Assembly: GCA_903970445.1 (NCBI GenBank)
Contig: CAJCIP010000018.1
Coordinates: forward strand, 1 to 64,000
Direction of reading: 5' to 3'
Length of the DNA stretch: 64,000 nucleotides
Source: Verrucomicrobia bacterium Tous-C9LFEB
GTDB lineage: Bacteria > Acidobacteriota > Terriglobia > Terriglobales > Acidobacteriaceae
Part shown: piece after piece, positions 1 to 64,000 of the stretch
How positions within the stretch are numbered: position 1 is the first letter of the stretch
Layout: the number at the start of each line of letters is the position of its first letter
Position numbers and translations under genes: made by a program
The notes under the pieces: model-generated
Told to the model about the DNA's origin: nothing
What the model saw: only the letters and a program-made list of their open reading frames with translations
Database searches by the model: none

Positions 1-299
1 CGGGCACCAAGGTTCAGCTCGATACGAATCTGATCCATTACTCGGATATCACGCTGAAGGCGAGTTTTCACCACACGCCGGCGACGGCGCGTAGGGCCTT
101 CGAACTGCTTTGTTCGGGGCGGTTTCGGTGCGCGGATTTCATCACCGGGACAGCTGCGCTCGCTGATGTGCCGGAGGTGTTCGCGCGCATGATGGTGCGA
201 CCGGCTGATGGGATCGCGCCAGAAATCAAAACGGCTATTCTGCCGATGCGCGTAGGAGCACCTGCTGCGAACGAAGCTCTCGCGGAGGCGGTGCGGTAA
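1..299 (+). CDS. zinc-type (medium-chain) alcohol/polyol dehydrogenase, C-terminal fragment
   Basis: Reading from base 3, the window opens inside a gene that ends in TAA at 297-299, leaving about 98 residues. The peptide contains IHYSDITLKASFHHTP followed by an amphipathic stretch ending in a VPEVFARM segment. That is the pattern of the last beta strand and helix of medium-chain dehydrogenases of the sorbitol/threonine dehydrogenase type. The NAD(P)-binding core and zinc ligands lie outside the window, so the substrate cannot be named. The stop codon overlaps the ATG of hpnC by one base (TAATG), so it is probably co-transcribed with the squalene genes. Assignment rests on C-terminal similarity only. 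Confidence 0.7.
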   Translation, partial: GTKVQLDTNLIHYSDITLKASFHHTPATARRAFELLCSGRFRCADFITGTAALADVPEVFARMMVRPADGIAPEIKTAILPMRVGAPAANEALAEAVR

Positions 300-1285
300 T
301 GTCGTCGGTGTCGCTGCCCATGTGCGAGATAGATGGCCGCTTGCAGGGCGCGCCTGAGGGATATCCAACGCCGGCGGTGCGACCGAGTCTCGCGGAGGCG
401 AAGGCTTGGTGTGAGCGGCTGGCAACGACGCACTACGAGAACTTCCATGTGGCGACGTTCCTCCTGCCGAAGAAGTTGCGTGCGCATTTCCACAGTGTGT
501 ACGCGTTTTGCCGGACAGCCGATGACCTCGGGGATGAGGTGGGCGATGTTGCGACGGCGACCCGCTTGCTGGCAGAGTGGCGCGGCATGTTGCACCAGTG
601 TTTTGAGTTTCCTGAGGCTTCGAAGCATCCTGTGTTTGTGGCTTTGGAGCCGACGATCGCTGCATGTGATCTGCCGCAGGAGCCGTTTGATGATTTGATC
701 TCGGCGTTCGAGCTTGACCAGACTTATACGCAGCATGAGTCACTCGATACGCTGGTGAGTTACTCGCGACTTTCGGCGAATCCGGTAGGCAGGATCGTAC
801 TGCTGGTGAGCGGCTATCGTGCGGAAGAATTGATGGCATTGTCCGATGAGATTTGTACGGGGCTTCAGTTGGCGAACTTCTATCAAGACGTTGTGTCCGA
901 CTGGACGGAGCGTCATCGGCGTTATATTCCCGCGGATACGATGCGTCGCTTTGGTGTGACAGATGAGCAGATCGCTGAGCGCCGGTTTGATGAGAACTTC
1001 CGCGAAATGATGAAATCTCTGGTTGACGACGCCCGGGCAAGGCTCAAGCGAGGTGAAGCGATCGTTCATCGCGTGGATCGTGATCTTGCAGCAACCCTTG
1101 CGCTGTTTGCGAAGGGAGGACACGCGATCCTCGACGCCATCGTCGCACAGAATTACAACACGCTGCGGTCGCGTCCGGTTGTAACAAAGGGAGCGAAGCT
1201 GAAGTTGTTAAGCGGGGCGCTCATGGGGAAAGCGGCGGCAATGCTTTCGCCCGGAGGTCGTGTGTCTGTGGGAGAGAAGTTGTGA
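299..1285 (+). CDS. hpnC: HpnC, hydroxysqualene synthase
   Basis: A 328-residue trans-isoprenyl diphosphate synthase of the squalene/phytoene synthase fold. The first aspartate-rich motif DDLGDE is at residues 75-80, and the second is NFYQDVVSDW near residue 200. In the bacterial three-enzyme route, HpnC converts presqualene diphosphate to hydroxysqualene. That role is known for the family, and the gene order hpnC-hpnD-hpnE supports it. The ATG shares its A with the upstream TAA. The next gene starts at GTG inside this gene's stop region (GTGA), so translation is coupled. Length is slightly above the usual 280-300 residues because of an N-terminal extension of about 30 residues. Confidence 0.93.
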   Translation: MSSVSLPMCEIDGRLQGAPEGYPTPAVRPSLAEAKAWCERLATTHYENFHVATFLLPKKLRAHFHSVYAFCRTADDLGDEVGDVATATRLLAEWRGMLHQCFEFPEASKHPVFVALEPTIAACDLPQEPFDDLISAFELDQTYTQHESLDTLVSYSRLSANPVGRIVLLVSGYRAEELMALSDEICTGLQLANFYQDVVSDWTERHRRYIPADTMRRFGVTDEQIAERRFDENFREMMKSLVDDARARLKRGEAIVHRVDRDLAATLALFAKGGHAILDAIVAQNYNTLRSRPVVTKGAKLKLLSGALMGKAAAMLSPGGRVSVGEKL

Positions 1286-2235
1286 GTGCAGCGGAAGCCG
1301 CTGACATCACCGCAGCGTATGAATACTGCCGGCAGGTAGCGAAGCGCGAAGCGAAGAACTTCTATTATGCTTTTCGCGTTCTTCCAAAGCACAAGTCAGA
1401 TGCGATGTGCGCGGTGTATGCGTTCATGCGCAAGGCTGATGATCTCGCTGATGACGAATCGTTTTCGGTAGAGCAGCGGCGCGAGATGATGACCGCATGG
1501 ACCGCAGCATGGAAGGCCTCGCGGGAGGGTTCTAGCGACCTGATTTTTCTTGCTTTGAAAGACACGCAATCGCGCTTTGGCATTGCTGACGCGTTACTCG
1601 AAGAGCTTGTTTCCGGAACGACACTGGACTTACATGGCAATCAACCAGGTGTAGAGACACTGACATTCTCAGGAACAGCAAATCCAGCTGACAGCGTGCA
1701 GATCTATCGCTCTTTCGATGATCTTTACCGCTACTGCTATCTCGTGGCGTCGGTTGTCGGCTTGGTCTGCATCCGCATCTTCGGCTACTCCGATTCGAAG
1801 GCCGAGTTTCTTGCTGAACGGGTCGGCATCGCCTTCCAGCTGACGAACATCCTGAGGGACATTGTGGAAGATGCGCAGCGTGGACGAGTGTATCTGCCTG
1901 CTACGGACTTGGGTGAGGCAGGCGTTACCCCGCAGGAGCTTCTCGTTGCCGTAAAGACAGGATTGATGACGCCGAACATAGAGCATCTTCTTCGCAAAGG
2001 GATCGAGCGGGCAGAGCGTTACTATGCTGCAGTTCCTGAGCTTGTTCCGTTGCTCGATGACGATTCACGTGTCGCAATGAAGGTTCTGGCGACGATCTAT
2101 CACGAGCTGCTGCAGCGCATTGCGGCTGACCCGGCGGCAGTCCTTCGCGGACGCGTGTCCGTGTCCACCTCGCGCAAGGTGACAATTCTCATGAAGGGCT
2201 TGCTGCGATCCAAGCTGATTCGGAGTCAGGGTTGA
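1282..2235 (+). CDS. hpnD: HpnD, presqualene diphosphate synthase
   Basis: A 317-residue paralogue of HpnC. It carries ADDLADDE at residues 52-59 and the second aspartate motif NILRDIVEDAQRGRVYLP, the strong signature of squalene/phytoene synthases. It should condense two farnesyl diphosphates to presqualene diphosphate, the first step of the HpnCDE route. The start is GTG at 1282, overlapping the hpnC stop by four bases (GTGA). This is the only start that keeps the conserved YCRQVAKREAKNFYY helix. Confusion with phytoene synthase (CrtB) is possible on sequence alone, but the neighbours favour HpnD. Confidence 0.94.
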   Translation: MSAAEAADITAAYEYCRQVAKREAKNFYYAFRVLPKHKSDAMCAVYAFMRKADDLADDESFSVEQRREMMTAWTAAWKASREGSSDLIFLALKDTQSRFGIADALLEELVSGTTLDLHGNQPGVETLTFSGTANPADSVQIYRSFDDLYRYCYLVASVVGLVCIRIFGYSDSKAEFLAERVGIAFQLTNILRDIVEDAQRGRVYLPATDLGEAGVTPQELLVAVKTGLMTPNIEHLLRKGIERAERYYAAVPELVPLLDDDSRVAMKVLATIYHELLQRIAADPAAVLRGRVSVSTSRKVTILMKGLLRSKLIRSQG

Positions 2236-3674
2236 CCTCGGTTTGGAAGAGCGATGTGCTCATCATCGGAGCGGGACTTGCTGGGCTCTCCGCGGCAGTA
2301 GCGCTTTCCGGTGTGGGTGCGAACGTTACGCTGCTGGAGCGTAAGCCCTACGTGGGGGGACGTGCATACTCCTACCCGCATCCTGCACTCGATGAAGTCA
2401 TCGATTCGCAGCATGTGATGCTCGGCTGCTGCACGAACCTGATTGATCTCTGCAGGCTGGCAGGAGCTGACAAGCACATTCGATGGTATGACCGCATCTC
2501 GTTTCTGGAACCCGGTGGCGACGGTAAGGACGTGCGGCAAAGCGACATCGGTGCCTCCTGGCTGCCCGCGCCGGGACACTCTTCGTTGAGCTTTCTCAAC
2601 TCGAAGATGCTGTCGTTGGTCGACAAGGTGGGGATCGCACGTGGATTGCTGGAGTTCATGCGAGGCTATCCACGATCCGACGCAGAGCCGTTCTCGGCCT
2701 GGCTGAAAAGGACTGCACAATCGGACCGTGCCATTCGGCACTTTTGGGAGCCGGTCATCGTCGGAGCACTCAACGATGATTCTGACCGGTGTTCCACACG
2801 TTATGCGGGGCAGGTGTTTTACGAATCTTTCCTGAAGTCTGCTGAGGGCGGGAGACTCGGCATTCCGACCCAACCGCTGTCAGATTTTTATACTTCGCTT
2901 GCCGAACTCGCTGGAAAGCAGGGAACACAACTGCATCTGCGCTGCAGTATCGAGCGTGTAGAGAGGCGCGCGGACGGTTGGGTTGCGATTGCTCAGGACG
3001 GAGCTGAGTTTTTTGCGGAAAAAGTGCTTCTAGCTTTGCCATTCGAGCAAGCAGCAAAGCCGCTCGCAACGATTCCCGAACCTGCGGAAACGGTACGACA
3101 TTTACTTCGGAATTTAGATAACTTCTCGCACGCGCCAATCACGACGGTGCACCTCTGGTTTGATCGAGAGGTGACCCAGCTTGATCACGCCGCTTTGCTC
3201 GACACGCGCATTCAGTGGGTGTTCAATAAGACGCGCATCCGGCGGGATGAGCCCGAGGCGCCGCACGGGCCTGGACAGTATTTGGAACTCGTCATCAGCG
3301 CGTCGTTTCCTGAACTGAAGATGTCACGAGAAGAGATTCTGCAACCTGCGCTGGAGGAGCTCAGCAGATTTTTCCCGGAGGTGAAGCGAGCCAACGTGGT
3401 GAAGAGCGGCATCCTCAAGGAGGCGCGCGCGACCTTCTCCGTTGTTCCGGGACTGGATGCCTATCGTCCCTCGCCGAACTTTCTTGGAGATGACCTGTAC
3501 CTCGCAGGTGACTGGACGCAAACAGGTTGGCCATCGACCATGGAAGGTGCAGTGCGCAGCGGTCGTTTGGCGGCAGAGGCTATGCATCCCGCACGAAGCG
3601 AAAGCGAGCGCTTCCTCACGGCCGACCTTGTCGCCACGGGGCTAACGCGTCTTATTGCGACAGAGCGCATTTAG
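2232..3674 (+). CDS. hpnE: HpnE, hydroxysqualene dehydroxylase (FAD-dependent)
   Basis: A 480-residue flavoprotein of the amine oxidase / phytoene desaturase-like family. The FAD-binding Rossmann motif IIGAGLAGLSAA lies near the N-terminus, followed by LLERKPYVGGRA. The C-terminal FAD segment is LYLAGDWTQTGWPSTMEGA. HpnE reduces hydroxysqualene to squalene, completing the pathway. The start is TTG at 2232, overlapping the hpnD stop (TTGA). No later start retains the FAD motif at a normal distance. Squalene-hopene cyclase, the next enzyme of hopanoid synthesis, is not in the window. Confidence 0.93.
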   Translation: MTSVWKSDVLIIGAGLAGLSAAVALSGVGANVTLLERKPYVGGRAYSYPHPALDEVIDSQHVMLGCCTNLIDLCRLAGADKHIRWYDRISFLEPGGDGKDVRQSDIGASWLPAPGHSSLSFLNSKMLSLVDKVGIARGLLEFMRGYPRSDAEPFSAWLKRTAQSDRAIRHFWEPVIVGALNDDSDRCSTRYAGQVFYESFLKSAEGGRLGIPTQPLSDFYTSLAELAGKQGTQLHLRCSIERVERRADGWVAIAQDGAEFFAEKVLLALPFEQAAKPLATIPEPAETVRHLLRNLDNFSHAPITTVHLWFDREVTQLDHAALLDTRIQWVFNKTRIRRDEPEAPHGPGQYLELVISASFPELKMSREEILQPALEELSRFFPEVKRANVVKSGILKEARATFSVVPGLDAYRPSPNFLGDDLYLAGDWTQTGWPSTMEGAVRSGRLAAEAMHPARSESERFLTADLVATGLTRLIATERI

Positions 3675-3826
3675 ACGCAGTGCCTACCCTGATGGTTGCA
3701 ATTTAATCGTAATACCACGTCCGAGTGACGCAACTAAGCGACGGAATGCGGTTTACTGACACTGTCCCGCCCAAAAACGGCAGGTATAGGCGCAGCGCGC
3801 AGCCAAGCGCGGCGTAAAGGCCCCCG

Positions 3827-5725
3827 ATGATTCCTTCGTCGCTGCTTTGTAGAAAATTGTGCATTCTTTTCAGTTCTGCCGCCATGCTGCTGAGCATAGG
3901 CTGCGGTGGCGCGGGCTCCACTCCGGGAACAGTCACAGCTCCTATACAGGCTGCGATTACTGTAACCGTGGCAGGGCCAACTACGACCCAGATCGGCAGC
4001 ACAAGTCAGTTCACTGCAACCGTCACCAACACGACGAATACCGCTGTAACCTGGCAGGTGGACGGCGTCACTGGCGGTAATACGACAGCTGGCACTATTT
4101 CAAGTTCAGGGCTCTACACGGCTCCGTTGACGCTTCCGTCAACAACCAGCGTCAGCATCTCGGCTGTGAGTCAGGCCTCTCCGACCGTCTCGGGAACGGT
4201 TTCGGACACGCTGTTCGGTGCTTCGATGATGACAGCCGCAAGGCTGCTCGATCAGACGAGTTTCGGGCCGACCGCAGATGCGATCCAGCATGTGCAGAGC
4301 GTGGGTGTAAGCGGCTATCTTACGGAGCAATTTGCTCAGCCTGCGACTTTGCTTGCGGCTATTCCGACGAGTCCACTGCCCGCATTGTGCCTTGCCAACA
4401 ATACAGCGTATCCGTGCGCTGAAAGCGAATGGTGGCAGACGGCGATCACAGGCAGCGACCAACTACGACAGCGTGTGGCGTTCGCATTATCAGAAATGTT
4501 TGTTGTTTCCACACAGTCGATTCCGGGACAAGCGATTCCGAGCTACCACAACGCTTTGGCTACGGATGCGTTCAGCAACTTCAGCACGATCATGAAGGAC
4601 GTGACGCTGTCTCCCGCCATGGGCGGCTACCTGAACATGTTGAATAGCGCCAAGCCTACGGGGTCGCAGATCGCGAACGAGAACTACTCGCGCGAGCTAA
4701 TGCAGTTGTTCACGCTTGGCCTCGATGCGTTGAATCAAGACGGTAGCGTGCAGCTCGATGGAAATGGAGTGCCGATTCCGGCCTACACCCAGACGCAGGT
4801 GCAGGCATTCGCTCGGGCTTACACAGGATGGACATTGGCGAACACCGCAGGCGGAGCGGTAACGAAGTTCCCAAACAACTCCGGCGATTACAGCGACCCC
4901 ATGGTCGCGGTGGAGAGCAAACACGACACGACAAGTAAGACGCTATTGGACGGCACGGTACTTCCAGGCGGTCAAACTGCCGAGCAGGATTTGCAGGCCG
5001 CCCTGACGAACATCTTTAATAACTCGAACGTCGGTCCATTTGTGTGCACGCAGCTGATTCAGCATCTCGTAACCAGCGCGCCCAGCCCGGCTTACATCAG
5101 TCGCGTGTCGGCCGTGTTTGCGAATAATGGCAACGGGACACGCGGCGACATGAAAGCGGTCATCACCGCCATACTGACGGATCAGGAAGCCCGGGCCGGC
5201 GACACAAACGCGGAGTACAACGGAGGGCATCTTCGTGAACCTGTTCTCTTCATCACTGCAATGATGCGTGCACTCGGTTTCACCAACACCGATGGGAACG
5301 GCTCGTATTTCTCACTTTCAGGACAGTCCGCGAAGTTAAGCGAGGAACCTTACCGCGCGAATTCAGTATTCAATTTCTTTCCTCCGAACTATGTCATTCC
5401 AGATTCGAACTTGAACGCACCAGAATTTGACATCGAGAACACGGCGACATCCGTGCTCCAGCTCTCGCTCGCGGATGCCATCGTGAACAACAAAATCGGC
5501 AGCTTCACGGTCGATTTGTCGAACACAAGCGCTATGGGTAAGCTCGCTGCCAATCCCGCGAATCTGGTGGACACGCTGTCCATGCTGTTCATGCATTCCC
5601 AGATGCCCGACACGATGCGCAGCACGATCATCAATGCAATTACGCCGCTGACTTCCAATGCGCAGCGTGCGCGCGTGGCCATCTATCTCGTCATTACATC
5701 TTCGCAATACAAAATCATCCACTAG
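3827..5725 (+). CDS. DUF1800 family secreted lipoprotein with N-terminal Ig-like domain
   Basis: A 632-residue protein. The N-terminus is a lipoprotein signal peptide with the lipobox LSIGC (Cys near residue 26). It is followed by a Ser/Thr/Gly-rich bacterial Ig-like domain (about 40-125) and then the DUF1800 domain, beginning ARLLDQTSFGPTADAI. The signature NYSRELMQLFTLGL is clearly present. Function is unknown for the family, but it almost always sits next to a DUF1501 gene, as here (19-base gap). The pair is presumed to be exported. The ATG at 3827 gives a textbook signal peptide. There is a gap of about 150 bases after hpnE, so it probably has its own promoter. Confidence 0.9.
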   Translation: MIPSSLLCRKLCILFSSAAMLLSIGCGGAGSTPGTVTAPIQAAITVTVAGPTTTQIGSTSQFTATVTNTTNTAVTWQVDGVTGGNTTAGTISSSGLYTAPLTLPSTTSVSISAVSQASPTVSGTVSDTLFGASMMTAARLLDQTSFGPTADAIQHVQSVGVSGYLTEQFAQPATLLAAIPTSPLPALCLANNTAYPCAESEWWQTAITGSDQLRQRVAFALSEMFVVSTQSIPGQAIPSYHNALATDAFSNFSTIMKDVTLSPAMGGYLNMLNSAKPTGSQIANENYSRELMQLFTLGLDALNQDGSVQLDGNGVPIPAYTQTQVQAFARAYTGWTLANTAGGAVTKFPNNSGDYSDPMVAVESKHDTTSKTLLDGTVLPGGQTAEQDLQAALTNIFNNSNVGPFVCTQLIQHLVTSAPSPAYISRVSAVFANNGNGTRGDMKAVITAILTDQEARAGDTNAEYNGGHLREPVLFITAMMRALGFTNTDGNGSYFSLSGQSAKLSEEPYRANSVFNFFPPNYVIPDSNLNAPEFDIENTATSVLQLSLADAIVNNKIGSFTVDLSNTSAMGKLAANPANLVDTLSMLFMHSQMPDTMRSTIINAITPLTSNAQRARVAIYLVITSSQYKIIH

Positions 5726-5744
5726 TTCCTCTGGAAGGGCCTCT

Positions 5745-7112
5745 ATGCGTCGTCGGAGTTTCATTAAATATGCTTCACTCGCTGCAGCGGGTAACATCGC
5801 CGGCCTCAAGCCGTTTGGCGCATTGAACGCGCTTGCCGCCGGAGCAACGGACTACAAGGCTCTTGTCTGCGTATTCCTATATGGCGGCAACGACGCGAAC
5901 AACATGATCGTTCCGTTCGACAACACTGGTTATGCAACATACCAGTCGATTCGTGGACCGTTGGCTCTCGGCAAGACGGCTCCGACTGGTAACAACGCTA
6001 GTGACGGCTACATCCAGCAGATTCAATCCATTCCCGGCTTTGGTTTGCACTCGGGTCTCTCCGACATCGCTACCCTTATCAATTCCGATGTGGCTGCGCC
6101 TGTTGTGAACGTCGGCAACCTGACGCAGCCACTGACGCGTACGCAGTACCTTGCGAACCAGTTGGGTTCCGTACCCTCGAACCTGTTCTCCCATCCTGAT
6201 CAGCAGGTGGAGTGGCAGAATGCTGCGGCCAGCGGAGCAACAACAACCGGATGGGCAGGACGCATCTCAGACGCGATCAATGGCACATACAACGGCAGTG
6301 CAACCATTCCGATGGTCACGTCAGTGGCAGGTGACACGTTGTTCTGCAATGGCGTGCGCACGACACCGGTATCTGTTTCGCCTGGAAATCTGGGAGGCGC
6401 AAGTTGCTCAGAAGGCGCAGAGTGCAGCGCGCGTCTCGCTGCGGCACAATCGCTGATCACGCTCAGTTCCGGTATTTCGCTGGTCACGGCAGATGACAAC
6501 ATCACCTCGAATGCATACGCCTACGCAGCCACACTTACCGCAGCGACTAAGTCTGCGACCGCACTCAAGACCACTTTTCCGGCAAATAACGGGCTTGCCG
6601 CGCAGCTGCAGCAGATTGCGCAAATCATCAATGTGCGCGCAGCGCTTGGCGTAAAGCGACAGATCTTCTTCTGCGGCATCGGCAATTTCGATACTCACTC
6701 AAACCAATTGGTGTTGCAGGCGAACTTGCTCGGGCAGATTGGACCGGCGTTGGCAGCGTTTTACCAATCCACGACTGAGATGGGCATAGCGAACCAGGTG
6801 ACGGCGTTTACGATGTCTGACTTCGCTCGTACCTTCCAGCCCAACTCAAACTCCGGGACAGATCACGCCTGGGGATCGCATCACTTTGTCATTGGCGGCG
6901 CTGTGAAGGGTGGAGCCATGTACGGCGCTTACCCAACGCTTGCTCTCGGAGGTCCGGATGATTCGGGTTCAAACGGGCGCTGGGTTCCTTCGATCGGAAG
7001 CGTACAGTACGCAAGCACCTTGGCACAGTGGTTCGGTGTGCCACAGAATCAGCTTGCGACGGTCTTTCCAACGATCACGAACTTCAACACAACAGATCTC
7101 GGCTTTATCTAG
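5745..7112 (+). CDS. DUF1501 family secreted protein
   Basis: A 455-residue protein that begins with an arginine-rich, twin-arginine-like signal (MRRRSFIKYASLAAAG), suggesting Tat export. The body has the DUF1501 pattern: LVCVFLYGGNDANNMIVP near the N-terminus, FFCGIGNFDTHSNQ in the middle, and the SDFARTFQPNSNSGTDHAWG block near the C-terminus. DUF1501 proteins belong to the alkaline phosphatase/sulfatase-like superfamily, but their substrate is unknown. ATG 5745 was chosen over an upstream in-frame ATG because GGAAGGG lies just before it and the twin-arginine motif then sits at the very N-terminus. The stop abuts the stop of the convergent membrane-protein gene, with no room for a terminator. 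Confidence 0.9.
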   Translation: MRRRSFIKYASLAAAGNIAGLKPFGALNALAAGATDYKALVCVFLYGGNDANNMIVPFDNTGYATYQSIRGPLALGKTAPTGNNASDGYIQQIQSIPGFGLHSGLSDIATLINSDVAAPVVNVGNLTQPLTRTQYLANQLGSVPSNLFSHPDQQVEWQNAAASGATTTGWAGRISDAINGTYNGSATIPMVTSVAGDTLFCNGVRTTPVSVSPGNLGGASCSEGAECSARLAAAQSLITLSSGISLVTADDNITSNAYAYAATLTAATKSATALKTTFPANNGLAAQLQQIAQIINVRAALGVKRQIFFCGIGNFDTHSNQLVLQANLLGQIGPALAAFYQSTTEMGIANQVTAFTMSDFARTFQPNSNSGTDHAWGSHHFVIGGAVKGGAMYGAYPTLALGGPDDSGSNGRWVPSIGSVQYASTLAQWFGVPQNQLATVFPTITNFNTTDLGFI

Positions 7113-7508
7113 TTAGCGCGATAGTAGAACGACGCCGACAGCTACGAACGCCGCTGCCGCCCACCTGCGCTGATCAACGTTCTCGCGAAGAAAGAACTTC
7201 GCTGCGAAGGCATTGCCGACGTACGTGAGGGCCGCTGTCGCTGGCGCAGCGAAGGAAAGATCGACAACGCTGAGGGTGTAGAGCATGGCGAAGAAGTTGA
7301 GCCCCATGCAGAGCGCTCCGGCCAGGAAGACTGGACTTGTGAGTATGGCGCGTATAGCGCCGAGCAGGCCTGATCGCGCCCGAATCAAGTCAAGATCGCC
7401 GATGCGGCGCATTGCTGATGCGATCAGGGACTCACCGGTGATGGCCAGAGCAGCGACGCAGGCGATGCAGCTCCATGTCTGAACGACAGTTGCATTCGGG
7501 CGAATCAG
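7113..7508 (-). CDS. EmrE-sized four-helix membrane protein (DMT superfamily), probable CTG start
   Basis: A small hydrophobic protein of 131 residues if it starts at CTG (7508-7506). The first ATG in frame (7412) would remove the first transmembrane helix, TWSCIACVAALAITGESL. That segment aligns with the N-terminal helix of the preceding paralogue (QWMVLVAVMSTASVGDSLL), so it should be translated. No ATG, GTG or TTG exists upstream of 7412 before a stop. The CTG overlaps the upstream TGA (CTGA) and has GGAG seven bases before it, like the GTGA and TTGA overlaps of the hpn genes. The C-terminal half (DLSFAAPATAALTYVGNAFAA) resembles EamA/SMR-type transporters. Substrate is unknown; it may form a heterodimer with its neighbour. 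Confidence 0.68.
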   Translation of the reverse strand: MIRPNATVVQTWSCIACVAALAITGESLIASAMRRIGDLDLIRARSGLLGAIRAILTSPVFLAGALCMGLNFFAMLYTLSVVDLSFAAPATAALTYVGNAFAAKFFLRENVDQRRWAAAAFVAVGVVLLSR

Positions 7509-7975
7509 CGGCCGACTCCGGAGTTCATGATCGCGAGGTCAGGTGTATTTTCAGTTCGTGAGGGCCCGCTGGCCACGAAGCCAACGGCGCACACGATCAG
7601 TGCAATGCCCGCGACGCGCGACAAGCTCAGATGCTCGCCCAGCCAGAAATGGCTAAGCAGAGCCACGATCACGTACCCAAAGGCCGTAGCCGGCATAACA
7701 AAGCTGAGATCGGCGAAGCTCAAGGCCGTCATATAGCTGGCAAAGAAGCCGATAAGCAACACGATGCCCACGGCTACGTAGGGATTGAAGATTGCCTTGA
7801 TGAGCAAGGCGAGATGGCGTACATCGACTGGCCCGACCTGCGCCATACCGCGCGCGAGCAGAGAATCACCGACACTGGCCGTAGACATTACGGCAACAAG
7901 AACCATCCACTGACCAGAACTCAATTGCGACTTTTCGGCTGAAGTGATCCCCTTGCTTTGTTCTGACTCAGACAC
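7505..7975 (-). CDS. EmrE-sized membrane protein of the DMT superfamily
   Basis: 156 residues with four predicted hydrophobic segments. The third and fourth contain the DMT-like FADLSFVMPATAFGYVIVALLSHFWLGE pattern (broken here by the proline-alanine hinge), as in half-size EamA transporters. It starts at GTG 7975 directly after the TAG of the S46 peptidase gene (no intergenic base), so the two are translationally linked. The following gene encodes a paralogue, which suggests a two-subunit transporter like other paired small multidrug resistance proteins. The substrate is not deducible. Confidence 0.78.
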   Translation of the reverse strand: MSESEQSKGITSAEKSQLSSGQWMVLVAVMSTASVGDSLLARGMAQVGPVDVRHLALLIKAIFNPYVAVGIVLLIGFFASYMTALSFADLSFVMPATAFGYVIVALLSHFWLGEHLSLSRVAGIALIVCAVGFVASGPSRTENTPDLAIMNSGVGR

Positions 7976-10039
7976 CTAATGCTGTGCTCCTTGGATTTCA
8001 TTCGCGAGCGCAGCCGCGCCGTACACCTTGCGAAGAGCTTCCGTCATCGCTGCCGTGTGCACGGCTACGGTGCGGTTCTTCGTTCCGTCATACACAAAAT
8101 CGCCTGCCAGGGATTCGATGTTCCCGTCGAATACAAGACCCACGATCTCGCCTTCCTTGTTGATGACGGGAGAGCCTGAATTGCCTCCGATGATGTCATT
8201 CGTCGAGACGAAGTCCATCGGCGTGGAGAGATCGAGCTTGTCCTTTGCTGCTATCCAACGGGCGGGAATGTCGAACGGAGACTTGTCGCCGAAACTTGCA
8301 GAGCGATCGTATAAACCGTACATCGTCGTCATCGGCGGAGCAATCGTTCCGTTCATTGGGTAGCCGTCCACCTGGCCGTAGCTGAGGCGCAGGGTGAAGG
8401 TGGCATCTGGGTAAGACTGCTTGCCGTAGACAGCAAAGCGAGCCTTTCCGAGGTCTTCGTCAGCACGCTGGATGGGGGCGTTGAGCGCGTCACGTTGCTG
8501 ACGAGCCTCGCGCGTGAATGGGAGAATTTTGCGGGCAAGAGCGATCAGGGGATCGGTCGAAGCACTGATTGCAGCATCGCCGCCATCAAGCAGACTCTTT
8601 CGCACTGTTGCATCATCGAGGTGGGTGCCGGTGATGTAGTCGTGCGCCGCCGCCGCGGAAGATTTGCTACCAAGAACTGTCTTCAACCATGGGTCATCCG
8701 CGGGAAGAATAGTTTTGGCTTCTTCGAGCGCACCTGCCATGCGCGCTTCATCGAGCCCCTTGTAGACAGGTGCGGGGGAGCTCAAACGTAACTTCAAACT
8801 GGGCAACTGAGCGTCGTGGTACCCGGGTTCCCGATCAGCATCGGGCTTCTTGACCTGCTCGGCGTAGTTGACCAGCGCATTAGCAAAGCCTGCAAGTGTG
8901 GAGTCGAGGTTCCGAGCGCTGAGCTGTGTGATGACCGCGCTGAGCTTGGTGTTTCCTGCAGCAATTTGGTCCCATGCCGACCCGTAGGCTGCCTGCAGCT
9001 TTGGGTCGGCCGCTACTTTCTGCTTGAAATCAGCTTCCTCAGCTGACTTCTTTGCGAGAATTTTCGGGTCCGCGAGCGCTACTTTTCTGCCAACGTAAAC
9101 CTTGAGTGAATTTTGCAGGCCGAAGATGAGCGAATCAGCCTGCCGCGCCTGCTCCGTCCCGCGAGCACTGTACTTCTGAAGCGTGTCAATGCGGTGTTGT
9201 AGCAAATTTAGAACAAGCGGTCCGATCACCTGAGACTGCAGCTTGAAGTCGGACATGGTGTCATCCCGCTGAGTAGAGCCCGGATTGCCGGACACGAAGA
9301 CGAGCTCGTGAGCGGCAGCACCTTTGGCGTTCCACTTTAGGAAGTTCGGCGTGTGCAACGGCTTGCCGTTGTCGTACACGCGAAACACCGCCATGTCGAG
9401 GTCATACCGCGGGTAGGTGAAGTTGTCAGGATCGCCACCGAAAAATGCGGTTTGTTCTTCCGGCGCAAAGACGATCCGCACATCGGTATAGCGTTTGTAG
9501 CGATAGAGCCAGTACTCACCACCGCCATAGAGAGTGACGACCTCGCCGGTCAGGCCGGTCTTCTGCTTCGTCTCTTCTTCGAGCTTTGCGATTGCGGCGC
9601 GAGTCGCTTTCAAACCAGCTGCGGCATCAAGCCCTTGGCTGGCACCCTGCACCTGTGCGGTCACGTTCTCCATCGAGTCGAGCACATCGATCTCGAGATC
9701 AGGCGACTTGAGCTCGTCAGCCTGCGTCGTCGCGTAAAAGCCATTTTTGATGTAGTCGTGCTCGGCGGTGGAATTCTTCTGGAGTTGACCGCGGGCGACG
9801 TGATGATTTGTGAGCAGCAGTCCGTCTTGGCTGATGAACGAGCCAGATCCACCATCGTTCAAACGCACCGATGAGAGCCGGACGTGGTCGAGCCATTCTT
9901 TGGTGATCTTGAAGCCATACTTCTGCTGGATTTGCGCAACCGGCACGTTGTCGAACGTCCACATGCCCTCGTCGGCATGTGCGTTCGATGCGATGCAGCA
10001 AGCCAGCGCAACACCAGCCAACCAAAGCACAAGTTTCAT
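7976..10039 (-). CDS. S46 family dipeptidyl-peptidase (DPP7/DPP11 type)
   Basis: 687 residues with a cleavable signal peptide (about 1-22, ending SNAHA). Chymotrypsin-like catalytic residues of peptidase family S46 are visible: His in LLLTNHHVARGQ, Asp within the YPRYDLDMAVFRVY block, and Ser in NDIIGGNSGSPVIN near the C-terminus. S46 enzymes remove dipeptides from oligopeptide N-termini in the periplasm. The length fits the family (about 700). The residue that sets DPP11 specificity cannot be placed reliably by eye. It is followed without a gap by two small transporter genes, which could take up or export dipeptides (inference). Confidence 0.92.
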   Translation of the reverse strand: MKLVLWLAGVALACCIASNAHADEGMWTFDNVPVAQIQQKYGFKITKEWLDHVRLSSVRLNDGGSGSFISQDGLLLTNHHVARGQLQKNSTAEHDYIKNGFYATTQADELKSPDLEIDVLDSMENVTAQVQGASQGLDAAAGLKATRAAIAKLEEETKQKTGLTGEVVTLYGGGEYWLYRYKRYTDVRIVFAPEEQTAFFGGDPDNFTYPRYDLDMAVFRVYDNGKPLHTPNFLKWNAKGAAAHELVFVSGNPGSTQRDDTMSDFKLQSQVIGPLVLNLLQHRIDTLQKYSARGTEQARQADSLIFGLQNSLKVYVGRKVALADPKILAKKSAEEADFKQKVAADPKLQAAYGSAWDQIAAGNTKLSAVITQLSARNLDSTLAGFANALVNYAEQVKKPDADREPGYHDAQLPSLKLRLSSPAPVYKGLDEARMAGALEEAKTILPADDPWLKTVLGSKSSAAAAHDYITGTHLDDATVRKSLLDGGDAAISASTDPLIALARKILPFTREARQQRDALNAPIQRADEDLGKARFAVYGKQSYPDATFTLRLSYGQVDGYPMNGTIAPPMTTMYGLYDRSASFGDKSPFDIPARWIAAKDKLDLSTPMDFVSTNDIIGGNSGSPVINKEGEIVGLVFDGNIESLAGDFVYDGTKNRTVAVHTAAMTEALRKVYGAAALANEIQGAQH

Positions 10040-10124
10040 TGTGCACCCCTCTGATAATCGTCTGCTAGAACGTGACTAAACACTCAATTTACCATTCCGC
10101 TGCAGCAGAATGGCGGCAGTAAAA

Positions 10125-10160
10125 GCAAAGGCCGACATTCGACGATGTCGGCCTTCTGCT
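10125..10160 (-). terminator. rho-independent terminator downstream of hpnJ
   Basis: A perfect 11-pair stem, AAGGCCGACAT (10128-10138) with ATGTCGGCCTT (10145-10155), and a six-base loop. It lies 15 bases beyond the hpnJ stop codon on the minus strand, and the minus-strand 3' side continues into TTTGCTTTTA. It separates hpnJ from the S46 peptidase gene. Confidence 0.8.
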
Positions 10161-10175
10161 TCAATTTTCCTTGAA

Positions 10176-11654
10176 CTAAGCGTTCATGCTGACAGATTCC
10201 TGCTGGCGTGTGGCGTTCTCTTCGGCCTTGAGACGCGAGGCTTTATTGCGTTGCGACCGGAGCTTCATGAAGGCCTTGGCTTCGACGTAAAGTCGAGGAA
10301 CATCGCGATTCATGATGGCCTTCCAGACGACGCGGGCAGCCGCCTTCGGCCGGAAATAATACTCGTCGTAGAACTTGTGCACCATTTCCATGACGTACTC
10401 GGTGGGTAGGCCGGGGTACTCGATATGGGCCATTTGGTGGCCTCCCCCGTCTTCCATCTTTTCGTTGGTGATAAAGCCGTTCTTCTCGGCGAAATCGTAG
10501 AACTCGGTGCCTGGATAGGCGTGCGCTACGGAGACCTGAATCGTTTCGCAATCAAGTGACTTCGCGAAGTTAATGGTGTTGCGGATCGATTCCTTTGTCT
10601 CGCCAGGCAGGCCAAGGATGAAGTCGGCATGGATGACGAGGCCGAGATCGTGGCAATCCTTCACAAAATCTCGAGCACGTTCAACGGTCGCACCCTTCTT
10701 GATGTTCTTGAGGATCTGCGGATCGCCTGACTCAAAGCCAACGATCAGCAAGCGGCAGCCGGCCTCCTTCATGGCTTTGAGCGTGTCACGATCCGTGGTA
10801 ACGCGCGACGTGCAGCTCCATGTCAGGCCCAGCGGCTTCAACTTGGAGCAGAGCTCGATGGTACGCGCCTTCTGAATATTGAAGGTGTCATCATCGAAGA
10901 AGAATTCCTTTACATGCGGGAAGTTTTCTTTCGCCCAGGCCATTTCCGCCGCAACGTCGTCGGTCGAACGCTTGCGCCATGCGTGACCGGAAAGTGTTTG
11001 CGGCCACAGGCAGAACGTGCACTGCGCCGGGCATCCGCGCGTGGAGTATAGCGAGATGTAAGGATGCAAAAGGAACGGCACGTTGTAACGCGTCACGTCC
11101 ATATCACGCTTGTAGATCTTGGTCGCCCAGGGCATCGCGTCAAGATCCTCGACCTGCGGGCGATCTGGGTTGTGCTGAATGACACCGTTCGCGTCCTTGT
11201 AGCTAATGCCGAGAATCTCACTCAGCGGCTTGCCGTTGGCGAACTCTACAACGGAGAAGTCAAACTCGCGGCGGCAGACGAAGTCGATTGCTTCACATTC
11301 GTTGAGCGCGCGATCCGGATCCGTAGTTACCGGAGGTCCGACAAACGTGATCTTGATTGAAGGGTTCGCCGCTTTGATGGCTCGCGCTAGACCATGATCG
11401 CCAGCCCAGCCGACCGTTGAAGTAAACAGAACCAGAAACTCGAAGCTCTTCGCCGTTTCGATCGTTTCATCAGCGGAAACGTGATGCGGCGGAGCGTCCA
11501 GAAGCTTTGAACCTTCCAGCATCCCGGCGGGATACGCAAGCCAAACTGGATACCAGTACGACTCGATTTCGCGGACTGCGGGCCAACGTGAGCTGGCGCC
11601 ACCATCAAAGTTTTCGAAGGAGGGCGGGTTCAGAAGCAAGGTTTTTAGAGGCAT
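10176..11654 (-). CDS. hpnJ: HpnJ, hopanoid-associated B12-binding radical SAM protein
   Basis: 492 residues. The N-terminal part (about 1-150) is a cobalamin-binding-like fold. The radical SAM cluster motif is Cys208, Cys212, Cys215 (CPAQCTFC). The body carries FFFDDDTFNIQKARTIELC and ADFILGLPGETKESI, and the N-terminus NPPSFENFDGGASSRWPA is characteristic of HpnJ. HpnJ is known to be needed for the cyclitol ether form of bacteriohopanetetrol, so the cell probably makes composite hopanoids. The gene lies about 6.5 kb from hpnCDE and 77 bases after the TolC gene. A hairpin terminator follows. The C-terminal 30 residues are basic and variable. Confidence 0.9.
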   Translation of the reverse strand: MPLKTLLLNPPSFENFDGGASSRWPAVREIESYWYPVWLAYPAGMLEGSKLLDAPPHHVSADETIETAKSFEFLVLFTSTVGWAGDHGLARAIKAANPSIKITFVGPPVTTDPDRALNECEAIDFVCRREFDFSVVEFANGKPLSEILGISYKDANGVIQHNPDRPQVEDLDAMPWATKIYKRDMDVTRYNVPFLLHPYISLYSTRGCPAQCTFCLWPQTLSGHAWRKRSTDDVAAEMAWAKENFPHVKEFFFDDDTFNIQKARTIELCSKLKPLGLTWSCTSRVTTDRDTLKAMKEAGCRLLIVGFESGDPQILKNIKKGATVERARDFVKDCHDLGLVIHADFILGLPGETKESIRNTINFAKSLDCETIQVSVAHAYPGTEFYDFAEKNGFITNEKMEDGGGHQMAHIEYPGLPTEYVMEMVHKFYDEYYFRPKAAARVVWKAIMNRDVPRLYVEAKAFMKLRSQRNKASRLKAEENATRQQESVSMNA

Positions 11655-11731
11655 AGCAATCCTTTGATTTTACCACTTTGACAACATCTGAACGCCTGAG
11701 GAACCCTTGAAGAGACAGCGTCTTCTCATGC

Positions 11732-13216
11732 TCAGTGCGGCGTTGTGGATGCTGTGGGGGTACCAGTGGTCGTTGAAGGAACTCCAGTTGGGCTGGATGA
11801 TGGAGCAATTGGAGCAGCGCCTGGGACAGCGGGTGTGTTTGTTTCAGGAACGATCATGGGCGCGGTTGGCGTTGTTGTCGGTGTTCCGATCGAGTTATGG
11901 ATCCAGTCGGCGAGGCCGCCTTCCTGACGCAGCAGGTTCACCTGAGTTTGTTGCAATTGAAGGGCGGCGCTCAACATGTCGTAGTACTTTGACCGCTCCT
12001 GCAACCGGGCATTTAACTCATCCCGCGGGTTCAGCAGAGTACCCGATGCGTTTGCGCCGTTTGCCTTCAATTGCAGCCGAACGGTTTCCAGCTGATTTTG
12101 CGCAAGGTCTCGGTCTAACGAGGCGAGTTCTGCTCGCGCGTCCAATTCCAAAGCCGAGTTGTGTAGCTTCGCGCGGCCATCAAGGTAGGCGTCCTTCTGC
12201 GACTGCGCTTCTGCAAGCGCGCGCGCTGCATCCGCGGCAGATTGATGTGCTTTTGCGCGGTGAACGAGATCAAGCAGGGGCAGGGTAATCTGCAACCCAA
12301 TACCGAGAGCGTTTTCGCTGTTAGGGTTCCCCGGCGTCCCGGCAAAGCGTGGGTAGTAATCCAAATAACTCGAGAAAGCTGTGTTCACCCGGCTATAGTT
12401 CGCCTCGAAAGCGACCTGTGGCCAGAAGAGACTGCGACGGTCGCCTTCGGCGGAGAATTGCTTTGACTTCGCTATCGCAAAAGCAGCGACGATGCCTTCG
12501 CTGGTCGGCGCGGCATCGGAGTCTTGTTGCTGATAAGGTTGCGGCTTGATAAAGGACGGCACGGACTGAGGAAGGATGCTGAGACCGCCGACTTGCAAAC
12601 CTGTGAGTTGCGCAAGATGCAGCTTCAACCCTGCGATCTCGTCATCGGTGTTCAACGCTTGCAGTCGTATTTGCACGGCAGTACGTCTAGACTTCGTCAG
12701 CTCTATCTGCGGATCTACGCCTGCGCTTGTGCGCTCTGCTGTTACGTCAACTAAGTTGTGAGCGATTTCAGACTCATCCTTCAACACGTCACGCCGTTGC
12801 ATTGCGTTGCTCAAACCGACATATGTGTTTGTCGCGTCTTCCGCAACTTCAATACGAGCTTCACTCAAAGCGTGCTGCGTTGATTCGAGACCCTCTCGAG
12901 CGGCGCGAATGTAGTCACTCTGTGCACGAGCGAATACAAGTGATTGGGCCGAGAGGCTGAATACCACGGGAACGCTAAGCGGCGCCCCCGTCGATTTGCC
13001 CACGCCTCCGGTGGCTGACACACTGGGCACATAAGCATCGCGTGCCTCACCGAGCGCCGCATGAGCTTTCGCATAATTTGCTTGAGCTATTCGAATCTTG
13101 GGACTATTCCGAAGCGCGAGATCGACCGCAGTTCCCAGCGAAATCTGAGAGTGTGCGTTAGCAGCCAGAAAAGCGCCAGCGAAGAAGCAGATCGAAATGG
13201 AGCGAAGAGTAAACAT
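11732..13216 (-). CDS. TolC-family outer-membrane efflux protein
   Basis: 494 residues with a signal peptide (MFTLRSISICFFAGAFLAANAHS). Two outer-membrane efflux repeats follow, each rich in long amphipathic helices: LGTAVDLALRNSPKIRIAQ opens the first and GLQITLPLLDLVHRAKAHQSA the second. These form the trimeric periplasmic tunnel in TolC proteins. The last 55 residues are a Pro/Thr/Ala-rich low-complexity tail not typical of TolC. It starts six bases after the TPR gene and is the third gene of an adaptor-TPR-TolC set. No inner-membrane pump is encoded next to it. Confidence 0.9.
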   Translation of the reverse strand: MFTLRSISICFFAGAFLAANAHSQISLGTAVDLALRNSPKIRIAQANYAKAHAALGEARDAYVPSVSATGGVGKSTGAPLSVPVVFSLSAQSLVFARAQSDYIRAAREGLESTQHALSEARIEVAEDATNTYVGLSNAMQRRDVLKDESEIAHNLVDVTAERTSAGVDPQIELTKSRRTAVQIRLQALNTDDEIAGLKLHLAQLTGLQVGGLSILPQSVPSFIKPQPYQQQDSDAAPTSEGIVAAFAIAKSKQFSAEGDRRSLFWPQVAFEANYSRVNTAFSSYLDYYPRFAGTPGNPNSENALGIGLQITLPLLDLVHRAKAHQSAADAARALAEAQSQKDAYLDGRAKLHNSALELDARAELASLDRDLAQNQLETVRLQLKANGANASGTLLNPRDELNARLQERSKYYDMLSAALQLQQTQVNLLRQEGGLADWIHNSIGTPTTTPTAPMIVPETNTPAVPGAAPIAPSSSPTGVPSTTTGTPTASTTPH

Positions 13217-13222
13217 CAGATT

Positions 13223-14200
13223 TTAAAGAGAGGTAAGTGCTTTCTGGGCGGGTGCGTAGTCCGGCGCTAGTGCAAGAGCTGTGTTGAACTCGATCTTAGC
13301 GCCAGCCTTATCGCCGCGTGCCGCGAGCATCTTTCCAAGCAGAACATGCGCTTTGAACGCTGGTGCGGAGTCATCCATGTTGCCGCCACTAAGATAGCTT
13401 CGCAGCAGGCCGAGAGCTATCGCGGGCTCGCGCTGCAGTTCATTCAGCATCTCGGCGATGCCGACGAGGATTGAGCCCTTGTCACGCGTCGCTGCTTGTG
13501 CATGATGAAGTGCATCGACGGCTTGATCAATCCTGCTCTGCTCTTTATAGAAAGCAGCCAGGTCAAACCATGTGTCCGGGCGGTCACGGGTCATTTGGAC
13601 GTGTTCTTTCAAGTAACGCTCGGCAGAGACGACGTCCTTGACTTTCACGGCGATGGCAGCTTCAAGACGCAGGGTTTGGTCCTGACCCTTAGACCTCTCC
13701 GCGAGTGCTTTCGCTTTGTCCACACCACCACCCACAATGGCCGGCGCCTCAAGATAGTACGCGCCAAGATCATCAATGGCCTCGGCGTTCATAGGGTCAA
13801 GCGAGACTGCGGTCTCAAAGGCGTTCTTGACTTTTCGTGCGAGGGTGAAGCCCGTTAGAGGTCCTGCATGCTCAGCTTTGAGGCCGTAAACCTTACCCAT
13901 CCAGTCCTGCGCGCCACTGTTCTTGCTTAGAGTCTGCAGCGCCACCTCACATTCCTGTACGGCAGGGTCTGCCAGCTGCTCAGAATAATACGTGCGGCAG
14001 AGCAGCAGATGTGCCTGTCCATCTTGTGGATTGGCGGCAACAAGAGCATGAAGCTTCGATATAGCATCGGTGACCCGGCCCTGCATCACTGCCCGCTTGG
14101 CATCAGCCAGGCCGTACGTTGCTGGTTGTTGCGCGCTGGCTGCTACGGCGATGAAACCAAGTATGGCAACGATGCCGCGTGAGTGTTTCAAGCATGACAT
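13223..14200 (-). CDS. TPR-repeat exported protein
   Basis: 325 residues with an N-terminal signal peptide (about 1-23, IVAILGFIAVAASAQQ). Helical TPR-like repeats follow throughout: for example ISKLHALVAANPQDGQAHLLLCRTYY, the AFETAVSLDPMNAEAIDDLGAYYLE region, and a final unit ending FNTALALAPDYAPAQKAL. TPR proteins act as binding scaffolds, and no enzymatic motif is seen. It lies between the HlyD-like gene (one base away) and the TolC gene (six bases), so it is presumably a periplasmic partner of that export complex (inference). Confidence 0.85.
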   Translation of the reverse strand: MSCLKHSRGIVAILGFIAVAASAQQPATYGLADAKRAVMQGRVTDAISKLHALVAANPQDGQAHLLLCRTYYSEQLADPAVQECEVALQTLSKNSGAQDWMGKVYGLKAEHAGPLTGFTLARKVKNAFETAVSLDPMNAEAIDDLGAYYLEAPAIVGGGVDKAKALAERSKGQDQTLRLEAAIAVKVKDVVSAERYLKEHVQMTRDRPDTWFDLAAFYKEQSRIDQAVDALHHAQAATRDKGSILVGIAEMLNELQREPAIALGLLRSYLSGGNMDDSAPAFKAHVLLGKMLAARGDKAGAKIEFNTALALAPDYAPAQKALTSL

Positions 14201-14201
14201 C

Positions 14202-15443
14202 TTAATGTTGAGCCTTCACCTGCAAGCCGTCGGTCAAGTCCGCCTCGGTCGTCGCACCGAGCACTACGGTGTCACCGGCCGAGATGCCGCTTGTAATTTC
14301 TACTCGCGTGAGTGTCACTACCCCTACCTGCACATTTGTCCTGCTCAGACGTCCATCCACAATCCTGAAGACGTAATTTGCCGTACCTTCAGTGTGGAGA
14401 GCCTCTCGCGGAACGCTGAGTACATGGGGCCGAAAGAGGGTGATTACGGTGACGGTCACGTTCGTGTTGGGCAACAGATCGCCTTTCGCGTCATCCACGG
14501 TGATGTGGCACTCTCCCACATTGCGCGTGCCGTAATTGATCACGGTGGTGGGCGCCTGTGTGATATGCCCATGCCAAGTCTGGTTCGGTTTCGCATCCCA
14601 AACAATCTTGACCGGCTGACCGTCTGCCAGATTTCCAATCTCCGGTTCGTCGAAGTAAGCAAGCACCTCTACGTGATTCAGGTCCGCGATGTTAAGCAGA
14701 GCTTCGCCGCTATTTACGTAATCGTATTGCGTCACCGGAACGGAATAAACGGTACCTGCGAAGGGGGCGTGAATATCCACATCTCCGTAAGCGCTGCGTG
14801 CAGCCTGCAAATTGGAATATGCCTGAGCAACCTGCAAGCGTTGCGTCGCAAGATCATCCGGGCTGTATCGGTTGGTTCGACGCGCTTGAAGTTGCGAGAT
14901 CTTGGCCTCCGCGTCAGTGACGCGCTGTTGTGCAGCTTTCACCTCGTTCGCTGAAGCTGCCCCTTTGGCCTGCAGAGCTTGAAGTGAGGCGAGCGACGCT
15001 TCCGCTTGACGCTCCTGATTTTCGGCCGCTGTCATGTCAGCTGCTTCTGAGAGCAGTTCTTCCTGCGTGCCACCGCGCTCTGTGTTTCGCAACGCCGTCT
15101 GATTTGCCTGCAGCACCGCCTGTGCGGACACAACCTTGCTTCCAGCATCGCTGGTGTCCAGCCGGATGAGGTCCTGGCCCTTCGAGACTTTCTGTCCAAG
15201 AGAAACCAACAACTGCTTCACAACGCCGGATACCGGAGAGTGAGCCTGGAAGTCGTCTAAGGGCTCAACCTTGCCGTTCGTCGGAACAAGAGTAGTGACG
15301 TCTTGGTATTCCACCCGCGCCGTTCGCACCACTATTGGTGATTGGGTGAAGCTGCGAATGATGAAATAAACGGCTACTAATCCGGCGATGGCAACGAGGC
15401 TCCATAACCAGCCTCTGTTTGAGTTCGAACTTTTTTCCGGCAT
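14202..15443 (-). CDS. HlyD/MacA-type periplasmic adaptor subunit
   Basis: 413 residues with one N-terminal transmembrane helix (about 12-30). The lipoyl-like half motif NGKVEPLDDFQAHSPVSGVV comes next, then a long coiled-coil hairpin (about 110-210), the second lipoyl half (DVDIHAPFAGTVYSVPV), and the beta-barrel and membrane-proximal domains. It bridges an inner-membrane pump and a TolC channel. The coiled-coil length suits ABC-type MacAB pumps. It is first in the HlyD-TPR-TolC set, but the expected MacB or RND partner is absent. It starts 67 bases after recJ. Confidence 0.9.
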   Translation of the reverse strand: MPEKSSNSNRGWLWSLVAIAGLVAVYFIIRSFTQSPIVVRTARVEYQDVTTLVPTNGKVEPLDDFQAHSPVSGVVKQLLVSLGQKVSKGQDLIRLDTSDAGSKVVSAQAVLQANQTALRNTERGGTQEELLSEAADMTAAENQERQAEASLASLQALQAKGAASANEVKAAQQRVTDAEAKISQLQARRTNRYSPDDLATQRLQVAQAYSNLQAARSAYGDVDIHAPFAGTVYSVPVTQYDYVNSGEALLNIADLNHVEVLAYFDEPEIGNLADGQPVKIVWDAKPNQTWHGHITQAPTTVINYGTRNVGECHITVDDAKGDLLPNTNVTVTVITLFRPHVLSVPREALHTEGTANYVFRIVDGRLSRTNVQVGVVTLTRVEITSGISAGDTVVLGATTEADLTDGLQVKAQH

Positions 15444-15509
15444 ACGCGAAGGGCCAGTATATAAGACTCATTCGCGGCAAGAACGACGCAACACTTTACT
15501 GACAGCACG

Positions 15510-17339
15510 TTACGGCCCAACCTTCGCGGCACGCTCCATGGCGACAATCTCGAGTTCCCAGCCACCAAAATCCGGATGCCAATTGCGATGTAGCCGGTAA
15601 GCTATGTCAAAGCTTTCCCCCGGTGCCCATGCCTCCCGGGCCGCGCGTTCCGGCCACAACAAACGCCTGCTCCAGGCCATCGCTCCGAACCGCAGACTTG
15701 TTTCCGGATCTGCGACTACTAAGCGCAAGTGCCGCTCTTTGATCACCTTCACCGGCGCGGCGAGGCGAACTCCTCGGCTGATGAACAACGGTTCGGGGTT
15801 ACCATGCCCGAACGGCCCCATACATTCAAACGCCATCAGAAAGTCTGGCGTGAGTTCGTGAAATGTTACTAGCGCGTCGCAGTCAAGTACCTCGGCCGTG
15901 GGTTGCCTTCCAAGCCGCTCTGCCGTAAATGCCTCCATGCTCGCTCGCAACTCATTGACACGCGCTGACGCGAGCGAAAAGCCTACCGCATGTGCGTGTC
16001 CCCCAAAGCGTGTAAAGAGGCGGGATTCTGTTCGCTCGTGCACAGCACTTAGCGCGTCAAGAAGGTGAAATCCGCTGATGGATCGTCCGGAGCCATATGC
16101 CTGGCCGTCTTCATGCGCAATCACCAGCGCTGGGCGGCCTGTGCGATCCACAATGCGCGAAGCGAGTATGCCGATTACCCCGCGGTGCCAGCCCGCATCG
16201 TCCATGACCACGCAGGCTGGAATACCCTCGGCAAGTTGGGCACTCGCCGCGAGTCGCTCCTCAATGGCGAGGAGAGCCTCGTTCTCAGTAACGCGTCGAT
16301 CATCGTTCAACGAATGCAGCTTTTCTGCGAGCGTGCGTGCGATGACAGGGTCCTGAGTGAGAAACATGTCAACAACGTCGCTGGCAATGTCCATGCGCCC
16401 AGCCGCATTGATGCGCGGCGCGAGGCGGAAGCCGACATCCGTTGCGGACAAGGGCCGGGAGACATCGATAGCAGCCAGCTCCATAAGCGAGCGCAAGCCA
16501 TGTTGTGCGGGACGCCTCAGCTCGCCTAGGCCGATGTGAGCGATAACGCGGTTCTCGCCGGTGAGTGGCACGGCATCGGCAATCGTCGCGATACAGAGCA
16601 GCTTCAGGAATGACGGCAGCGTCTTCGTGCGCAAGCGCTCTAGATCTTCCGGCGAAGTAGCTGCACTTTCCAGCAGGGCCTGGGCGAGCTTGAACGCTAC
16701 TCCGGCGCCGCACAGTTCTTTATATGGGTACCTGCAATCAGGCTGGTTGGGATTGAGCACAGCAAGCGCGTTCGGTACGCCTTTCGCGCAATCAGGCAGG
16801 TGATGGTCAGTGACAATCAGGTCGAGACCTACGCGGCGCGCTTCATCTGCTGCGGCGAAGGCACGAATGCCTGTGTCGACGCTGACCACAAGTCGCACAC
16901 CCTCTTTGGCGGCAGCCTCAATGCGGTTCTCCTGCATTCCGTACCCTTCCCGGAGACGGTGTGGGATGTGATAACGCACGTCCGCGGTAACGCCCATCGA
17001 GGCGGCAGCTCGATCGGCTGCAACCTTCAGCAGTACGGTCGCGATGGTTCCATCTACGTCGTAGTCACCGTAGATAAGAATCGGTTCGCGGTCGCTGAGA
17101 GCAGATCGAATGCGTTCGACCGCTACTTGCATTCCCAGCATCAGGTAAGGATTGTGTAATTGTGTTAGTTGTGGATGAAGGAAGTCCTGCGCTGCTCTTT
17201 CGGTATCGACCCCTTTACAAAGCAGTAAGCGCGCCAGCAGGCTGGGCAGCTGAGCAGTCTTCGCGAACGCATCTACAGCGGAGTCGTCGTGGTGCCGAAC
17301 TTTCCACTGCGCGATCGATGAGGCCTCACGTTCTGGCAT
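15510..17339 (-). CDS. recJ: RecJ single-stranded-DNA-specific 5'-3' exonuclease
   Basis: 609 residues, a normal length. The DHH domain shows ILIYGDYDVDGTIATVLL (motif I), SVDTGI, and the DHH triad in LIVTDHHLPD. The DHHA1 domain carries the FGGHAHAVGFSLA motif near residue 450, and an OB-like C-terminal domain follows. RecJ works in RecFOR recombination, mismatch repair and base-excision repair. ATG 17339 lies three bases after the stop of the small upstream gene, indicating co-transcription. Confidence 0.95.
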   Translation of the reverse strand: MPEREASSIAQWKVRHHDDSAVDAFAKTAQLPSLLARLLLCKGVDTERAAQDFLHPQLTQLHNPYLMLGMQVAVERIRSALSDREPILIYGDYDVDGTIATVLLKVAADRAAASMGVTADVRYHIPHRLREGYGMQENRIEAAAKEGVRLVVSVDTGIRAFAAADEARRVGLDLIVTDHHLPDCAKGVPNALAVLNPNQPDCRYPYKELCGAGVAFKLAQALLESAATSPEDLERLRTKTLPSFLKLLCIATIADAVPLTGENRVIAHIGLGELRRPAQHGLRSLMELAAIDVSRPLSATDVGFRLAPRINAAGRMDIASDVVDMFLTQDPVIARTLAEKLHSLNDDRRVTENEALLAIEERLAASAQLAEGIPACVVMDDAGWHRGVIGILASRIVDRTGRPALVIAHEDGQAYGSGRSISGFHLLDALSAVHERTESRLFTRFGGHAHAVGFSLASARVNELRASMEAFTAERLGRQPTAEVLDCDALVTFHELTPDFLMAFECMGPFGHGNPEPLFISRGVRLAAPVKVIKERHLRLVVADPETSLRFGAMAWSRRLLWPERAAREAWAPGESFDIAYRLHRNWHPDFGGWELEIVAMERAAKVGP

Positions 17340-17342
17340 TTC

Positions 17343-17804
17343 CTAGTCTTCGTCGGGGTCGTCGACGATGATGCGCCCGAGTTCTGAGACCGTTTCCATC
17401 AGGCCTTGAAACTGGTCATACCAGTCGGTCGCTGTCTCGTACAAGAAGACCACTCCACCGTGCGTGAAACCTAGCTGCAGATAGCCTACTTTTCCAACGT
17501 GCTGCGTGAGATCCTGCGCCATCTCCAATTCCGACAGATCGTGGTCCGGATAATTCTGGTCGCGCACCTGGCCAATGAGCGTGGCAATATCTTCCGGCTC
17601 CAGGATGACTTCGCTCATGGTTAGAAACGGTTGGTTTGCTGCTTTCGCATGTTCCACAAAGTCTTTCCATGCGTCTGGATCGTCATCTTCAAACATCACA
17701 CTTGGGACGTCGTCAGGCACGTAGGCGCGCATGCGGCGCAGGCCGTGCCCGGCAATGAAAGCCACCATGTCGTCTTTCAATACGCTTAGATCATCGGTTC
17801 TCAT
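17343..17804 (-). CDS. conserved-looking acidic protein of unknown function
   Basis: 153 residues, acidic, with no signal peptide or membrane segment. I do not recognise the family. The sequence has a regular alpha/beta look (VAFIAGHGLRRMRAYVPDD, later VGYLQLGFTHGGVVFLYET) and ends in a run of acidic residues. Codon use and GC resemble its neighbours. It immediately precedes recJ (three-base gap) and is divergent from the DUF507 genes. A role linked to RecJ is possible only from position. Confidence 0.75.
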   Translation of the reverse strand: MRTDDLSVLKDDMVAFIAGHGLRRMRAYVPDDVPSVMFEDDDPDAWKDFVEHAKAANQPFLTMSEVILEPEDIATLIGQVRDQNYPDHDLSELEMAQDLTQHVGKVGYLQLGFTHGGVVFLYETATDWYDQFQGLMETVSELGRIIVDDPDED

Positions 17805-17927
17805 GTGGCGTTATTCTCGCAGAAAGTTCAGCGGCATGAAACGTGCGATCGCTTCCGATCACGACGAAGCCGGCGGCTGGGTCCCACTCTCGCGACGCCG
17901 AAACAGCGTGCTAACCTGTTGCAGACC

Positions 17928-18206
17928 ATGATCTTTTCTAAGGAATATGTAGGCTATCTGGCGAAGCAAACCAACAAGCATTTGGTTGCCGCGAAGATGA
18001 TCCAGACCGGCAAGCAAGGGCTTGTCGATGAGCGCGTCGCAGCAGGATTAGTGGAAGAACTTGCTTTGGAAGACCGCATTAATGAGGAAGTCCGGACAAT
18101 TCTTGAAGCCATACAGGATGATATGCACAGGGGTGGGGCGAGCTATCCGGAAATGTTCAAGAAGGTGAAGCAGAAGCTTGTGAACCAGTACAAGGCGGTG
18201 CTATGA
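17928..18206 (+). CDS. DUF507 family protein (first of a tandem pair)
   Basis: 92 residues if started at ATG 17928. An upstream in-frame ATG would add 41 residues with no helix pattern, overlapping the divergent promoter area. The protein is all-helical and charged: MIFSKEYVGYLAKQ, then VDERVAAGLVEELALEDRIN and a C-terminal FKKVKQKLVNQYKA. This matches the DUF507 family, whose function is unknown. The stop overlaps the next start (ATGA), so the two DUF507 proteins are probably made in equal amounts and may pair. Confidence 0.85.
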   Translation: MIFSKEYVGYLAKQTNKHLVAAKMIQTGKQGLVDERVAAGLVEELALEDRINEEVRTILEAIQDDMHRGGASYPEMFKKVKQKLVNQYKAVL

Positions 18207-18478
18207 GAATCAGCCGCGATAAGCTGAACAAGCTGGCCCACGTAGTGGCTGATACTCTGGCGGAAATCAACGAGGTTGATTTCCTCGAAGACCGGAACAC
18301 CATCCGCCAGGAAGCTCGGAAGGCGCTCGAGAAGCTGCTCACGGAGGAGATGAAGATCGACGGAGCGGCACGGCAGAAGATCGCTTCCCAGCGGAAGATC
18401 ATCCCCGAAGGCTCCCAGGAGTGGGACATCCTCTACCGCAAGTACTATAACGACGAGGTCAAAAAGCTCGGTCTCTAG
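18203..18478 (+). CDS. DUF507 family protein (second of a tandem pair)
   Basis: 91 residues, a paralogue of the preceding gene. It has the family pattern MRISRDKLNKLAHVVADTL and a conserved C-terminal EWDILYRKYYNDEVKKLGL. ATG 18203 overlaps the upstream TGA by four bases. No catalytic motif is evident. The stop codon lies in the loop of an inverted repeat that probably ends this transcript just before the tRNA-Glu gene. Confidence 0.87.
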   Translation: MRISRDKLNKLAHVVADTLAEINEVDFLEDRNTIRQEARKALEKLLTEEMKIDGAARQKIASQRKIIPEGSQEWDILYRKYYNDEVKKLGL

Positions 18479-18488
18479 ATCGAGCTTT
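18463..18488 (+). terminator. hairpin at the end of the DUF507 operon
   Basis: Perfect eight-pair inverted repeat AAAGCTCG (18463-18470) and CGAGCTTT (18481-18488), with a ten-base loop that contains the TAG of the second DUF507 gene. The T-run is short (TTTGC), so termination strength is uncertain. Confidence 0.45.
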
Positions 18489-18490
18489 GC

Positions 18491-18496
18491 TATACT
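18491..18496 (+). promoter_or_regulatory. possible -10 element of tRNA-Glu
   Basis: TATACT lies 35 bases upstream of the mature tRNA 5' end and directly after the DUF507 hairpin. No good -35 hexamer is seen at 17 bases, so this is tentative. Confidence 0.3.
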
Positions 18497-18530
18497 TGAG
18501 GGGTCGCACCGGGTCATTCGCTCGTGCTGT

Positions 18531-18607
18531 GGCGATATGGTGTAACTGGTTAACACGTCGCCCTCTCAAGGCGAAGAGTTCGGGTTCGAGCCCCGATATC
18601 GCTACCA
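18531..18607 (+). tRNA. tRNA-Glu (anticodon CTC)
   Basis: Folds by eye into a full cloverleaf. The acceptor is GGCGATA (18531-18537) with TATCGCT (18597-18603). The D stem is GTGT/ACAC (18540-18543, 18553-18556). The anticodon stem is TCGCC/GGCGA with loop CTCTCAA (18563-18569), giving anticodon CTC for GAG codons. The variable loop is five bases. The T stem is TCGGG/CCCGA with loop TTCGAGC. The discriminator A is followed by an encoded CCA (18605-18607). The first acceptor pair is G-U. Confidence 0.95.
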
Positions 18608-19018
18608 ACCTCACCCAAATGGAATGACTTAGGGTAGATCGCGAAATCCATCTGTTTACCCTATCCGGTCTAAAACACTTTTATTCCGGATCCGGTGGCG
18701 CCTCGTACATCAGCTCAATCCAAGGCCAGATATTTGCCAGCACCTGCACCCGAGATAACACGCATCTGACGGCAACGGCCCGATCTTTCGATAATGACGA
18801 TCTGAGCACTGCACCTGCGTCTCCATATAACCTGCCATGCGCTTAGGATGATGGCACCGTAAAGCCGTAAGTTCCGCTTCAGCGATGAACATCAAAACCA
18901 CGATCTTGCGAACGGTACATTGTTTATTAGCGACTCGTGGGCCGCGTGCTTGATCGATTACCCCGCTTCGCATCTCGGACTGACTAGAAGCTTGCTGTCA
19001 GGGCACGCGATGACACAT
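18608..19018. other. gene-free stretch between tRNA-Glu and the LacI regulator gene
   Basis: About 410 bases with no convincing reading frame. Open frames here (for example 18710-18973 on the minus strand) lack a ribosome site, family resemblance and normal codon pattern. A tRNA 3' end beside an accessory sugar-utilisation island would be a natural integration site. I looked for an integrase remnant or a direct repeat of the tRNA 3' end and saw none. Confidence 0.5.
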
Positions 19019-20017
19019 TTACTTGCATCCACACGAGTGCCGATAGATCATCTCGCCTGGCAGGGCCACGTTTTGCATCTCAAGCGAGTCATTTCCCGCA
19101 ATCCGCTCAAACAAAATGCTGATAGCGTGTCGGACGATGTTCTCCACGGGCTGACGAACAACCGAAACGGCAGGATCTACCATGGCGGCCATCTCAAAAT
19201 CGTCGAAACCTAGTAAGGGTAGGCGAGATGTTTTTGGAAGAGCCAGTTCGTCGTATGCCTGGAGAGCGGTACGCGTGGCGCGATTGCTGAAACACAACAA
19301 CGCGTCCGGTCCCTTACGGCTAAGCAACGCTGAGCATAGGTGATACCGTAGCTCGTCGTGGTTTGGCGCTTCGATCAGAATTGGTGCTTTCCTGCGGCTT
19401 TCCAGTGCTTCTTTGTACCCGTTCCAGCGCTGCTCGAAACTCATGATTTCGCGGCGGCTTAGAAGGCACGCGATGCGCTTATAACCATGCTGCAGAAGGT
19501 GTTCCGTGGCCGTACGGGCTGCGTCGTGGTTACGTAAAACTACGGAATCCATGGCCGGCGACAGAAACCGGTCGATCGCTACCACAGGCATGCCGTGCAC
19601 CACATTGCGAATACCTTCTGCAGTTGAGCCAGCGGCAGGTGCGAGAATCAAACCGTCCGCGCGATACCGCCTGAGTGTGCTTAGCTGCGCCGCCTGCTGC
19701 TCGGCATTCTCCTGATGCGTTAGCAGGATGACTGCATAGCCACGCTTGTGCGCTTCATCTTCAATCAGTTGCACGGCCTGGGCGTAGAAACTGTTCGTGA
19801 CCTGCGGGATGATTGCGCCAAGCGTCCGCGTGCGGCCACCACGCAGGGCGCGTGCGGTTTCGTCCGGCTGATATTGCAGGCGCGCGCTGGCTTCAGCGAT
19901 GCGAGCCCTGACGCCTTCGGCAACCGTGATCCCTCGGAAGTAGCGCGACACAGTCGACGGGCTGACACCGACAGCTTTCGCGACATCGATGACTGTCGAA
20001 CGTTTTGTCATGCGCAT
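19019..20017 (-). CDS. LacI-family transcriptional regulator of the pectin island
   Basis: 332 residues. The N-terminal helix-turn-helix is TVIDVAKAVGVSPSTVSRYFRG (described in two parts: VAKAVGVS and PSTVSRYF), followed by a hinge (YQPDETARALRGGRT) and a periplasmic-binding-like effector domain. The C-terminus SCGCK is typical of this family. It follows the GH28 gene by 40 bases on the same strand, so it is probably co-transcribed and autoregulated through the palindrome at 21418. LacI proteins bind palindromes with a central CG, and four perfect GACAACGTTGTC copies lie in the control regions of this island. The inducer is likely a uronate or derivative (inference). Confidence 0.92.
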   Translation of the reverse strand: MRMTKRSTVIDVAKAVGVSPSTVSRYFRGITVAEGVRARIAEASARLQYQPDETARALRGGRTRTLGAIIPQVTNSFYAQAVQLIEDEAHKRGYAVILLTHQENAEQQAAQLSTLRRYRADGLILAPAAGSTAEGIRNVVHGMPVVAIDRFLSPAMDSVVLRNHDAARTATEHLLQHGYKRIACLLSRREIMSFEQRWNGYKEALESRRKAPILIEAPNHDELRYHLCSALLSRKGPDALLCFSNRATRTALQAYDELALPKTSRLPLLGFDDFEMAAMVDPAVSVVRQPVENIVRHAISILFERIAGNDSLEMQNVALPGEMIYRHSCGCK

Positions 20018-20057
20018 GGATCGAACCGCTTCAGTGTAGCAGCGGTACTTCGCGGCG

Positions 20058-21329
20058 TTACTGTTGCTTCACATCGCTTGCAGGGCCGGCAAGAACGGCT
20101 TCGCCCGCACCGGCATTGATCACCAGACGATGGGCTGCTACCTTCGCGTAGGCCAGGTACATGCCGGTAGCCGCTTCAATTCTTACGTTGTCCAGATGCA
20201 GATCTTCTACCGGCGATTCCGGCAAACCAACGATGACGCCAGCCTTCTTTGCGCCGGTCGCTGTCAAGTTGCGAATCGTAATGTCGTGGAAACGCGGTGT
20301 GAGTCTACCCACCGGCTGCGGCCCCTCACCCTCAGCGGGAAGGACCTTGGGGTAGTACTCGCTGATGAGAATGGGTGTGCCGACGTTATGCATGTTCACA
20401 TCATCTACGCGGATGTCGGAGACATCTGCGCCGCGATCACGGTTGGCCTTAATGCGAATGCCCTGCTCCGTGCCGTCGAAGGTAATGTGGCTGATGTGAA
20501 TCCGTTGCGCTCCGCCGGCGATCTCGCTGCCAATGGATAGCCCGTGGCCGTGCGCGAACGTGCAGTTGGTGATTGTGATGTCTGCGGATGGAGAGTCGGG
20601 TCCGGGTGAGTTGATCAAGCCCGACTTGATCGCAATGTTGTCGTCGCCTACATCGGCATAAACGTGATCGATCAGGACATGTGTCGAAGAAAATGGATCG
20701 ATCGCGTCTGTGTTTGGAGAATGTGGGTCGGCGAGTATCTTTACGTTTTGAATTGTCACATCGTCGCTGTAGTACGGAACAATCTGCCAGAAAGGTGCAT
20801 TTTCAATGGTGAGGTTCTCGATACGCACGTGCTTCGAGTGATTGAGCACAATCAGCCGCGGACGCGGATTACCCTCGCCTACGATCCCATGATCGCGTTC
20901 AGCTCGCGCCTGCTGCCACCAGCTTTGACCTTGGCCATCAATTGTTCCACCACCCGAAAGCACGATGTTTTGCGCGCCTTCCGAACTTAACAGCGGCTGG
21001 AGTGCTGCCGCGCGGAGTTCGGTGATTCTGGGATAGTCGCTATGGTCGGCGGAGCCTCGCAATGTTGATCCGGGCTCAATGTCCAAAATGATGTTGCTGC
21101 GCAGGATAAGAGGTCCGCTGAGGAAGTCTCCGCTAAGTCGAACGGTGCCACCACCCTTGGCAGCGCATGCGTCAATGGCTTTCTGCAGCGCCGCGGTGTC
21201 CTTGGTGTGTGCGTCGCCGCGGGCGCCGTAGGCGTGCGCGTCACACAAGGTGGAGGCGTGCAAAGGCTGTAAAAACACCGCAGCGAAGGCGCAGAGCGAC
21301 GCTAGCGTTAGCATTTGACGAAGTGACAT
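20058..21329 (-). CDS. GH28 polygalacturonase (periplasmic)
   Basis: 423 residues with a signal peptide (about 1-26). It is a right-handed beta-helix enzyme. The four GH28 signatures are all present: NTD at residues 206-208, GDD at 228-230, GHG at 261-263 and RIK at 292-294. The two Asp of GDD and the Asp of NTD form the catalytic set that hydrolyses alpha-1,4-galacturonan. ATG 21329 has GAGGA five bases upstream. It is divergent from the pectinesterase gene with an operator between them, and is followed by the LacI gene. Endo or exo action cannot be decided by eye. Confidence 0.92.
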   Translation of the reverse strand: MSLRQMLTLASLCAFAAVFLQPLHASTLCDAHAYGARGDAHTKDTAALQKAIDACAAKGGGTVRLSGDFLSGPLILRSNIILDIEPGSTLRGSADHSDYPRITELRAAALQPLLSSEGAQNIVLSGGGTIDGQGQSWWQQARAERDHGIVGEGNPRPRLIVLNHSKHVRIENLTIENAPFWQIVPYYSDDVTIQNVKILADPHSPNTDAIDPFSSTHVLIDHVYADVGDDNIAIKSGLINSPGPDSPSADITITNCTFAHGHGLSIGSEIAGGAQRIHISHITFDGTEQGIRIKANRDRGADVSDIRVDDVNMHNVGTPILISEYYPKVLPAEGEGPQPVGRLTPRFHDITIRNLTATGAKKAGVIVGLPESPVEDLHLDNVRIEAATGMYLAYAKVAAHRLVINAGAGEAVLAGPASDVKQQ

Positions 21330-21417
21330 AAGGTCCTCAGCTTACGAAGTGTTCGCCCGCGGAGTGACCATGGAAGTATTGCGCTGCGGGCACACGATCG
21401 TGGAACTGTGTCATGCT

Positions 21418-21431
21418 AGACAACGTTGTCA
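21418..21431. promoter_or_regulatory. LacI-type operator between GH28 and pectinesterase genes
   Basis: AGACAACGTTGTCA contains the perfect 12-base palindrome GACAACGTTGTC (21419-21430). It lies 89 bases before the GH28 start and 39 bases before the chosen pectinesterase start. It would allow one repressor to control both divergent genes and, through GH28, the regulator itself. Confidence 0.85.
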
Positions 21432-21469
21432 GTTTTTGTCTAGCTGCGGTGGTAGAAGAGGGCCAACCC

Positions 21470-22501
21470 TTGAGAAGTCAGGTGCTATTCAAATCACTAA
21501 TACCGTCTGCTCTGATCTGCGTCCTTGCGGCATACACGCTTCGGCCGACTTCCTCGACCGCCCAAGACGTTCACATTCACGTCATACAAACGACGAAACA
21601 GGCCGCCGTTTCCGCTGTCCCCGCAGAGTTTCCAACAATCCAGATGGCGCTGGATCACGCGCCTGCTCCTCCCTCAAACGGTCGCCTTATCATTCACATT
21701 GCTCCCGGAATATACCGCGAACGGGTTTGGGTTTCGCCCGAGCGAACGCGGACCACGTTCCTTGGCGAAGGTGCGGATGCCTCGCAGGTTGTGATCGTGG
21801 CCGGGCAGAGTGCGAAAACAGCAGGCGGCACATTTCTTTCCGCGACGACTAACATCAGCGCTGCAGACTTCCATGCCGACCGAATTACGTTTGCAAACGA
21901 TGCCGGTCCAGTCGGGCAGGCCGTTGCCATCGCTGTGAATGCCGATCGTGCGATCTTCAAGCACTGCCGCTTCCTCGGCGACCAGGACACGCTACTGGCG
22001 AATTTCGGCCGGCAGTTATATGTTGACTCGTATATCGAAGGTGGTGTGGACTTTATCTTCGGTAATGCCACTGCGCTCTTCGAGCACGACGAAATTCACA
22101 TCATTCGCCCGGGGTATCTTACGGCGCAGTCACGCACATCTCCCGCACTCACCACTGGGTATGTGTTCGACCATTCCACTGTGACCGCTGCTGACATGGG
22201 CGAAAAGCATTTCTACCTGGGTCGTCCGTGGCGCGCATACTCGCGCGTCGTGTTCATGAATACAGAACTGCCTGCTTCCTTGCACTCCGACGGCTGGGCA
22301 ACGTGGACGAGCAACACGCCAGACCTGACGACACCGTTTTATGCAGAATTTGCGAACTCCGGCCCCGGCGCCAACACGGTGCAGCGCGTTTCCTGGTCGC
22401 ATCAGCTCACGTCCCAGGAGGCGGAAGCATTCGCGCCCGCGAAGTTTTTGCGTGGCGACGACCATTGGGACGCGTTGCACGAAGCTGCCAGCTTACCTTG
22501 A
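21470..22501 (+). CDS. pectin methylesterase (CE8)
   Basis: About 343 residues. Pectinesterase signatures are clear: GPVGQAVAIAV (catalytic Gln region), FLGDQDTLL (first Asp), YIEGGVDFIFGNATALFE (second, nucleophilic Asp) and FYLGRPWRAYS (Arg). It removes methyl groups from pectin so that polygalacturonases can act. The start is uncertain. An in-frame ATG at 21413 would place the operator inside the gene and spoil the signal peptide. TTG 21470 has GAAGAGGG seven bases upstream and gives a normal signal sequence (SLIPSALICVLAAY). GTG codons at 21449/21452 are alternatives. Confidence 0.9.
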   Translation: MRSQVLFKSLIPSALICVLAAYTLRPTSSTAQDVHIHVIQTTKQAAVSAVPAEFPTIQMALDHAPAPPSNGRLIIHIAPGIYRERVWVSPERTRTTFLGEGADASQVVIVAGQSAKTAGGTFLSATTNISAADFHADRITFANDAGPVGQAVAIAVNADRAIFKHCRFLGDQDTLLANFGRQLYVDSYIEGGVDFIFGNATALFEHDEIHIIRPGYLTAQSRTSPALTTGYVFDHSTVTAADMGEKHFYLGRPWRAYSRVVFMNTELPASLHSDGWATWTSNTPDLTTPFYAEFANSGPGANTVQRVSWSHQLTSQEAEAFAPAKFLRGDDHWDALHEAASLP

Positions 22502-22519
22502 CCGACGGCTTAGAGGCGC

Positions 22520-23917
22520 TCATCGTGACGCACTGCTTTTGGAGGGGAACATACATGTCTGTTGTTGTGAATCGCGGCGCGTCTGCGCGGTGACCACTGT
22601 ACCCCTAACGTCGTCGCCCGACAGACGGAAATCAACCGGACCGGGACCGTAGGAGACATGCGCGTGCTCGGCGAATTGCTTGTAAGCCTGTGGCTGATCC
22701 AGCCGAACGTCGTCGAATCTTGCTGTCGTCGCATGCGCGGTGTCGGTTCCGTCCACGGTTAGCTTTCCTCCTCCAGCGATGCGAACGTCTTTGAACGCGA
22801 CATCTCGGAAGAGCGGGATCTGAAGACTGTTTAGGCTTGAGCCACTGTTGTCGTAGCGCGTGTCGATGGAGATGGGGTTTGCCGTATCGCGAATGCAGAC
22901 ATCTTCATACCGAATGCGTTCGACGAGGCCACCGCGGTGAATATTGGACTTGATGCGTAGGCCATTGTCCGCCCCATCGATCGTCAAGCCGCGCACAAGC
23001 ACATCGCTCACACCCGCACACGTTTCCGAGCCGATGGACATGCCGTGACCGGCGTAGAAGTGGTTGTCGATAACGCTCACGTGCTGGACGCCCGTCCCGC
23101 TTCCCTTTATGGCGATATGGTCATCCCCCGTGCTGATGATGCTGTGAGTTACCGTGATGTCCGAGGCGCTGCCCGGGTCGATGCCGTCGGTATTGCGCGC
23201 GCGTTGTGGCGCCTTAATGCGCACACACCACACCGTGAAGCCACGACCGTTGCTGTAGACGAGGTGGAAGTTGGGTGAGTTCCGAAGAGTAATACGATAG
23301 ATCGAAAAATCGTCTGAGTGATCTGCCACCACAAGCCGAGGGACTTGTTGGCGTCCGCCTCTGCGCGCCTGCTCCGCTAAATCCCACCAGGTTATAGAGT
23401 CGTGAAGCAACTTCGCGCCACCGCGGCCGTCGACGACGCCCTCGCCCATCAGTGCTGCGTGTGGCGCATCGTCGATGGCGATAAGCGCCTTGCATCCGGC
23501 GGCCTCATGATTGACCACGCCGCAGCTATTGGGAGTCCGGTCGAATACTCGAGGGTCACGCGAGGCAAAGAGCGTGACACCTTCATCGATGAGCAACGTC
23601 ACATTCGCGGGAATGCTGATAGGGCCTGATAGGAAAGCATTCAACCTCCCATTTGCCGCGAGCTCGACAGCACTACCGTGGTCGCAGTGGTCGAGGGCTT
23701 GCTGAATGCGATTTGTATCCAGTCGCTCTTCGTCTTCAGCAGCTAAACTTTCGTTTTTCGCCGCGATGCCTGCCGAGAGGCGGACACAAGTTTGCGGAAT
23801 GTGCGGTTCCGTCACGGTACGGCGGTCCTGCGCGTGGCTGCTGCAGGATGTAAGAAGTGCCACTGATATCCATGCAAGCCCGTTCTTTACGCAAGGGGCG
23901 AGGTGCAAGGTCTGCAT
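22520..23917 (-). CDS. GH28 polygalacturonase, lipoprotein form
   Basis: 465 residues from ATG 23917, which has AGGAG eight bases upstream. A longer frame exists but would overlap the receptor gene. The N-terminus is a lipoprotein signal (ALLTSC lipobox), so this enzyme is probably membrane-anchored, unlike the other GH28. Family motifs are NTDGIDPG, TGDDHIAIKG, YAGHGMSIGSE and LRIKSN. It follows the TonB receptor gene after a hairpin of 14 pairs, suggesting co-transcription with reduced read-through. It could act on oligogalacturonides after capture at the cell surface (inference). Confidence 0.9.
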   Translation of the reverse strand: MQTLHLAPCVKNGLAWISVALLTSCSSHAQDRRTVTEPHIPQTCVRLSAGIAAKNESLAAEDEERLDTNRIQQALDHCDHGSAVELAANGRLNAFLSGPISIPANVTLLIDEGVTLFASRDPRVFDRTPNSCGVVNHEAAGCKALIAIDDAPHAALMGEGVVDGRGGAKLLHDSITWWDLAEQARRGGRQQVPRLVVADHSDDFSIYRITLRNSPNFHLVYSNGRGFTVWCVRIKAPQRARNTDGIDPGSASDITVTHSIISTGDDHIAIKGSGTGVQHVSVIDNHFYAGHGMSIGSETCAGVSDVLVRGLTIDGADNGLRIKSNIHRGGLVERIRYEDVCIRDTANPISIDTRYDNSGSSLNSLQIPLFRDVAFKDVRIAGGGKLTVDGTDTAHATTARFDDVRLDQPQAYKQFAEHAHVSYGPGPVDFRLSGDDVRGTVVTAQTRRDSQQQTCMFPSKSSASR

Positions 23918-23943
23918 GATGTGTCTCCTACTAAGCAGATAAG

Positions 23944-23975
23944 CAACGGAAGCGTCCACAAGGACGCTTCCGTTG
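23944..23975 (-). terminator. strong hairpin between TonB receptor and GH28 genes
   Basis: A perfect 14-pair stem, CAACGGAAGCGTCC (23944-23957) and GGACGCTTCCGTTG (23962-23975), with loop ACAA. There is no T-tract on the minus-strand 3' side (GCTTATCTGC), so it may be a partial terminator or a transcript-stabilising structure rather than a full stop. Confidence 0.6.
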
Positions 23976-23996
23976 GCCCAAATTATGCACAGTGCG

Positions 23997-26900
23997 TTAG
24001 AAGACAATTCGCGCACCCAACTGAACCTGGCGTGGGAGGCTGTTGCTGGCGGTGGCAGTGACTTCCCCGAAGTTCGACGACGTTGCGCTGGTAACGTTCG
24101 GTGCGGCAAACACAGGATGATTTAGCGTGTTGAAGGTCTCAAAGCGAAGTTGCAGATACGCTTTCTCCGTGAAGTTGAAGTTCTTCAGGATGGAAGCATC
24201 CAGCTCGTTGAAGCCGTCGGCTCGAACCCAGGACAGTGTTTGCGGAAGCGTGCGGTAGTGCATGTAGTACTGGCCGTTGAAGAAGCTCTGTCCACTGAGG
24301 TCGCACGTCGTTCCGGTAGCGCACGCCGTCGCCGTTCCTGTCACGAAAGGTCCTAAACCACCGGCGCTGCTGGAAGGAATTGCAGCGGTGGCCTGCACCG
24401 GCGATGTGTTTCGCGGATTGATGCGGAGCGCACGCAGGTCAACGTTAGGACTGACAGGAATATCGGCAGTGAAGACAACCGGAGGCCCCGTCTGGAATTG
24501 ATAAATGCTGTTCATGACAAAACCGCCGAACACCTCGTTCAGCAACTTGCTCCCGCCAAGCGAGAACTTCTTACCTCGGCCAAACGGCAGCTCATAGGTT
24601 CCACCTGCAGTGAAGTGGTGCGTGTGATCGAACGGAGAGACTCGATTGGTCGTCGCCGTATCTTCGTCGTTCAAGAACGTATCAGCTTCGGTCAGCTTCG
24701 AGAAGCTGTAGTTCGCAGTCACTGTCAGCCCATGGAATGCGCGCTGTTCGAAGTGAAGAATCGCACTGTTGAAGTGGGACTGCCCAATCGTCTGATTCTG
24801 GACATATACGTTCGTGGTGCCGTACTGAGGGAATGGGTAGGTAAGGTTCGAGAAGGGGACGGTAGAGCTATTCGCCGTGCCTCCGTTTGGCAGAAGTCCG
24901 GAATAAGGGTTCTTGACTTTTGTAGAGTACGCATTTGACAAGGTCTGATTGCGGTAAGGCGCGGTCGTCAAATAAGGCAGAAGCGGAGCGTTGATGTTCT
25001 GCTGCTGCACAGGCAGATGCAGAGCATGATTGCCTACATAGATGACTTCTACCAGGGTCTTCGATCCGAACGAATGCTGCACATCAAGGTCCCAGCGTTC
25101 GGAGTAGGGATCATGTTCCACCGGCGCAAGGAAACTGATGGTTTGACCAAGATATGTGCTCGCCCCCTGCGAGGATCCAGCAACCTGGGTGAACCCGCTC
25201 GGGAATGGATTTGCGAGCGTGGTTGCCGGTGTGAAGTAGTTATTGGTTGTTGGGTTATACGTTGTGGTTGCGCTGAATCCCTCGTTATTTGTAAGTGCAT
25301 TCGACGAGTACGATCCATTGCTTGCCAATGTAGAGAGGACTTCCGGCTGAACAAAGATACCGAAACCCGCACGCACTACTGTTTGCGGCGTAAGGCTGTA
25401 GGCAATGCCAATACGCGGACTAAAGAAACCGTTGTTGGTTGCGTAAACAGCACCGTTGGCGGTATTCGGGAATGTCAATCCACCGAGCGTGTTCAGCGAA
25501 TTTACGGTGTAGTTCTGCCCGCTATAGGTGACGGCTGTCGGCTTGAACGCAGCCGTTGCTGCGGTCGATGCCGAATTCACCGCGGTCGGATTGAAGCCAT
25601 TGACGATCGCTCCGTTCTTCTCGCGATACGGAGTGTCGATGTCATACCGAACTCCAAGGTTCAATGTGACCTTGTCGCTGACATGCCAGTCGTCCTGTAG
25701 AAACGAGCCAATATAGAACTGGTGGTAGTCGGCGCGCGCAGGCGTGTTGAAACTACCGGCCGTCGGCAGGCCAAGCAGAAACGATGCAAGGTCTGCGCCA
25801 AACAGACTGGTGTTGCCGCTTGTCGAGTTGCTGTTCACAAAGCTTGAACTGAAAGTAAAGCTGCCGCTCGATGCTCCGTAATTCTCCACGGTGAGCTTAT
25901 AGAGCCGGCCATCGAAGCCGACCTTTACCGTGTGCTTACCGATCACCTTCACCACGTCTACGAAGGTTTGGTAGCTCGTGGTCGGATCGATGCCGGCGCT
26001 TGTGTCGCCAAGGCAGGTATAACTCGTGAAGCTACCGCAGCTTCCACCGTACGAGAAGTTGATGTACGGCAACTGGACTAGGCTGCTCGATCCCTGCACG
26101 TAGGAGGGGAAGCCAACCTGCGATGGGGAATACGCCTGCGCAGGCGTGCCGTGGGTCTCATTAAAGAATGTCCAATTGGCGCGCGTATCCAAGATGGTAG
26201 TGGGGTTCAACGTGAACACGTTGTCTACCGTCGTACCGAAGTTCTCGCGAAATAGCGTTGTTCCGGTTAGACCATTGCCAAAATAATCATTCTTGATCTG
26301 CGAGCGATAGTTGTGGCGCACGTCCAGAAACAAATGGTCGCGGCTGCTGATGTTGAAATCCAGGCGGCCGAACTCGTTGTTATAACGATCCACGCTCGGC
26401 GCATTGCTGATGTAGTTGCTCTGACCGTTGGGCTGTACGCCTGCTGTCGCGTTCGGCAAAGGAATGAGCGCGAGATAGGCCTGCGCAATCGGGCTGAATG
26501 GCTGTCCCACCGAAGTGAGCTGGTTATTGAGAATTGGCTGACGTGTGTAGCTCGTGCTCGTTCCGGTTGGATTGTAAGGATTGTAGAGCTGGTTCGGATC
26601 AGCATAAGCCGTTTTGTTGCTGCCATACGGCAGGCATTGTGCCGCAGCCTTTGTCGGATCGTTTGCAAATCCACCCGGACAGCCTGCTGCGAGCACTTGC
26701 GAGAAGTCGCCTGTCCGCTCTGCTGCCGTGGGAACGGTCTGCGTCGTTGCGTTTGGTTGCGAATCCTTCAAACCTTCATACGCAAAAAAGAAGAAGAGCT
26801 TGTCTTTACCGTTGAACACTTTCGGGACCAATACCGGTCCGCCGAAGGTCAGGCCGTACTGGTTGTAGTGCGTGATCGCCAATGGAATGTTGTTGCGGTC

Positions 26901-27728
26901 ATTCAAATACAGGTTCGCGTCAAGATTCGGAATCTGGTTGAACTCGTAGACCGTGCCGTGAAATCCATTCGTTCCGCTCTTCGTGATCTGGTTGATGACA
27001 CCGCCGATGGTGTGGCCGAAGCTCGCGTCCGTATCAAAAGGACGAACGGAAATCTGTGCCACGCCGTCTTGCACTGGCGAATAGGCCAGCGCACCAAGCA
27101 ATGTTAGGTCCGGCGATCCATCCAAGAGCACCTCGCTAATCTGGCTTGGCGTGCCGCCGATCGACCATGAATTGCCCGCGTTGTTGTCGAAGGGATGCAC
27201 GAGGCCTGGTGCGGAAGTTGTGATGACGCCCGGGGAAAGCTCGGTGAATACGACAGGCGTACGCCCATTAAGCGGAAGATCAGCAACCTGCGTGGTGTCA
27301 ATTACCTCGCCAATGCTTGCGTTTGCTTGGTCAATCAGCGGTGGAGCTGTTGTTACCGTAACGCTTTGCGCTTCCGAACCCGCCCTCAAGGTGATATTCA
27401 CTAACGGATGGCCCTGCGCGTCCAGCATCACGTTCTTCTGTGTGGTTGTCTCAAAGCCCGAGTTTACGACCGTGACGGTGTACTCGCCGGGCAACAGGAA
27501 AGGCACCACGTATTGTCCCGCGCTATCACTCACCGTGCGGTTGACGGTTCCGGTGTGTACCTCGCGAACAGTGACCGCCGCCTTCGGAATAACAGCACCG
27601 CTCGAGTCTGCAACAGTGCCGCTGATAGTTCCGCGGAACTCTTGAGCAAACGCTGAGGCGGACATGAATAGGAGCAGGAATACGACGAGCGCAAAAGAAC
27701 GGCGCACCATGGAATTAGCGCGATTCAT
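23997..27728 (-). CDS. Oar-like TonB-dependent receptor with carboxypeptidase-regulatory-like domain
   Basis: 1243 residues from ATG 27728, which is preceded by GGAGG; an upstream in-frame start lacks this. The signal peptide (ALVVFLLLFMSASAFAQ) is followed by a CarboxypepD_reg-like domain (FRGTISGTVADSSGAVIPKA, about 30-115), a plug domain (PLNGRTPVVFTELSPGVITT) and a large outer-membrane beta-barrel ending in an aromatic-terminal strand (QLGARIVF). Such receptors are abundant in Acidobacteriota and are thought to import polysaccharide fragments. Here the operator just upstream and the pectinase neighbours suggest oligogalacturonide uptake. No TonB box was identified. Confidence 0.92.
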   Translation of the reverse strand: MNRANSMVRRSFALVVFLLLFMSASAFAQEFRGTISGTVADSSGAVIPKAAVTVREVHTGTVNRTVSDSAGQYVVPFLLPGEYTVTVVNSGFETTTQKNVMLDAQGHPLVNITLRAGSEAQSVTVTTAPPLIDQANASIGEVIDTTQVADLPLNGRTPVVFTELSPGVITTSAPGLVHPFDNNAGNSWSIGGTPSQISEVLLDGSPDLTLLGALAYSPVQDGVAQISVRPFDTDASFGHTIGGVINQITKSGTNGFHGTVYEFNQIPNLDANLYLNDRNNIPLAITHYNQYGLTFGGPVLVPKVFNGKDKLFFFFAYEGLKDSQPNATTQTVPTAAERTGDFSQVLAAGCPGGFANDPTKAAAQCLPYGSNKTAYADPNQLYNPYNPTGTSTSYTRQPILNNQLTSVGQPFSPIAQAYLALIPLPNATAGVQPNGQSNYISNAPSVDRYNNEFGRLDFNISSRDHLFLDVRHNYRSQIKNDYFGNGLTGTTLFRENFGTTVDNVFTLNPTTILDTRANWTFFNETHGTPAQAYSPSQVGFPSYVQGSSSLVQLPYINFSYGGSCGSFTSYTCLGDTSAGIDPTTSYQTFVDVVKVIGKHTVKVGFDGRLYKLTVENYGASSGSFTFSSSFVNSNSTSGNTSLFGADLASFLLGLPTAGSFNTPARADYHQFYIGSFLQDDWHVSDKVTLNLGVRYDIDTPYREKNGAIVNGFNPTAVNSASTAATAAFKPTAVTYSGQNYTVNSLNTLGGLTFPNTANGAVYATNNGFFSPRIGIAYSLTPQTVVRAGFGIFVQPEVLSTLASNGSYSSNALTNNEGFSATTTYNPTTNNYFTPATTLANPFPSGFTQVAGSSQGASTYLGQTISFLAPVEHDPYSERWDLDVQHSFGSKTLVEVIYVGNHALHLPVQQQNINAPLLPYLTTAPYRNQTLSNAYSTKVKNPYSGLLPNGGTANSSTVPFSNLTYPFPQYGTTNVYVQNQTIGQSHFNSAILHFEQRAFHGLTVTANYSFSKLTEADTFLNDEDTATTNRVSPFDHTHHFTAGGTYELPFGRGKKFSLGGSKLLNEVFGGFVMNSIYQFQTGPPVVFTADIPVSPNVDLRALRINPRNTSPVQATAAIPSSSAGGLGPFVTGTATACATGTTCDLSGQSFFNGQYYMHYRTLPQTLSWVRADGFNELDASILKNFNFTEKAYLQLRFETFNTLNHPVFAAPNVTSATSSNFGEVTATASNSLPRQVQLGARIVF

Positions 27729-27770
27729 TTCGTAGGACCTCCGGAGTGTTGCAGTGGCTTCGACACAAAG

Positions 27771-27784
27771 AGACAACGTTGTCA
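27771..27784. promoter_or_regulatory. LacI-type operator upstream of the TonB receptor gene
   Basis: AGACAACGTTGTCA with the perfect palindrome GACAACGTTGTC at 27772-27783, 44 bases upstream of the receptor ATG. It lies just downstream of the putative -10 element, a position where a repressor would block initiation. Confidence 0.85.
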
Positions 27785-27796
27785 GTGACGGCCAAC

Positions 27797-27826
27797 ACTC
27801 TAGACGGAAGGAGCAAAAGTCGTCAA
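27797..27826 (-). promoter_or_regulatory. putative sigma-70-type promoter of the TonB receptor gene
   Basis: On the minus strand, TTGACG (27826-27821), an 18-base spacer and TAGAGT (27802-27797). It matches the consensus at five and four positions. The operator starts 13 bases after the -10 hexamer. Confidence 0.5.
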
Positions 27827-27859
27827 GTCTGGCTTATGCGGAGGTGACTGTCGTTCGTC

Positions 27860-29179
27860 TTATCGAAGCTGTGCGCCGCTGAAATCAGCACGCCGAAGGT
27901 CTGGCGCAATCAGCTGCAGCATGAGCCAGCCGAGAAGGTAGACACACCCAGCCAGCGTGAAGAGAGCAGAGTAGCTGTGGGTTAGCTGAAGGATGTGGCC
28001 GGCAGCGACCGAAAGCAACACACCGCCGACCGACCCTGCCATGCCCCCGATGCCCACCACGCTACCAACCGCACTTCGCGGAAACATATCCGATGCCGTC
28101 GTATAAAGGTTTGCCGACCAGCCCTGATGCGCGGCGGCAGCGATGCTGAGCGTTGCGATGGCGAGCCATTCGACTCGCAGATGGGCAGCGAACAGCATTG
28201 GCAGGGAGCAGCATGCGCAGAGGAGCATAGCAGCGCGCCGCGCTTTCCACTGACTCGCTCCAAGACGGAGGAACAGCGTTGGCAGCCATCCGCCTGCGAT
28301 GCTGCCTATGGCGGATACGTTGTAGACCAGGATGAGCGGCAGGCCAAGGTGCGACAGACCAAGATGGAACCGGGAATCAAAGTAACCCGGAAGCCAGAAA
28401 AGATAGAACCACCAAATCGGATCGGTGAGGAACTTAGCGCAGGCGAAGGCCCAGGTCTGTCGCAGTCGCAACAGGCGAGACCATGGCAACGTGGCCACCT
28501 GTTCTTCCTCTGCTCGTTCGAGGATGACGGCGAGCTCCTCACCGGTAAGCGTGGGATGCTCGTGGGGCCGACGGTATATCACACACCACCACGCGATCCA
28601 CGTCATGCTGAAGATGCCTGTGGATAGGAACGCAGCTCGCCAGCCAAAGCGCAAGGTCACCCACGGAATGAGGGCAGGCGCAATCATCGCACCCAAATTT
28701 GCGCCTGAATTGAAGATGCCCGTCGCCAACGACCGCTCGCGCTGTGGGAACCATTCGGCGACCGTTTTGACTGCGGCAGGGAAGTTTCCCGCCTCACCCA
28801 GCCCAAGGAAGAAGCGCGCGATACCAAACCCAAGCGCGCTGCGGGCCAGCGAATGAGACATCGCCGCGATGCTCCAGGTAAGCATGATGAGCGCATATCC
28901 AAGTCGCGAGCCCAAACGATCTACGAGCCGTCCGGCAAGCAGCAATCCACCTGCATAGGCCACCTGGAAAGCAGCAATAACGTAACCGTAGCTAAGCTCG
29001 GTAAGGCCGATAGAGTGCTGCAGCGTTGGCTTCAGCAGGCCTATAACTTGCCGGTCCATGTAGTTGATGGAGGTCGCCACGAAGAGCATGGCGCAGACCG
29101 TCCAGCGAACACGACCAAACGGAGGGCGCGACCGCACCTCAGGTCCGCCGGAGGTGCGCGAGTCCTGCGTTACTCCCAT
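27860..29179 (-). CDS. MFS transporter, ExuT/anion:cation symporter type (hexuronate)
   Basis: 439 residues with about twelve hydrophobic segments. The family signature SINYMDRQVIGLLKPTLQ in the first helix and GLGEAGNFPAAVKTVAEWFP after helix 4 are characteristic of the ACS family that includes hexuronate transporter ExuT. It should import galacturonate or glucuronate with protons across the inner membrane. The start codon lies inside the end of uxaE (overlap of ten bases), so the two are translationally coupled. The exact substrate is inferred from context. Confidence 0.88.
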   Translation of the reverse strand: MGVTQDSRTSGGPEVRSRPPFGRVRWTVCAMLFVATSINYMDRQVIGLLKPTLQHSIGLTELSYGYVIAAFQVAYAGGLLLAGRLVDRLGSRLGYALIMLTWSIAAMSHSLARSALGFGIARFFLGLGEAGNFPAAVKTVAEWFPQRERSLATGIFNSGANLGAMIAPALIPWVTLRFGWRAAFLSTGIFSMTWIAWWCVIYRRPHEHPTLTGEELAVILERAEEEQVATLPWSRLLRLRQTWAFACAKFLTDPIWWFYLFWLPGYFDSRFHLGLSHLGLPLILVYNVSAIGSIAGGWLPTLFLRLGASQWKARRAAMLLCACCSLPMLFAAHLRVEWLAIATLSIAAAAHQGWSANLYTTASDMFPRSAVGSVVGIGGMAGSVGGVLLSVAAGHILQLTHSYSALFTLAGCVYLLGWLMLQLIAPDLRRADFSGAQLR

Positions 29180-30453
29180 GAGATGCCCGGTTGCTTTCCC
29201 GGAAAGATCGGCCGTATGTGCCGATGCAGCAGGTTCTCCGTGACATTACGCGCAATCACAACTTCATTTGCTTCGAGCGCGTCCAGGTAACGTCGGCCCA
29301 TTTTGGCGGCGATCTTGAAGCCGACATGTAAGAGCTGCCGGAAGTCTGGGTTATACGAAGGATCAGCCTCATCGTGGCGCAGAGCGCGCACATACTGATC
29401 GCTGGTCCAGGTAAGCACAAGTGCTGGAGACGGTAGCGTGTCCCGATCGATGTTGATCACGGTCGCATATGGCGCGCAAAGCTCGTCTGCATGAGCGTAC
29501 GCTTGCGCGTAGATTTCTGCTGCCAGTGCGAGGGAACGGCCCCCGGCCTCCGCAAGGCCAATCAGCTCTTCCAGCCAGGTGGTGCCTGCGGTTTTTACAT
29601 GGACTCCCGCGTTGAATTCGATCAATGCGGCTCGGATTGCGGGATAAATGCTGAACTTATCTGACCCCGAATGGACGCTTAGCTTCAGATTTGTTTGCAG
29701 TCCATACCGCTCCACGGCATACGCAATCGTGGCGAGGTCATCGCGGAATTCCTTTGCGAATTGTGTGACATCGCCGGCAAAGTCCACGCCCTTGTTGAAT
29801 CGCCCCGTGAACTTGGGAGCAATTGTTTGAATAGGAATCTGCTCGTCACCGATGGCGGCGAGGATGATCAGCAGCTCTGAAGGCGTCTGCGGAGAGTCGG
29901 TTTCATCCATCGAAATTTCCGCAACGAAACCGCTATTGCTCTTCTTTTCGGAAATGGTGCGATAAATCTCTCCGGCGTGTCGCACGGCTGCGAGAAACTG
30001 GCCGGCCGTCCGTTCCGCAAATGTACGATCGATCACAAACGGGTCGGCGATCCGAGGGATGCGAAGTTCACCGATGAGCTCCGGGTGTCTATCAAGAAAC
30101 GCGTTTATCTGCTCCTCATCGGACGCCCTACCGATGGTGTCAGCCACATCGATGGTGAAGAAGTCGCACGGCGCAACGAAGCGATCTAAGTTTGTCAGAT
30201 TAATGTGGTCTGCATCGACGAAGAACGGTGAGCTCCACTTCGACTCTTTGATCGCCTCTTCTACTGCGCTACGGGTGGCTGCTGGTTCCGATCCGATGAT
30301 CATGTGCTCGCGGTTAGATTTGTTCCAAACGGGGATCACCGGGATGCCTTCTCGCCCGGCATCAATGCAGGCCTGAAGCTGCGCCTTCGCTTGGTGGGCG
30401 AAGCGGTCACCGACGCCGATGGAATACTTCGGAAGTTGGAGAATGGTGCTCAT
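29170..30453 (-). CDS. uxaE: UxaE, D-tagaturonate epimerase
   Basis: 427 residues resembling the tagaturonate epimerase family first described in Thermotoga pectin metabolism: MSTILQLPKYSIGVGDRF at the start, VIPVWNKSNREH, and the block KFTGRFNKGVDFAGD followed by KLSVHSGSDKFSIYP. The enzyme converts D-tagaturonate to D-fructuronate, joining the galacturonate route to the glucuronate route. GGAGG precedes the ATG by about eleven bases. It is the first gene of the leftward uxaE-transporter operon, with two operators upstream shared with the uxaC operon. Confidence 0.87.
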   Translation of the reverse strand: MSTILQLPKYSIGVGDRFAHQAKAQLQACIDAGREGIPVIPVWNKSNREHMIIGSEPAATRSAVEEAIKESKWSSPFFVDADHINLTNLDRFVAPCDFFTIDVADTIGRASDEEQINAFLDRHPELIGELRIPRIADPFVIDRTFAERTAGQFLAAVRHAGEIYRTISEKKSNSGFVAEISMDETDSPQTPSELLIILAAIGDEQIPIQTIAPKFTGRFNKGVDFAGDVTQFAKEFRDDLATIAYAVERYGLQTNLKLSVHSGSDKFSIYPAIRAALIEFNAGVHVKTAGTTWLEELIGLAEAGGRSLALAAEIYAQAYAHADELCAPYATVINIDRDTLPSPALVLTWTSDQYVRALRHDEADPSYNPDFRQLLHVGFKIAAKMGRRYLDALEANEVVIARNVTENLLHRHIRPIFPGKQPGISWE

Positions 30454-30527
30454 GAAAACTTTGTCCTCCCATCCTCATGCTCATGGCAACGTATAAACCA
30501 GCGAGTGATGCCAAGATGCTCGATGGC

Positions 30528-30541
30528 AGACAACGTTGTCA
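30528..30541. promoter_or_regulatory. LacI-type operator, uxaE side of the divergent uronate promoter region
   Basis: AGACAACGTTGTCA, perfect palindrome 30529-30540, 75 bases before the uxaE ATG. On the minus strand it contains TTGACA, a perfect -35 hexamer, so repressor and RNA polymerase may compete here. The -10 candidate downstream is poor. Confidence 0.83.
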
Positions 30542-30606
30542 ACATCGATCCCGGGGTGACCTCTCGCGTGTAGTTTCCCATTCTTAGTCTCTGGTGGCTT
30601 TCAGCT

Positions 30607-30620
30607 TGACAACGTTGTCA
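30607..30620. promoter_or_regulatory. LacI-type operator, uxaC side of the divergent uronate promoter region
   Basis: TGACAACGTTGTCA is the longest copy, a full 14-base palindrome, and is preceded by T to give TTGACA on the plus strand. Its centre is 79 bases from the centre of the neighbouring copy. This spacing would allow a tetrameric LacI-type protein to loop the DNA (inference). Confidence 0.85.
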
Positions 30621-30680
30621 TTAGGAGATCATCATGCTGCATTGCGCTTTGCTGTGTCGGACAATAGGAATCCTAACGTC

Positions 30681-32114
30681 ATGCCCCTGCTTTACGACGA
30701 CAGACTTTTCCCTGTGGATCCGTCCGCGCGCGCAGTCGCGAAGCGTCTCTACGCAAGCGTTTGTGACCGCCCAATTATTAGTCCCCACGGCCACACGAAT
30801 GCAGCGTGGTTCCGTTCCAACGATCCATTTCCGAACCCCGCGAAACTCCTCATTCAGCCGGATCATTACGTGCATCGCATGCTGTACAGCCAAGGAGTTT
30901 CGCTGGAGAACCTGGAGATCGGCGAACCGGAGATTCGGAATCCCCGCAAAGTTTGGCAGATTTTTGCCAAGCACTATTTCCTGTTCCGCGGGACCCCGAC
31001 ACGTCTGTGGCTTGACTATGCCTTTCAGGAACTGTTCGGGTTGACGACGCGTCTGGACGCCTCTACCGCCGACTTGTACTTTGACACAATCACGGAAAAG
31101 CTACAGACGCCTGAGTTCCGTCCCCGGGCGCTTTACCAGCGGTTCAATCTTGAGCTGCTTGCAACGACCGATTCACCGCTCGACAGCCTGGACGACCACG
31201 CAGCGCTGATTGGCTCCAGTTGGCACGGGCGGGTGATTCCGACGTTCCGTCCGGATGCGGTGACTGATCCGGCGTTTGCAAACTTTCGCCACAATCTTGA
31301 TAGGCTGGGCGGACAAAACGGCGAAGATCCTTCCACTTGGACCGGGTATCTGCAGTCGTTGCACAAGGAGCGTCAGCGATTTAAGGAGCTCGGTGCAACA
31401 GCGACCGACCACGGTCATCCGACCGCGCAGACGGCGAATCTCTCAATCGATGAAGCAGCCCGTCTTTATGCAAAAATTTACAGCGGCAACGCGGACACCA
31501 ACGAGCAGGAGTTGTTTCGCGCGCAAATGCTGACAGAGATGGCCCGTATGAGCATCGATGATGGCCTTATCATGCAGATCCATCCGGGGTCGTTTCGTAA
31601 TCATAACGAGCAACTCTTCACGAGGCTCGGCAGGGACATGGGAGCAGACATACCAACCCCCACTAACTACGTGAATGCGCTGCAGCCTCTGCTTTCTGAG
31701 TTTGGTAATGACACACGTTTGCGAGTGATTCTTTTCACACTCGACGAATCGGCGTATAGCCGCGAACTCGCGCCTCTTGCCGGTCACTATCCGAGTCTGC
31801 TGCTCGGACCAGCGTGGTGGTTTCACGATAGCCCGGAAGGGATGATGCGCTACCGGGAACAGGTGACGGAAACGGCAGGCTTTTACAACACGGTGGGGTT
31901 CAACGACGACACCCGCGCCTTCCTTTCGATCCCCGCCAGGCACGATGTAGCTCGCCGTGTAGACTGCGCGTACTTGGCCCGGTTGGTCAGCGAACATCGT
32001 CTGGACGAAGACGAAGCCTTTGAACTCGCGGGGCAGCTCACCACCGATCTGGTACGCAAGGCCTATCGTCTGGACCGTCGTGATGACGCGGTAGCGAAGG
32101 CTGGAGCAGCATGA
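30681..32114 (+). CDS. uxaC: UxaC, uronate isomerase
   Basis: 477 residues from ATG 30681 (E. coli UxaC is about 470). An upstream in-frame start would run through the control region. Metal-binding amidohydrolase-like motif SPHGHTN is near residue 37, and a second block HYPSLLLGPAWWFHDSPEGM is near the C-terminal third. Typical opening YDDRLFPVDPSARAVAKRLY. It isomerises D-galacturonate to D-tagaturonate and D-glucuronate to D-fructuronate. First gene of the rightward operon uxaC-SDR-larA-larE-larB. The stop overlaps the SDR start (ATGA). Confidence 0.93.
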   Translation: MPLLYDDRLFPVDPSARAVAKRLYASVCDRPIISPHGHTNAAWFRSNDPFPNPAKLLIQPDHYVHRMLYSQGVSLENLEIGEPEIRNPRKVWQIFAKHYFLFRGTPTRLWLDYAFQELFGLTTRLDASTADLYFDTITEKLQTPEFRPRALYQRFNLELLATTDSPLDSLDDHAALIGSSWHGRVIPTFRPDAVTDPAFANFRHNLDRLGGQNGEDPSTWTGYLQSLHKERQRFKELGATATDHGHPTAQTANLSIDEAARLYAKIYSGNADTNEQELFRAQMLTEMARMSIDDGLIMQIHPGSFRNHNEQLFTRLGRDMGADIPTPTNYVNALQPLLSEFGNDTRLRVILFTLDESAYSRELAPLAGHYPSLLLGPAWWFHDSPEGMMRYREQVTETAGFYNTVGFNDDTRAFLSIPARHDVARRVDCAYLARLVSEHRLDEDEAFELAGQLTTDLVRKAYRLDRRDDAVAKAGAA

Positions 32115-32884
32115 AACATCCACTCAGCCTTAATGGACGCGTTGCGGTCGTGGTCGGCGGTACCAGCGGCATTGGACGCGCCATCAGCCTCGGTCTGGCC
32201 GAAGCCGGCGCAGACGTTGTGAGCACAGGACGTCGTAGTGAACAGGTGGATGCCGTGGCGACTGAGATCGAGGCGCGCGGTCGACGCTCGTTGCGTCATT
32301 CCGCCGATCAGAGTGACCGTGGGCAGATCGACTCACTTCTGGAAGCCTGCCTGCGCGAGTTCGGTAAAGTCGATATTCTTTGCAACTGCGCCGGTAAGAT
32401 CAAGCGCTCGCCAACGCTGACGGTGTCGGAAGCGGAGTGGCACGACATTCTCGACACGAACCTCACAGGAATGCTCCGCTGCTGCCAGGTGTTCGGCGGA
32501 CACATGATCCAGCGCAAATATGGCCGGATCATCAACATCGCCTCCCTGAACAGCTATGTGGCGCTGAACGAGGTAGCTGCGTATGCAGCGAGCAAGGCCG
32601 GGGTGCTTTCGCTTACTCGGTCGCTGGCGGTGGAGTGGTCCCGGCATGGCGTTTTAGTGAACGGCATAGCGCCAGGTGTCTTCCGCACCGAGTTGAATGC
32701 CGCACTGCTGGACGGATCACCACGAGGACAGGAGCTGCGCATGCGCACACCGATGAATCGTTTCGGCAAGACGGAAGAACTCGTGGGGGCAGCGATCTAC
32801 CTGGCCAGTGATGCGGCCTCGTTCACGAACGGGCACACCATCGTCGTAGATGGGGGCTTCCTTGCCAGCGGCGTGAATCAGTGA
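32111..32884 (+). CDS. short-chain dehydrogenase, probable uronate/sugar-acid oxidoreductase
   Basis: 257 residues of the classical SDR family: cofactor motif GGTSGIG at 16-22, NCAG near 92-95, catalytic Ser145, Tyr158 and Lys162 (YAASK). It is closest in appearance to KduD and gluconate 5-dehydrogenase. Because the island encodes pectin hydrolases rather than lyases, unsaturated uronates are not expected and a KduD role is less natural. Reduction of D-fructuronate to D-mannonate, replacing UxuB, would fill the step after UxaE (inference). ATG overlaps the uxaC stop by four bases. The coenzyme preference was not determined. Confidence 0.85.
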   Translation: MKHPLSLNGRVAVVVGGTSGIGRAISLGLAEAGADVVSTGRRSEQVDAVATEIEARGRRSLRHSADQSDRGQIDSLLEACLREFGKVDILCNCAGKIKRSPTLTVSEAEWHDILDTNLTGMLRCCQVFGGHMIQRKYGRIINIASLNSYVALNEVAAYAASKAGVLSLTRSLAVEWSRHGVLVNGIAPGVFRTELNAALLDGSPRGQELRMRTPMNRFGKTEELVGAAIYLASDAASFTNGHTIVVDGGFLASGVNQ

Positions 32885-32927
32885 TGACCTGCGACCCACA
32901 ACAAGACCCCGGAGAGAAGGAGAAGCA

Positions 32928-34244
32928 ATGCCCTGGTTCGCGATAGAAGCCGATCATGTGCAAGATGAAGAAATCCGGCATGCTGCCGACAGGCTCTTGC
33001 AGGAGGCCCGCGCGCGCCTCGGACGGGAGTTGAAGCGTGTACTTTTGCTTCCGCCAGATCTCACACGCGCACACAGCGGGTCTGGCTGGATTACGGAATA
33101 TCTGTACAACGCACTGCCCGACGCTCACGTCGAAGTGATTCCTACGCTGGGCCAGCACATCCCGCACACCGAGGCTGAGAATAAGTGGATGTTCGGCTCT
33201 ATTCCGAACGAGAGGATCTTTGAGCATGACTGGCGCAATGGCTGCACCCGCGTGGGCGTCATTCCTGCAGAACTTGTTGCCGAGTCAACCGCCGGTGCCG
33301 CCGATTGGGAAATTCCTGTCGATCTCAATTCGAAGCTGATCGAGGAGCGGTGGGACCTCATCATCAATGTGGGACACGTGGTGCCTCATGAGGTACTTGG
33401 GTTCGCGAATCACAACAAGAACTATTACATCGGGCTCGGGGGCAAGGACACTATCTGTGCGTCGCACATTGCCGCCGCTGTGTACGGAATCGAGAACAAC
33501 CTTGGATGTCTCGTCACTCCTTTACGCGCCTGCTATAACTGGTCCGAAGCACGGCATCTGCAGGATCTGCCGGACGTCTACTTCCAGATCGTGATGCACC
33601 GCGATATGCAGAATAGGCTGGTCACGAGCGGCATCTATGTAGGCGATGACCTGGAAACCTACCTGCAAGCCGCACGGCGTAGCCGGGACCAGAACATCAC
33701 CGTCTTCGATAAGCCGGTAAAGAAGATCGTCGCGGTCATGCAGGCCGACGAGTTTCGCGCCACATGGGTGGCGAACAAGGCTGTGTATCGCACACGCATG
33801 GCGATCGCCGACGGAGGCGAACTGCTCATCATCGCCCCCGGAGTCGAACGCTTCGGCGAGCAACCAGAGGTCGACGCTCTTATACGCAAGTACGGCTATA
33901 AGGGAACGCCGCGCACACTTGCGCTGTATAAGACCGAGCCCGACATGCAGGAGATACCGCACGGCGTCGCCCATCTAATCCACAGTTCCAGCGAGGGGCG
34001 TTTTACCATCACCTATGCGCCGGGCCATCTTTCCCGCGAAGAAGTGGAGCAAGTGGGATATGCCTATGCAGACCTCGATGCTATGACGCGGCGGTACGAT
34101 CCAAGCTTTATGAAGGAAGGCTGGAACACGATGCCTGATGGCGAAGAAGTCTTCTACATCAGCACGCCGTCCGCCGGCCTTTGGTGCACAGCAGACAAAC
34201 TCAAAATCCCCGGACGCCGCGATCTTTCCAATGAACTGTTCTGA
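32928..34244 (+). CDS. LarA-superfamily nickel-pincer enzyme (probable sugar-acid 2-epimerase)
   Basis: 438 residues of the lactate racemase (LarA, DUF2088) family. Counterparts of the nickel-pincer ligands can be placed: His77 in PTLGQH, His154 in VVPHEVLG, Lys164 ten residues later, and His180 sixteen after that. These match the H174-K184-H200 spacing of Lactiplantibacillus LarA, so the site looks intact. The superfamily contains lactate, malate and other 2-hydroxyacid racemases and a D-gluconate 2-epimerase. In this uronate operon the substrate is probably an aldonate such as D-mannonate or D-altronate, not lactate (inference). AAGGAG precedes the ATG. larE overlaps its end by 14 bases. 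Confidence 0.9.
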   Translation: MPWFAIEADHVQDEEIRHAADRLLQEARARLGRELKRVLLLPPDLTRAHSGSGWITEYLYNALPDAHVEVIPTLGQHIPHTEAENKWMFGSIPNERIFEHDWRNGCTRVGVIPAELVAESTAGAADWEIPVDLNSKLIEERWDLIINVGHVVPHEVLGFANHNKNYYIGLGGKDTICASHIAAAVYGIENNLGCLVTPLRACYNWSEARHLQDLPDVYFQIVMHRDMQNRLVTSGIYVGDDLETYLQAARRSRDQNITVFDKPVKKIVAVMQADEFRATWVANKAVYRTRMAIADGGELLIIAPGVERFGEQPEVDALIRKYGYKGTPRTLALYKTEPDMQEIPHGVAHLIHSSSEGRFTITYAPGHLSREEVEQVGYAYADLDAMTRRYDPSFMKEGWNTMPDGEEVFYISTPSAGLWCTADKLKIPGRRDLSNELF

Positions 34245-35097
34245 CGAGAAGAGGGCGTTGCAAGGCAAGCGGGACGCACTTCGCGCTCAGTTGGAGCGGT
34301 ATAGTGGGCTCGCCATCGCGTATTCGGGCGGTGTCGACTCAGCCTACTTAGCCTGGGAGGCGCATACCGTTTTAGGCCCCCGCATGGTTGCGGTGCTTGC
34401 GGATTCTCCGAGTCTGCCACGCACGCATTTTGCATTTGCGCAGGAGTTTGCGCGCGATAACGGCATCCCTTTGCATATCGTCAGGACCATGGAGATGTCC
34501 CGGCCAGAGTACGTCCGCAATGATGCGATGCGTTGCTTTCACTGTAAGAGCGAACTTTTTCTAGCTATGGGCGCAGTTGCCCGCGAGCTGGGTATCCCCG
34601 CTGTTGCCTACGGACGCAACCTGGACGACAGCAGTGATTTCCGTCCAGGCGAGCAAGCAGCCCAGCAACATGCCGCCGTCGCTCCCCTCGCCGACGCGGC
34701 GTTGACCAAAGCTGAAATTCGCTCTCTCGCGCTACAAGCGGGCCTCCGCGTGTGGGACCGGCCTGCATCGGCATGCCTTGCTTCGCGTGTGGAGTACAAC
34801 CGGCCGGTCACCACGGAGGCGTTGCGGCAGATTGAACACGCAGAAGATGCGCTGCTCGCCCTGGGTTTTCGGCAGCTGCGCGTCCGTCATCATGGTGACC
34901 TGGCGCGCATCGAGATCGAACGTACTGAGCTTCCACGCGCGTTCGCATTGGACATGCTTGCACGCATCACCAGCGCTGTACGTGATGCGGGTTTTACCTT
35001 TGTGACACTCGATACCGAAGGTTATCGCACAGGAAGCATGAACGCCCTGCTTCCTGTCTCTGTGCTTCTTCGCGCTGGAAAAAGTGATGCAGCGTAG
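34231..35097 (+). CDS. larE: LarE, ATP-dependent sacrificial sulfur transferase
   Basis: 288 residues from ATG 34231, which overlaps the larA-like gene by 14 bases. A longer upstream frame is just the shadow of that gene. The PP-loop SGGVDS is at 32-37, CxxC at Cys102/Cys105 (RCFHCKSELF), and Cys182 in the ASACLASR motif corresponds to the sulfur-donating cysteine of known LarE. LarE adenylates the pyridinium dicarboxylate intermediate and inserts sulfur during synthesis of the nickel-pincer nucleotide. The three cysteines could instead hold an iron-sulfur cluster that recycles sulfur, as proposed for some homologues. The stop overlaps larB. Confidence 0.92.
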   Translation: MNCSDEKRALQGKRDALRAQLERYSGLAIAYSGGVDSAYLAWEAHTVLGPRMVAVLADSPSLPRTHFAFAQEFARDNGIPLHIVRTMEMSRPEYVRNDAMRCFHCKSELFLAMGAVARELGIPAVAYGRNLDDSSDFRPGEQAAQQHAAVAPLADAALTKAEIRSLALQAGLRVWDRPASACLASRVEYNRPVTTEALRQIEHAEDALLALGFRQLRVRHHGDLARIEIERTELPRAFALDMLARITSAVRDAGFTFVTLDTEGYRTGSMNALLPVSVLLRAGKSDAA

Positions 35098-35869
35098 CGC
35101 GCTGGTGGACTTGCTGCGCAAGGTGGCAGCCAGCGAACATACGCCCGAAGAAGCAGCCGAGAGACTGGCATGTCTGCCATTCGAAGACCTCGGTTTCGCG
35201 AAAGTCGATCATCATCGATCTTTACGCTCTGGCCAGCCTGAAGTTGTATTTGCCGCAGGCAAAACGCCGGAGCAAACTGCCGTAATCCTCAGCCGCATTT
35301 ACGCTTCGGGCGCGATTGCTCTCGCGACTCGCGCTGATATTGCACACTTCCAGGCCACTCGCGAACGCGTCCCGGACGCCGAATGGCATGCGGTGGCGCG
35401 CTGCATTACGTGCCGGATGCCTTCCGTCCCAGGGCCTGGTCGCGTCGCAGTCGTCTGTGCCGGAACGAGCGACCTGCCCGTAGCTGAAGAAGCTGCACTG
35501 ACGGCACAATGCTTCGGTGCGCGGGTGACGCGTTTTACGGATGTCGGTGTCGCCGGCCTGCATCGTCTGCTCGCCGAACTCACCTCGATCCGCGAAGCAG
35601 ACGCTGTAATTGTGTGCGCGGGTATGGAAGGAGCACTGCCCTCGGTCGTGGGCGGACTCGTCCAAGTTCCGGTCATTGCCGTGCCTACAAGTGTGGGCTA
35701 CGGCGCAGCGTTTGATGGCGTTGCCGCGCTGCTCGGCATGTTGAACAGTTGTTCGCCGAACGTCACGGTCGTCAACATCGATAATGGTTTCGGCGCAGGC
35801 TACGTGGCAACACTCTACGCGAATCGACGGCAGTCGGAGATCGAACCTCCACAGCAAACACCGCCGTAG
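35087..35869 (+). CDS. larB: LarB, pyridinium-3,5-biscarboxylate synthase
   Basis: 260 residues. The C-terminal two-thirds is the PurE/AIR-carboxylase-like domain (VAVVCAGTSDLPVAEEA, later IVCAGMEGALPSVVGGLV and VPTSVGYG), preceded by a helical N-terminal domain. LarB carboxylates and hydrolyses nicotinic acid adenine dinucleotide, the first step of nickel-pincer cofactor synthesis. ATG 35087 has GGAA six bases upstream; GTG 35084 is an alternative that adds one residue. It overlaps larE by eleven bases. LarC, the nickel-inserting enzyme, is not found here. Last gene of the operon. Confidence 0.92.
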   Translation: MQRSALVDLLRKVAASEHTPEEAAERLACLPFEDLGFAKVDHHRSLRSGQPEVVFAAGKTPEQTAVILSRIYASGAIALATRADIAHFQATRERVPDAEWHAVARCITCRMPSVPGPGRVAVVCAGTSDLPVAEEAALTAQCFGARVTRFTDVGVAGLHRLLAELTSIREADAVIVCAGMEGALPSVVGGLVQVPVIAVPTSVGYGAAFDGVAALLGMLNSCSPNVTVVNIDNGFGAGYVATLYANRRQSEIEPPQQTPP

Positions 35870-36090
35870 TAGGCGGCAGTGTCGCGAGACTTCCTCTTCA
35901 ACGGCTATTCTCGGTCCCGATCAATGATCATGGCGGTTAATCGTCCTATCCTTCGACCAAGCTAATTGGCCTCCGGGCAGCTCAGAGTTCATGCATTTGT
36001 GTTGCCAGCCACATTGAGATCAAGTGCAGCTTGCTTTCAGGAACACCTAGAGGACTGTGTCCGAGCCGCGAGATCGCGACCGATTCTCTC
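35870..36090. other. convergent intergenic region, no gene seen
   Basis: About 220 bases between the larB stop and the end of the PrpB-like gene. A small hairpin CCGCC/GGCGG (35861-35865, 35872-35876) straddles the larB stop but has no T-run. No other structure or reading frame stands out. Confidence 0.4.
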
Positions 36091-36984
36091 TCACCCCTTC
36101 TTCGCAAAGAGTTCATCGAGTTTCTGCTCATAGCTGTGGTAATCAAGAAATTTGTAGAGGTCTGCTCGTGTTTGCATCATGTCGAGTGCCGCGATTTGCG
36201 AACCATCCTGCCGGATCGTTTCGTATACGTGCAGTGCGGCCGCGTTCATCGCGCGATAGGCTGAACAGCAATAGAGCACCATATCGACGCCCGCACCCGC
36301 GAGTTCTTCTTTGGTGTACAGCGGTGTGTGGCCAAACTCCGTGATGTTGGCAAGAACTGGCACAGCGGTTGCACTCTTGAATTCGGTATACATCGGAAGC
36401 TCTGTTACGGCTTCCGCAAAAATCATATCGGCGCCGGCCTGTACATAGGCGACCGCGCGTTCGATAGCGGCTGCCAGGCCTTCCTTTGCCAAGGCGTCGG
36501 TCCGCGCCATGATGACGAAGTCAGGATCGGTGCGCGCGTCTACAGCAGCGTGAATGCGATCAACCATCTCTTCCCGCGGGACCACTTCTTTCCCGGGACG
36601 ATGTCCACAGCGCTTGGCTCCAACTTGGTCTTCCAGGTGCACTGCGGCAGCTCCAGCTTTTATCATCGAACGGATCGTGCGAGCGATGTTGAACGCCCCT
36701 CCCCAACCGGTGTCGATATCGACGAGCAGCGGAAGCGTGGTGACATCCGTGATGCGTCGCACGTCAGTGAGAACATCATCCAGAGTGCTGATGCCCAGAT
36801 CCGGCATGCCAAGTGAGTTCGCAGCAACGCCGCCTCCAGAGAGATACAAAGCCTTGAAGCCGGTCGCCTGCGCCATGCGCGCCGTGTACGCGTTGATCGC
36901 TCCTACAATTTGCAGTGGCTTTTCCTCGGCGACAGCCTTACGGAACTTCGCGCCGGCGGATAGTCTCTGTTCGTCTGTCGCCAT
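36091..36984 (-). CDS. PrpB-like lyase of the isocitrate lyase/PEP mutase family
   Basis: 297 residues from ATG 36984, preceded by AAGGA. Family motifs: [13 protein letters not shown] near the N-terminus, DIDTGWGG (metal-binding Asp region), [17 protein letters not shown] (catalytic Cys in KRCGH), and IMARTDA. This fits methylisocitrate lyase, which splits 2-methylisocitrate to succinate and pyruvate. The other methylcitrate genes (prpC, prpD) are absent here, so a related lyase activity such as dimethylmalate lyase is possible. It lies 33 bases after the enoyl-CoA hydratase gene, probably in one transcript. Confidence 0.87.
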
Positions 36985-37017
36985 TCGTTGCGATCCTTTT
37001 GCATGCATGCGTGGGTC

Positions 37018-37806
37018 TTACTTGCCCTGCCATTGAGCGGGCCGCTTCTCAAGAAATGCGGTGAGTCCCTCATGTTTATCCGCGGTTCCGCACAATCGCG
37101 AGAACACGGCGGCCTCTCCATCGAAGCCCGTCTCGATCGCGTTGGCGCTCTCGCTAACAGCTTCGAGTATGCCAGCAATCGCGAGCGGCGCCATGGTTGC
37201 AATCGTCTCTGCTATGTCCAACGCTCGGCTCATTAGTTCGCTTGCTGGAACGATTTCATCGACCAGCCCTAGGCGAAGAGCTTCAGCGGCATCGACTATC
37301 TGAGCAGTCAGCATGAGGCGAGTTGCTGCGCTTCGGCCGATCAGTCGCGGCAAACGTTGTGTGCCCCCGTACCCTGGGATCAATCCGAGCTTTACTTCAG
37401 GCAGTCCGAGCTTTGCCTTGTCGCTTGCGATCCGCATGGTGCAAGCCAGCGCAAGTTCGCAGCCGCCACCGAGAGCGACACCGTTGATGCAAGCGATCAC
37501 TGGCTTGTTGCAACGCTCGATCTGGCGAAACACTTCCTGGCCTCGGAGTGAGACCGCGCGTCCGCTCTCCGCATCTGTTGCGAGAAGTCCACGAATATCT
37601 GCCCCTGCAGCAAACGCTCGTTCGCCCGCACCTGTTACCAGGATGACGCGAACTTCTGGTTCTGAGACAAGTTGCTTGAACTCGCTCTCGAGCTCGTCGA
37701 ACATAGCCGCGTTCAGCGCATTAAGAGCTTCAGGACGCTTGAGGGTGACCGTAGCGACAGCTCCGTCAAACGTGGTCAATACGGTCCGTGCTTGGCTATC
37801 AGGCAT
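37018..37806 (-). CDS. enoyl-CoA hydratase (crotonase family)
   Basis: 262 residues from ATG 37806, preceded by AGGATCG; upstream in-frame ATG codons lack a ribosome site. The crotonase oxyanion-hole segments AAGADIRGLL and NGVALGGGCELALAC are present. Both catalytic glutamates appear intact (CELALAC and LPEVKLGLIPGYGGTQRL), so it should hydrate crotonyl-CoA-like substrates. It is divergent from the thiolase gene and followed by the PrpB-like gene, pointing to short-chain acyl-CoA metabolism. Confidence 0.9.
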   Translation of the reverse strand: MPDSQARTVLTTFDGAVATVTLKRPEALNALNAAMFDELESEFKQLVSEPEVRVILVTGAGERAFAAGADIRGLLATDAESGRAVSLRGQEVFRQIERCNKPVIACINGVALGGGCELALACTMRIASDKAKLGLPEVKLGLIPGYGGTQRLPRLIGRSAATRLMLTAQIVDAAEALRLGLVDEIVPASELMSRALDIAETIATMAPLAIAGILEAVSESANAIETGFDGEAAVFSRLCGTADKHEGLTAFLEKRPAQWQGK

Positions 37807-37995
37807 GCTGATCGATCCTGTACAGAACTTCGTGCGTCTCGAATTATAGAGTTGTCGGCCCTCTAAGAACCTGCTCAATACGCTGGTAGAGCTTCTGGAC
37901 AAAGATGTTCTCTAGCTGACATCCTGCGGAGTGGGTTGCATTGGCGTTGCGTGTCGCGGTGCAGCTTACGAAGCGACCAAGGAATGAGTGGAAAC

Positions 37996-39183
37996 ATGAG
38001 AGATGTTGTCATCATAAGTGCCGTAAGAACGCCGGTTGGGAAGTTTCAAGGTTCATTGAGTGGCTTCAGTGCCGTAGATCTCGGCGCATTCGTCGTTCGC
38101 GAGGCAGTAGCACGAGCGGGCATCTCGGCTGAGACAGTCGATGAATGCATCATGGGCTGTGTGCTTCCAGCGGGCCTTGGACAAGCGCCAGCGCGGCAGG
38201 CTGCCCTTCGCGGCGGTCTATCGGACCGTGTAGCTGCGCTTACCGTCAACATGGTTTGCGGTAGCGGCCTCAAAGCAGTGGGGCTTGCTGCGCAGAGCAT
38301 TATGCTCGGCAACGCAGAAGTTGCGGTGGCGGGCGGCATGGAATCGATGAGCAATGCGCCCTATCTCCTGCCCCAGGCTCGCAAAGGCTATCGCATGGGC
38401 GACGGCAAGATGGTGGATTCCATGGTGCACGATGGCCTGTGGTGCGCCTGCGACGATCAGCACATGGGCCTCACCGGTGAACTCGTTGCGGAGAAGCACT
38501 CGATCACTCGTGAGCAGCAGGACTCCTATGCGCTGGAGAGTCATCGGAAGGCCGCCGCCGCCTGGAAAGAAGGTCGCTTCGCGGATGAGGTCATGAAGAT
38601 CTCATTGCCTGCGAAGAAGAAGGGTGGTTTGCCAACCGAGTTTGCCATGGACGAAAGCATTCGCGAGGATGCGTCCTTGGAAGCTCTGGGACAGTTGAAG
38701 CCTGCCTTCAGGCAGGGCGGGACCGTAACCGCGGGAAATGCGCCTGGGGTCAATGACGCCGCTGCGGCTGTGATTCTGATGACAGCGGATCGTGCGAAAG
38801 AACTGGGACTGAAACCGCTGGGAGTCATCCGGGCACAAGCAAGCAGTGGGGTCGCGCCAAAGTGGGTGATGCTCGCGCCGGTGAAAGGTGTACAGGCGGT
38901 CTTAGCACGCGCGGGCTGGGAAAAAGATGACGTTGAGCTGTTTGAGCTAAATGAAGCGTTCGCCGTGCAGGCGCTGGGTGTCAGCAAGGAACTTGGGCTC
39001 GATCTCGCCAAGGTCAACGTGAATGGAGGCGCGGTAGCTATTGGTCATCCCATCGGAGCTAGCGGTGCTCGTGTGCTGGTCACGCTGCTTCACGAAATGA
39101 AACGCAGAGATGCGAAAAAGGGTGTGGCCGCTCTCTGCCTCGGCGGGGGCAACTCGGTTGCGATGGCGCTCGAACGGCCCTGA
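37996..39183 (+). CDS. acetyl-CoA C-acetyltransferase (thiolase)
   Basis: 395 residues from ATG 37996, the usual thiolase length. The active-site Cys is in [12 protein letters not shown]. The catalytic His is in [17 protein letters not shown], and the second Cys in [16 protein letters not shown]. It condenses two acetyl-CoA to acetoacetyl-CoA or degrades 3-ketoacyl-CoA. An ATG at 37984 is possible, but the AAGGA directly abuts it. Neighbours (enoyl-CoA hydratase, a 3-hydroxyacyl-CoA dehydrogenase-like gene) fit a beta-oxidation or C4 acyl-CoA set. Confidence 0.92.
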
Positions 39184-39235
39184 TCGCACGATTTGTAGAG
39201 GACCTTCCGCGTACACTAGTGTTGAGGAGAATGAA

Positions 39236-39418
39236 GTGCCACTTTCCGGTGAAGCTATCCGTACGATGAACTATGTTGACGACATTTCCGTCACACTGCG
39301 ACGCATTTTGTCTGTGATGCCGGTGCTGACTCCAGAGGAACGCGAACGCGTAGCCGAACACATCCGGCACGCTGACCCGAGCTATGAATCGGTACTTTCC
39401 GCAATGGCCGCGAAGTAG
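39236..39418 (+). CDS. small protein of unknown function between thiolase and HCDH-like genes
   Basis: 60 residues, start GTG at 39236, with AGGAGA six bases upstream deciding this start. ATG 39266 is an alternative. The sequence is helical and charged (ISVTLRRILSVMPVLTPEERERVAEHIRHA), with no membrane segment. I do not recognise it. It lies 52 bases after thiolase and three bases before the next gene, so it is probably translated as part of the operon. Confidence 0.6.
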   Translation: MPLSGEAIRTMNYVDDISVTLRRILSVMPVLTPEERERVAEHIRHADPSYESVLSAMAAK

Positions 39419-39421
39419 CGG

Positions 39422-39985
39422 ATGACTGAGCAAGCATCAGGCGCGTCGCGCGTGAACACAGTAGCTGTCATCGGCGCTGGAACCGCAGGACGCGCCTTTG
39501 CTTTGCGCTGTGCATTAGCCGGCTTCAAGGTTGTGCTTGAAGACGTTATGCCCTCAAAGTTGCGACGCGCTCAGGACGAGTATGCTGAGTGCTCCGCCGT
39601 CCATGCTGATCGATTGCGGTATGCCAGCACGGTCGAAGATGCCGTGGCGGACGCTGATCTTGCCATCGACTTCGTTCCAGATGAATTGGAATCGAAGCTA
39701 GAAATCTTCAGCATGTTAGACCGCATGGCTCCGCCACGCACCATCTTCTGCACGCCGACGGAAGCTCTCAGCATCAGCGACCTTGCTTCCTGTACCTACC
39801 GCCCGGATCGCTGCGTCGCCGTGCGATGGGACAGGGACACTGAAGTGTCCATTGTTCGGAGCAGATTCGTCACTCCACTTACGCAATCATTGACCGTCAG
39901 TATGTTTGAGCTGCTCGGCTATGAAACATCTCTAGTGCAAGACATGCTGGAGCCAATGCTGACGAAGACTGCCAGGCGAGCCTAG
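39422..39985 (+). CDS. 3-hydroxyacyl-CoA dehydrogenase-like Rossmann domain, truncated and lacking catalytic His
   Basis: 187 residues. The NAD-binding motif VAVIGAGTAGRAFALRCA is intact, and the DLAIDFVPDELESK segment matches the family. The C-terminal helical domain that completes active 3-hydroxyacyl-CoA dehydrogenases is missing. The HFFNP-type motif holding the catalytic His reads CVAVRWDRDTEV here. It is therefore unlikely to be a normal dehydrogenase. It may be a regulatory or degenerate relative, or a subunit. It starts three bases after the small upstream gene. The stop is a clean TAG, with no sign of a lost downstream exon-like frame. Confidence 0.8.
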   Translation: MTEQASGASRVNTVAVIGAGTAGRAFALRCALAGFKVVLEDVMPSKLRRAQDEYAECSAVHADRLRYASTVEDAVADADLAIDFVPDELESKLEIFSMLDRMAPPRTIFCTPTEALSISDLASCTYRPDRCVAVRWDRDTEVSIVRSRFVTPLTQSLTVSMFELLGYETSLVQDMLEPMLTKTARRA

Positions 39986-40004
39986 ACCTCACTCCAATAA
40001 GGAA

Positions 40005-41981
40005 TCAGTTCGAAGCCCGATTCTGTTCGCATGCGCTCGGCTTTTGCATGTCGGCGCGCGCCTCGTTTACCGCTCCCTGTGTGTTGTCGTTTGTCTGAAC
40101 TGCGGAGCGGTATTCGTTGACCGCGCGTTCACGCTGACCGGTGCAGTCGAAGATTTTTCCAAGATTGATATGACTCCAAACCTCGGTCCATTTGGGATCG
40201 CCATCGCCGCGCAGCGCATCGCGGAAGCTGTTCGCTGCAGACTGATAGTTCTTCTGCATCATGAAGATTTCAGCCAGCCGGTAATTCGCGAGCGAACTTC
40301 CGCGATTAGCGTCAAGAGCTTTCTGATACTCGCCAATGGCTCCGAGCAGGTCGCCTTGAGCCACATCCTGCTGTCCGCGTAGCACTGCTACCCGGACAGC
40401 AAGGTCTGGAGTGCTCTTGAGCAGCCAGTTGTCGGGGTCGATCGTGATGCGGCGTGGACGGCCAAACGTTTCGATAGAGTAGTGCGATTCCGGTCCCGCG
40501 AGATCGACGCGGCGGATCTCGGTCTTGCCTTCCGTTTCGATGCGCAATTCAACAGGCATGCGAAACAGATCAAGATCTTCCGTCACTGTCCCCACAGTGC
40601 GGAAACCCTTGTTGCTGCCGAGGCGGAAGACTGAAAAGGTATTGCCGAACTCTGGTGCTCCGGTGCCATCGAGCCACTGTGAGAAAAACGCCTGAAGATT
40701 CTGCTGAGACTGCGCTTCGGCAATGGTCTGTACGTTCGCGGTACGAATGCTCCTGTCGGTGTATTGCGACAGCATCGCGCGCAGGAACTGAGTAAACGCG
40801 TCGTCGCCAAGTTCCCAACGAAGCATGTGGAAGACCATGGCGCCTTTTTCCAGCGTCATGTTCTGGAACTGCGGGGAGAATGGATCGAGCCGGCCCAACG
40901 TCGTCAAAGGCTCAGTGTCGTAGGAAATCGCTCCCGCCTCTACATCGGTGACAGCCGATTGAAGCGAGGTCTTGCCGCCGGTGTCTTCCAGGTACATCAA
41001 CTCCGCGTAACGGGACATGCCGTTCGTGATCCAAGCGTCATTGAGTGTTGCTGGAGAGATTTCCGATCCCCACCATTGGTGCGCTACTGTGTTCGCCAGC
41101 AAGCGTGGACTCGCACGGTCCGTACGGATTGCCACCACTTCGGGACCCCACGCCGCAGAAACGGAATCAGCAGGCAGTTCCACCACGTCGATACGCGATG
41201 ATTCCGCCGAGCCGAAGGTGCTGCTCATGTACTCGAACTGACGGGCGACGGTGGCAGCAAGGTCGGGCGCCTTGGCCTTGTTGGCTTCAGTCAGGTAGAC
41301 GTGAACATTTGGTATGCCCGGCGCGCTGACCGGCGCAAGAAACTTGCCCGCAACGATTGTTCCCGGAAAGCCGGGCTTGGTCCAGTTGAAGATAAACTCC
41401 GTGCGTCCGCTTGTGGTGGGGTGCTGTGTCTTGAAGCCGCTGCCGATCACACGTTCGCCAGTCGGCACGGTGATGTGTGTTTCCGCCGTGAAGCGATCCG
41501 TGAACAAGCCCGGCATCGAGATCGGGAACCAGCGACCTGCATAAAGAAGCGTGCTGACCGGGTCGATCACTTGCACAAACTTGATGCCATCGACCGGGCT
41601 TGTGCCGATGTTCGGCACGCCTGAGTACGTGAACGTCCAGGTCGCGACAGTTCCTTTGGTGAGCAGCGTTTTGGGCTGCACGCGCACCGTGGAGTCGCTC
41701 ACGTTTCGCTCCGAGTTCAGCACTGCATTCGTGTTGTCCACGATCTTTGCGACCTGTAGCGCGTTGTTCAAGCCAAACGGAACTGAAGTGAGGTCGTCGA
41801 GCGCGGTAAAGGTCACGGCTGCGGTTGCCGACAGCGTTCCCGTTGCGGGATCGAGATCGGCGTGAATGACATAGCCGGAGACATCGATCTGCGGACGGCT
41901 GGGCGTCGCTGCATGTAAGGCGGCTCCCGAGAGGGCGGTAAGTGTTGCAATCACAAATGCAGTGCGAAGTCGCTGAATCAT
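40005..41981 (-). CDS. M1-peptidase-like exported protein with lost zinc site and C-terminal TPR repeats
   Basis: 658 residues with a signal peptide (about 1-25). The overall M1 layout is recognisable: an N-terminal beta domain, the AHQWWGSEISPATLNDAWI segment, and a C-terminal TPR region (about 540-640, LGAIGEYQKALDANRGSS). The catalytic HExxH is replaced by NTVAH, and the third ligand Glu of the NEGF-type motif by Asn (TNGMSRYAE). The GAMEN substrate motif is also missing. It is thus probably not a peptidase but a binding protein. It lies 63 bases after lpxB on the same strand. Confidence 0.85.
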   Translation of the reverse strand: MIQRLRTAFVIATLTALSGAALHAATPSRPQIDVSGYVIHADLDPATGTLSATAAVTFTALDDLTSVPFGLNNALQVAKIVDNTNAVLNSERNVSDSTVRVQPKTLLTKGTVATWTFTYSGVPNIGTSPVDGIKFVQVIDPVSTLLYAGRWFPISMPGLFTDRFTAETHITVPTGERVIGSGFKTQHPTTSGRTEFIFNWTKPGFPGTIVAGKFLAPVSAPGIPNVHVYLTEANKAKAPDLAATVARQFEYMSSTFGSAESSRIDVVELPADSVSAAWGPEVVAIRTDRASPRLLANTVAHQWWGSEISPATLNDAWITNGMSRYAELMYLEDTGGKTSLQSAVTDVEAGAISYDTEPLTTLGRLDPFSPQFQNMTLEKGAMVFHMLRWELGDDAFTQFLRAMLSQYTDRSIRTANVQTIAEAQSQQNLQAFFSQWLDGTGAPEFGNTFSVFRLGSNKGFRTVGTVTEDLDLFRMPVELRIETEGKTEIRRVDLAGPESHYSIETFGRPRRITIDPDNWLLKSTPDLAVRVAVLRGQQDVAQGDLLGAIGEYQKALDANRGSSLANYRLAEIFMMQKNYQSAANSFRDALRGDGDPKWTEVWSHINLGKIFDCTGQRERAVNEYRSAVQTNDNTQGAVNEARADMQKPSACEQNRASN

Positions 41982-42044
41982 GTATCGGGTCCGTTGTGCC
42001 GGCGGACGCGTCGCGCGTCAAACGCCTGAATTGATGCTCAGTGC

Positions 42045-43400
42045 TTACTTGTTAGACGCAGGTTCCGGGCTATCGGACTTACCTGAGAGCTTGGAGCACA
42101 GAAGAGAAAGCACGGTACTCGCTACGCGGTCGACCGCTGAATTCAGGCGGGTAGTGCCGTCGAGTCCATGGAGTAACTTCTGGCGGACGGTTGCCAGCGC
42201 AGCTATCTGGCCTTCGCGCTCGTGGCCATCCGCCAGAAGCGGTGAAAGCGCCGAGGCGACGTTCGAAGCCGTGAAGCGATTTTGGAGCAGTTCTGGAACG
42301 ATCCGCCCTTGAGCGATCAGGTTCGCCATGGAAACCGGCGGATCGCCGTGAAGGTCGGTCATACGGGCAAACTCCTCGGGATATCTGACGAGTCTGCGCA
42401 GCAGCTGGTATGACAGTGAGGAGACGCGGTAGACCACGACGAACGGATTGCCAATGACCGCCGCGAGCACAGTGGCAGTACCGCTAGCGACTACGGATGC
42501 ACGTGCGTGAAACAGGGCTTCGGCTGCGTCGGGTACTAAGGTCAGGCGCACCGAAGAGGCCTCGGGGCCGTAATACTTCAGGTGTTCGGCGTTCAATTCG
42601 GCGATGTAGGCTTGCAGCCGGTCAGCGTCGATTGTTGATGCTACGGGCAACAGGAACTCGTAGCGGGTGTAGGCCGCCGGATTTGCGGGTGAGGTTAGCC
42701 GCTCACCGTCGAACATGGTGTGTGCCGCTGCGGTGGTCATCAGGTCGGTCATGGCCAGTTCGTGCAGCGGAGGCAGATTCGCGCGGATCTCCTTCCAGCG
42801 ACTGCCTGGAAGCAAGGCAATCCAGGTCTTCGCTGGGTCGAGGTTGTACTGTGCAGCGTATGCCTCGCGTGAACTCTCCGGACGGGGCAGCTCGGCCAGT
42901 GGGTGCCCAACGAACTCTGCGTTAACTCCGCGCTGGCGATAAAAAGTCTCTTCGAACGGGAAGATAACCAGCATCCGGTCGACACGTTCCTGCACCCAGC
43001 GAAGGCGTCCACGCTTCCAGGCCCAGAGTTGTGGGCTGACGAACCAGACGACAGGCACACCGGCTCTCCGGAGATGTTTTGCCAGGCGGAAGTTCACATC
43101 CGGGAAGTCGATGAGGACGGCAACGTCTGGACGTTGCTGTCGGATGCTGCGTACGAGTTTGCGGTAGCTGGCGTAAATGCGGGGGATGTGGCGAATGATC
43201 TCCGTCACACCCATGACGGCAACGTCTTCGGCGCGGACGACGCGGGTCTGGCCTGCGTCTTGCATGCCGCGACCACCAAGGCCCGTGAACGCCGCACGTG
43301 GGACCTGTTCGTGTAACGCACGGATGATCGCTGCGCCATAGGCGTCGCTGGAGGCTTCTCCGGCGGAGATGAAGATGCGTGGATTGGAAAGGGACGTAAT
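42045..43400 (-). CDS. lpxB: LpxB, lipid-A-disaccharide synthase; start codon unusual or frameshifted
   Basis: The frame from the first ATG (43265) gives 406 residues but lacks the conserved N-terminus. In frame upstream, the DNA encodes RIFISAGEASSDAYGAAII, the expected LpxB start, back to ATT at 43400 right after a TGA (43403-43401). No ATG, GTG or TTG lies between. Starting at ATT gives 451 residues, a long but acceptable length. Other motifs (DFPDVNFRLAKHLRR, VSPQLWAWKRGR, LLPGSRWKEI, SGTATVLAAVIGNP) are normal. It joins two lipid X-type monosaccharides in lipid A synthesis. The alternative is a one-base frameshift after GTG 43404. Confidence 0.85.
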   Translation of the reverse strand: MTSLSNPRIFISAGEASSDAYGAAIIRALHEQVPRAAFTGLGGRGMQDAGQTRVVRAEDVAVMGVTEIIRHIPRIYASYRKLVRSIRQQRPDVAVLIDFPDVNFRLAKHLRRAGVPVVWFVSPQLWAWKRGRLRWVQERVDRMLVIFPFEETFYRQRGVNAEFVGHPLAELPRPESSREAYAAQYNLDPAKTWIALLPGSRWKEIRANLPPLHELAMTDLMTTAAAHTMFDGERLTSPANPAAYTRYEFLLPVASTIDADRLQAYIAELNAEHLKYYGPEASSVRLTLVPDAAEALFHARASVVASGTATVLAAVIGNPFVVVYRVSSLSYQLLRRLVRYPEEFARMTDLHGDPPVSMANLIAQGRIVPELLQNRFTASNVASALSPLLADGHEREGQIAALATVRQKLLHGLDGTTRLNSAVDRVASTVLSLLCSKLSGKSDSPEPASNK

Positions 43401-43411
43401 TCACCCAGTCT

Positions 43412-43540
43412 ATCGTCCCCTGGGGTACCCCACCCCCCCTGTCGCATAGCTAAGGTCTTGCAACGAGACGACTTAGTGCACGAAGTCCGGGCAAAGTCTT
43501 CAAAGTAAAAGGTTTAGGTATAAAGTCTTGATTCTAAAGT
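43412..43540. repeat. intergenic composite: GGGGTACCCC palindrome and AAAGTCTT repeats
   Basis: GGGGTACCCC (43422-43431) is followed by a C-tract. AAAGTCTT then occurs twice (43493-43500, 43522-43529), with a related AAGGTCTT at 43453-43460. The segment lies between lpxB and the divergent DUF1905 gene and is richer in A and T than its surroundings. It looks like a small non-coding repeat element of the kind scattered in acidobacterial genomes (recollection, not tested). Confidence 0.4.
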
Positions 43541-43716
43541 GAAAATGCTGCCACAAAAGATGGATGCCCATTGGCGGACCTTCCAGCGCCTTACTTATGA
43601 TTCTATCCATTCTGTCCAATTATTGTGCCAACGATAAAGCGCTGGTTTTCTTACCCTTAGGACGGTTCACTCTTGACAGCCGAAAGCGCGTCGTGGAGAA
43701 AGGAAGGTTGAGAGGC

Positions 43717-44424
43717 GTGGTGACGTCCGAGTCGCACAAAGAGCAGCAGCAGTTCGAGGCAGTGCTGGAGAGTGGCGGTCGTGCTCTGGGTTGGACAATC
43801 GCTCGTGTGCCGTTCGATCCGGCAGTCGTCTGGCCCAAGATGATCCGGCTCCGGGTGCGCGGCGAGATGAATGGGTTCGCGTTGCGCACGTCGCTGTTTC
43901 CCGATCCAGCGCGACCGGGGATGTACTTCCTGTTGGTGAACCGGGAGGTGCAGAAAGGCGGTCATGTCACCGTCGGCGGTTCCGGACGCTTCAGCCTGCA
44001 GCCTGACATGGATGAGCGCCCAGCCGATCTGCCAGATGAGCTAGCGGCGCTGCTCGACGAAGAAGATGGCCTGCGGGCCTGGTACGACGGGTTAAGCGAG
44101 TACACGCGGCGCGAGATCGGCAAGTGGATCATTGGTGTAAAGAGCGATGATGCGCGGATGCGGCGCTGTGAACAGATGGCGGAGCGGCTAATGAGCGCGA
44201 TGGAAGGCGAGAGGGAATTGCCACCCGTGATCGCCGCTGCGTTCCGAAAGCGTCCCAAGGCAAGGGCAGGTTGGGACACGATGACTCCAACACAGCGACG
44301 CAACGAGCTGATGGCCGTGTTCTACTACCAGTCGCCCGAAGCACGTGAGAAGCGTGTGGCGAAGTTATGCGATGAGGCTGAGAAGCGCGCTCGAGCCGAG
44401 AGTGATCGAAGTGCTGTTTGCTGA
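43717..44424 (+). CDS. DUF1905 / YdeI-type (OmdA) protein
   Basis: 235 residues from GTG 43717, which has AGGAAGG nine bases upstream. An earlier in-frame ATG adds about 50 residues of poor quality. The N-terminal half is the DUF1905 beta-barrel (FEAVLESGGRALGWTIARVPFDP, later PGMYFLLVNREVQKG). The C-terminal half is the bacteriocin-protection YdeI/OmdA-like helical domain with LSEYTRREIGKWIIGVKSDDARMRR. Its biochemical role is unknown. The next gene starts twelve bases later, so they are likely co-transcribed. Confidence 0.83.
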   Translation: MVTSESHKEQQQFEAVLESGGRALGWTIARVPFDPAVVWPKMIRLRVRGEMNGFALRTSLFPDPARPGMYFLLVNREVQKGGHVTVGGSGRFSLQPDMDERPADLPDELAALLDEEDGLRAWYDGLSEYTRREIGKWIIGVKSDDARMRRCEQMAERLMSAMEGERELPPVIAAAFRKRPKARAGWDTMTPTQRRNELMAVFYYQSPEAREKRVAKLCDEAEKRARAESDRSAVC

Positions 44425-44435
44425 AGAGGTGATGT

Positions 44436-45095
44436 ATGAGTGAGGAATGGAAGCCAGTGGAGCGAGTTCTGCCGGCGAACCAGGGGGAAGGCTCGGAACA
44501 CAAAGGCGGTGGCATCCCAGCAGATGTTGCTGGTGGCTGGCAAAATGTCCCAACTGCGAGCCAAGCCTATAGTGGGCCGCCCCCAATGTCGTCAGCACAG
44601 CCAGTGGGCAGCTACGGGCCGACGAATGCCGGCCCAGGGTATGGCGCTGTCGCGCCTCAGAAGAAATCACATGCCGTCAGGAATGTTTTGCTCATTCTGC
44701 TGACACTCTTTCTGCTGGTGGTGGTAGGGTGTGGTGCGCTCCTTTACAAAGGCTTAGGCGTCCTCCGCGACTCGAAGCCAACGCGGCTTGCCGTGCAAAC
44801 AGCGGAAGCCAGCCCTTTTGTTCGTCAGAAGATCGGGACACCGCTCAAGCCTTCCGTTTGGGTGACGGGCAGCGTGAATACGAGTATGGACGGCGGCGTG
44901 AAAGCCGGCTCGGCAAACCTGAAGGTGAATGTCACTGGACCGCGGGGCGAAGGAACGCTTCTCGCAAATGAGACCCTAAGCGAGGACGGATGGAAGATCG
45001 TTTCGCTGTCGTATTCGGACGGGTCTGGCACTACGCCGCTCGTCGAAAACGGACTTCCCGCAGCCGATGGCGCGCCGCACGAGGAAACGTTCTAG
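44436..45095 (+). CDS. Coa1-like single-pass membrane protein
   Basis: 219 residues. A Pro/Gly/Ser/Ala-rich cytoplasmic N-terminal region (about 1-80) is followed by one strong transmembrane helix (NVLLILLTLFLLVVVGCGALLY, about 83-104, given in two parts LLILLTLFLL and VVVGCGALLY). The C-terminal domain ends LSEDGWKIVSLSY and resembles the cytochrome oxidase assembly factor Coa1 family (IGTPLKP, GPRGEGTLLANE). The same domain occurs widely in bacteria without a link to oxidase, so the function is uncertain. Confidence 0.72.
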   Translation: MSEEWKPVERVLPANQGEGSEHKGGGIPADVAGGWQNVPTASQAYSGPPPMSSAQPVGSYGPTNAGPGYGAVAPQKKSHAVRNVLLILLTLFLLVVVGCGALLYKGLGVLRDSKPTRLAVQTAEASPFVRQKIGTPLKPSVWVTGSVNTSMDGGVKAGSANLKVNVTGPRGEGTLLANETLSEDGWKIVSLSYSDGSGTTPLVENGLPAADGAPHEETF

Positions 45096-45237
45096 CGTGG
45101 AACCATGTTCGGGCGCTACTGTAGACCCGGTTCAACTCACACGAGGAATCGGACGGTTGATCACCTCGCACGTGAAGGCGGAAACCTGATGACAGCTTGT
45201 TACAGGGCATAGTGAGCTGGCCGCACGTGCCGATAGA

Positions 45238-47133
45238 ATGGCCAAGATGACTCGGAGCGAGAGCCACTTGGATAGCGGGACGCGACCCGACGGCGCGGAA
45301 GTGCTGCGCAACGACGCTGTCCACCTGCTGGACGCGCTGCAGGATGGAGTCATCTTTCTTGACCCTGACTGGCGCATTCGTTACGCGAATCGAGCGGCGA
45401 GGCAAATCAGCCGCATCGACGAAGCACACCTGAATGGACCCAGCCATTGGGAGCTGTATCCCGCAACGGTAGGCACGGAGCAGGAGCAGGTGTACAGGCG
45501 CTCGATGGAAGAGCGTGTGTCTCTCACGCTCGAACTTTACTACCAGCCCTACGATGTGTGGATTTCGCTGCAGACGTTGCCGATCCCTACCGGCATTGCT
45601 GTGTACTACCGCGACATCACTCGGCTGAAGAAGGCTGAAAGCAATCGCGACGAAACAGCACTCCAGTTAGAAGAGGTGTTCGAGCAGACGAGCGATGCGA
45701 TCATCATGCTCGACAGCAAGTATGACTTCACGTTTCTGAATCGCCGCGCGAAAGAAGTGTTGGCTCCAGGCGGAGATCTGCTCGGCAGGAACCTCTGGGA
45801 GGCTTTTCCTCAAGCCACGGCGGAAGATTCGCCATTCTGGGTGGAATACCATCGCGCGATGCGGGAGCAGGTACCCATTCACTTTGAGGCGTTCTATCCC
45901 GAGCCGCTGAATGTCTGGTTCAGCATTGAGGGACGCCCTACCGGCAACGGGATGATTGTCTATTTTCGCGACATCACGCAACGAAAGGCCGCGGCAGAGG
46001 ACCTGCAGCGCAAAACGGCGATGGCGGAGCAGCAGGCAGCCGAAATAGAGACGGTGTACCGTACCGCGCCGATTGGGCTCGCGCTCTTTGATACGGACGA
46101 TTACCACTACCTGCGCCTCAATGACCGGCAGGCGGAGTTCTTCGGGATGAAACCAGAAGACGTTGTGGGACGAACTCTGCTCGAGATGGCACCCATCGAA
46201 GGCCTGCAGGAGTTGTTCGATGGTGTGCGCGCGGGTACACCGGTGGTCAATTACCCGCTGGAGGGAGAACTTGTGGGCCGCCCCGGTGAGCATCGCTACT
46301 GGACGGTGAACTATTCGCCGGTGTTTGCGCACGACGGATCCGTGCAGTTCATCGCCGCAGCGTCACTGGAGATCACGCAGCAGAAGCGTGCGGAGATGGC
46401 GCTGATTCAAAGTGAAAAGCTGGCGGCTGTGGGCCGGCTTGCCTCGTCGATCTCGCATGAGATCAACAATCCACTGGAAGCGGTGACGAATCTTCTGTAT
46501 CTGATTGCCGCGAGCGATGGTCTGCCGCAGGACGTGCGCCAGTGGGTTGACTTGGCGGAGCGCGAAGTCGCGCGGGTTTCGCAGATTGCGACGCAGACGC
46601 TGCGCTTTCACAGGCAAACTGTGAAGCCGACGAAGGCGAATGCGCAGCAACTCATCGAGCCGGTACTTGATTTGTACCTTGGGCGGCTCATGAATTCGGG
46701 CATCACGGTGCAGACAAAGTTTGTGAGCAAGACGCCGGTGCTATGCCTCGAGAACGAAATACGGCAGGTGCTGAATAACCTGATCGCCAATGCGATCGAT
46801 GCGATGAAGTCAGGCGGACGGCTCATGATCAGCGCACATGATGCATGTCATCGCTCGAGTGCGGTTCCGGGCGTGCGTATCACCGTTGCCGACACAGGGC
46901 ACGGCATGCCGAAGGAGACGCAGGCTCGGATTTTTGAGGCGTTCTTTACAACGAAGGACCTGAATGGGACTGGTTTAGGCTTGTGGATTTCGAAGGACAT
47001 CGTGGAGCGGCACGCGGGAACGCTGAAGGTGCGAAGCTCGTCGACGCCGGAGATGCATGGCACGATCTTCACGCTGTTCCTGCCGACGAGCCATGTGCCG
47101 GAGCATGGGAATCAGCCTGCGGCTGTGAACTAA
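45238..47133 (+). CDS. PAS-domain sensor histidine kinase
   Basis: 631 residues, cytoplasmic (no membrane segment). Three PAS-type domains occupy about 20-130, 140-260 and 270-390, each ending in the YYRDIT, YFRDITQ or ASLEITQQ pattern. The HisKA phosphoacceptor His407 sits in SISHEINNPLEAVTNLLYL. The ATPase domain shows NLIANAIDAMKSGG (N box), DTGHGM (G1) and GTGLGLWIS (G2). No response regulator is adjacent, so the partner and signal are unknown. ATG 45247 is an alternative start. The end overlaps the convergent DUF805 gene by four bases. Confidence 0.92.
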   Translation: MAKMTRSESHLDSGTRPDGAEVLRNDAVHLLDALQDGVIFLDPDWRIRYANRAARQISRIDEAHLNGPSHWELYPATVGTEQEQVYRRSMEERVSLTLELYYQPYDVWISLQTLPIPTGIAVYYRDITRLKKAESNRDETALQLEEVFEQTSDAIIMLDSKYDFTFLNRRAKEVLAPGGDLLGRNLWEAFPQATAEDSPFWVEYHRAMREQVPIHFEAFYPEPLNVWFSIEGRPTGNGMIVYFRDITQRKAAAEDLQRKTAMAEQQAAEIETVYRTAPIGLALFDTDDYHYLRLNDRQAEFFGMKPEDVVGRTLLEMAPIEGLQELFDGVRAGTPVVNYPLEGELVGRPGEHRYWTVNYSPVFAHDGSVQFIAAASLEITQQKRAEMALIQSEKLAAVGRLASSISHEINNPLEAVTNLLYLIAASDGLPQDVRQWVDLAEREVARVSQIATQTLRFHRQTVKPTKANAQQLIEPVLDLYLGRLMNSGITVQTKFVSKTPVLCLENEIRQVLNNLIANAIDAMKSGGRLMISAHDACHRSSAVPGVRITVADTGHGMPKETQARIFEAFFTTKDLNGTGLGLWISKDIVERHAGTLKVRSSSTPEMHGTIFTLFLPTSHVPEHGNQPAAVN

Positions 47134-48509
47134 GGTTGGCTCGTATGACGAGTTTGCGATTCCGCGACGGCTTTAATGTGCTCGAGTACGCGTGTGTGGA
47201 TGCGGTGCACGATGGCGTCGGACCAGGTTCGCCAGTATAGCTGTGGCCAGAAGTAATCCTGATACCAAGTAGTGCCTTCAAGCAAGGTGTGGTTCGCGTC
47301 GATTGCGGTAAGGCGGAACTGGCCATGCTGTGAGCGCATGTAGTTGCGTTCGATGTGGGGCGCATGAATTTCACCAAGGCCGAGTTCGTGCATCGAGGGT
47401 GGCTCCTGAATGACATTGAAAGCGAGCAGGTGGTTTTCGTCCCAGATTGTGATGGGTTCTACGAAGTCGCCTGTGGAGAAGCGGCAGCGGCGGATAGCCC
47501 CTACGCCGGTGCCGTAGATCGTCGCGCCGATGGGATAGGCAATGCCGGTGTGGAACAGTAGTTCATGAGGGGCTGCCAGCGGCGGGAAGGCAATGACATT
47601 GCGCCATACAGTACTCGCCGGAGCGTTGATGGTGATGCTCGTGACAACGGGGAGCGCGGGCGGGGTGAAATTCGCGATGTGTTCCGCGAAGAGGAGTAGG
47701 GGGAACAGCGCCAGGGACGCGGTAACCTGCGGAGACGACACACCGCGACCCGCAAGGCTATGATGCGCAGCCAGCCCACCTGCGATCGCAAACGGAAGCG
47801 CGAGCGGGAGCGCCATGAGAAGGCAGATCAATCCTTCCTGATGGAAGCCGATGAGCAGAACGCCGATGACGGAAGTGGCGACCACGCAGACCGCCGCGGT
47901 CTGCATACGCGGATGAAGTGTTCCGTAGTTGTAAAACCATGAAGCTACAAAGCCTACGACGAATGGCACGCCAAGGAACAAACCCCAAGAGTATTGACCA
48001 AGAAAGTTCGTGCTGAGCGTCGCTAACCCCAGACCGATAAGTGCGGCGAGCATAATGCCAGCGAGCGGCACAGCGTGTGTGCGCGGTAAGTCGTCGACGT
48101 CCAGGCCTTCCACGTGGATGCGTTCAGCGCGCGGTGCGGTGGGCGCAACGGAAAGCAGGAGGAAGAAGACCAGGTTCAGTGTGGGAACGAAAAAGAGGAA
48201 GATCCAGAGAGCTCGATAGCCGGCGTCACGCAGCCGCTTAATGGTGAGGGTCACACCTATCCAGAAGAATGGTATGGCGACGAGCCAAAGCGTCAGGTAA
48301 AACGTTCGCAGCGGACCCGCAAGCGTGAACATACTGACATCAGAAGGAGGAACGAAGTAGTTCCAGGCGCTCCAGGGCCGGTGAAAGCGGGCGGCTATGC
48401 TCCAGTCGACGAAGTACTTCAAAGCCACAAGAAAGACGCCAATGATGAAGTAGCGGGCGCGGTCGATGCGTCCTTCAAACGAGAATGGTGTCGTCCAGCG
48501 AACGGTCAT
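47130..48509 (-). CDS. DUF805 membrane protein fused to an SRPBCC-like domain
   Basis: 459 residues. The N-terminal DUF805 domain (about 1-130) begins FSFEGRIDRARYF and contains LTIKRLRDAGYRALW, the family signature. Several more membrane helices follow up to about residue 295. The C-terminal 150 residues look like a START/SRPBCC polyketide-cyclase-like fold (SITINAPASTVWRNVIAFPP, later GTTWYQDYFWPQLYW). This combination is uncommon in my experience. Function unknown. It starts 44 bases after the ABC exporter gene on the same strand. Confidence 0.82.
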   Translation of the reverse strand: MTVRWTTPFSFEGRIDRARYFIIGVFLVALKYFVDWSIAARFHRPWSAWNYFVPPSDVSMFTLAGPLRTFYLTLWLVAIPFFWIGVTLTIKRLRDAGYRALWIFLFFVPTLNLVFFLLLSVAPTAPRAERIHVEGLDVDDLPRTHAVPLAGIMLAALIGLGLATLSTNFLGQYSWGLFLGVPFVVGFVASWFYNYGTLHPRMQTAAVCVVATSVIGVLLIGFHQEGLICLLMALPLALPFAIAGGLAAHHSLAGRGVSSPQVTASLALFPLLLFAEHIANFTPPALPVVTSITINAPASTVWRNVIAFPPLAAPHELLFHTGIAYPIGATIYGTGVGAIRRCRFSTGDFVEPITIWDENHLLAFNVIQEPPSMHELGLGEIHAPHIERNYMRSQHGQFRLTAIDANHTLLEGTTWYQDYFWPQLYWRTWSDAIVHRIHTRVLEHIKAVAESQTRHTSQP

Positions 48510-48553
48510 AGGTATAAGCCTGAGTGCGTGCTCGCAGTGTATATCCGCTCGAA

Positions 48554-50707
48554 TTACGCGGGGACGCCGAGTTCCTGGTCCTTGTACTGCAATTCATAGA
48601 GCTTGTGGTAGAGACCGCGCTGGGCGAGGAGTTGCTGGTGCGTGCCTTGCTCGCGCAGCTGGCCTTTGTGCATGACGAGGATGGTGTCGGCACGCTGAAT
48701 GGTGCTGAGGCGATGGGCGATGAGGACGCTAGTGCGACCCGTGATCATGCGCTCCAAGGCGGAGCGGACGCGGAGTTCGGTTTCGGTGTCGACGGAACTG
48801 GTGGCTTCGTCGAGAATGAGGATGCCGGGTTTGTGTGCGAGTGCGCGGGCGAAGGAGATGAGCTGCTTCTGGCCAGTGGAGAGTGTTGAGCCGCGTTCGA
48901 GGACGGGTTCGGCGAAGCCGCCGGGAAGTGTGCGGATGAAATCGCCTACGTTGACCTCGTCGGCGGCGTTAGCGACTTCGATATCGGTGATGGTGTCGGT
49001 GCCGAGGCGGATGTTTTTGGCGACGGTGCCGGAGAAGAGGAACGGGTCTTGCAAGACGACGCCGAACCGCTTGCGCAGGGTGATGAGGTCTTGCTCGCGG
49101 ACATCTACGCCGTCGACGAGAACCTGCCCGGCTTGCACATCGTAAAAGCGCATCATGAGTGCGGTGATGGTGGTTTTGCCGGCGCCGGTGTGACCGACGA
49201 TCGCGGCGGTGGTATCGGGCTCTACGGTGAAGGAGACGCCGCGGAGGATCCACTCGATGTTGGCGAGGAGAGGGTGTTGCGCGGGAGAGAGCCCCTCAGC
49301 GGCTAAAGCCGCATTCATGGTGAGGTCTATACGGACGGGCTGAAGCCCGTTCCCTGCAAGGCTTGATAGTGCTTCGATTTGTTCTGGTGTGAGTTGTTGA
49401 TACGTGAACCAGACATTGCGAAACTCGATGCAGCCGGAGTTGTTGCCCTTGTGCGTGGTGGCTGGCGACTTGATGTCGGCTTCGGTGTCGAGGAGTTTGA
49501 AGACACGCTCTGCGGCGGCCATTGCGGCCTGGAGGATGTTGTATTTGTCGCTGAGGTCCTGGATGGGCCGAAAGAAGCGTTGCGCGTACTGGATGAAGGC
49601 GATGAGGACGCCGAGAGTAACGGTGCCGAAGAGGCTATAGTGCGTCGTTACCCCACCCACCGCGCCAGGGTGCGGCGCGGTGAATGGGGCACCCAGGGTG
49701 TAGGTGTGTGCGGTGAGCCAGTGGAAGTGCTCTGAGTTGAGGACGGAGAGGCCGCCGCGCCAGATGACGAGCGCGATGGCGATGGAGCTGAGGAGCTCGA
49801 CCACAGGGTAGTAGAGCGAGTAGGCGAAGATGGCGTCGGTCCAGGCGAGCTTGTTTTCCTGGTTTACGGCGGAGAAGTCTTTGAAAGCGCGGGCTTCGCG
49901 ATTGAAGAGCTGGACGACGCTCATGCCGGAGACGTATTCCTGCGTGAAGGCGTTGATCTTTGCGGTGGCCGCGCGCTGTCGGCGGTAGCTGTCGCGCACG
50001 TGTTTGCGGAAGAGTTGTGTGGCGTAGATGATGCCCGGCAGCACGGCGAGCGTGAGCAGCGCGAGCGGCCAGCTCATCGAAAGCATGATGGCGATGATGT
50101 AGCCGAGGATGAAGATGTCTTCAAAGATGGCGAGCACGCCGGAGGTAAACATTTCGTTTAGCGCATCGACGTCGGATGTGACGCGCGTGACGAGGCGGCC
50201 GACGGGGTTGCGATCGAAGAAGGCGACGTGCATGCGCTGGATGTGGCGGAAGATCTGGCTGCGCAGATCAAACATGATTTTCTGGCCGGTCCACTGCATG
50301 AGGTAGGTCTGCACGAACTCGAGCAGGAACGTGAACACGAGCGCGCTGAGATAGAGGCCGCCGATCTGCGTGATCGCATGCGCAGAGTTTTGACTGAGGT
50401 GGCGCGCGAGCCAGCCGCGATGAGCGAGCGACTGCGGCGAAGGAGCGAGATAGTTGTCGACGGTGACTTTGACGACATAGGGACCGAAGACGTCGCTGGC
50501 TGATTTGATGATGATAGCGACCGCCGATAGGCCGACCTGAAGCTTGTACGGCCGCAGATAGACGATGAGCCGGCGCATGAGGCGGCTGTCATAGACCTTG
50601 CCCACGACGTCATCGTCGGCTTTGGCGTCGTGCGCTTGGTGGCTTGCGGGATTGTCGGGCGCAGGCTTTTTCTTGTCTTCGTCGCCCTTGTGGTTTGTAT
50701 CCGCCAT
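48554..50707 (-). CDS. ABC exporter (fused permease-ATPase) with two in-frame repeat-derived insertions
   Basis: 717 residues, about 100 longer than usual MsbA-type half transporters. The membrane domain has six helices (about 50-400). The ATPase has Walker A GHTGAGKTT, signature LSTGQKQL, Walker B GILILDEATSSVD and the switch His in LIAHRLSTIQ. Two extra segments coincide with palindromic DNA: one between membrane helices 5 and 6 (APFTAPHPGAVGGVTTHY) and one near the start of the ATPase domain (LAGNGLQPVRIDLTMNAALA). All ATPase motifs are intact, so it is probably functional. Substrate unknown. Divergent from hemW. Confidence 0.9.
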   Translation of the reverse strand: MADTNHKGDEDKKKPAPDNPASHQAHDAKADDDVVGKVYDSRLMRRLIVYLRPYKLQVGLSAVAIIIKSASDVFGPYVVKVTVDNYLAPSPQSLAHRGWLARHLSQNSAHAITQIGGLYLSALVFTFLLEFVQTYLMQWTGQKIMFDLRSQIFRHIQRMHVAFFDRNPVGRLVTRVTSDVDALNEMFTSGVLAIFEDIFILGYIIAIMLSMSWPLALLTLAVLPGIIYATQLFRKHVRDSYRRQRAATAKINAFTQEYVSGMSVVQLFNREARAFKDFSAVNQENKLAWTDAIFAYSLYYPVVELLSSIAIALVIWRGGLSVLNSEHFHWLTAHTYTLGAPFTAPHPGAVGGVTTHYSLFGTVTLGVLIAFIQYAQRFFRPIQDLSDKYNILQAAMAAAERVFKLLDTEADIKSPATTHKGNNSGCIEFRNVWFTYQQLTPEQIEALSSLAGNGLQPVRIDLTMNAALAAEGLSPAQHPLLANIEWILRGVSFTVEPDTTAAIVGHTGAGKTTITALMMRFYDVQAGQVLVDGVDVREQDLITLRKRFGVVLQDPFLFSGTVAKNIRLGTDTITDIEVANAADEVNVGDFIRTLPGGFAEPVLERGSTLSTGQKQLISFARALAHKPGILILDEATSSVDTETELRVRSALERMITGRTSVLIAHRLSTIQRADTILVMHKGQLREQGTHQQLLAQRGLYHKLYELQYKDQELGVPA
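49299..49350. repeat. paired palindromes inside the ABC exporter gene (ATPase insertion)
   Basis: Two short hairpins 22 bases apart: GCGGCTAAAGCCGC (49299-49312) and ACGGGCTGAAGCCCGT (49335-49350). Both share the pattern GGCT(A/G)AAGCC. The paired arrangement is that of REP/BIME-like elements. The segment is read in frame as an insertion of about 40 residues before the Walker A motif. Confidence 0.7.
49651..49689. repeat. long imperfect palindrome inside the ABC exporter gene (membrane-domain insertion)
   Basis: Left arm CCCCACCCACCGCGCC (49651-49666) and right arm GGCGCGGTGAATGGGG (49674-49689) pair at 14 of 16 positions, with a seven-base loop. The sequence differs from the paired palindromes 300 bases away, so it is a second, different element. 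It is translated as a Pro/Gly/Thr-rich loop. Confidence 0.7.
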
Positions 50708-50776
50708 GTGTCCATTCTATTTGTGTGAAGATTTTGGCTCATAGAGTGCTCCGCCGGTGCATGAAAGAATGTTGGC

Positions 50777-51973
50777 GTGATCTTTAGCGCAAATGCGGAG
50801 ATGCTTGGAGTGTATGTCTCCGTGCCGTTTTGCCGGGCGAAATGCAGCTTCTGCAATTTTGCGTCGGGCGTGTCGTCGACTGAGGCCATTGAGCGCTACG
50901 TGTCGATGCTGTGCGCGGAGATAGAGAGCGCGAGCGAGAACGCGGAACAGCTGCGGGCGACGCTACCACGGGATGTAGACACGGTGTATTTCGGCGGCGG
51001 GACGCCGAGCTTGTTGTCGCCGCAGCAGTTCCGGAAAATCTTCGCGGCGCTGCGGGTTGATTTTGATCTGCGGGCCGATGCGGAGATCACGCTGGAGGCT
51101 GCTCCGGGACAGATTACGGATGACGTGCTCCATGAGGTTATGCAGCTTGGTGTGAATCGTGTGAGCCTCGGCGTGCAGTCGTTTGTGGATCGCGAAAGCG
51201 CGGCGGTGGGGCGAACGCACACTGGCGCAAGTTGTCTGGCGGAGATCGCGCGATTACAGGCTGCGGGTATTTGGGATGTTGGCGTGGATGTGATTGCGGG
51301 CTTGCCGTATCAGACGGACGATAGCTGGGAGGAATCGCTGCAAGCCGCAGCTGGGGCCGCGCTGACGCACCTGAGCGTGTACATGCTGGAGATTGATGAA
51401 GACTCCAGACTGGGCCGTGAGGTGTTGGCCGGTGGATTGCGCCTGCATGCTCCGCGGGTGGCGGATGAAGATGCTGTCGCTCGGCGGTACGAGCGTGCGT
51501 GTGAGTTTCTGCCGCCGAACGGGTTCGGACAGTATGAGATTTCGAACTTCGCCAAAGCGGGATTCGAGGCTCGGCATAACCGGAAGTATTGGGAGCGAAA
51601 GCCGTATGTTGGTTTTGGACTGGATGCGCACTCGATGTTGCGGCGGAATGATGATGCGGTGCGGTGTGCGAATCCGGATGAGCTTGGTCTGTATGCCGGC
51701 GCGCGTAGCTGGCGAGAGATCACAGAGGTGGGGCTGAGGGATGCGTTTGAAGAAACGTTATTTCTCGGGCTGCGCATGTTGCGTGGCGTTGAGCAGGAAG
51801 ATTTATTTGTTGCATACCCTGAGCAGTGGATTGCTGAGGCGGCAGAAGCGGCAGCCGAGTTAGCAAGGGAAGGTCTGATGATCGTGGATGACTCGAAGTG
51901 GCGGCTTACCCTACGTGGACGCCTGCTCTCAAACGATGTGTTCGGGCATCTGCTTGCGGGTGTGAATGCGTAA
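50777..51973 (+). CDS. hemW: HemW-like radical SAM heme chaperone
   Basis: 398 residues. The radical SAM motif CRAKCSFCNF (Cys-x3-Cys-x2-Cys) follows VYVSVPF near the N-terminus. FGGGTPSLL and VNRVSLGVQSF are shared with the coproporphyrinogen oxidase/HemW family, and the ending includes the HemW C-terminal helical domain. HemW lacks the extra N-terminal residues of true HemN and inserts or carries heme. The start is GTG 50777; ATG 50801 has GGAG too close to it. Divergent from the ABC exporter with 69 bases between. Confidence 0.88.
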   Translation: MIFSANAEMLGVYVSVPFCRAKCSFCNFASGVSSTEAIERYVSMLCAEIESASENAEQLRATLPRDVDTVYFGGGTPSLLSPQQFRKIFAALRVDFDLRADAEITLEAAPGQITDDVLHEVMQLGVNRVSLGVQSFVDRESAAVGRTHTGASCLAEIARLQAAGIWDVGVDVIAGLPYQTDDSWEESLQAAAGAALTHLSVYMLEIDEDSRLGREVLAGGLRLHAPRVADEDAVARRYERACEFLPPNGFGQYEISNFAKAGFEARHNRKYWERKPYVGFGLDAHSMLRRNDDAVRCANPDELGLYAGARSWREITEVGLRDAFEETLFLGLRMLRGVEQEDLFVAYPEQWIAEAAEAAAELAREGLMIVDDSKWRLTLRGRLLSNDVFGHLLAGVNA

Positions 51974-52095
51974 GAGTCCGCATGTGATGAAGTATCTGTG
52001 GCGGAGCGCGAAGCAGGTTCTTCGCTGCGCTCAGGCTGACAAATTCAAGTGCCTGTATCGAGAGTAGCGGCGTATGCGAGGAGAATGTACTGAAG

Positions 52096-53133
52096 GTGAA
52101 TGATCGACGGAAACCCATAGATCTGCGAAGTGACACGGTAACGCAGCCAACGGCAGCCATGCGAGCGGCGATGGCCTCGGCAGAAGTAGGCGATGACGTT
52201 TATGGCGAAGATCCCACCGTGAACCGCTTGCAGGAGCTTGCCGCAAAGAAGCTCGGGCATGAGGCGGCGATCTTCTTGCCGACGGGCACCATGGCGAATC
52301 AGATCGCGTTGCGTCTGCACACCGAGCATGGGCAGGAAGTGATCTGCGAAGCGCGCTCGCACGTGGTCGATTGGGAGATGGCGATGATGTCGGCGTTTTC
52401 CGGATGCATGCCGCGCACGGTGGCGGGTGAGCGAGGCGTGATGCGGTGGGAGGTAATCAAGGCGCAGATCGCGCCGAAGATTTATTACCGTGCGCAGACC
52501 GGATTGATATGGGTAGAGAACACGCATAACATGGCCGGCGGAACGGTAACGCGGCCGGAAGTGCTGAAGGAGATCTGGGCGGGTGCGCGCGAGGCGGGGC
52601 TTCCTGTGCATTTGGATGGCGCGCGAGTTTTCAATGCCGCCGCAGCGTTGGGTGTCGATATAGCGGAAATAACGCGCGGGTTCGACACCGCGATGTTCTC
52701 GCTTTCAAAAGGGCTAGGCGCGCCGGTTGGCTCGCTGCTGGTTGGCAGCCGCGAACGGATCGAGCGGGCGAGAGTTTTCCGCAAGGCGTTAGGCGGGGGC
52801 ATGAGGCAGGCGGGCGTGCTGGCCGCTGCGGGAATTGTCGCGCTGCAAGAGATGCCTCAGAGGCTTGTCGAAGACCACGCCAACGCGCGGTTGCTGGCCG
52901 AAGCTGTAGCGAAATGTTCGGCAGCAGAGATCGATATGGCTTCGGTGCAAACGAACATTGTGATCTTTGCTTTGCCTGATGGCGATGCTCCTGCGTTCGT
53001 GAGCAAGATGAAGGATCGCGCCATCCTTTGCAGCGCCATTAGTCCCAAGCATGTGCGCTTCGTAACGCACTTCGATGTGAGCCGGGCTGATTGCGAGGTA
53101 TGTGCGTCGTGCCTTGCCGAGTTGCTGCAGTAG
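52096..53133 (+). CDS. low-specificity L-threonine aldolase (PLP-dependent)
   Basis: 345 residues. [19 protein letters not shown] opens the protein, as in threonine aldolases, followed by [19 protein letters not shown]-binding features are the Asp of [14 protein letters not shown] and the Schiff-base Lys in [13 protein letters not shown]. It cleaves threonine or allo-threonine to glycine and acetaldehyde. The start is GTG 52096. Its stop is three bases from the end of the convergent helicase gene. Confidence 0.92.
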
Positions 53134-53136
53134 CGG

Positions 53137-56100
53137 TCAAGCGGGCCAGTAGATGAAGCGCGGCACGGCGGGATAGTAGAGGCCAAGCATGATTGGGCGA
53201 TCAGGTTCTTGTAAGGAGCGAAGTAGCGTCGCGTAGCCGGCGAGTTGGGGGCCGTATTTTTCGCGCTCCTCCTCCTCGAACCGCTCCGACGAGCGGGAAC
53301 CCTGCTCGGTCGTCTTGAAGTCCACGATCCAGAGTGCATCGGTGCCGGTGCTCAGTGGATGTGCGCCGGCGAGGAATGTCCGGTCGACCCGCATTGTCGA
53401 GAGGCTTCCAGATGCGGAAAGCGTAAGTGTGGTCTCGCTGCCGGCGTTCTGCTTCGGGGTAAGGATCCAGCGACCTGTAGGGTCGACAAGCGCAGCAGTC
53501 AAGGTGCGCAAGGCGCGGACCGACTCGCGGGAGCAGACCGCAGGCGCAAGGCCCTCGCTACGCAAGCTGGCGAGGAGGCGCGGTTGCCATGAGGGAAGCT
53601 CGCGTTGAAGATCATCCGCAGTGCTGCCGTGATCCATACGATCAGCGATCAGTTCCAAGAAACGGTGAACAGTGTTGCCGTATGCGCGGATGGCGAAGGA
53701 ACCTTCCGGACGCAGAACGACATCTGCACTTTGTGGAGCGGCGGCGGGCGTAGCGGGCAGACACTTTGCGGCGGCATCCGTGAAGCGTTTCGCGGGGTCG
53801 TAGCCAAGCGGCAAACGATGGAGCAGCGGTCGCGTGCGGCGCTGTGCCGGTGGTAGCTCTTCCGCAACGGCGGCGAGGGCCGGTAGTTCATCGTCCTCCA
53901 CGTCTTCGACGTTCTCGTCGGAAAGCGGTACGCGCCACTTTTCTCCCAGATAGGTCTGGGTGAACTTCGCGAATTGCTGCGCGGCTGCGGGCCAGAAGCT
54001 TTTTAGCAGCGTGCCGGAAGGCGCAGCCAGCTCGCCGCCTTTTCTTCGTTCGCAGGCGGCGAAGAGATGCAGCTCCTCCTGCGCGCGCGTGCAGGCAACG
54101 TAGAGCAGGCGTTTGCGCTCTGCTTCCTCGCGCTTTTCTTTGGTGTCGCGTATCCACTTGCAAAGAGTGCTCGCCTTCTCGCCTTTTTCGTGAATCGGAG
54201 CGAGCAGGACCGACGCGTGTTCTCCATCAGCGGGATCGAGCTCCAGCCAATCGAGCAGAGAATACTGCGAAATCTGGCCTTGTCGTTCGAGCGCCGGTAT
54301 GAGGACGACATCCCATTCAAGACCCTTAGCCTTGTGGATCGTCATCATTTCTACGGCATCCGGCGCGGCAGATGGTTCGGCGTAGAGGCCCTTCAACGCT
54401 TCCTTCAAGACCCTGGGTTCAAGCCGGTCGCCATGCTCCAGCATCTTGCGCAGCAGGGCCAAATATCGTTGCACGTTTGCGCGCTGCTCGGGCTGCAGGA
54501 TGACATCACCGCCGAGCGAAAGCCACGTGCGCTCGACAAGCGCGGGCAAACTGCTTCGCCCGGCCCTGCCCTGCGCTGTGAAGAGAACAGGTGCAGCGCG
54601 GGATAGAAGCCGTTGGCCTTCCGCGCTGAGGTGTGAGGCGCGGGAGCGCATGAGTGAAGGAACCGTTTCCGCGCGAGCGTCCCGGGCCGACATCACCGAA
54701 CCTTCGCCCGTGAGCGCGAGCAGGTCGGCTGCTCCAAGGCCGCACCACGGCGCGCGCAGGACCGCGAGCCACGCGATGCGATCCGCTGGATGCAAGAGCG
54801 CGCGGGTGAGCGCGAAGGCATCGAGCACCTCCTGGCGTTCGCCGAGTTGTTCTACGTCTATAGCACGAAAGGGAATTGGCGCGCCGTTGACGGTGCTTTG
54901 GAACTCAGCGAGGACAGGCGCAAGATGATTGCGCGCTCGCGCCAGAACCGCGATGCGCCACGGTTTCTTTCTCCCTGGTGGCAGCGGTTTTTGTTGCCAT
55001 TTTTCGACGACACGGCGAATTTCGATTGCCTCCTCCAGCGCGCGACTCCGCCTGGCGTCGGCGTTCTTCGCTGAAAGTACTGCGGCATGCCATTCGACGC
55101 CTAAACTTTCGTTCGCCCGGCGCCCAGCGGCGGCGGAGACGAATGGAACATCTTCCGCCTGGTTGTCGCGGGTCAGCTGTTGGGGTGATGGGAAAAGCCT
55201 GCTGAAGTCCTGGTTGAAGGTTTCCACCAACTTAGGTTGTGAGCGGAAGTTTGCTTTGAGTCGAAGAGCTTGAATCGGCACACTGCCAAGGCGCTCCTCA
55301 TGAAGCACTCGAAGGAAGCGGCTGACGCGCGCCTGCCGAAACATGTAGATGGATTGTTTGGGATCGCCGACAAGGAAGAGTGTCTGGCTGTGTCCGTCCC
55401 ATGATTGTGTGAGCAGTTCCAGCAGCTCGTACTGCGCCGATGAGGTGTCTTGCATCTCGTCGACGAGCAGGTGCCGCAGCGTTCTTCCTGCGGCGGCGGA
55501 GAGGTCTGTAGCGCCGCCGTCTTCGCGAAGAACTTCGCGCGCGGCCAGGGACAGCTCTGAGAAGTCGCACTCGCCACGCTCGGCAAAAAGAATTTTCAAC
55601 TCCGCCAGGGCGTGCAGAAGCAAGCGGAAGAGCGCCTTTGCGACGCGCCATTGTGCATCAGGGTAGCGAGCCGGTGGTAGAGCGCGAATCTCGTGCAACG
55701 CACGCCAGCTATCAGGAGAAAGTGAGTCGATGAGCGCTTTGACGTCGGCTTGTTCGGCCTTCGAAAGCATGAAGCCGAGGTGATTTGAAGAAAAGCTTCT
55801 GCGCCACCCGCCATCTTTCGTGAGCAATAGATGCGCGAGGGCGGTCCAATGCTCTAGATGATCTGCTTCAGCGCCGGGTGGATGCGGTCTGCCTGCACAT
55901 ATCGCGATGGGTGAGTCGGCGGGATGATCGTGGTCGCTGCTCATGCGGTGTGCGAGCAGAGCGAGGTCGTGCAATGCATCCGGTGGGAGCGCCGTGAGGG
56001 CACGCGACAGTCCCACGCAGATGATGTGCTGCAGGTTCGCTTCCAGTGGAGGGCGCACTGCAGTATCGAGCACTTCGTCAGATAGCGAAGCTCGGTCCAA

Positions 56101-56793
56101 TGGAACAAGCTCCGCCCACTGCTCGCGTTGCGCGAGCATGGTGGCGAGCAGCGTTTCACAGTTCGTCAGGTCACCGTCGCGATGGAGAAGGATGGTTTGC
56201 AGGGCGTCGTGCAGGACGCGGTCGGGTCCGCCAAGATGCATAAGCGTTCGCCGGGCAGCAAGGCGGTAGAGTGGACGCGCATCGTCGACAGGTTTGCCTG
56301 CGCTGCCGCTACCGGACAGCAAAGGAAGCGCACTTGCGATGTCACCGCACACCGCGTCGATGGTGCGAATGCGGAGCTGACTCGGATCTTCGAGCAAGCC
56401 CCACCCCAACTGCCCACCCCGAGCGAGAACCTGCTGTGCGAAGTCGCGCGTTGCCCGTTCGAATGCACGGGCGGAGTCGGCTGCCGGCACTTCATTCTTC
56501 GCGGCTTCCAACTGCTCCAGCACACGGGCGCGGAGTTCTGCAGTCGCCTTGCGGGTGAAGGTAATGGCAAGCACCTCGTCGGGGTGCGAGACGGACTTGC
56601 CGGCGAGCAGCTTGAGATATCGCTGCATCAGCAGCCCGGTTTTGCCGGAGCCGGCAGGTGCTTCGACGACCCACGATGCGGATGTGTCGAGCGCGAGGGA
56701 ACGCTCGTATTCGTCGGCGACGGGCGGATCGTGTGTGACGAGTTCTTCCTCAGGCGCGAGACGAGAGATTGGAAAGAGGATGAGATTATCCAC
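53137..56793 (-). CDS. AddA-like UvrD-type helicase-nuclease for double-strand break repair
   Basis: 1218 residues. Walker A APAGSGKT is at 45-52. Further superfamily 1 motifs are LAITFTRKATAELRARVL (Ia), LRHLLVDEMQDTSSAQYELL (II), FLVGDPKQSIYMFRQA (III), MMTIHKAKGLEWDVVLIPAL (V) and RLLYVACTRAQEELHL (VI). The C-terminal PD-(D/E)XK nuclease shows AYGNTVHRFLELIADRM and WIVDFKTTEQGS. This is the AddA/RecB-type architecture. It overlaps the partner gene by eight bases. Together they should process DNA ends for recombination. Confidence 0.92.
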   Translation of the reverse strand: MDNLILFPISRLAPEEELVTHDPPVADEYERSLALDTSASWVVEAPAGSGKTGLLMQRYLKLLAGKSVSHPDEVLAITFTRKATAELRARVLEQLEAAKNEVPAADSARAFERATRDFAQQVLARGGQLGWGLLEDPSQLRIRTIDAVCGDIASALPLLSGSGSAGKPVDDARPLYRLAARRTLMHLGGPDRVLHDALQTILLHRDGDLTNCETLLATMLAQREQWAELVPLDRASLSDEVLDTAVRPPLEANLQHIICVGLSRALTALPPDALHDLALLAHRMSSDHDHPADSPIAICAGRPHPPGAEADHLEHWTALAHLLLTKDGGWRRSFSSNHLGFMLSKAEQADVKALIDSLSPDSWRALHEIRALPPARYPDAQWRVAKALFRLLLHALAELKILFAERGECDFSELSLAAREVLREDGGATDLSAAAGRTLRHLLVDEMQDTSSAQYELLELLTQSWDGHSQTLFLVGDPKQSIYMFRQARVSRFLRVLHEERLGSVPIQALRLKANFRSQPKLVETFNQDFSRLFPSPQQLTRDNQAEDVPFVSAAAGRRANESLGVEWHAAVLSAKNADARRSRALEEAIEIRRVVEKWQQKPLPPGRKKPWRIAVLARARNHLAPVLAEFQSTVNGAPIPFRAIDVEQLGERQEVLDAFALTRALLHPADRIAWLAVLRAPWCGLGAADLLALTGEGSVMSARDARAETVPSLMRSRASHLSAEGQRLLSRAAPVLFTAQGRAGRSSLPALVERTWLSLGGDVILQPEQRANVQRYLALLRKMLEHGDRLEPRVLKEALKGLYAEPSAAPDAVEMMTIHKAKGLEWDVVLIPALERQGQISQYSLLDWLELDPADGEHASVLLAPIHEKGEKASTLCKWIRDTKEKREEAERKRLLYVACTRAQEELHLFAACERRKGGELAAPSGTLLKSFWPAAAQQFAKFTQTYLGEKWRVPLSDENVEDVEDDELPALAAVAEELPPAQRRTRPLLHRLPLGYDPAKRFTDAAAKCLPATPAAAPQSADVVLRPEGSFAIRAYGNTVHRFLELIADRMDHGSTADDLQRELPSWQPRLLASLRSEGLAPAVCSRESVRALRTLTAALVDPTGRWILTPKQNAGSETTLTLSASGSLSTMRVDRTFLAGAHPLSTGTDALWIVDFKTTEQGSRSSERFEEEEREKYGPQLAGYATLLRSLQEPDRPIMLGLYYPAVPRFIYWPA

Positions 56794-59497
56794 GCATTTC
56801 TTCCTCTTCGCTGATCTCCGTCGGGTCCTCGGTGCCGAGCAGCGTTGCCGCGTCCAGGCGGCAAAGAAGGTTGTGCGCGCAGTAGGCGCAGGTCGACGGA
56901 TACGACTTGGGACTCACGCTGATATCGCCTTCGGCAAATGCCTCGGCGAGATTGACCAACGCGCCGTGCCACTCTGCCTGGAGTGCTTCGAGGTCGCGCG
57001 CGGTGTCTTTTGCGGGCAGGACACCGGCTGTACCGGCGTAGCCTTGCCAGCTCATGTCCTTTCCACGGCGAACCCTCGCAAAGGCGAGGCCGGCAAGGTT
57101 GTTCTCTCGAGCAAGAAGAGTGTAGAGCGGGAGCTGCGGTTCGTCGGGACGATCGCCATCCCAGTCAGCGGCGCTCGCAGAGGAACCAGTTTTGTAGTCC
57201 ACGAGGAAGTCACCTTCTTCGACGCGGTCGATACGGTCCACCCGGAGCTGTAAGTCCAGTGGGCCAAGAGCAAGCGCTTTTGCTTCTTCGGTGGAAATCA
57301 CTTCGAAATTGCTGCGCCTCACCTCCAGATCGAGCCACAAAGTCAGTAGGTGTACGAGGCGTTGCTTCTGCACACTCAGGTAGGCTGCGTCCCATCCAGT
57401 GTCGGAGGAAGCTGCCGTCCCCAGGCACTCATCTGCAAACTGATTGAGCAGGTTCGTGCGAGCGTCGGAGGACATGGCTTTGAGAGCGCCTTGCGTTCTA
57501 ACGTGCTTCCAGAAGCGCTGCATAACGGTATGCAAGAGGTTGCCTTGGTCGCGAGCGTCATGGCCTACATCTCTGGATTCGAGCTCATGCGCGCGTAGAC
57601 GGATTTCCGCGAAGGCGCGAAAGCCACAGGCTGCCTGGTGCTGCAGAACGGTGGCGCCGCCACGCACACTTCTGGACGGGAGAGCTGGAAGAGGCGAAGA
57701 GTCTTCCGTGACTTCCGCATCGACCTGGATGATGGGCTCTGATTCCAGTTCCAGGTCTGCGGGGGACTTCAGCGGCAAATGCAATGCGGCTATCAAGGGC
57801 GATAGACGTTGCGGACCTTCGGCATTTGCGGCAGAAAAGCTGAAGACTACAGTCGCTGCCGCACTCAGTAAGCGGGACGTAGCGTTACGGGCCTCCGCCA
57901 TGGCGGTGCTGCGGTCCGCGCCCGGCATGCCTAGCTGGAGCTGGAGCGGCCACGCGATCAACGCATTGGGGCCGGGCAAAGCTGGCCAGCTTTCATCTGT
58001 CGATCGAGCAAAGATGAGGGCGTCGAATGTCATTCCGCTCGCGCCGGAGGGATCGAGAACCTGGATGGGAGCGCAACCTGCGGCGGTTGAAGACGCCCGT
58101 ACCAGCTCGTGACTCAGGGCTTGCAGAGTGTCTGCAAAGGTCGCGTTGGCGCCGTTGAAGTCGAGGGTTGCTACGCTGTCGAGCGCATGCTCCCATGCGC
58201 GCGTTACGTCGACTTCATGCGCGCTTTGAGGTTTTGTACCGGGCCAACCCGCAGAGCGCAGAAGCTGCCGGATGAACTCGGTCCAATGGGCGAAGCCGCG
58301 AGGTGCGTCGAGACGCTCCGATCTTTCGAGGAAGCGTGCCAGGGACGAGGGCCATGCGAGTGCAGGCGCTGGCCCCGAGTGCGCGACCTCTTTTACGAGC
58401 CATTTGAGGCTGATCTCAGGCCGGAGGAGTTTTGCAAGGCGCAGCACGTAAGCGTCGAAATAAACGGCTTTCTCCATGGCTGAATCCGGCACGAGGTATG
58501 GAGAGAGGAGAAGCGCACTTACAGCATCGCGGCTTAAGGGCTTTGCGGCCCACGTGATCAGGGCCAACGCGGCGGCAACCATCGGCTCCGTCTTCAGAGC
58601 GTTGGAGTGGATGATCTCGAACGGCGAGCCTTCGTCTTCGACGGCGACGTTCTGGAGTTCGGGCGCAAGCACCTGACGGAACGCGTTGCCGACTTCGATG
58701 TGAAGTCCGTCCAAGCCGGGAACGAGCACGCCAACTGTGGCGCTGAGACCGGCTTCAACGCGCCTTTCAACGAAGTGTCGCGTCCATCGCGCGACGTGAT
58801 GTAGTTCAAGGGGCTCGCTTTCCGTTCTAAGCAGGAAACGCTTTGGAGAGGCCAGACCTTCAGCAATGATTTCTGTTTCCAGAACGTCTGCGCCCGCTTT
58901 GCGCAGCTCCTGGATAAGTGTCGCTTGTGCGGGCGTCCAACGTGCAAAGCTGGCAAGCGCCAGCGGACGCTCAATGTTGATTGCGCTTCTGCCAATGCCT
59001 AGCCTGATGGCCGCTTCGAGACTTGCACGGCTGACGAAGCCCTGAGCGCGACAGAGGCTGGAGAATGCTTCTGCCCATCCTGCGAAGGTACGAGCGTCGT
59101 GCGTAACCGCGAATTGGCGCAGGCGGTTGGTTGCGCCATAAGCTTCGCTGAGTTTCCAAGCGGCGGCAGCTAGCTTAGCAAGCGCGTCGACCGAGGCAAG
59201 GCCTTCCGCTGTTCCGCTGCCCTCTTGTTGGATGATCTCTCGCCAGAGCGCATGTTCCTGAGTTGGGTTAAGAAGCAGCCGCGATTCAGAGCCTTGCGTG
59301 ACGGCTTCCGACCAGAGCGAACGCAGCCATTGATCCCAGGTGAGTACATCTGCCGGCACCCATGCGTTGAACCCGGAGGCTTTCTGGTCCAAGTCATGCC
59401 GGTGGCGCAGTTGCCTGGCCGCAGCATCGCTGGAAACCACAATTACCCTGCCGCTGGAAAGCAGATCTTTGGCGGTGCTTTGTGCGGTGGAAGACAC
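56786..59497 (-). CDS. AddB-like PD-(D/E)XK nuclease with iron-sulfur cysteines
   Basis: 903 residues. The N-terminal part is a degenerate helicase-like fold without a clear Walker A (VIVVSSDAAARQLRHRH). The C-terminal nuclease shows QGNLLHTVMQRFW, RVDRIDRV and DFLVDYKTGSS. Four cysteines fit an iron-sulfur cluster around the nuclease as in AddB: one in HQAACGFRAFAE and three in STCAYCAHNLLCR. It matches the family often annotated simply as probable DNA repair protein. It precedes and overlaps the AddA-like gene and follows an MFS gene by 36 bases. Confidence 0.9.
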   Translation of the reverse strand: MSSTAQSTAKDLLSSGRVIVVSSDAAARQLRHRHDLDQKASGFNAWVPADVLTWDQWLRSLWSEAVTQGSESRLLLNPTQEHALWREIIQQEGSGTAEGLASVDALAKLAAAAWKLSEAYGATNRLRQFAVTHDARTFAGWAEAFSSLCRAQGFVSRASLEAAIRLGIGRSAINIERPLALASFARWTPAQATLIQELRKAGADVLETEIIAEGLASPKRFLLRTESEPLELHHVARWTRHFVERRVEAGLSATVGVLVPGLDGLHIEVGNAFRQVLAPELQNVAVEDEGSPFEIIHSNALKTEPMVAAALALITWAAKPLSRDAVSALLLSPYLVPDSAMEKAVYFDAYVLRLAKLLRPEISLKWLVKEVAHSGPAPALAWPSSLARFLERSERLDAPRGFAHWTEFIRQLLRSAGWPGTKPQSAHEVDVTRAWEHALDSVATLDFNGANATFADTLQALSHELVRASSTAAGCAPIQVLDPSGASGMTFDALIFARSTDESWPALPGPNALIAWPLQLQLGMPGADRSTAMAEARNATSRLLSAAATVVFSFSAANAEGPQRLSPLIAALHLPLKSPADLELESEPIIQVDAEVTEDSSPLPALPSRSVRGGATVLQHQAACGFRAFAEIRLRAHELESRDVGHDARDQGNLLHTVMQRFWKHVRTQGALKAMSSDARTNLLNQFADECLGTAASSDTGWDAAYLSVQKQRLVHLLTLWLDLEVRRSNFEVISTEEAKALALGPLDLQLRVDRIDRVEEGDFLVDYKTGSSASAADWDGDRPDEPQLPLYTLLARENNLAGLAFARVRRGKDMSWQGYAGTAGVLPAKDTARDLEALQAEWHGALVNLAEAFAEGDISVSPKSYPSTCAYCAHNLLCRLDAATLLGTEDPTEISEEEEMRG

Positions 59498-59533
59498 TCT
59501 TTCGTTATACGCCGGTCTTCTCTGAATATTCGC

Positions 59534-60712
59534 CTAAGCAGCTTCGGGGTACGGCGCCGGTGCCGCTTCTCGCATGCGCAGCGTACCGGTGATGAGCAGG
59601 CACAACGTGAGAACAGCGGGGACCGCCATCGCCGCGCGAAGCGAACCGGTGTAGGTGGAAATGCTGCCCATGAGTTTTGGAAACACTGCAGCACCGAGAC
59701 CCGACACGGCGAGGATGAATCCGGCCTCGCGGGCGGGAGGCGAGCGGCGAAGCAAGAGACCGAATGTAGCGGGGAAAAATGGCGCAAGGCTGATGCCGAG
59801 CAAGATGCACCAGACCGACAATGCTGCGGTTCCGCGCGCAGTAGCAAGGCCGATGATGAAGAGGAGCGAAAGCACAAGCGAGATGCGCTGAATCACTTGC
59901 TCGTTGATGAAGCGGAGAGCAAGCGAGGCCACGGCCCGGCCCGCGGTAAGCGCCGCCAAGAGGAGCACGGTGCCGGATTGGCCGCCTAAGAGGTGAACGT
60001 CGGTTGTGTAGCGGAGCGTGTATGTGGTGAGCCAGGCAGTGAGGCAGGTTTCCAGGCCGCCATAGAGGAAGAGCAGGCAGGCGAACTGAAGAAATACAGT
60101 GCGCGGTAGCTTGCTGATGCTCTTGATCCCCACGCAGACAGTGCTGGTGTCGCGGCGCCTGCGAAGTCTGCCGCCGATGGCGGTGACCAGAAAGGCCGCG
60201 CCGATCCAGAAGAGCAGGTTGCGCAGACCAAGGCGAGGGAGAAAGGCAGCAACGAGCACGCCGGTGCCGACCGCTCCGAAGCTCCAGAAGAAGTTGAGCG
60301 AGGCCAGGGCTGAGCCGGTGTGCTCTGGGTAGCGATTGCCGGCGAGGATGTTGGTGGAGGCGATAAGCTGACCGAGTCCGATGCCGGCAACGAACAACGC
60401 CAGGCAGCCGAAGATGAGGCCGCTCGCCATGCCGAAAAGGGCAAAGCCGATGCAGGAAAGCAGCGTTCCCCATAGAATGCCGTAGCGCAGCTTGCGCGGG
60501 ATGGAGATGCCGCCGAGGAACGCACCGATAAATTTGGCGAAGATCAGCCAGCCGCTGTTGGCGTCGGAGAGGTTCCAGCGCTGGGAGACATCGGGCAGAA
60601 TCGGCCCAAGAAGGACGGTGCCAACCCCGGCAAGCAGCGCTCCGATGCCGAGCCACAAGGTAGACGGGCCGGCGGTGGCTGCGCTCGGTGCGATTTCAGT
60701 GGGGCGGCTCAT
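59534..60712 (-). CDS. MFS transporter, substrate unknown
   Basis: 392 residues from ATG 60712, which is preceded by GGAGGAG at ten bases; a longer frame upstream lacks this. About twelve hydrophobic segments are present, with an MFS-like first loop (GGISIPRKLRYGILWG) and the FFWSFGAVGTGVLVAAFLP region. The general look is of sugar-type MFS members, but no specific family signature is certain. It may be co-transcribed with the downstream addB-like gene, though a functional link is not apparent. Confidence 0.82.
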   Translation of the reverse strand: MSRPTEIAPSAATAGPSTLWLGIGALLAGVGTVLLGPILPDVSQRWNLSDANSGWLIFAKFIGAFLGGISIPRKLRYGILWGTLLSCIGFALFGMASGLIFGCLALFVAGIGLGQLIASTNILAGNRYPEHTGSALASLNFFWSFGAVGTGVLVAAFLPRLGLRNLLFWIGAAFLVTAIGGRLRRRRDTSTVCVGIKSISKLPRTVFLQFACLLFLYGGLETCLTAWLTTYTLRYTTDVHLLGGQSGTVLLLAALTAGRAVASLALRFINEQVIQRISLVLSLLFIIGLATARGTAALSVWCILLGISLAPFFPATFGLLLRRSPPAREAGFILAVSGLGAAVFPKLMGSISTYTGSLRAAMAVPAVLTLCLLITGTLRMREAAPAPYPEAA

Positions 60713-61058
60713 GGCCGTCGGCTCCTCCGCTTCAAAAAAGGGTGCAGCTCTGAGGCAGCACACACATAGGCGCGGGAAACCCAGGTCGGATCGTGCAACA
60801 GTAAGATTGCTCGTCAACGAGTGTCAGTAGCCGCCGCACCACGGTCAACTCTGCGCTAAACATCACTGTCCGGTAGCGATGCTACCACCTTCCGCGGGTG
60901 TGTCGGTGCTCTTGGCGTATCCCTCGCGTTCTCTGCGTCACTTGCTTTCCAGGCAAGGCGGTAACGCGAAGGCCGCGACGGAGAGCTTGCAAATTGGAGC
61001 CGCGGATTGAGGCCTGCGGCTTCGCGACCATTCCTCTTGGCCGCTATCATTGGAGAAG
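60713..61058. other. divergent intergenic region with two hairpin-like repeats
   Basis: About 345 bases without a gene. It contains GGTAGC-GAT-GCTACC (60872-60886). It also has a larger imperfect inverted repeat with outer arms CGCGTT (60925-60930)/AACGCG (60963-60968) and inner arms CTTGC (60941-60945)/GCAAG (60953-60957). The latter resembles the GCGTTCTCTGCGT type of dispersed repeat seen in many genomes. Promoters for both flanking genes must lie here, but I cannot assign them. Confidence 0.4.
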
Positions 61059-61991
61059 ATGCGAGCGAAAGCACTTCTTCCAAAAATCGGTTTCGCTGTT
61101 GTGGTCGGGTTTGTCGCTGCCGGCGGCTTGATGGTGATTCATCTTGCCGGATGCCGTTCCGCCAAGTTCATGCAGGCGGGCGTGACGACGAAGCGTTACG
61201 TGGTTCGAGGAAAAATCCTCTCTGTGGACGCCCCCGGCGGCCACGTGATGCTGGACCACGACGCAATTCCCGGTTTCATGGAAGCGATGGCAATGTCCTA
61301 TCGCCTGGAAGACCCGTCTGTCATTTCAGAGCTGCATCCGGGGGACCGCATTACAGCGAGTCTTCTCGTCGATCAGGATTCTGCTGGGCCTACCAATCTG
61401 CGGCTTAAAGACATTGTGGTTGTGGCGCAGGCTCGGCCTGACTACAAGCCCGCGGTGCAGTACCACGTGCCTGCCGTGGGTGAATCGGTCCCGGATTTCA
61501 CGATGCTGAATCAGTCAGACCGTAAGATCAGCCTCGGCCAATTTCGCGGCAAAGTTGTAGTGATGACGTTCATTTATACGCGCTGTCCGCTGGCGGATTT
61601 CTGCCCTCGCATGAGCCGCAACTTTGCGGAACTCGACAAGGCTCTGGAGACCGATCCAGCGCTGTATGCGAAGACTCATCTTCTGAGCGTGAGCTTCGAT
61701 CCAAAGTACGACACGCCCCAAGTTCTGCGCAGCTATGGCGGAGCGTACACCGGAAACTTCGTCAACGAGAAGTTTGGGCACTGGGACTTTGCAGCGCCGC
61801 AGGAAGCAGAGTTGGCGAAGGTGGAACACTTCTTCGCTGTGGGCGTGACTCCCGGTGATGGCGGCGCGGCCCTGCAACATACACTCTCCACCTTGGTGAT
61901 CGGTAAAGATGGCAAGATCGCCGCTTTCTATCCGGGCAACGAGTGGACGGTGAATGATGCGCTAGCAGCTGTGAAACAAGCTGCAGCATGA
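61059..61991 (+). CDS. Sco1/SenC-type protein fused to a CusF-like copper-binding domain
   Basis: 310 residues from ATG 61059 (GGAG upstream; TTG 61050 is an alternative). An N-terminal membrane anchor or lipoprotein signal (VVVGFVAAGGLMVIHLAGC) is followed by a CusF-like domain, about 45-125, with GHVMLDHDAIPGFMEAMAM holding the copper-binding His and Met residues. The thioredoxin-like Sco domain comes next. Its Cys pair is CPLADFC and its distal His is in LQHTLSTLVIG. Sco proteins deliver copper to cytochrome oxidase. A copper-loading domain fused in front suggests self-contained copper capture. Confidence 0.88.
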   Translation: MRAKALLPKIGFAVVVGFVAAGGLMVIHLAGCRSAKFMQAGVTTKRYVVRGKILSVDAPGGHVMLDHDAIPGFMEAMAMSYRLEDPSVISELHPGDRITASLLVDQDSAGPTNLRLKDIVVVAQARPDYKPAVQYHVPAVGESVPDFTMLNQSDRKISLGQFRGKVVVMTFIYTRCPLADFCPRMSRNFAELDKALETDPALYAKTHLLSVSFDPKYDTPQVLRSYGGAYTGNFVNEKFGHWDFAAPQEAELAKVEHFFAVGVTPGDGGAALQHTLSTLVIGKDGKIAAFYPGNEWTVNDALAAVKQAAA

Positions 61992-62013
61992 AGCGAAGCT
62001 CTGGGAGATGGAT

Positions 62014-62391
62014 ATGGCGAAGGTAACGATTGTTTTCGGCGTTGTACTGTTGGCGCTTGGTGCGGGCTTCTATTTTGCGACGGGTGCGGCAGCGCCAACA
62101 TCCCTGATTCCAGCGGGCTTTGGGGTACTGCTGATTCTTTTCGGCGCCCTTGCGAATAGTCCGGAGCCGGGTCGCCGCATGTTGTGGATGCACGTCGCGG
62201 TGACGCTTGGCTTGCTCGGATTCCTTTTCCCGGCCTTCATGACGATCAAGTCACTTGTGAAGGCGCACGGCGGGCCGCTCGCGCGTCCGCTTGCGGTTGC
62301 GGAGCAAGGAATCATGGCAGTCGTTTGTTTGATCTTCGTTGCTCTTTGCGTGCGGTCTTTCATTGCCGCACGGCGAGCACGGACCGCGTGA
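62014..62391 (+). CDS. small four-helix membrane protein, unknown function
   Basis: 125 residues from ATG 62014, with GGAG six bases upstream; ATG 62008 is too close to it. Four hydrophobic segments (about 5-22, 32-48, 58-75 and 93-112) are separated by short loops, and the C-terminus is basic (RSFIAARRARTA). No family is recognised. It lies 22 bases after the Sco gene, so it may belong to the same respiratory or copper-related transcript. Confidence 0.7.
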   Translation: MAKVTIVFGVVLLALGAGFYFATGAAAPTSLIPAGFGVLLILFGALANSPEPGRRMLWMHVAVTLGLLGFLFPAFMTIKSLVKAHGGPLARPLAVAEQGIMAVVCLIFVALCVRSFIAARRARTA

Positions 62392-62420
62392 GAGCGGCTG
62401 AAGGATAGACTGGAAGTTCG

Positions 62421-64000
62421 ATGGGAAGTCTTGGTCAGCCACATCTAAGCCGCAGTAGTCATGTCCCGTCAGGCGAGAGGCCGGTGCGTCTCAATGGGCG
62501 CGTCAAGCCTGCCGATCTGACTGCGTCACGGCAAAAGCCGAAGATGAAGGATGTTTGGCCCGAGATCTGGAAGCTGGTACAGCCGAGATTGTGGCTGCTG
62601 CTGGGCTGCTTCGGGCTGATGGTGATCAATCGCTCATCCGGGCTCGTGTTGCCGGCGCTATTCAGGCCGCTCATCGACCGTGTAATGAATGCGCACCAAA
62701 TCTGGTATCTGCCGCGCATTGTTGTCGCCGCGGTTGCGGCCACTTTGGTGCAAGGCGGCACCTCGTTCGCATTGACGCAGGTGCTGTCGAAGTCGGGTCA
62801 ACGCTTGATTGCGGATCTGCGCAAACAAGTACAGAAGCACGTAGCTTATTTGCCCGTGGCATATTACGACGCCAACCGCACCGGCGCTCTTGTTTCGCGC
62901 ATCATGACGGATGTTGAGGGTGTTCGTAACCTAATCGGAACGGGCGTTGTTGATTTTGTTGGCGGATTGCTGACCGCCATCTTTGCGTTTGTCTATCTGC
63001 TGCGCCTCAGCGTGGTGATGACGTTACTCACGTTTGTCATTCTGATCCTGTTCGCTTTCATTTTGCGTGGTGCGTTCCGTACGATCCGGCCAATCTTCCG
63101 CGAGCGCTCCGTTATCAGCGCGGAAGTGACCGGACGCTTAACGGAGTCGCTGGGCGGCGTTCGCGTGGTCAAGGGATATCACGCTGAAGAGAGTGAATCG
63201 AATGTCTTTGCAGCTGGGGTCCAGCGGTTACTGAACAATGTGATCAGTTCGATCACTGCGCAGTCTTTGATGAGCCTGGCGTCAACTGCGGTGCTCGGAC
63301 TCGTGGGGGCACTGGTGATGTTCCTTGGCGCTCATCAGAACTACGCGGGTAAGCTGACGACGGGCTCCTATGTGACGTACGTGATGTTTCTGGCGTTCAT
63401 GATTGCGCCCATTGCTCAACTCGTTTCGATTGGTACACAGCTCACGGAGGCGATGGCCGGACTGGACCGCACGCGAGAGATCCTCAATGAAAAGCAAGAA
63501 GACTCAGAACCCGCGCGCACAGTGGAACTTGGACCGATCACAGGTGATGTGACTTTTGCCGATGTGAACTTCGCGTACGAGGCGGGCAAGCCTGTGCTGC
63601 ACGGGATTACGTTCGACTCGAAGCCCGGGACCGTGACGGCGCTAGTCGGTTCCTCGGGTTCAGGAAAATCGACCATCATCAGCCTGATCTGCGCGTTCCA
63701 TACCGCGGGTGGTGGACAGGTGCTTGTCGATGGCATCGATCTCGCTCGCGTTAAGCTAAGCAGCTACCGCATGCAGTTGGGCGTGGTGCTGCAGGAGACA
63801 TTCCTGTTCGATGGAAACATTCGCGAGAACGTGATGTTCTCGCGCCCGGATGCGACGGTCGAGCAGTTCGAGCGGGCGTGCGAGATTGCGCGTGTGGACG
63901 AGTTCGCTCTGGGTTTCCCGGAGGGATACGAAACGATTGTCGGCGAACGTGGAGTGAAGCTCTCCGGTGGACAGCGGCAGCGCATCTCGATCGCGCGTGC
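62421..64000 (+). CDS. MsbA-type ABC exporter (permease-ATPase), 3' end outside window
   Basis: The frame from ATG 62421 (GGAAG upstream) stays open to the window edge, 526 codons. A basic N-terminal extension of about 40 residues precedes six membrane helices. The ATPase shows Walker A VGSSGSGKST, the Q-loop GVVLQETFLF and signature LSGGQRQRISIA just before the edge. The layout fits lipid or drug half-transporters such as MsbA. An internal ATG at 62544 could be the start of the conserved part. Walker B and beyond are missing only because the window ends. It has no repeat-derived insertion like the other exporter. Confidence 0.9.
   Translation, partial: MGSLGQPHLSRSSHVPSGERPVRLNGRVKPADLTASRQKPKMKDVWPEIWKLVQPRLWLLLGCFGLMVINRSSGLVLPALFRPLIDRVMNAHQIWYLPRIVVAAVAATLVQGGTSFALTQVLSKSGQRLIADLRKQVQKHVAYLPVAYYDANRTGALVSRIMTDVEGVRNLIGTGVVDFVGGLLTAIFAFVYLLRLSVVMTLLTFVILILFAFILRGAFRTIRPIFRERSVISAEVTGRLTESLGGVRVVKGYHAEESESNVFAAGVQRLLNNVISSITAQSLMSLASTAVLGLVGALVMFLGAHQNYAGKLTTGSYVTYVMFLAFMIAPIAQLVSIGTQLTEAMAGLDRTREILNEKQEDSEPARTVELGPITGDVTFADVNFAYEAGKPVLHGITFDSKPGTVTALVGSSGSGKSTIISLICAFHTAGGGQVLVDGIDLARVKLSSYRMQLGVVLQETFLFDGNIRENVMFSRPDATVEQFERACEIARVDEFALGFPEGYETIVGERGVKLSGGQRQRISIAR

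Follow-up and report, generated by a model that had tools for sequence, protein, structure and literature searches.

A predicted control system for pectin use in the Acidobacteriaceae

The question raised by this locus was whether a short palindrome repeated across a pectin-use gene island serves as a set of control sites and, if so, which regulator acts on them. The window, i.e. the whole stretch of DNA that was analysed (64,000 nt), contains a LacI-family gene within the island together with four copies of GACAACGTTGTC at 21419, 27772, 30529 and 30608. The initial annotation had called these copies perfect, and all of them were exact matches. It had also stated that, as far as could be seen, the palindrome occurred nowhere else in the window, and no further exact copy was present there. 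A pattern search of the remaining 3.6 Mb of the draft genome returned no exact GACAACGTTGTC either, giving a genome total of four. The draft comprises 3,678,110 bases in 133 contigs and is 94.4% complete, and in this state it may lack another regulator or site. Under a first-order Markov model the expected number of copies was 0.005 per window and 0.28 per genome, and GACAACGTTGTC was the only 12-base palindrome present more than once in the window, with 16 other kinds occurring once each.

Near copies were then sought genome-wide. The 14-mer TGACAACGTTGTCA was exact at 30607 only, and the other three sites deviated from it at a single position, where A replaces the first T. Besides these four sites, no place in the genome matched TGACAACGTTGTCA with one mismatch or fewer, and 16 places matched with two. 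One-mismatch versions of the 12-mer occurred at 21 places elsewhere, 20 of them inside ORFs of 537 to 3036 bases, while the last (contig C54, position 10736) followed a stop codon and ran into a REP-like TGTCATCCTGAGCGAAGCG stretch. The initial annotation had named many copies in unrelated genes as the outcome that would speak against a regulon; because the near copies elsewhere sit in ORFs or at a REP-like repeat, the genome-wide search gave no such picture.

Placement of the sites in the gene island

The island is ordered as lacI and GH28a (minus strand), site 1, pectinesterase (plus), GH28b and the TonB-type receptor (minus), site 2, the MFS transporter and uxaE (minus), sites 3 and 4, and finally uxaC, a KduD-like SDR gene, larA, larE and larB (plus) (Table 1). 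Sites had been described before the GH28/pectinesterase pair, before the TonB receptor and between uxaE and uxaC, and in this order a site stands at the head of every transcription unit, roughly 40 to 90 bases from the start codons when reassigned starts are used. The claim that each site lies in a control region was borne out for all four, which are outside coding sequence given a pectinesterase start at 21470. For site 1 this depended on the choice of start: the longest pectinesterase ORF (from 21413) would include the site, whereas the TTG at 21470, the likelier start because AGAGG precedes it and a signal peptide follows it, puts the site upstream. The start of uxaC is most likely 30681, since in the open ORF the match to the family model sets in at residue 31. 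An AGGAG with a well-spaced ATG at 30634 (30623-30636) opens a frame different from that of uxaC, which may represent a leader ORF or result from a sequence error. As judged from the DNA sequence, it is well supported that the four palindromes are genuine regulatory sites of the pectin-use island.

Table 1. Features of the pectin-use island (positions in the window).
Feature	Position	Strand	Basis or remark
LacI-family repressor gene, second of GH28a-lacI unit	19019-20017	-	PF00356 and Peripla_BP domains
GH28 polygalacturonase (GH28a), first of GH28a-lacI unit	20058-21329	-	PF00295, 5e-51
Operator 1 (predicted)	21419-21430		In spacer of predicted GH28a promoter (21442-21413, - strand); ~40 b upstream of pectinesterase start
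Pectinesterase, TTG start	21470-22501	+	PF01095, 5e-73; start from sequence reading
Second GH28 (GH28b), downstream of receptor	22520-24109 (longest ORF; true start likely inside)	-	PF00295, 1e-54
TonB-type outer-membrane receptor, ATG 27730	23997-27730 (longest ORF to 27776)	-	PF25183, 1e-173, and CarboxypepD_reg
Operator 2 (predicted)	27772-27783		Follows closely on the predicted -10 of the promoter at 27826-27797 (- strand); receptor start 42 b further on
MFS transporter, D-galactonate-type, overlaps uxaE end	27860-29179	-	PF07690; TIGR00893, 1e-68, below curated cut-off
uxaE, tagaturonate 3-epimerase	29170-30453	-	PF16257, 2e-46
Operator 3 (predicted)	30529-30540		Overlaps a -35 of perfect sequence (TTGACA) facing uxaE, whose start is 76 b away
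Operator 4 (predicted)	30608-30619		Overlaps -35 TTGACA of predicted uxaC promoter (30606-30635)
uxaC, glucuronate/galacturonate isomerase	30681-32114 (ORF open from 30594)	+	NF002794, 4e-167, residues 31-492
KduD-like SDR, candidate D-mannonate (fructuronate) oxidoreductase	32111-32884	+	TIGR01832, PRK08277 (neither reaching its cut-off)
Putative nickel-dependent hexonate epimerase, LarA group 18 (larA homolog)	32928-34244	+	NF052594, 577 bits (cut-off 500)
larE, nickel-pincer cofactor synthesis	34138-35097 (longest ORF, overlaps larA)	+	TIGR00268, 1e-87
larB, nickel-pincer cofactor synthesis	35084-35869	+	NF033503, 2e-84

Footprint of the palindrome in related genomes

Close orthologs of the island LacI were found only in the same acidobacterial family (24 of 398 genomes at E < 1e-60), and a class-wide draw of 399 genomes added no ortholog outside it. 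LacI relatives at the level of about 36% or less, retrieved from a scan of named genomes, were rejected as orthologs; many belonged to the VGTTTVSR class, and most had no perfect palindrome ahead of the lacI gene itself. The footprint set consisted of 21 ortholog loci (456 kb) from the same family. It contained 10 exact copies of TGGCAACGTTGCCA and, at one mismatch or fewer, 30 sites in 19 of the 21 loci, whereas 150 control palindromes with permuted arms averaged 0.09 sites and gave 2 at most. GGCAACGTTGCC was common to 15 loci, and the runner-up palindrome to 3. The TGGCAACGTTGCCA-type sites preceded units of the TonB-type receptor (in G194, G189, G388, G356, G259 and G279), GH28, pectinesterase or uxaE, or lacI itself, and whole-genome searches of the relatives gave further sites before an unlinked GH28 gene (G226, contig C69), before rhamnogalacturonase-like genes (G259, contig C49; G116, contig C113) and before receptors. 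A palindrome of this shape is thus linked to this LacI family upstream of the same genes, and the linkage is conserved. Given the footprint in ortholog loci, the link between LacI and palindrome does not depend on the window alone, and since the sites in relatives precede the same target genes, the pectin/uronate regulon itself is conserved.

Two further observations were made in these genomes. The ortholog in G166 may serve sulfated uronic polysaccharides, because exact TGGCAACGTTGCCA lies just before two sulfatase genes (L205, 5568; L206, 5763) and a heparinase-like gene adjoins lacI. In another acidobacterial LacI class (VGVGTASR; L020, L061 and L070), a perfect TGGAAACGTTTCCA lies 194-224 b upstream of the gene.

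Probable identity of the regulator

The protein encoded at 19019-20017 combines a LacI helix-turn-helix (HTH; PF00356, 34.3 bits against a cut-off of 27) with a periplasmic-binding-protein-like sensor (PF00532, 2e-27), and its hinge ARALRGG, which carries Leu, goes together with a CG-centred palindromic site as in LacI-family operators. No NCBIfam LacI equivalog reached its cut-off, the best being RbsR with 157 of 382 bits. Five LacI-family proteins are encoded in the genome; only this one lies in the island, and only this one has a P-S recognition pair in the TVSR helix (VSPSTVSRYFR), the recognition helices of the other four reading VSTMTVSR, VSTATVSR, LSVATVSR and LSPATVSF. The palindrome was not found upstream of any of those four genes. 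The four palindromes very probably serve as operators for the LacI-family repressor whose gene is at 19019-20017. The proposal that this gene and the four sites form a local pectin regulon gains support from the exclusivity of the sites and from the footprint over the 21 related loci, and the suggested autoregulation through GH28-lacI has its parallel in G194, G166, G295 and G291, where a site lies upstream of lacI or of an operon ending in lacI.

A scan of 17.4 kb predicted four sigma-70-like promoters, a total below that in shuffled sequence (7.3), and three of the four overlapped or adjoined a site. The -35 at 30606 (uxaC) stems partly from the operator itself. At the receptor promoter the site lies 13 bases past the predicted -10, and on the uxaE side the perfect TTGACA overlapped by the site is without a good -10 after it. 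These positions at predicted promoters would suit a repressor.

Other readings of the sites were weighed against this evidence. They could be operators of another regulator, either one of the other four LacI proteins or an unseen one, or be shared by several, and the palindrome is indeed a common LacI-type operator, being present also upstream of actinobacterial LacI genes with the helices VSLKTVSR, VSPKTVSR and VGLKTVSR. We consider this unlikely, in that the other four proteins differ in recognition helix and lack the palindrome before their own genes, the exact sites are confined to the island, and the island LacI is orthologous to the regulators footprinted at the same genes. LacI-family regulators include ones with effects of either sign, and the real transcription starts may lie elsewhere than predicted, so that the regulator might activate or act both ways instead of being a simple repressor. 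This possibility is, if anything, slightly less probable than the preceding one, as each predicted promoter involved is overlapped by its site in the -35, the spacer or the start region, and the sites lie 40-90 b before start codons. That the palindrome is a repeat element or a product of chance would be in keeping with its shortness and with the near copy on C54 that is fused to a REP-like repeat, but the excess of copies over expectation, their position upstream of genes in all four cases and the counterparts kept in 19 of 21 ortholog loci leave this explanation a negligible probability.

Predicted mode of action

Under repression by the island LacI, a dimer would occupy each 14-bp site, with the hinge-helix Leu placed at the CG in the middle and a recognition helix on each TGACA arm. 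The repressor would then cover the -35 at uxaE and uxaC, the promoter spacer at GH28a and the transcription start at the receptor gene. An intermediate of galacturonate breakdown would release it, co-inducing the secreted polygalacturonases, the pectinesterase, the outer-membrane receptor and the inner-membrane transporter and, by the same release, UxaC, UxaE, the KduD-like dehydrogenase and larA-larE-larB. lacI itself would also be induced, constituting negative feedback. In this scheme we infer DNA binding, repression rather than activation, the identity of the inducer and the operon structure. A looping pairing of sites 3 and 4 was considered and is not favoured, the two being 79 b apart (~7.5 turns).

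A G-to-A switch in the operator

All four sites in the window read GACAACGTTGTC, in which NT-5, as numbered by Camas et al. (PMC2978694), is A rather than G. Exact TGGCAACGTTGCCA was not found anywhere in the window's draft genome, and a one-mismatch G-type site (contig C11, position 76705) was discarded as it lies inside a receptor ORF. The nearest orthologs (63-64%) have the G-type operator and so do not keep the exact 12-mer. The only other A-type ortholog was that of G295 (47% identity), whose locus includes a GH95 gene and whose site stands ~150 b upstream of lacI. Among the regulators compared, Ser at AA-14 with Phe at AA-22 was present only in the window LacI and G295; in the other clade members AA-14 is Gly and AA-22 is Leu or Val. 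AA-15/AA-16, in contrast, were P,S in both A-type proteins and in six G-type proteins (G116, G226, G285, G301, G273 and G242a). In the published code (PMC2978694), AA-15/AA-16 are tied to NT-5/NT-4, with a few exceptions allowed. Here the same residues went with GC at NT-5/NT-4 in the six proteins versus AC in the window and G295, and the (P,S) recognition pair with two operators is an exception to the published LacI code.

The two A-type regulators do not share a single origin according to a tree built without the HTH, which set them apart and rejected them as one clade (p-AU 5e-6, for a pair named after seeing the data and in a tree with long branches). The simplest reading is two co-switches of repressor and operator, and two events are few; recombination of the HTH could also have produced the pattern. 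Along the window's lineage TGGCAACGTTGCCA would have given way to TGACAACGTTGTCA as operator, with a parallel change in the recognition helix. We put forward only tentatively, and with more doubt than confidence, that two independent co-switches (AA-14 Gly to Ser with AA-22 Phe; NT-5 G to A), not explained by AA-15/AA-16, expose a determinant of specificity beyond the two-residue code, with every operator of the window's genome converted. A family-wide rule by which Ser at AA-14 gives A and Gly gives G was dismissed, since a Streptomyces LacI with VGLKTVSR has TGACAACGTTGTCC, an A-type site. Unrelated actinobacterial LacI genes (L051, L052, L048, L046, L047 and L055) have GACAACGTTGTC upstream, which makes the A-type operator a recurring LacI site, and the palindrome is not unique to the island regulator's type.

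A possible gluconate route for galacturonate

The mannonate dehydratase UxuA (PF03786) was not found in the draft genome. LarA group 18, to which the larA homolog of the uxaC unit belongs, is predicted to act on a hexonate (Desguin et al., PMC7583248), and in eight genus relatives a GntK-type gluconokinase gene lies between uxaE and the KduD-like gene (e.g. L152, 5118-5621). Together, the lack of a UxuA match in the draft, the group-18 LarA in the uxaC unit and the gluconokinase in relatives suggest a route from galacturonate through tagaturonate, fructuronate, mannonate and gluconate to 6-phosphogluconate, in which the group-18 LarA would carry out the step from mannonate to gluconate and replace UxuA. 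LarC (PF01969), which is needed for the cofactor, was likewise not found in the draft genome, and its absence may be an assembly gap or a real puzzle.

Discussion

The system is very probably a LacI-controlled pectin/galacturonate regulon of an ordinary kind; the operator switch and the LarA gene under its predicted control add to its interest. It provides a compact, fully specified predicted pectin regulon in soil Acidobacteriaceae, and the two naturally occurring operator types, each with its matching repressor, are material for studying how LacI specificity changes. If true, the two co-switches would reveal a determinant of LacI specificity beyond the accepted two-residue code. The operon context places the group-18 LarA putative hexonate epimerases in galacturonate breakdown, with conversion of D-mannonate to D-gluconate as the prediction.

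A literature search for an acidobacterial hexuronate LacI regulon found none. Six unrelated LacI groups have been counted for glucuronate/galacturonate (PMC4052901), and the UxuR, KdgR, UxaR and ExuR groups of Ravcheev et al. 2014 (PMC4052901) resemble the present regulator in being local galacturonate/pectin regulators with a CG-centred palindrome. However, the word Acidobacteria is not in the text of that paper, and orthologs of the window's repressor came from a single acidobacterial family only. This group also scored far below the cut-off of every curated LacI equivalog. In their predicted hexonate substrate, the group-18 proteins are comparable to the GntE D-gluconate 2-epimerases of the LarA superfamily (PMC7583248, PMC11770544), the prediction likening them to groups 19 and 20 (D-mannonate to D-gluconate); unlike GntE, group 18 is here encoded within a galacturonate operon, next to larE and larB, in a draft genome where UxuA and LarC were not found. 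With the code of Camas et al. 2010 (PMC2978694), the system shares the TVSR helix, G at NT-6, the Leu hinge with a central CG and a variable NT-5. It departs from that code in that P,S orthologs have either G or A at NT-5, tracking AA-14 (Gly/Ser) and AA-22, which are outside the published pair.

Follow-up and report, generated by a model that had tools for sequence, protein, structure and literature searches.

Enzymes of the M1 metallopeptidase family hold the N-terminus of the bound peptide with their GAMEN motif. Some M1 homologues are inactive, such as TAF2 and the nematode protein MNP-1, and to our knowledge there is no bacterial case in which an inactive M1 family spans a phylum and has lost its active site many separate times. 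Outside the M1 family, BepA of E. coli is a periplasmic, active protease that also degrades LptD, and LapB/YciM is a cytoplasm-facing TPR regulator of LPS synthesis that has no peptidase fold.

According to the available part of PMC11266112, the yeast protein Tma108 is an inactive M1 homologue whose pocket holds nascent chains and which retains all active-site residues but one; no bacterial inactive M1 case is named in that part of the review. The available part of PMC8423444 describes BepA as an M48 domain combined with TPRs that contact both LptD and BAM. BepA assists LptD assembly, and part of its chaperone-like activity survives in the protease-dead variant E137Q (PMC8423444).

Here, we describe a protein of 658 amino acids (aa) that combines an M1 fold with a C-terminal TPR domain and is encoded on the minus strand of the window, that is, the whole 64,000-nucleotide stretch of DNA analysed. 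Inactive M1 homologues are already known as a kind, and this protein is a new variant of it. Because its metal site has been lost while the gene persists as a near-universal single copy, usually behind lpxB, a binding role in outer-membrane building is probable. We found no paper on the protein in the open-access (PMC) literature. Its gene, its domains and the neighbouring lpxB gene are as follows.

40005-41981, minus strand: gene for the putative M1-fold and TPR pseudo-peptidase (658 aa), from the open frame, Pfam M1 and TPR matches, structure model and fold search
41907-41981, minus strand: probable Sec signal peptide, residues 1-25, with a hydrophobic stretch to LHAAT, recognised by eye
41292-41894, minus strand: M1 N-terminal beta domain (D1), residues 30-230, from the structure model and a PDB alignment over 24-521
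40662-41291, minus strand: thermolysin-like, former catalytic domain (D2), residues 231-440, from PF01433 at 282-436 and the model
40416-40661, minus strand: beta-sandwich domain (D3), residues 441-522, from the model
40032-40415, minus strand: TPR domain, residues 523-650, seven helices at the C-terminus, from Pfam TPR_2/TPR_19 and the model helices
42045-43400, minus strand: lpxB, lipid-A-disaccharide synthase (PF02684 / TIGR00215), 63 bases upstream of the M1+TPR gene on the same strand

An earlier interpretation of the locus made from the letters alone (the sequence-only reading) had proposed an M1 relative with an intact frame and a retained fold, and both the single uninterrupted open frame and the M1 relationship are confirmed. 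Pfam places Peptidase_M1 (PF01433) at residues 282-436 (E 4.3e-16; 59.6 bits against a gathering score of 27.7), and TPR_2 exceeds its gathering score, with TPRs near 533-640. The AlphaFold model, built with 63 sequences (mean pLDDT 86, pTM 0.79), has the M1 fold with D1, D2 and D3 all present, followed by seven helices spanning 524-645 that make up the TPR domain. Every one of the best 50 Foldseek matches of this model is an M1 aminopeptidase; TAF2 is not among these 50, an absence that carries no weight. The best PDB matches, all M1, cover residues 24-521 with Z scores of about 38, and VIA-align superposes the model on the Deinococcus two-domain M1 structure 6koy_A over 403 residues (Z 38.7, rmsd 3.4). 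Hydrophobic N-termini also occur in most other rows of the profile alignment A1. The TPR repeats, which had been regarded as added, are indeed present; they are no recent addition, being common to the whole phylum-wide family.

The protein shares the D1-D3 fold, the QWWG and KG motifs and PF01433 with M1 peptidases such as the Deinococcus two-domain enzyme, LTA4H and ERAP1. It differs from them in lacking the complete HExxH...E zinc triad, the catalytic Glu, the catalytic Tyr and the GAMEN (GxMEN) motif, and in having a C-terminal TPR domain and a lipid A neighbourhood. The residues concerned are listed below.

41133-41162, minus strand: position of the GAMEN motif, residues 274-283, here SAAWGPEVVA, from the alignment with outgroup M1 rows
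41091-41093, minus strand: N297, replacing the first zinc His (N in 106 of 107 own-family rows)
41079-41081, minus strand: H301, the second zinc His, retained (H in 97 and R in 10 of 107 own-family rows)
41022-41024, minus strand: N320, replacing the zinc Glu (N in 97, D in 9 and F in 1 of 107 own-family rows)
40851-40853, minus strand: L377, replacing the catalytic Tyr of the YxKG motif, from the alignment of family rows

The site thus reads NTVAH...TNG, its NTVAH and third-ligand Asn having been noted before, with T298 aligned to the catalytic Glu; ordinary M1 outgroup rows have GGMENSSAI or similar where this protein has SAAWGPEVVA, and the absence of GAMEN noted earlier holds. A claim that all metal ligands had gone was wrong, and we rejected it: two of the three are lost and H301 is kept. 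Within the taxonomic family of the source genome (f1; 107 distinct rows, with named loci from Granulicella, Edaphobacter, Terriglobus and other Acidobacteriaceae), the block 293-330 has a conservation of 0.867, above every domain average. Such conserved residues at the former site could mean a real ligand or an unknown chemistry in the pocket.

Our profile searches covered the phylum of the source genome. The first search gave matches in 61 of 61 genomes, some of those from the source's own genus matching only through TPRs or through another M1 gene. At the level of the class, 288 of 299 sampled genomes match profile A1 at E<=1e-60, nearly always once, and the same threshold is reached by 89 of 199 genomes in the phylum sample. 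Full-length members of the M1+TPR family (E<=1e-97) are found in 65 of the 199; the remaining phylum matches score below 260 bits and nearly all stop near model position 530, i.e. without the TPR part. The family counts include no row below 260 bits and also omit the divergent L199 (G159, 246 bits, one stop). Orthologues with the same substitutions, which the sequence-only reading had suggested searching for, were found in the source's own family, where position 297 is Asn in all distinct rows but one.

Several observations on individual genomes accompany these searches. The source genome also carries an ordinary M1 gene, since a contig-end M1 sequence on contig 22 (L002) has an intact HESGH...HEG and GMEHQ. 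Contig 65 (L003, 94-2214) encodes another degenerate M1 homologue, 706 aa long, that reads HSLTH...DEG, scores under the Pfam gathering score and has no TPR. An Acidobacteriaceae-like copy with 64% identity (L073) occurs in a record titled Rhodanobacteraceae, which is probably a mislabelled bin. One genome bin (L079) has a stop at 7195-7197 that splits the frame between the M1 part and the later part.

The gene stays under purifying selection. Over 15 pairs, dN/dS ranges from 0.03 to 0.28 and is below 0.09 in 10, with the reservations that the pairs L043/L044 and L184/L186 contain extensions running from stop to stop, probably non-coding, and that dS is saturated for the pair of the source gene and L005. 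In the diverse family-wide set, the TPR domain is on average the most conserved of the four, its mean top-residue frequency being 0.615, compared with 0.571 for the beta-sandwich, 0.460 for D1 and 0.479 for D2.

A full zinc site is present in none of the 107 distinct own-family rows. Across the 217 distinct rows of the M1+TPR family, counted without L133 (382 aa), which falls below the 350-letter limit of the ligand and conservation count, all three ligands are kept in 8, two in 4, one in 118 and none in 87, so that the site is incomplete in 209. Our tree comprises 135 rows, with the zinc columns removed and the L133 fragment and L124 excluded, and was built by a quick method with SH-aLRT support only. 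On it, 13 of 13 outgroup M1 rows have the complete site, against 8 of the 122 rows from the family. These eight occupy three places in the source's class (L247/L248; L237, L238, L242, L245 and L249, which form one family of the class; and L029), and a single ancient loss was therefore rejected. Counting losses only gives 15 events, or 12 or 10 once branches with support under 80 or 95 are collapsed; if regain is free, the minimum is 7 changes, which requires full sites to have been regained. The tree thus implies about 10-15 independent losses, on the loss-only assumption, of a zinc site that is old. Even close sequences differ: L237 (HEISH..DEG) and L239 (YAIAN..DAG) are 82% identical.

The substitutes vary by lineage, with NTxAH..N in the source's own family, NQxxR..N in f6, DEIAQ..QY in f2 and QExxQ..DH in f8, and with REVAY..SQ and RRxAY..AD at the zinc site in other classes. 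In families f1 and f6 (e.g. L222-L236), which are separate on the tree, the first and third ligands are both replaced by Asn, and ligand 2 is His or Arg in f1 and Arg in f6, an apparent convergent replacement. GAMEN is missing from all aligned family rows inspected, including those with a complete triad, most of which read GGYSAPG or similar. This pattern suggests an order of erosion in which GAMEN went first and the zinc site then went repeatedly, while the fold was kept. Because eight rows keep the full site and two of them (L242 and L245) also the catalytic Tyr, peptidase activity may be of importance to some lineages. Orthologues with an intact HExxH, which the sequence-only reading would have taken as a sign of local mutation, do exist among the 217 family rows, but all eight belong to other families of the class and indicate no local difference.

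The position next to lpxB, noted earlier, was verified and recurs widely. Of 80 near relatives, 76 have lpxB on the same strand and upstream of the M1+TPR gene, directly adjoining it in all but L064 (1.75 kb away); the remaining four (L072, L073, L084 and L112) have less than 740 bases of upstream sequence. Eight of 10 further genomes from another family of the class (f5) have the two genes adjacent. Within the phylum sample, 41 of 65 members adjoin lpxB (18/21 in the class and 23/44 outside it), G179 and G132 have it about 1.5 kb upstream, G033 lies at the end of a contig, and the other 21, mostly from the REVAY..SQG clade, show no linkage. The pair is separable, since 20 of these 21 genomes carry lpxB elsewhere. 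Lipid A synthesis does not require the M1+TPR family, because lpxB is present in 186 of 199 phylum genomes and the family in 65. Beyond or upstream of lpxB there are an lpxL-like acyltransferase (L262 and L263, upstream) and an MsbA-like ABC transporter (L261 and L266), both below equivalog cut-offs, and MnmA (L269, L270 and L276). No terminator-like or promoter-like site was found in the stretch scanned. On the other side of the M1+TPR gene, and convergent with it, a plus-strand gene at 39422-39985 encodes a protein of 187 aa in which 3-hydroxyacyl-CoA dehydrogenase is represented by its NAD-binding half alone (Pfam 13-134); homologues of this protein are found downstream in 21 of the 80 loci.

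The absence of full sites in the source's family (0/107), retention in 288 of 299 class genomes, purifying selection and the lpxB link together give good support to the conserved non-enzymatic role that had been proposed. We consider it reasonably probable that the protein is secreted and acts without catalysis, as a binding or assembly factor, in the envelope or in lipid A biogenesis, the envelope link being suggested by genomic context. We infer a periplasmic location (from the signal peptide seen by eye), the absence of zinc, inactivity, a binding role and a client. The M1 metallopeptidase fold and the C-terminal TPRs would form a joint binding platform, secreted and free of zinc, in which a partner protein would bind to the TPR domain and an extended peptide or beta-strand of the client would sit, uncleaved, in the former substrate cleft. 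The protein would then act as an assembly factor or adaptor in lipid A or outer-membrane biogenesis, and our working model is a BepA whose proteolytic branch has been discarded.

Tma108, TAF2 and MNP-1 offer a parallel for an M1 fold serving binding, as proposed here, but they are eukaryotic, have no TPR and have no link to lipid A. With BepA, the protein shares an HExxH-type fold joined to TPRs, and it may share secretion as well, to judge by eye from its signal-like N-terminus. BepA has the M48 fold, however, and the 658-aa protein is M1 by its Pfam and fold matches and so is no BepA; the source genome, which is about 94% complete, has two M48 genes, neither of which appears by eye to be M48+TPR. 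A role like that of BepA, exerted specifically on a protein of LPS transport, is by analogy conceivable but doubtful. The 658-aa protein also resembles LapB/YciM, to which it has only a weak, sub-cutoff TPR match, as a TPR protein with a probable tie to LPS synthesis.

A binding function could also serve something other than outer-membrane building: the old cleft may bind peptides for sensing or scavenging and the TPR domain relay a signal, the lpxB site being merely a convenient promoter. The conserved cleft-region residues of the source's family, the Tma108 precedent (available part of PMC11266112) and the 21 of 65 phylum members without lpxB linkage agree with such a protein, which we nevertheless hold to be unlikely, as the gene repeatedly stands next to lpxB, in several phylum-level families and also with other lipid A genes, and GAMEN is gone in all the aligned family rows inspected. 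An enzyme with a changed active site, using another metal or metal-free chemistry through N297, H301 and N320, would explain why the substituted triad is near-fixed in the source's family (N 106/107, H 97/107, N 97/107). However, the catalytic Glu and Tyr have gone too, and the lineages differ chemically (DEIAQ..QY, QEVAQ..DH, REVAY..SQ, RRxAY..AD, NQxxR..EN), which fits lost constraint and structural repair rather than one new chemistry; we regard this explanation as improbable.

Loss of catalytic residues, taken alone, would fit a dying gene in neutral decay, as it would an error that is local or arose in assembly. Such an origin is very hard to reconcile with class-wide retention, low dN/dS, the identical substitution of position 297 in 106 of 107 own-family rows and the family-length matches listed for the genomes of the first search, which have no internal stop, and a local or assembly artefact was rejected on these grounds. 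Returning to the non-catalytic envelope factor, a broader version of it is that the family is an ancient LPS or outer-membrane biogenesis factor of Acidobacteriota, built from M1 and TPR parts and encoded alongside lpxB, whose non-catalytic function has been primary throughout. We advance this only tentatively, as somewhat short of an even chance; with such a function, nothing would have kept the zinc site from disappearing in parallel on ten or more occasions. Pseudo-enzymes are usually viewed as single losses, and this family shows many parallel ones. A near-universal gene with so many losses, together with catalytic-looking relatives, offers a natural experiment on a metal-free metallopeptidase fold, and the linkage to lpxB points towards an unknown factor of the outer membrane in a soil phylum that is abundant and little studied.

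The neighbouring lpxB gene has an unusual 5' end. The list of open reading frames starts it at 43265, while the homologous N-terminus extends to an ATT at 43398-43400 (minus strand). There is no usable ATG, GTG or TTG; a TGA immediately precedes the ATT, and TAGACT followed by six bases stands ahead of it (43398-43412, minus strand). Among 105 distinct lpxB 5' ends, 28 have no ATG, GTG or TTG within 30 codons, and in 29 of 103 a TA[ACG]ACT box lies 5-7 (mostly 6) bases ahead of an ATC or ATT, which is nearly always exactly 12 codons ahead of the AGEAS motif. Here and in many relatives, lpxB therefore appears to start at a conserved ATC or ATT. The same box stands 6 bases ahead of an ATG in L077 and of a GTG in L076; its occurrence before ATC/ATT and, in these relatives, before ATG/GTG suggests a leaderless lpxB mRNA that begins at AUC or AUU.
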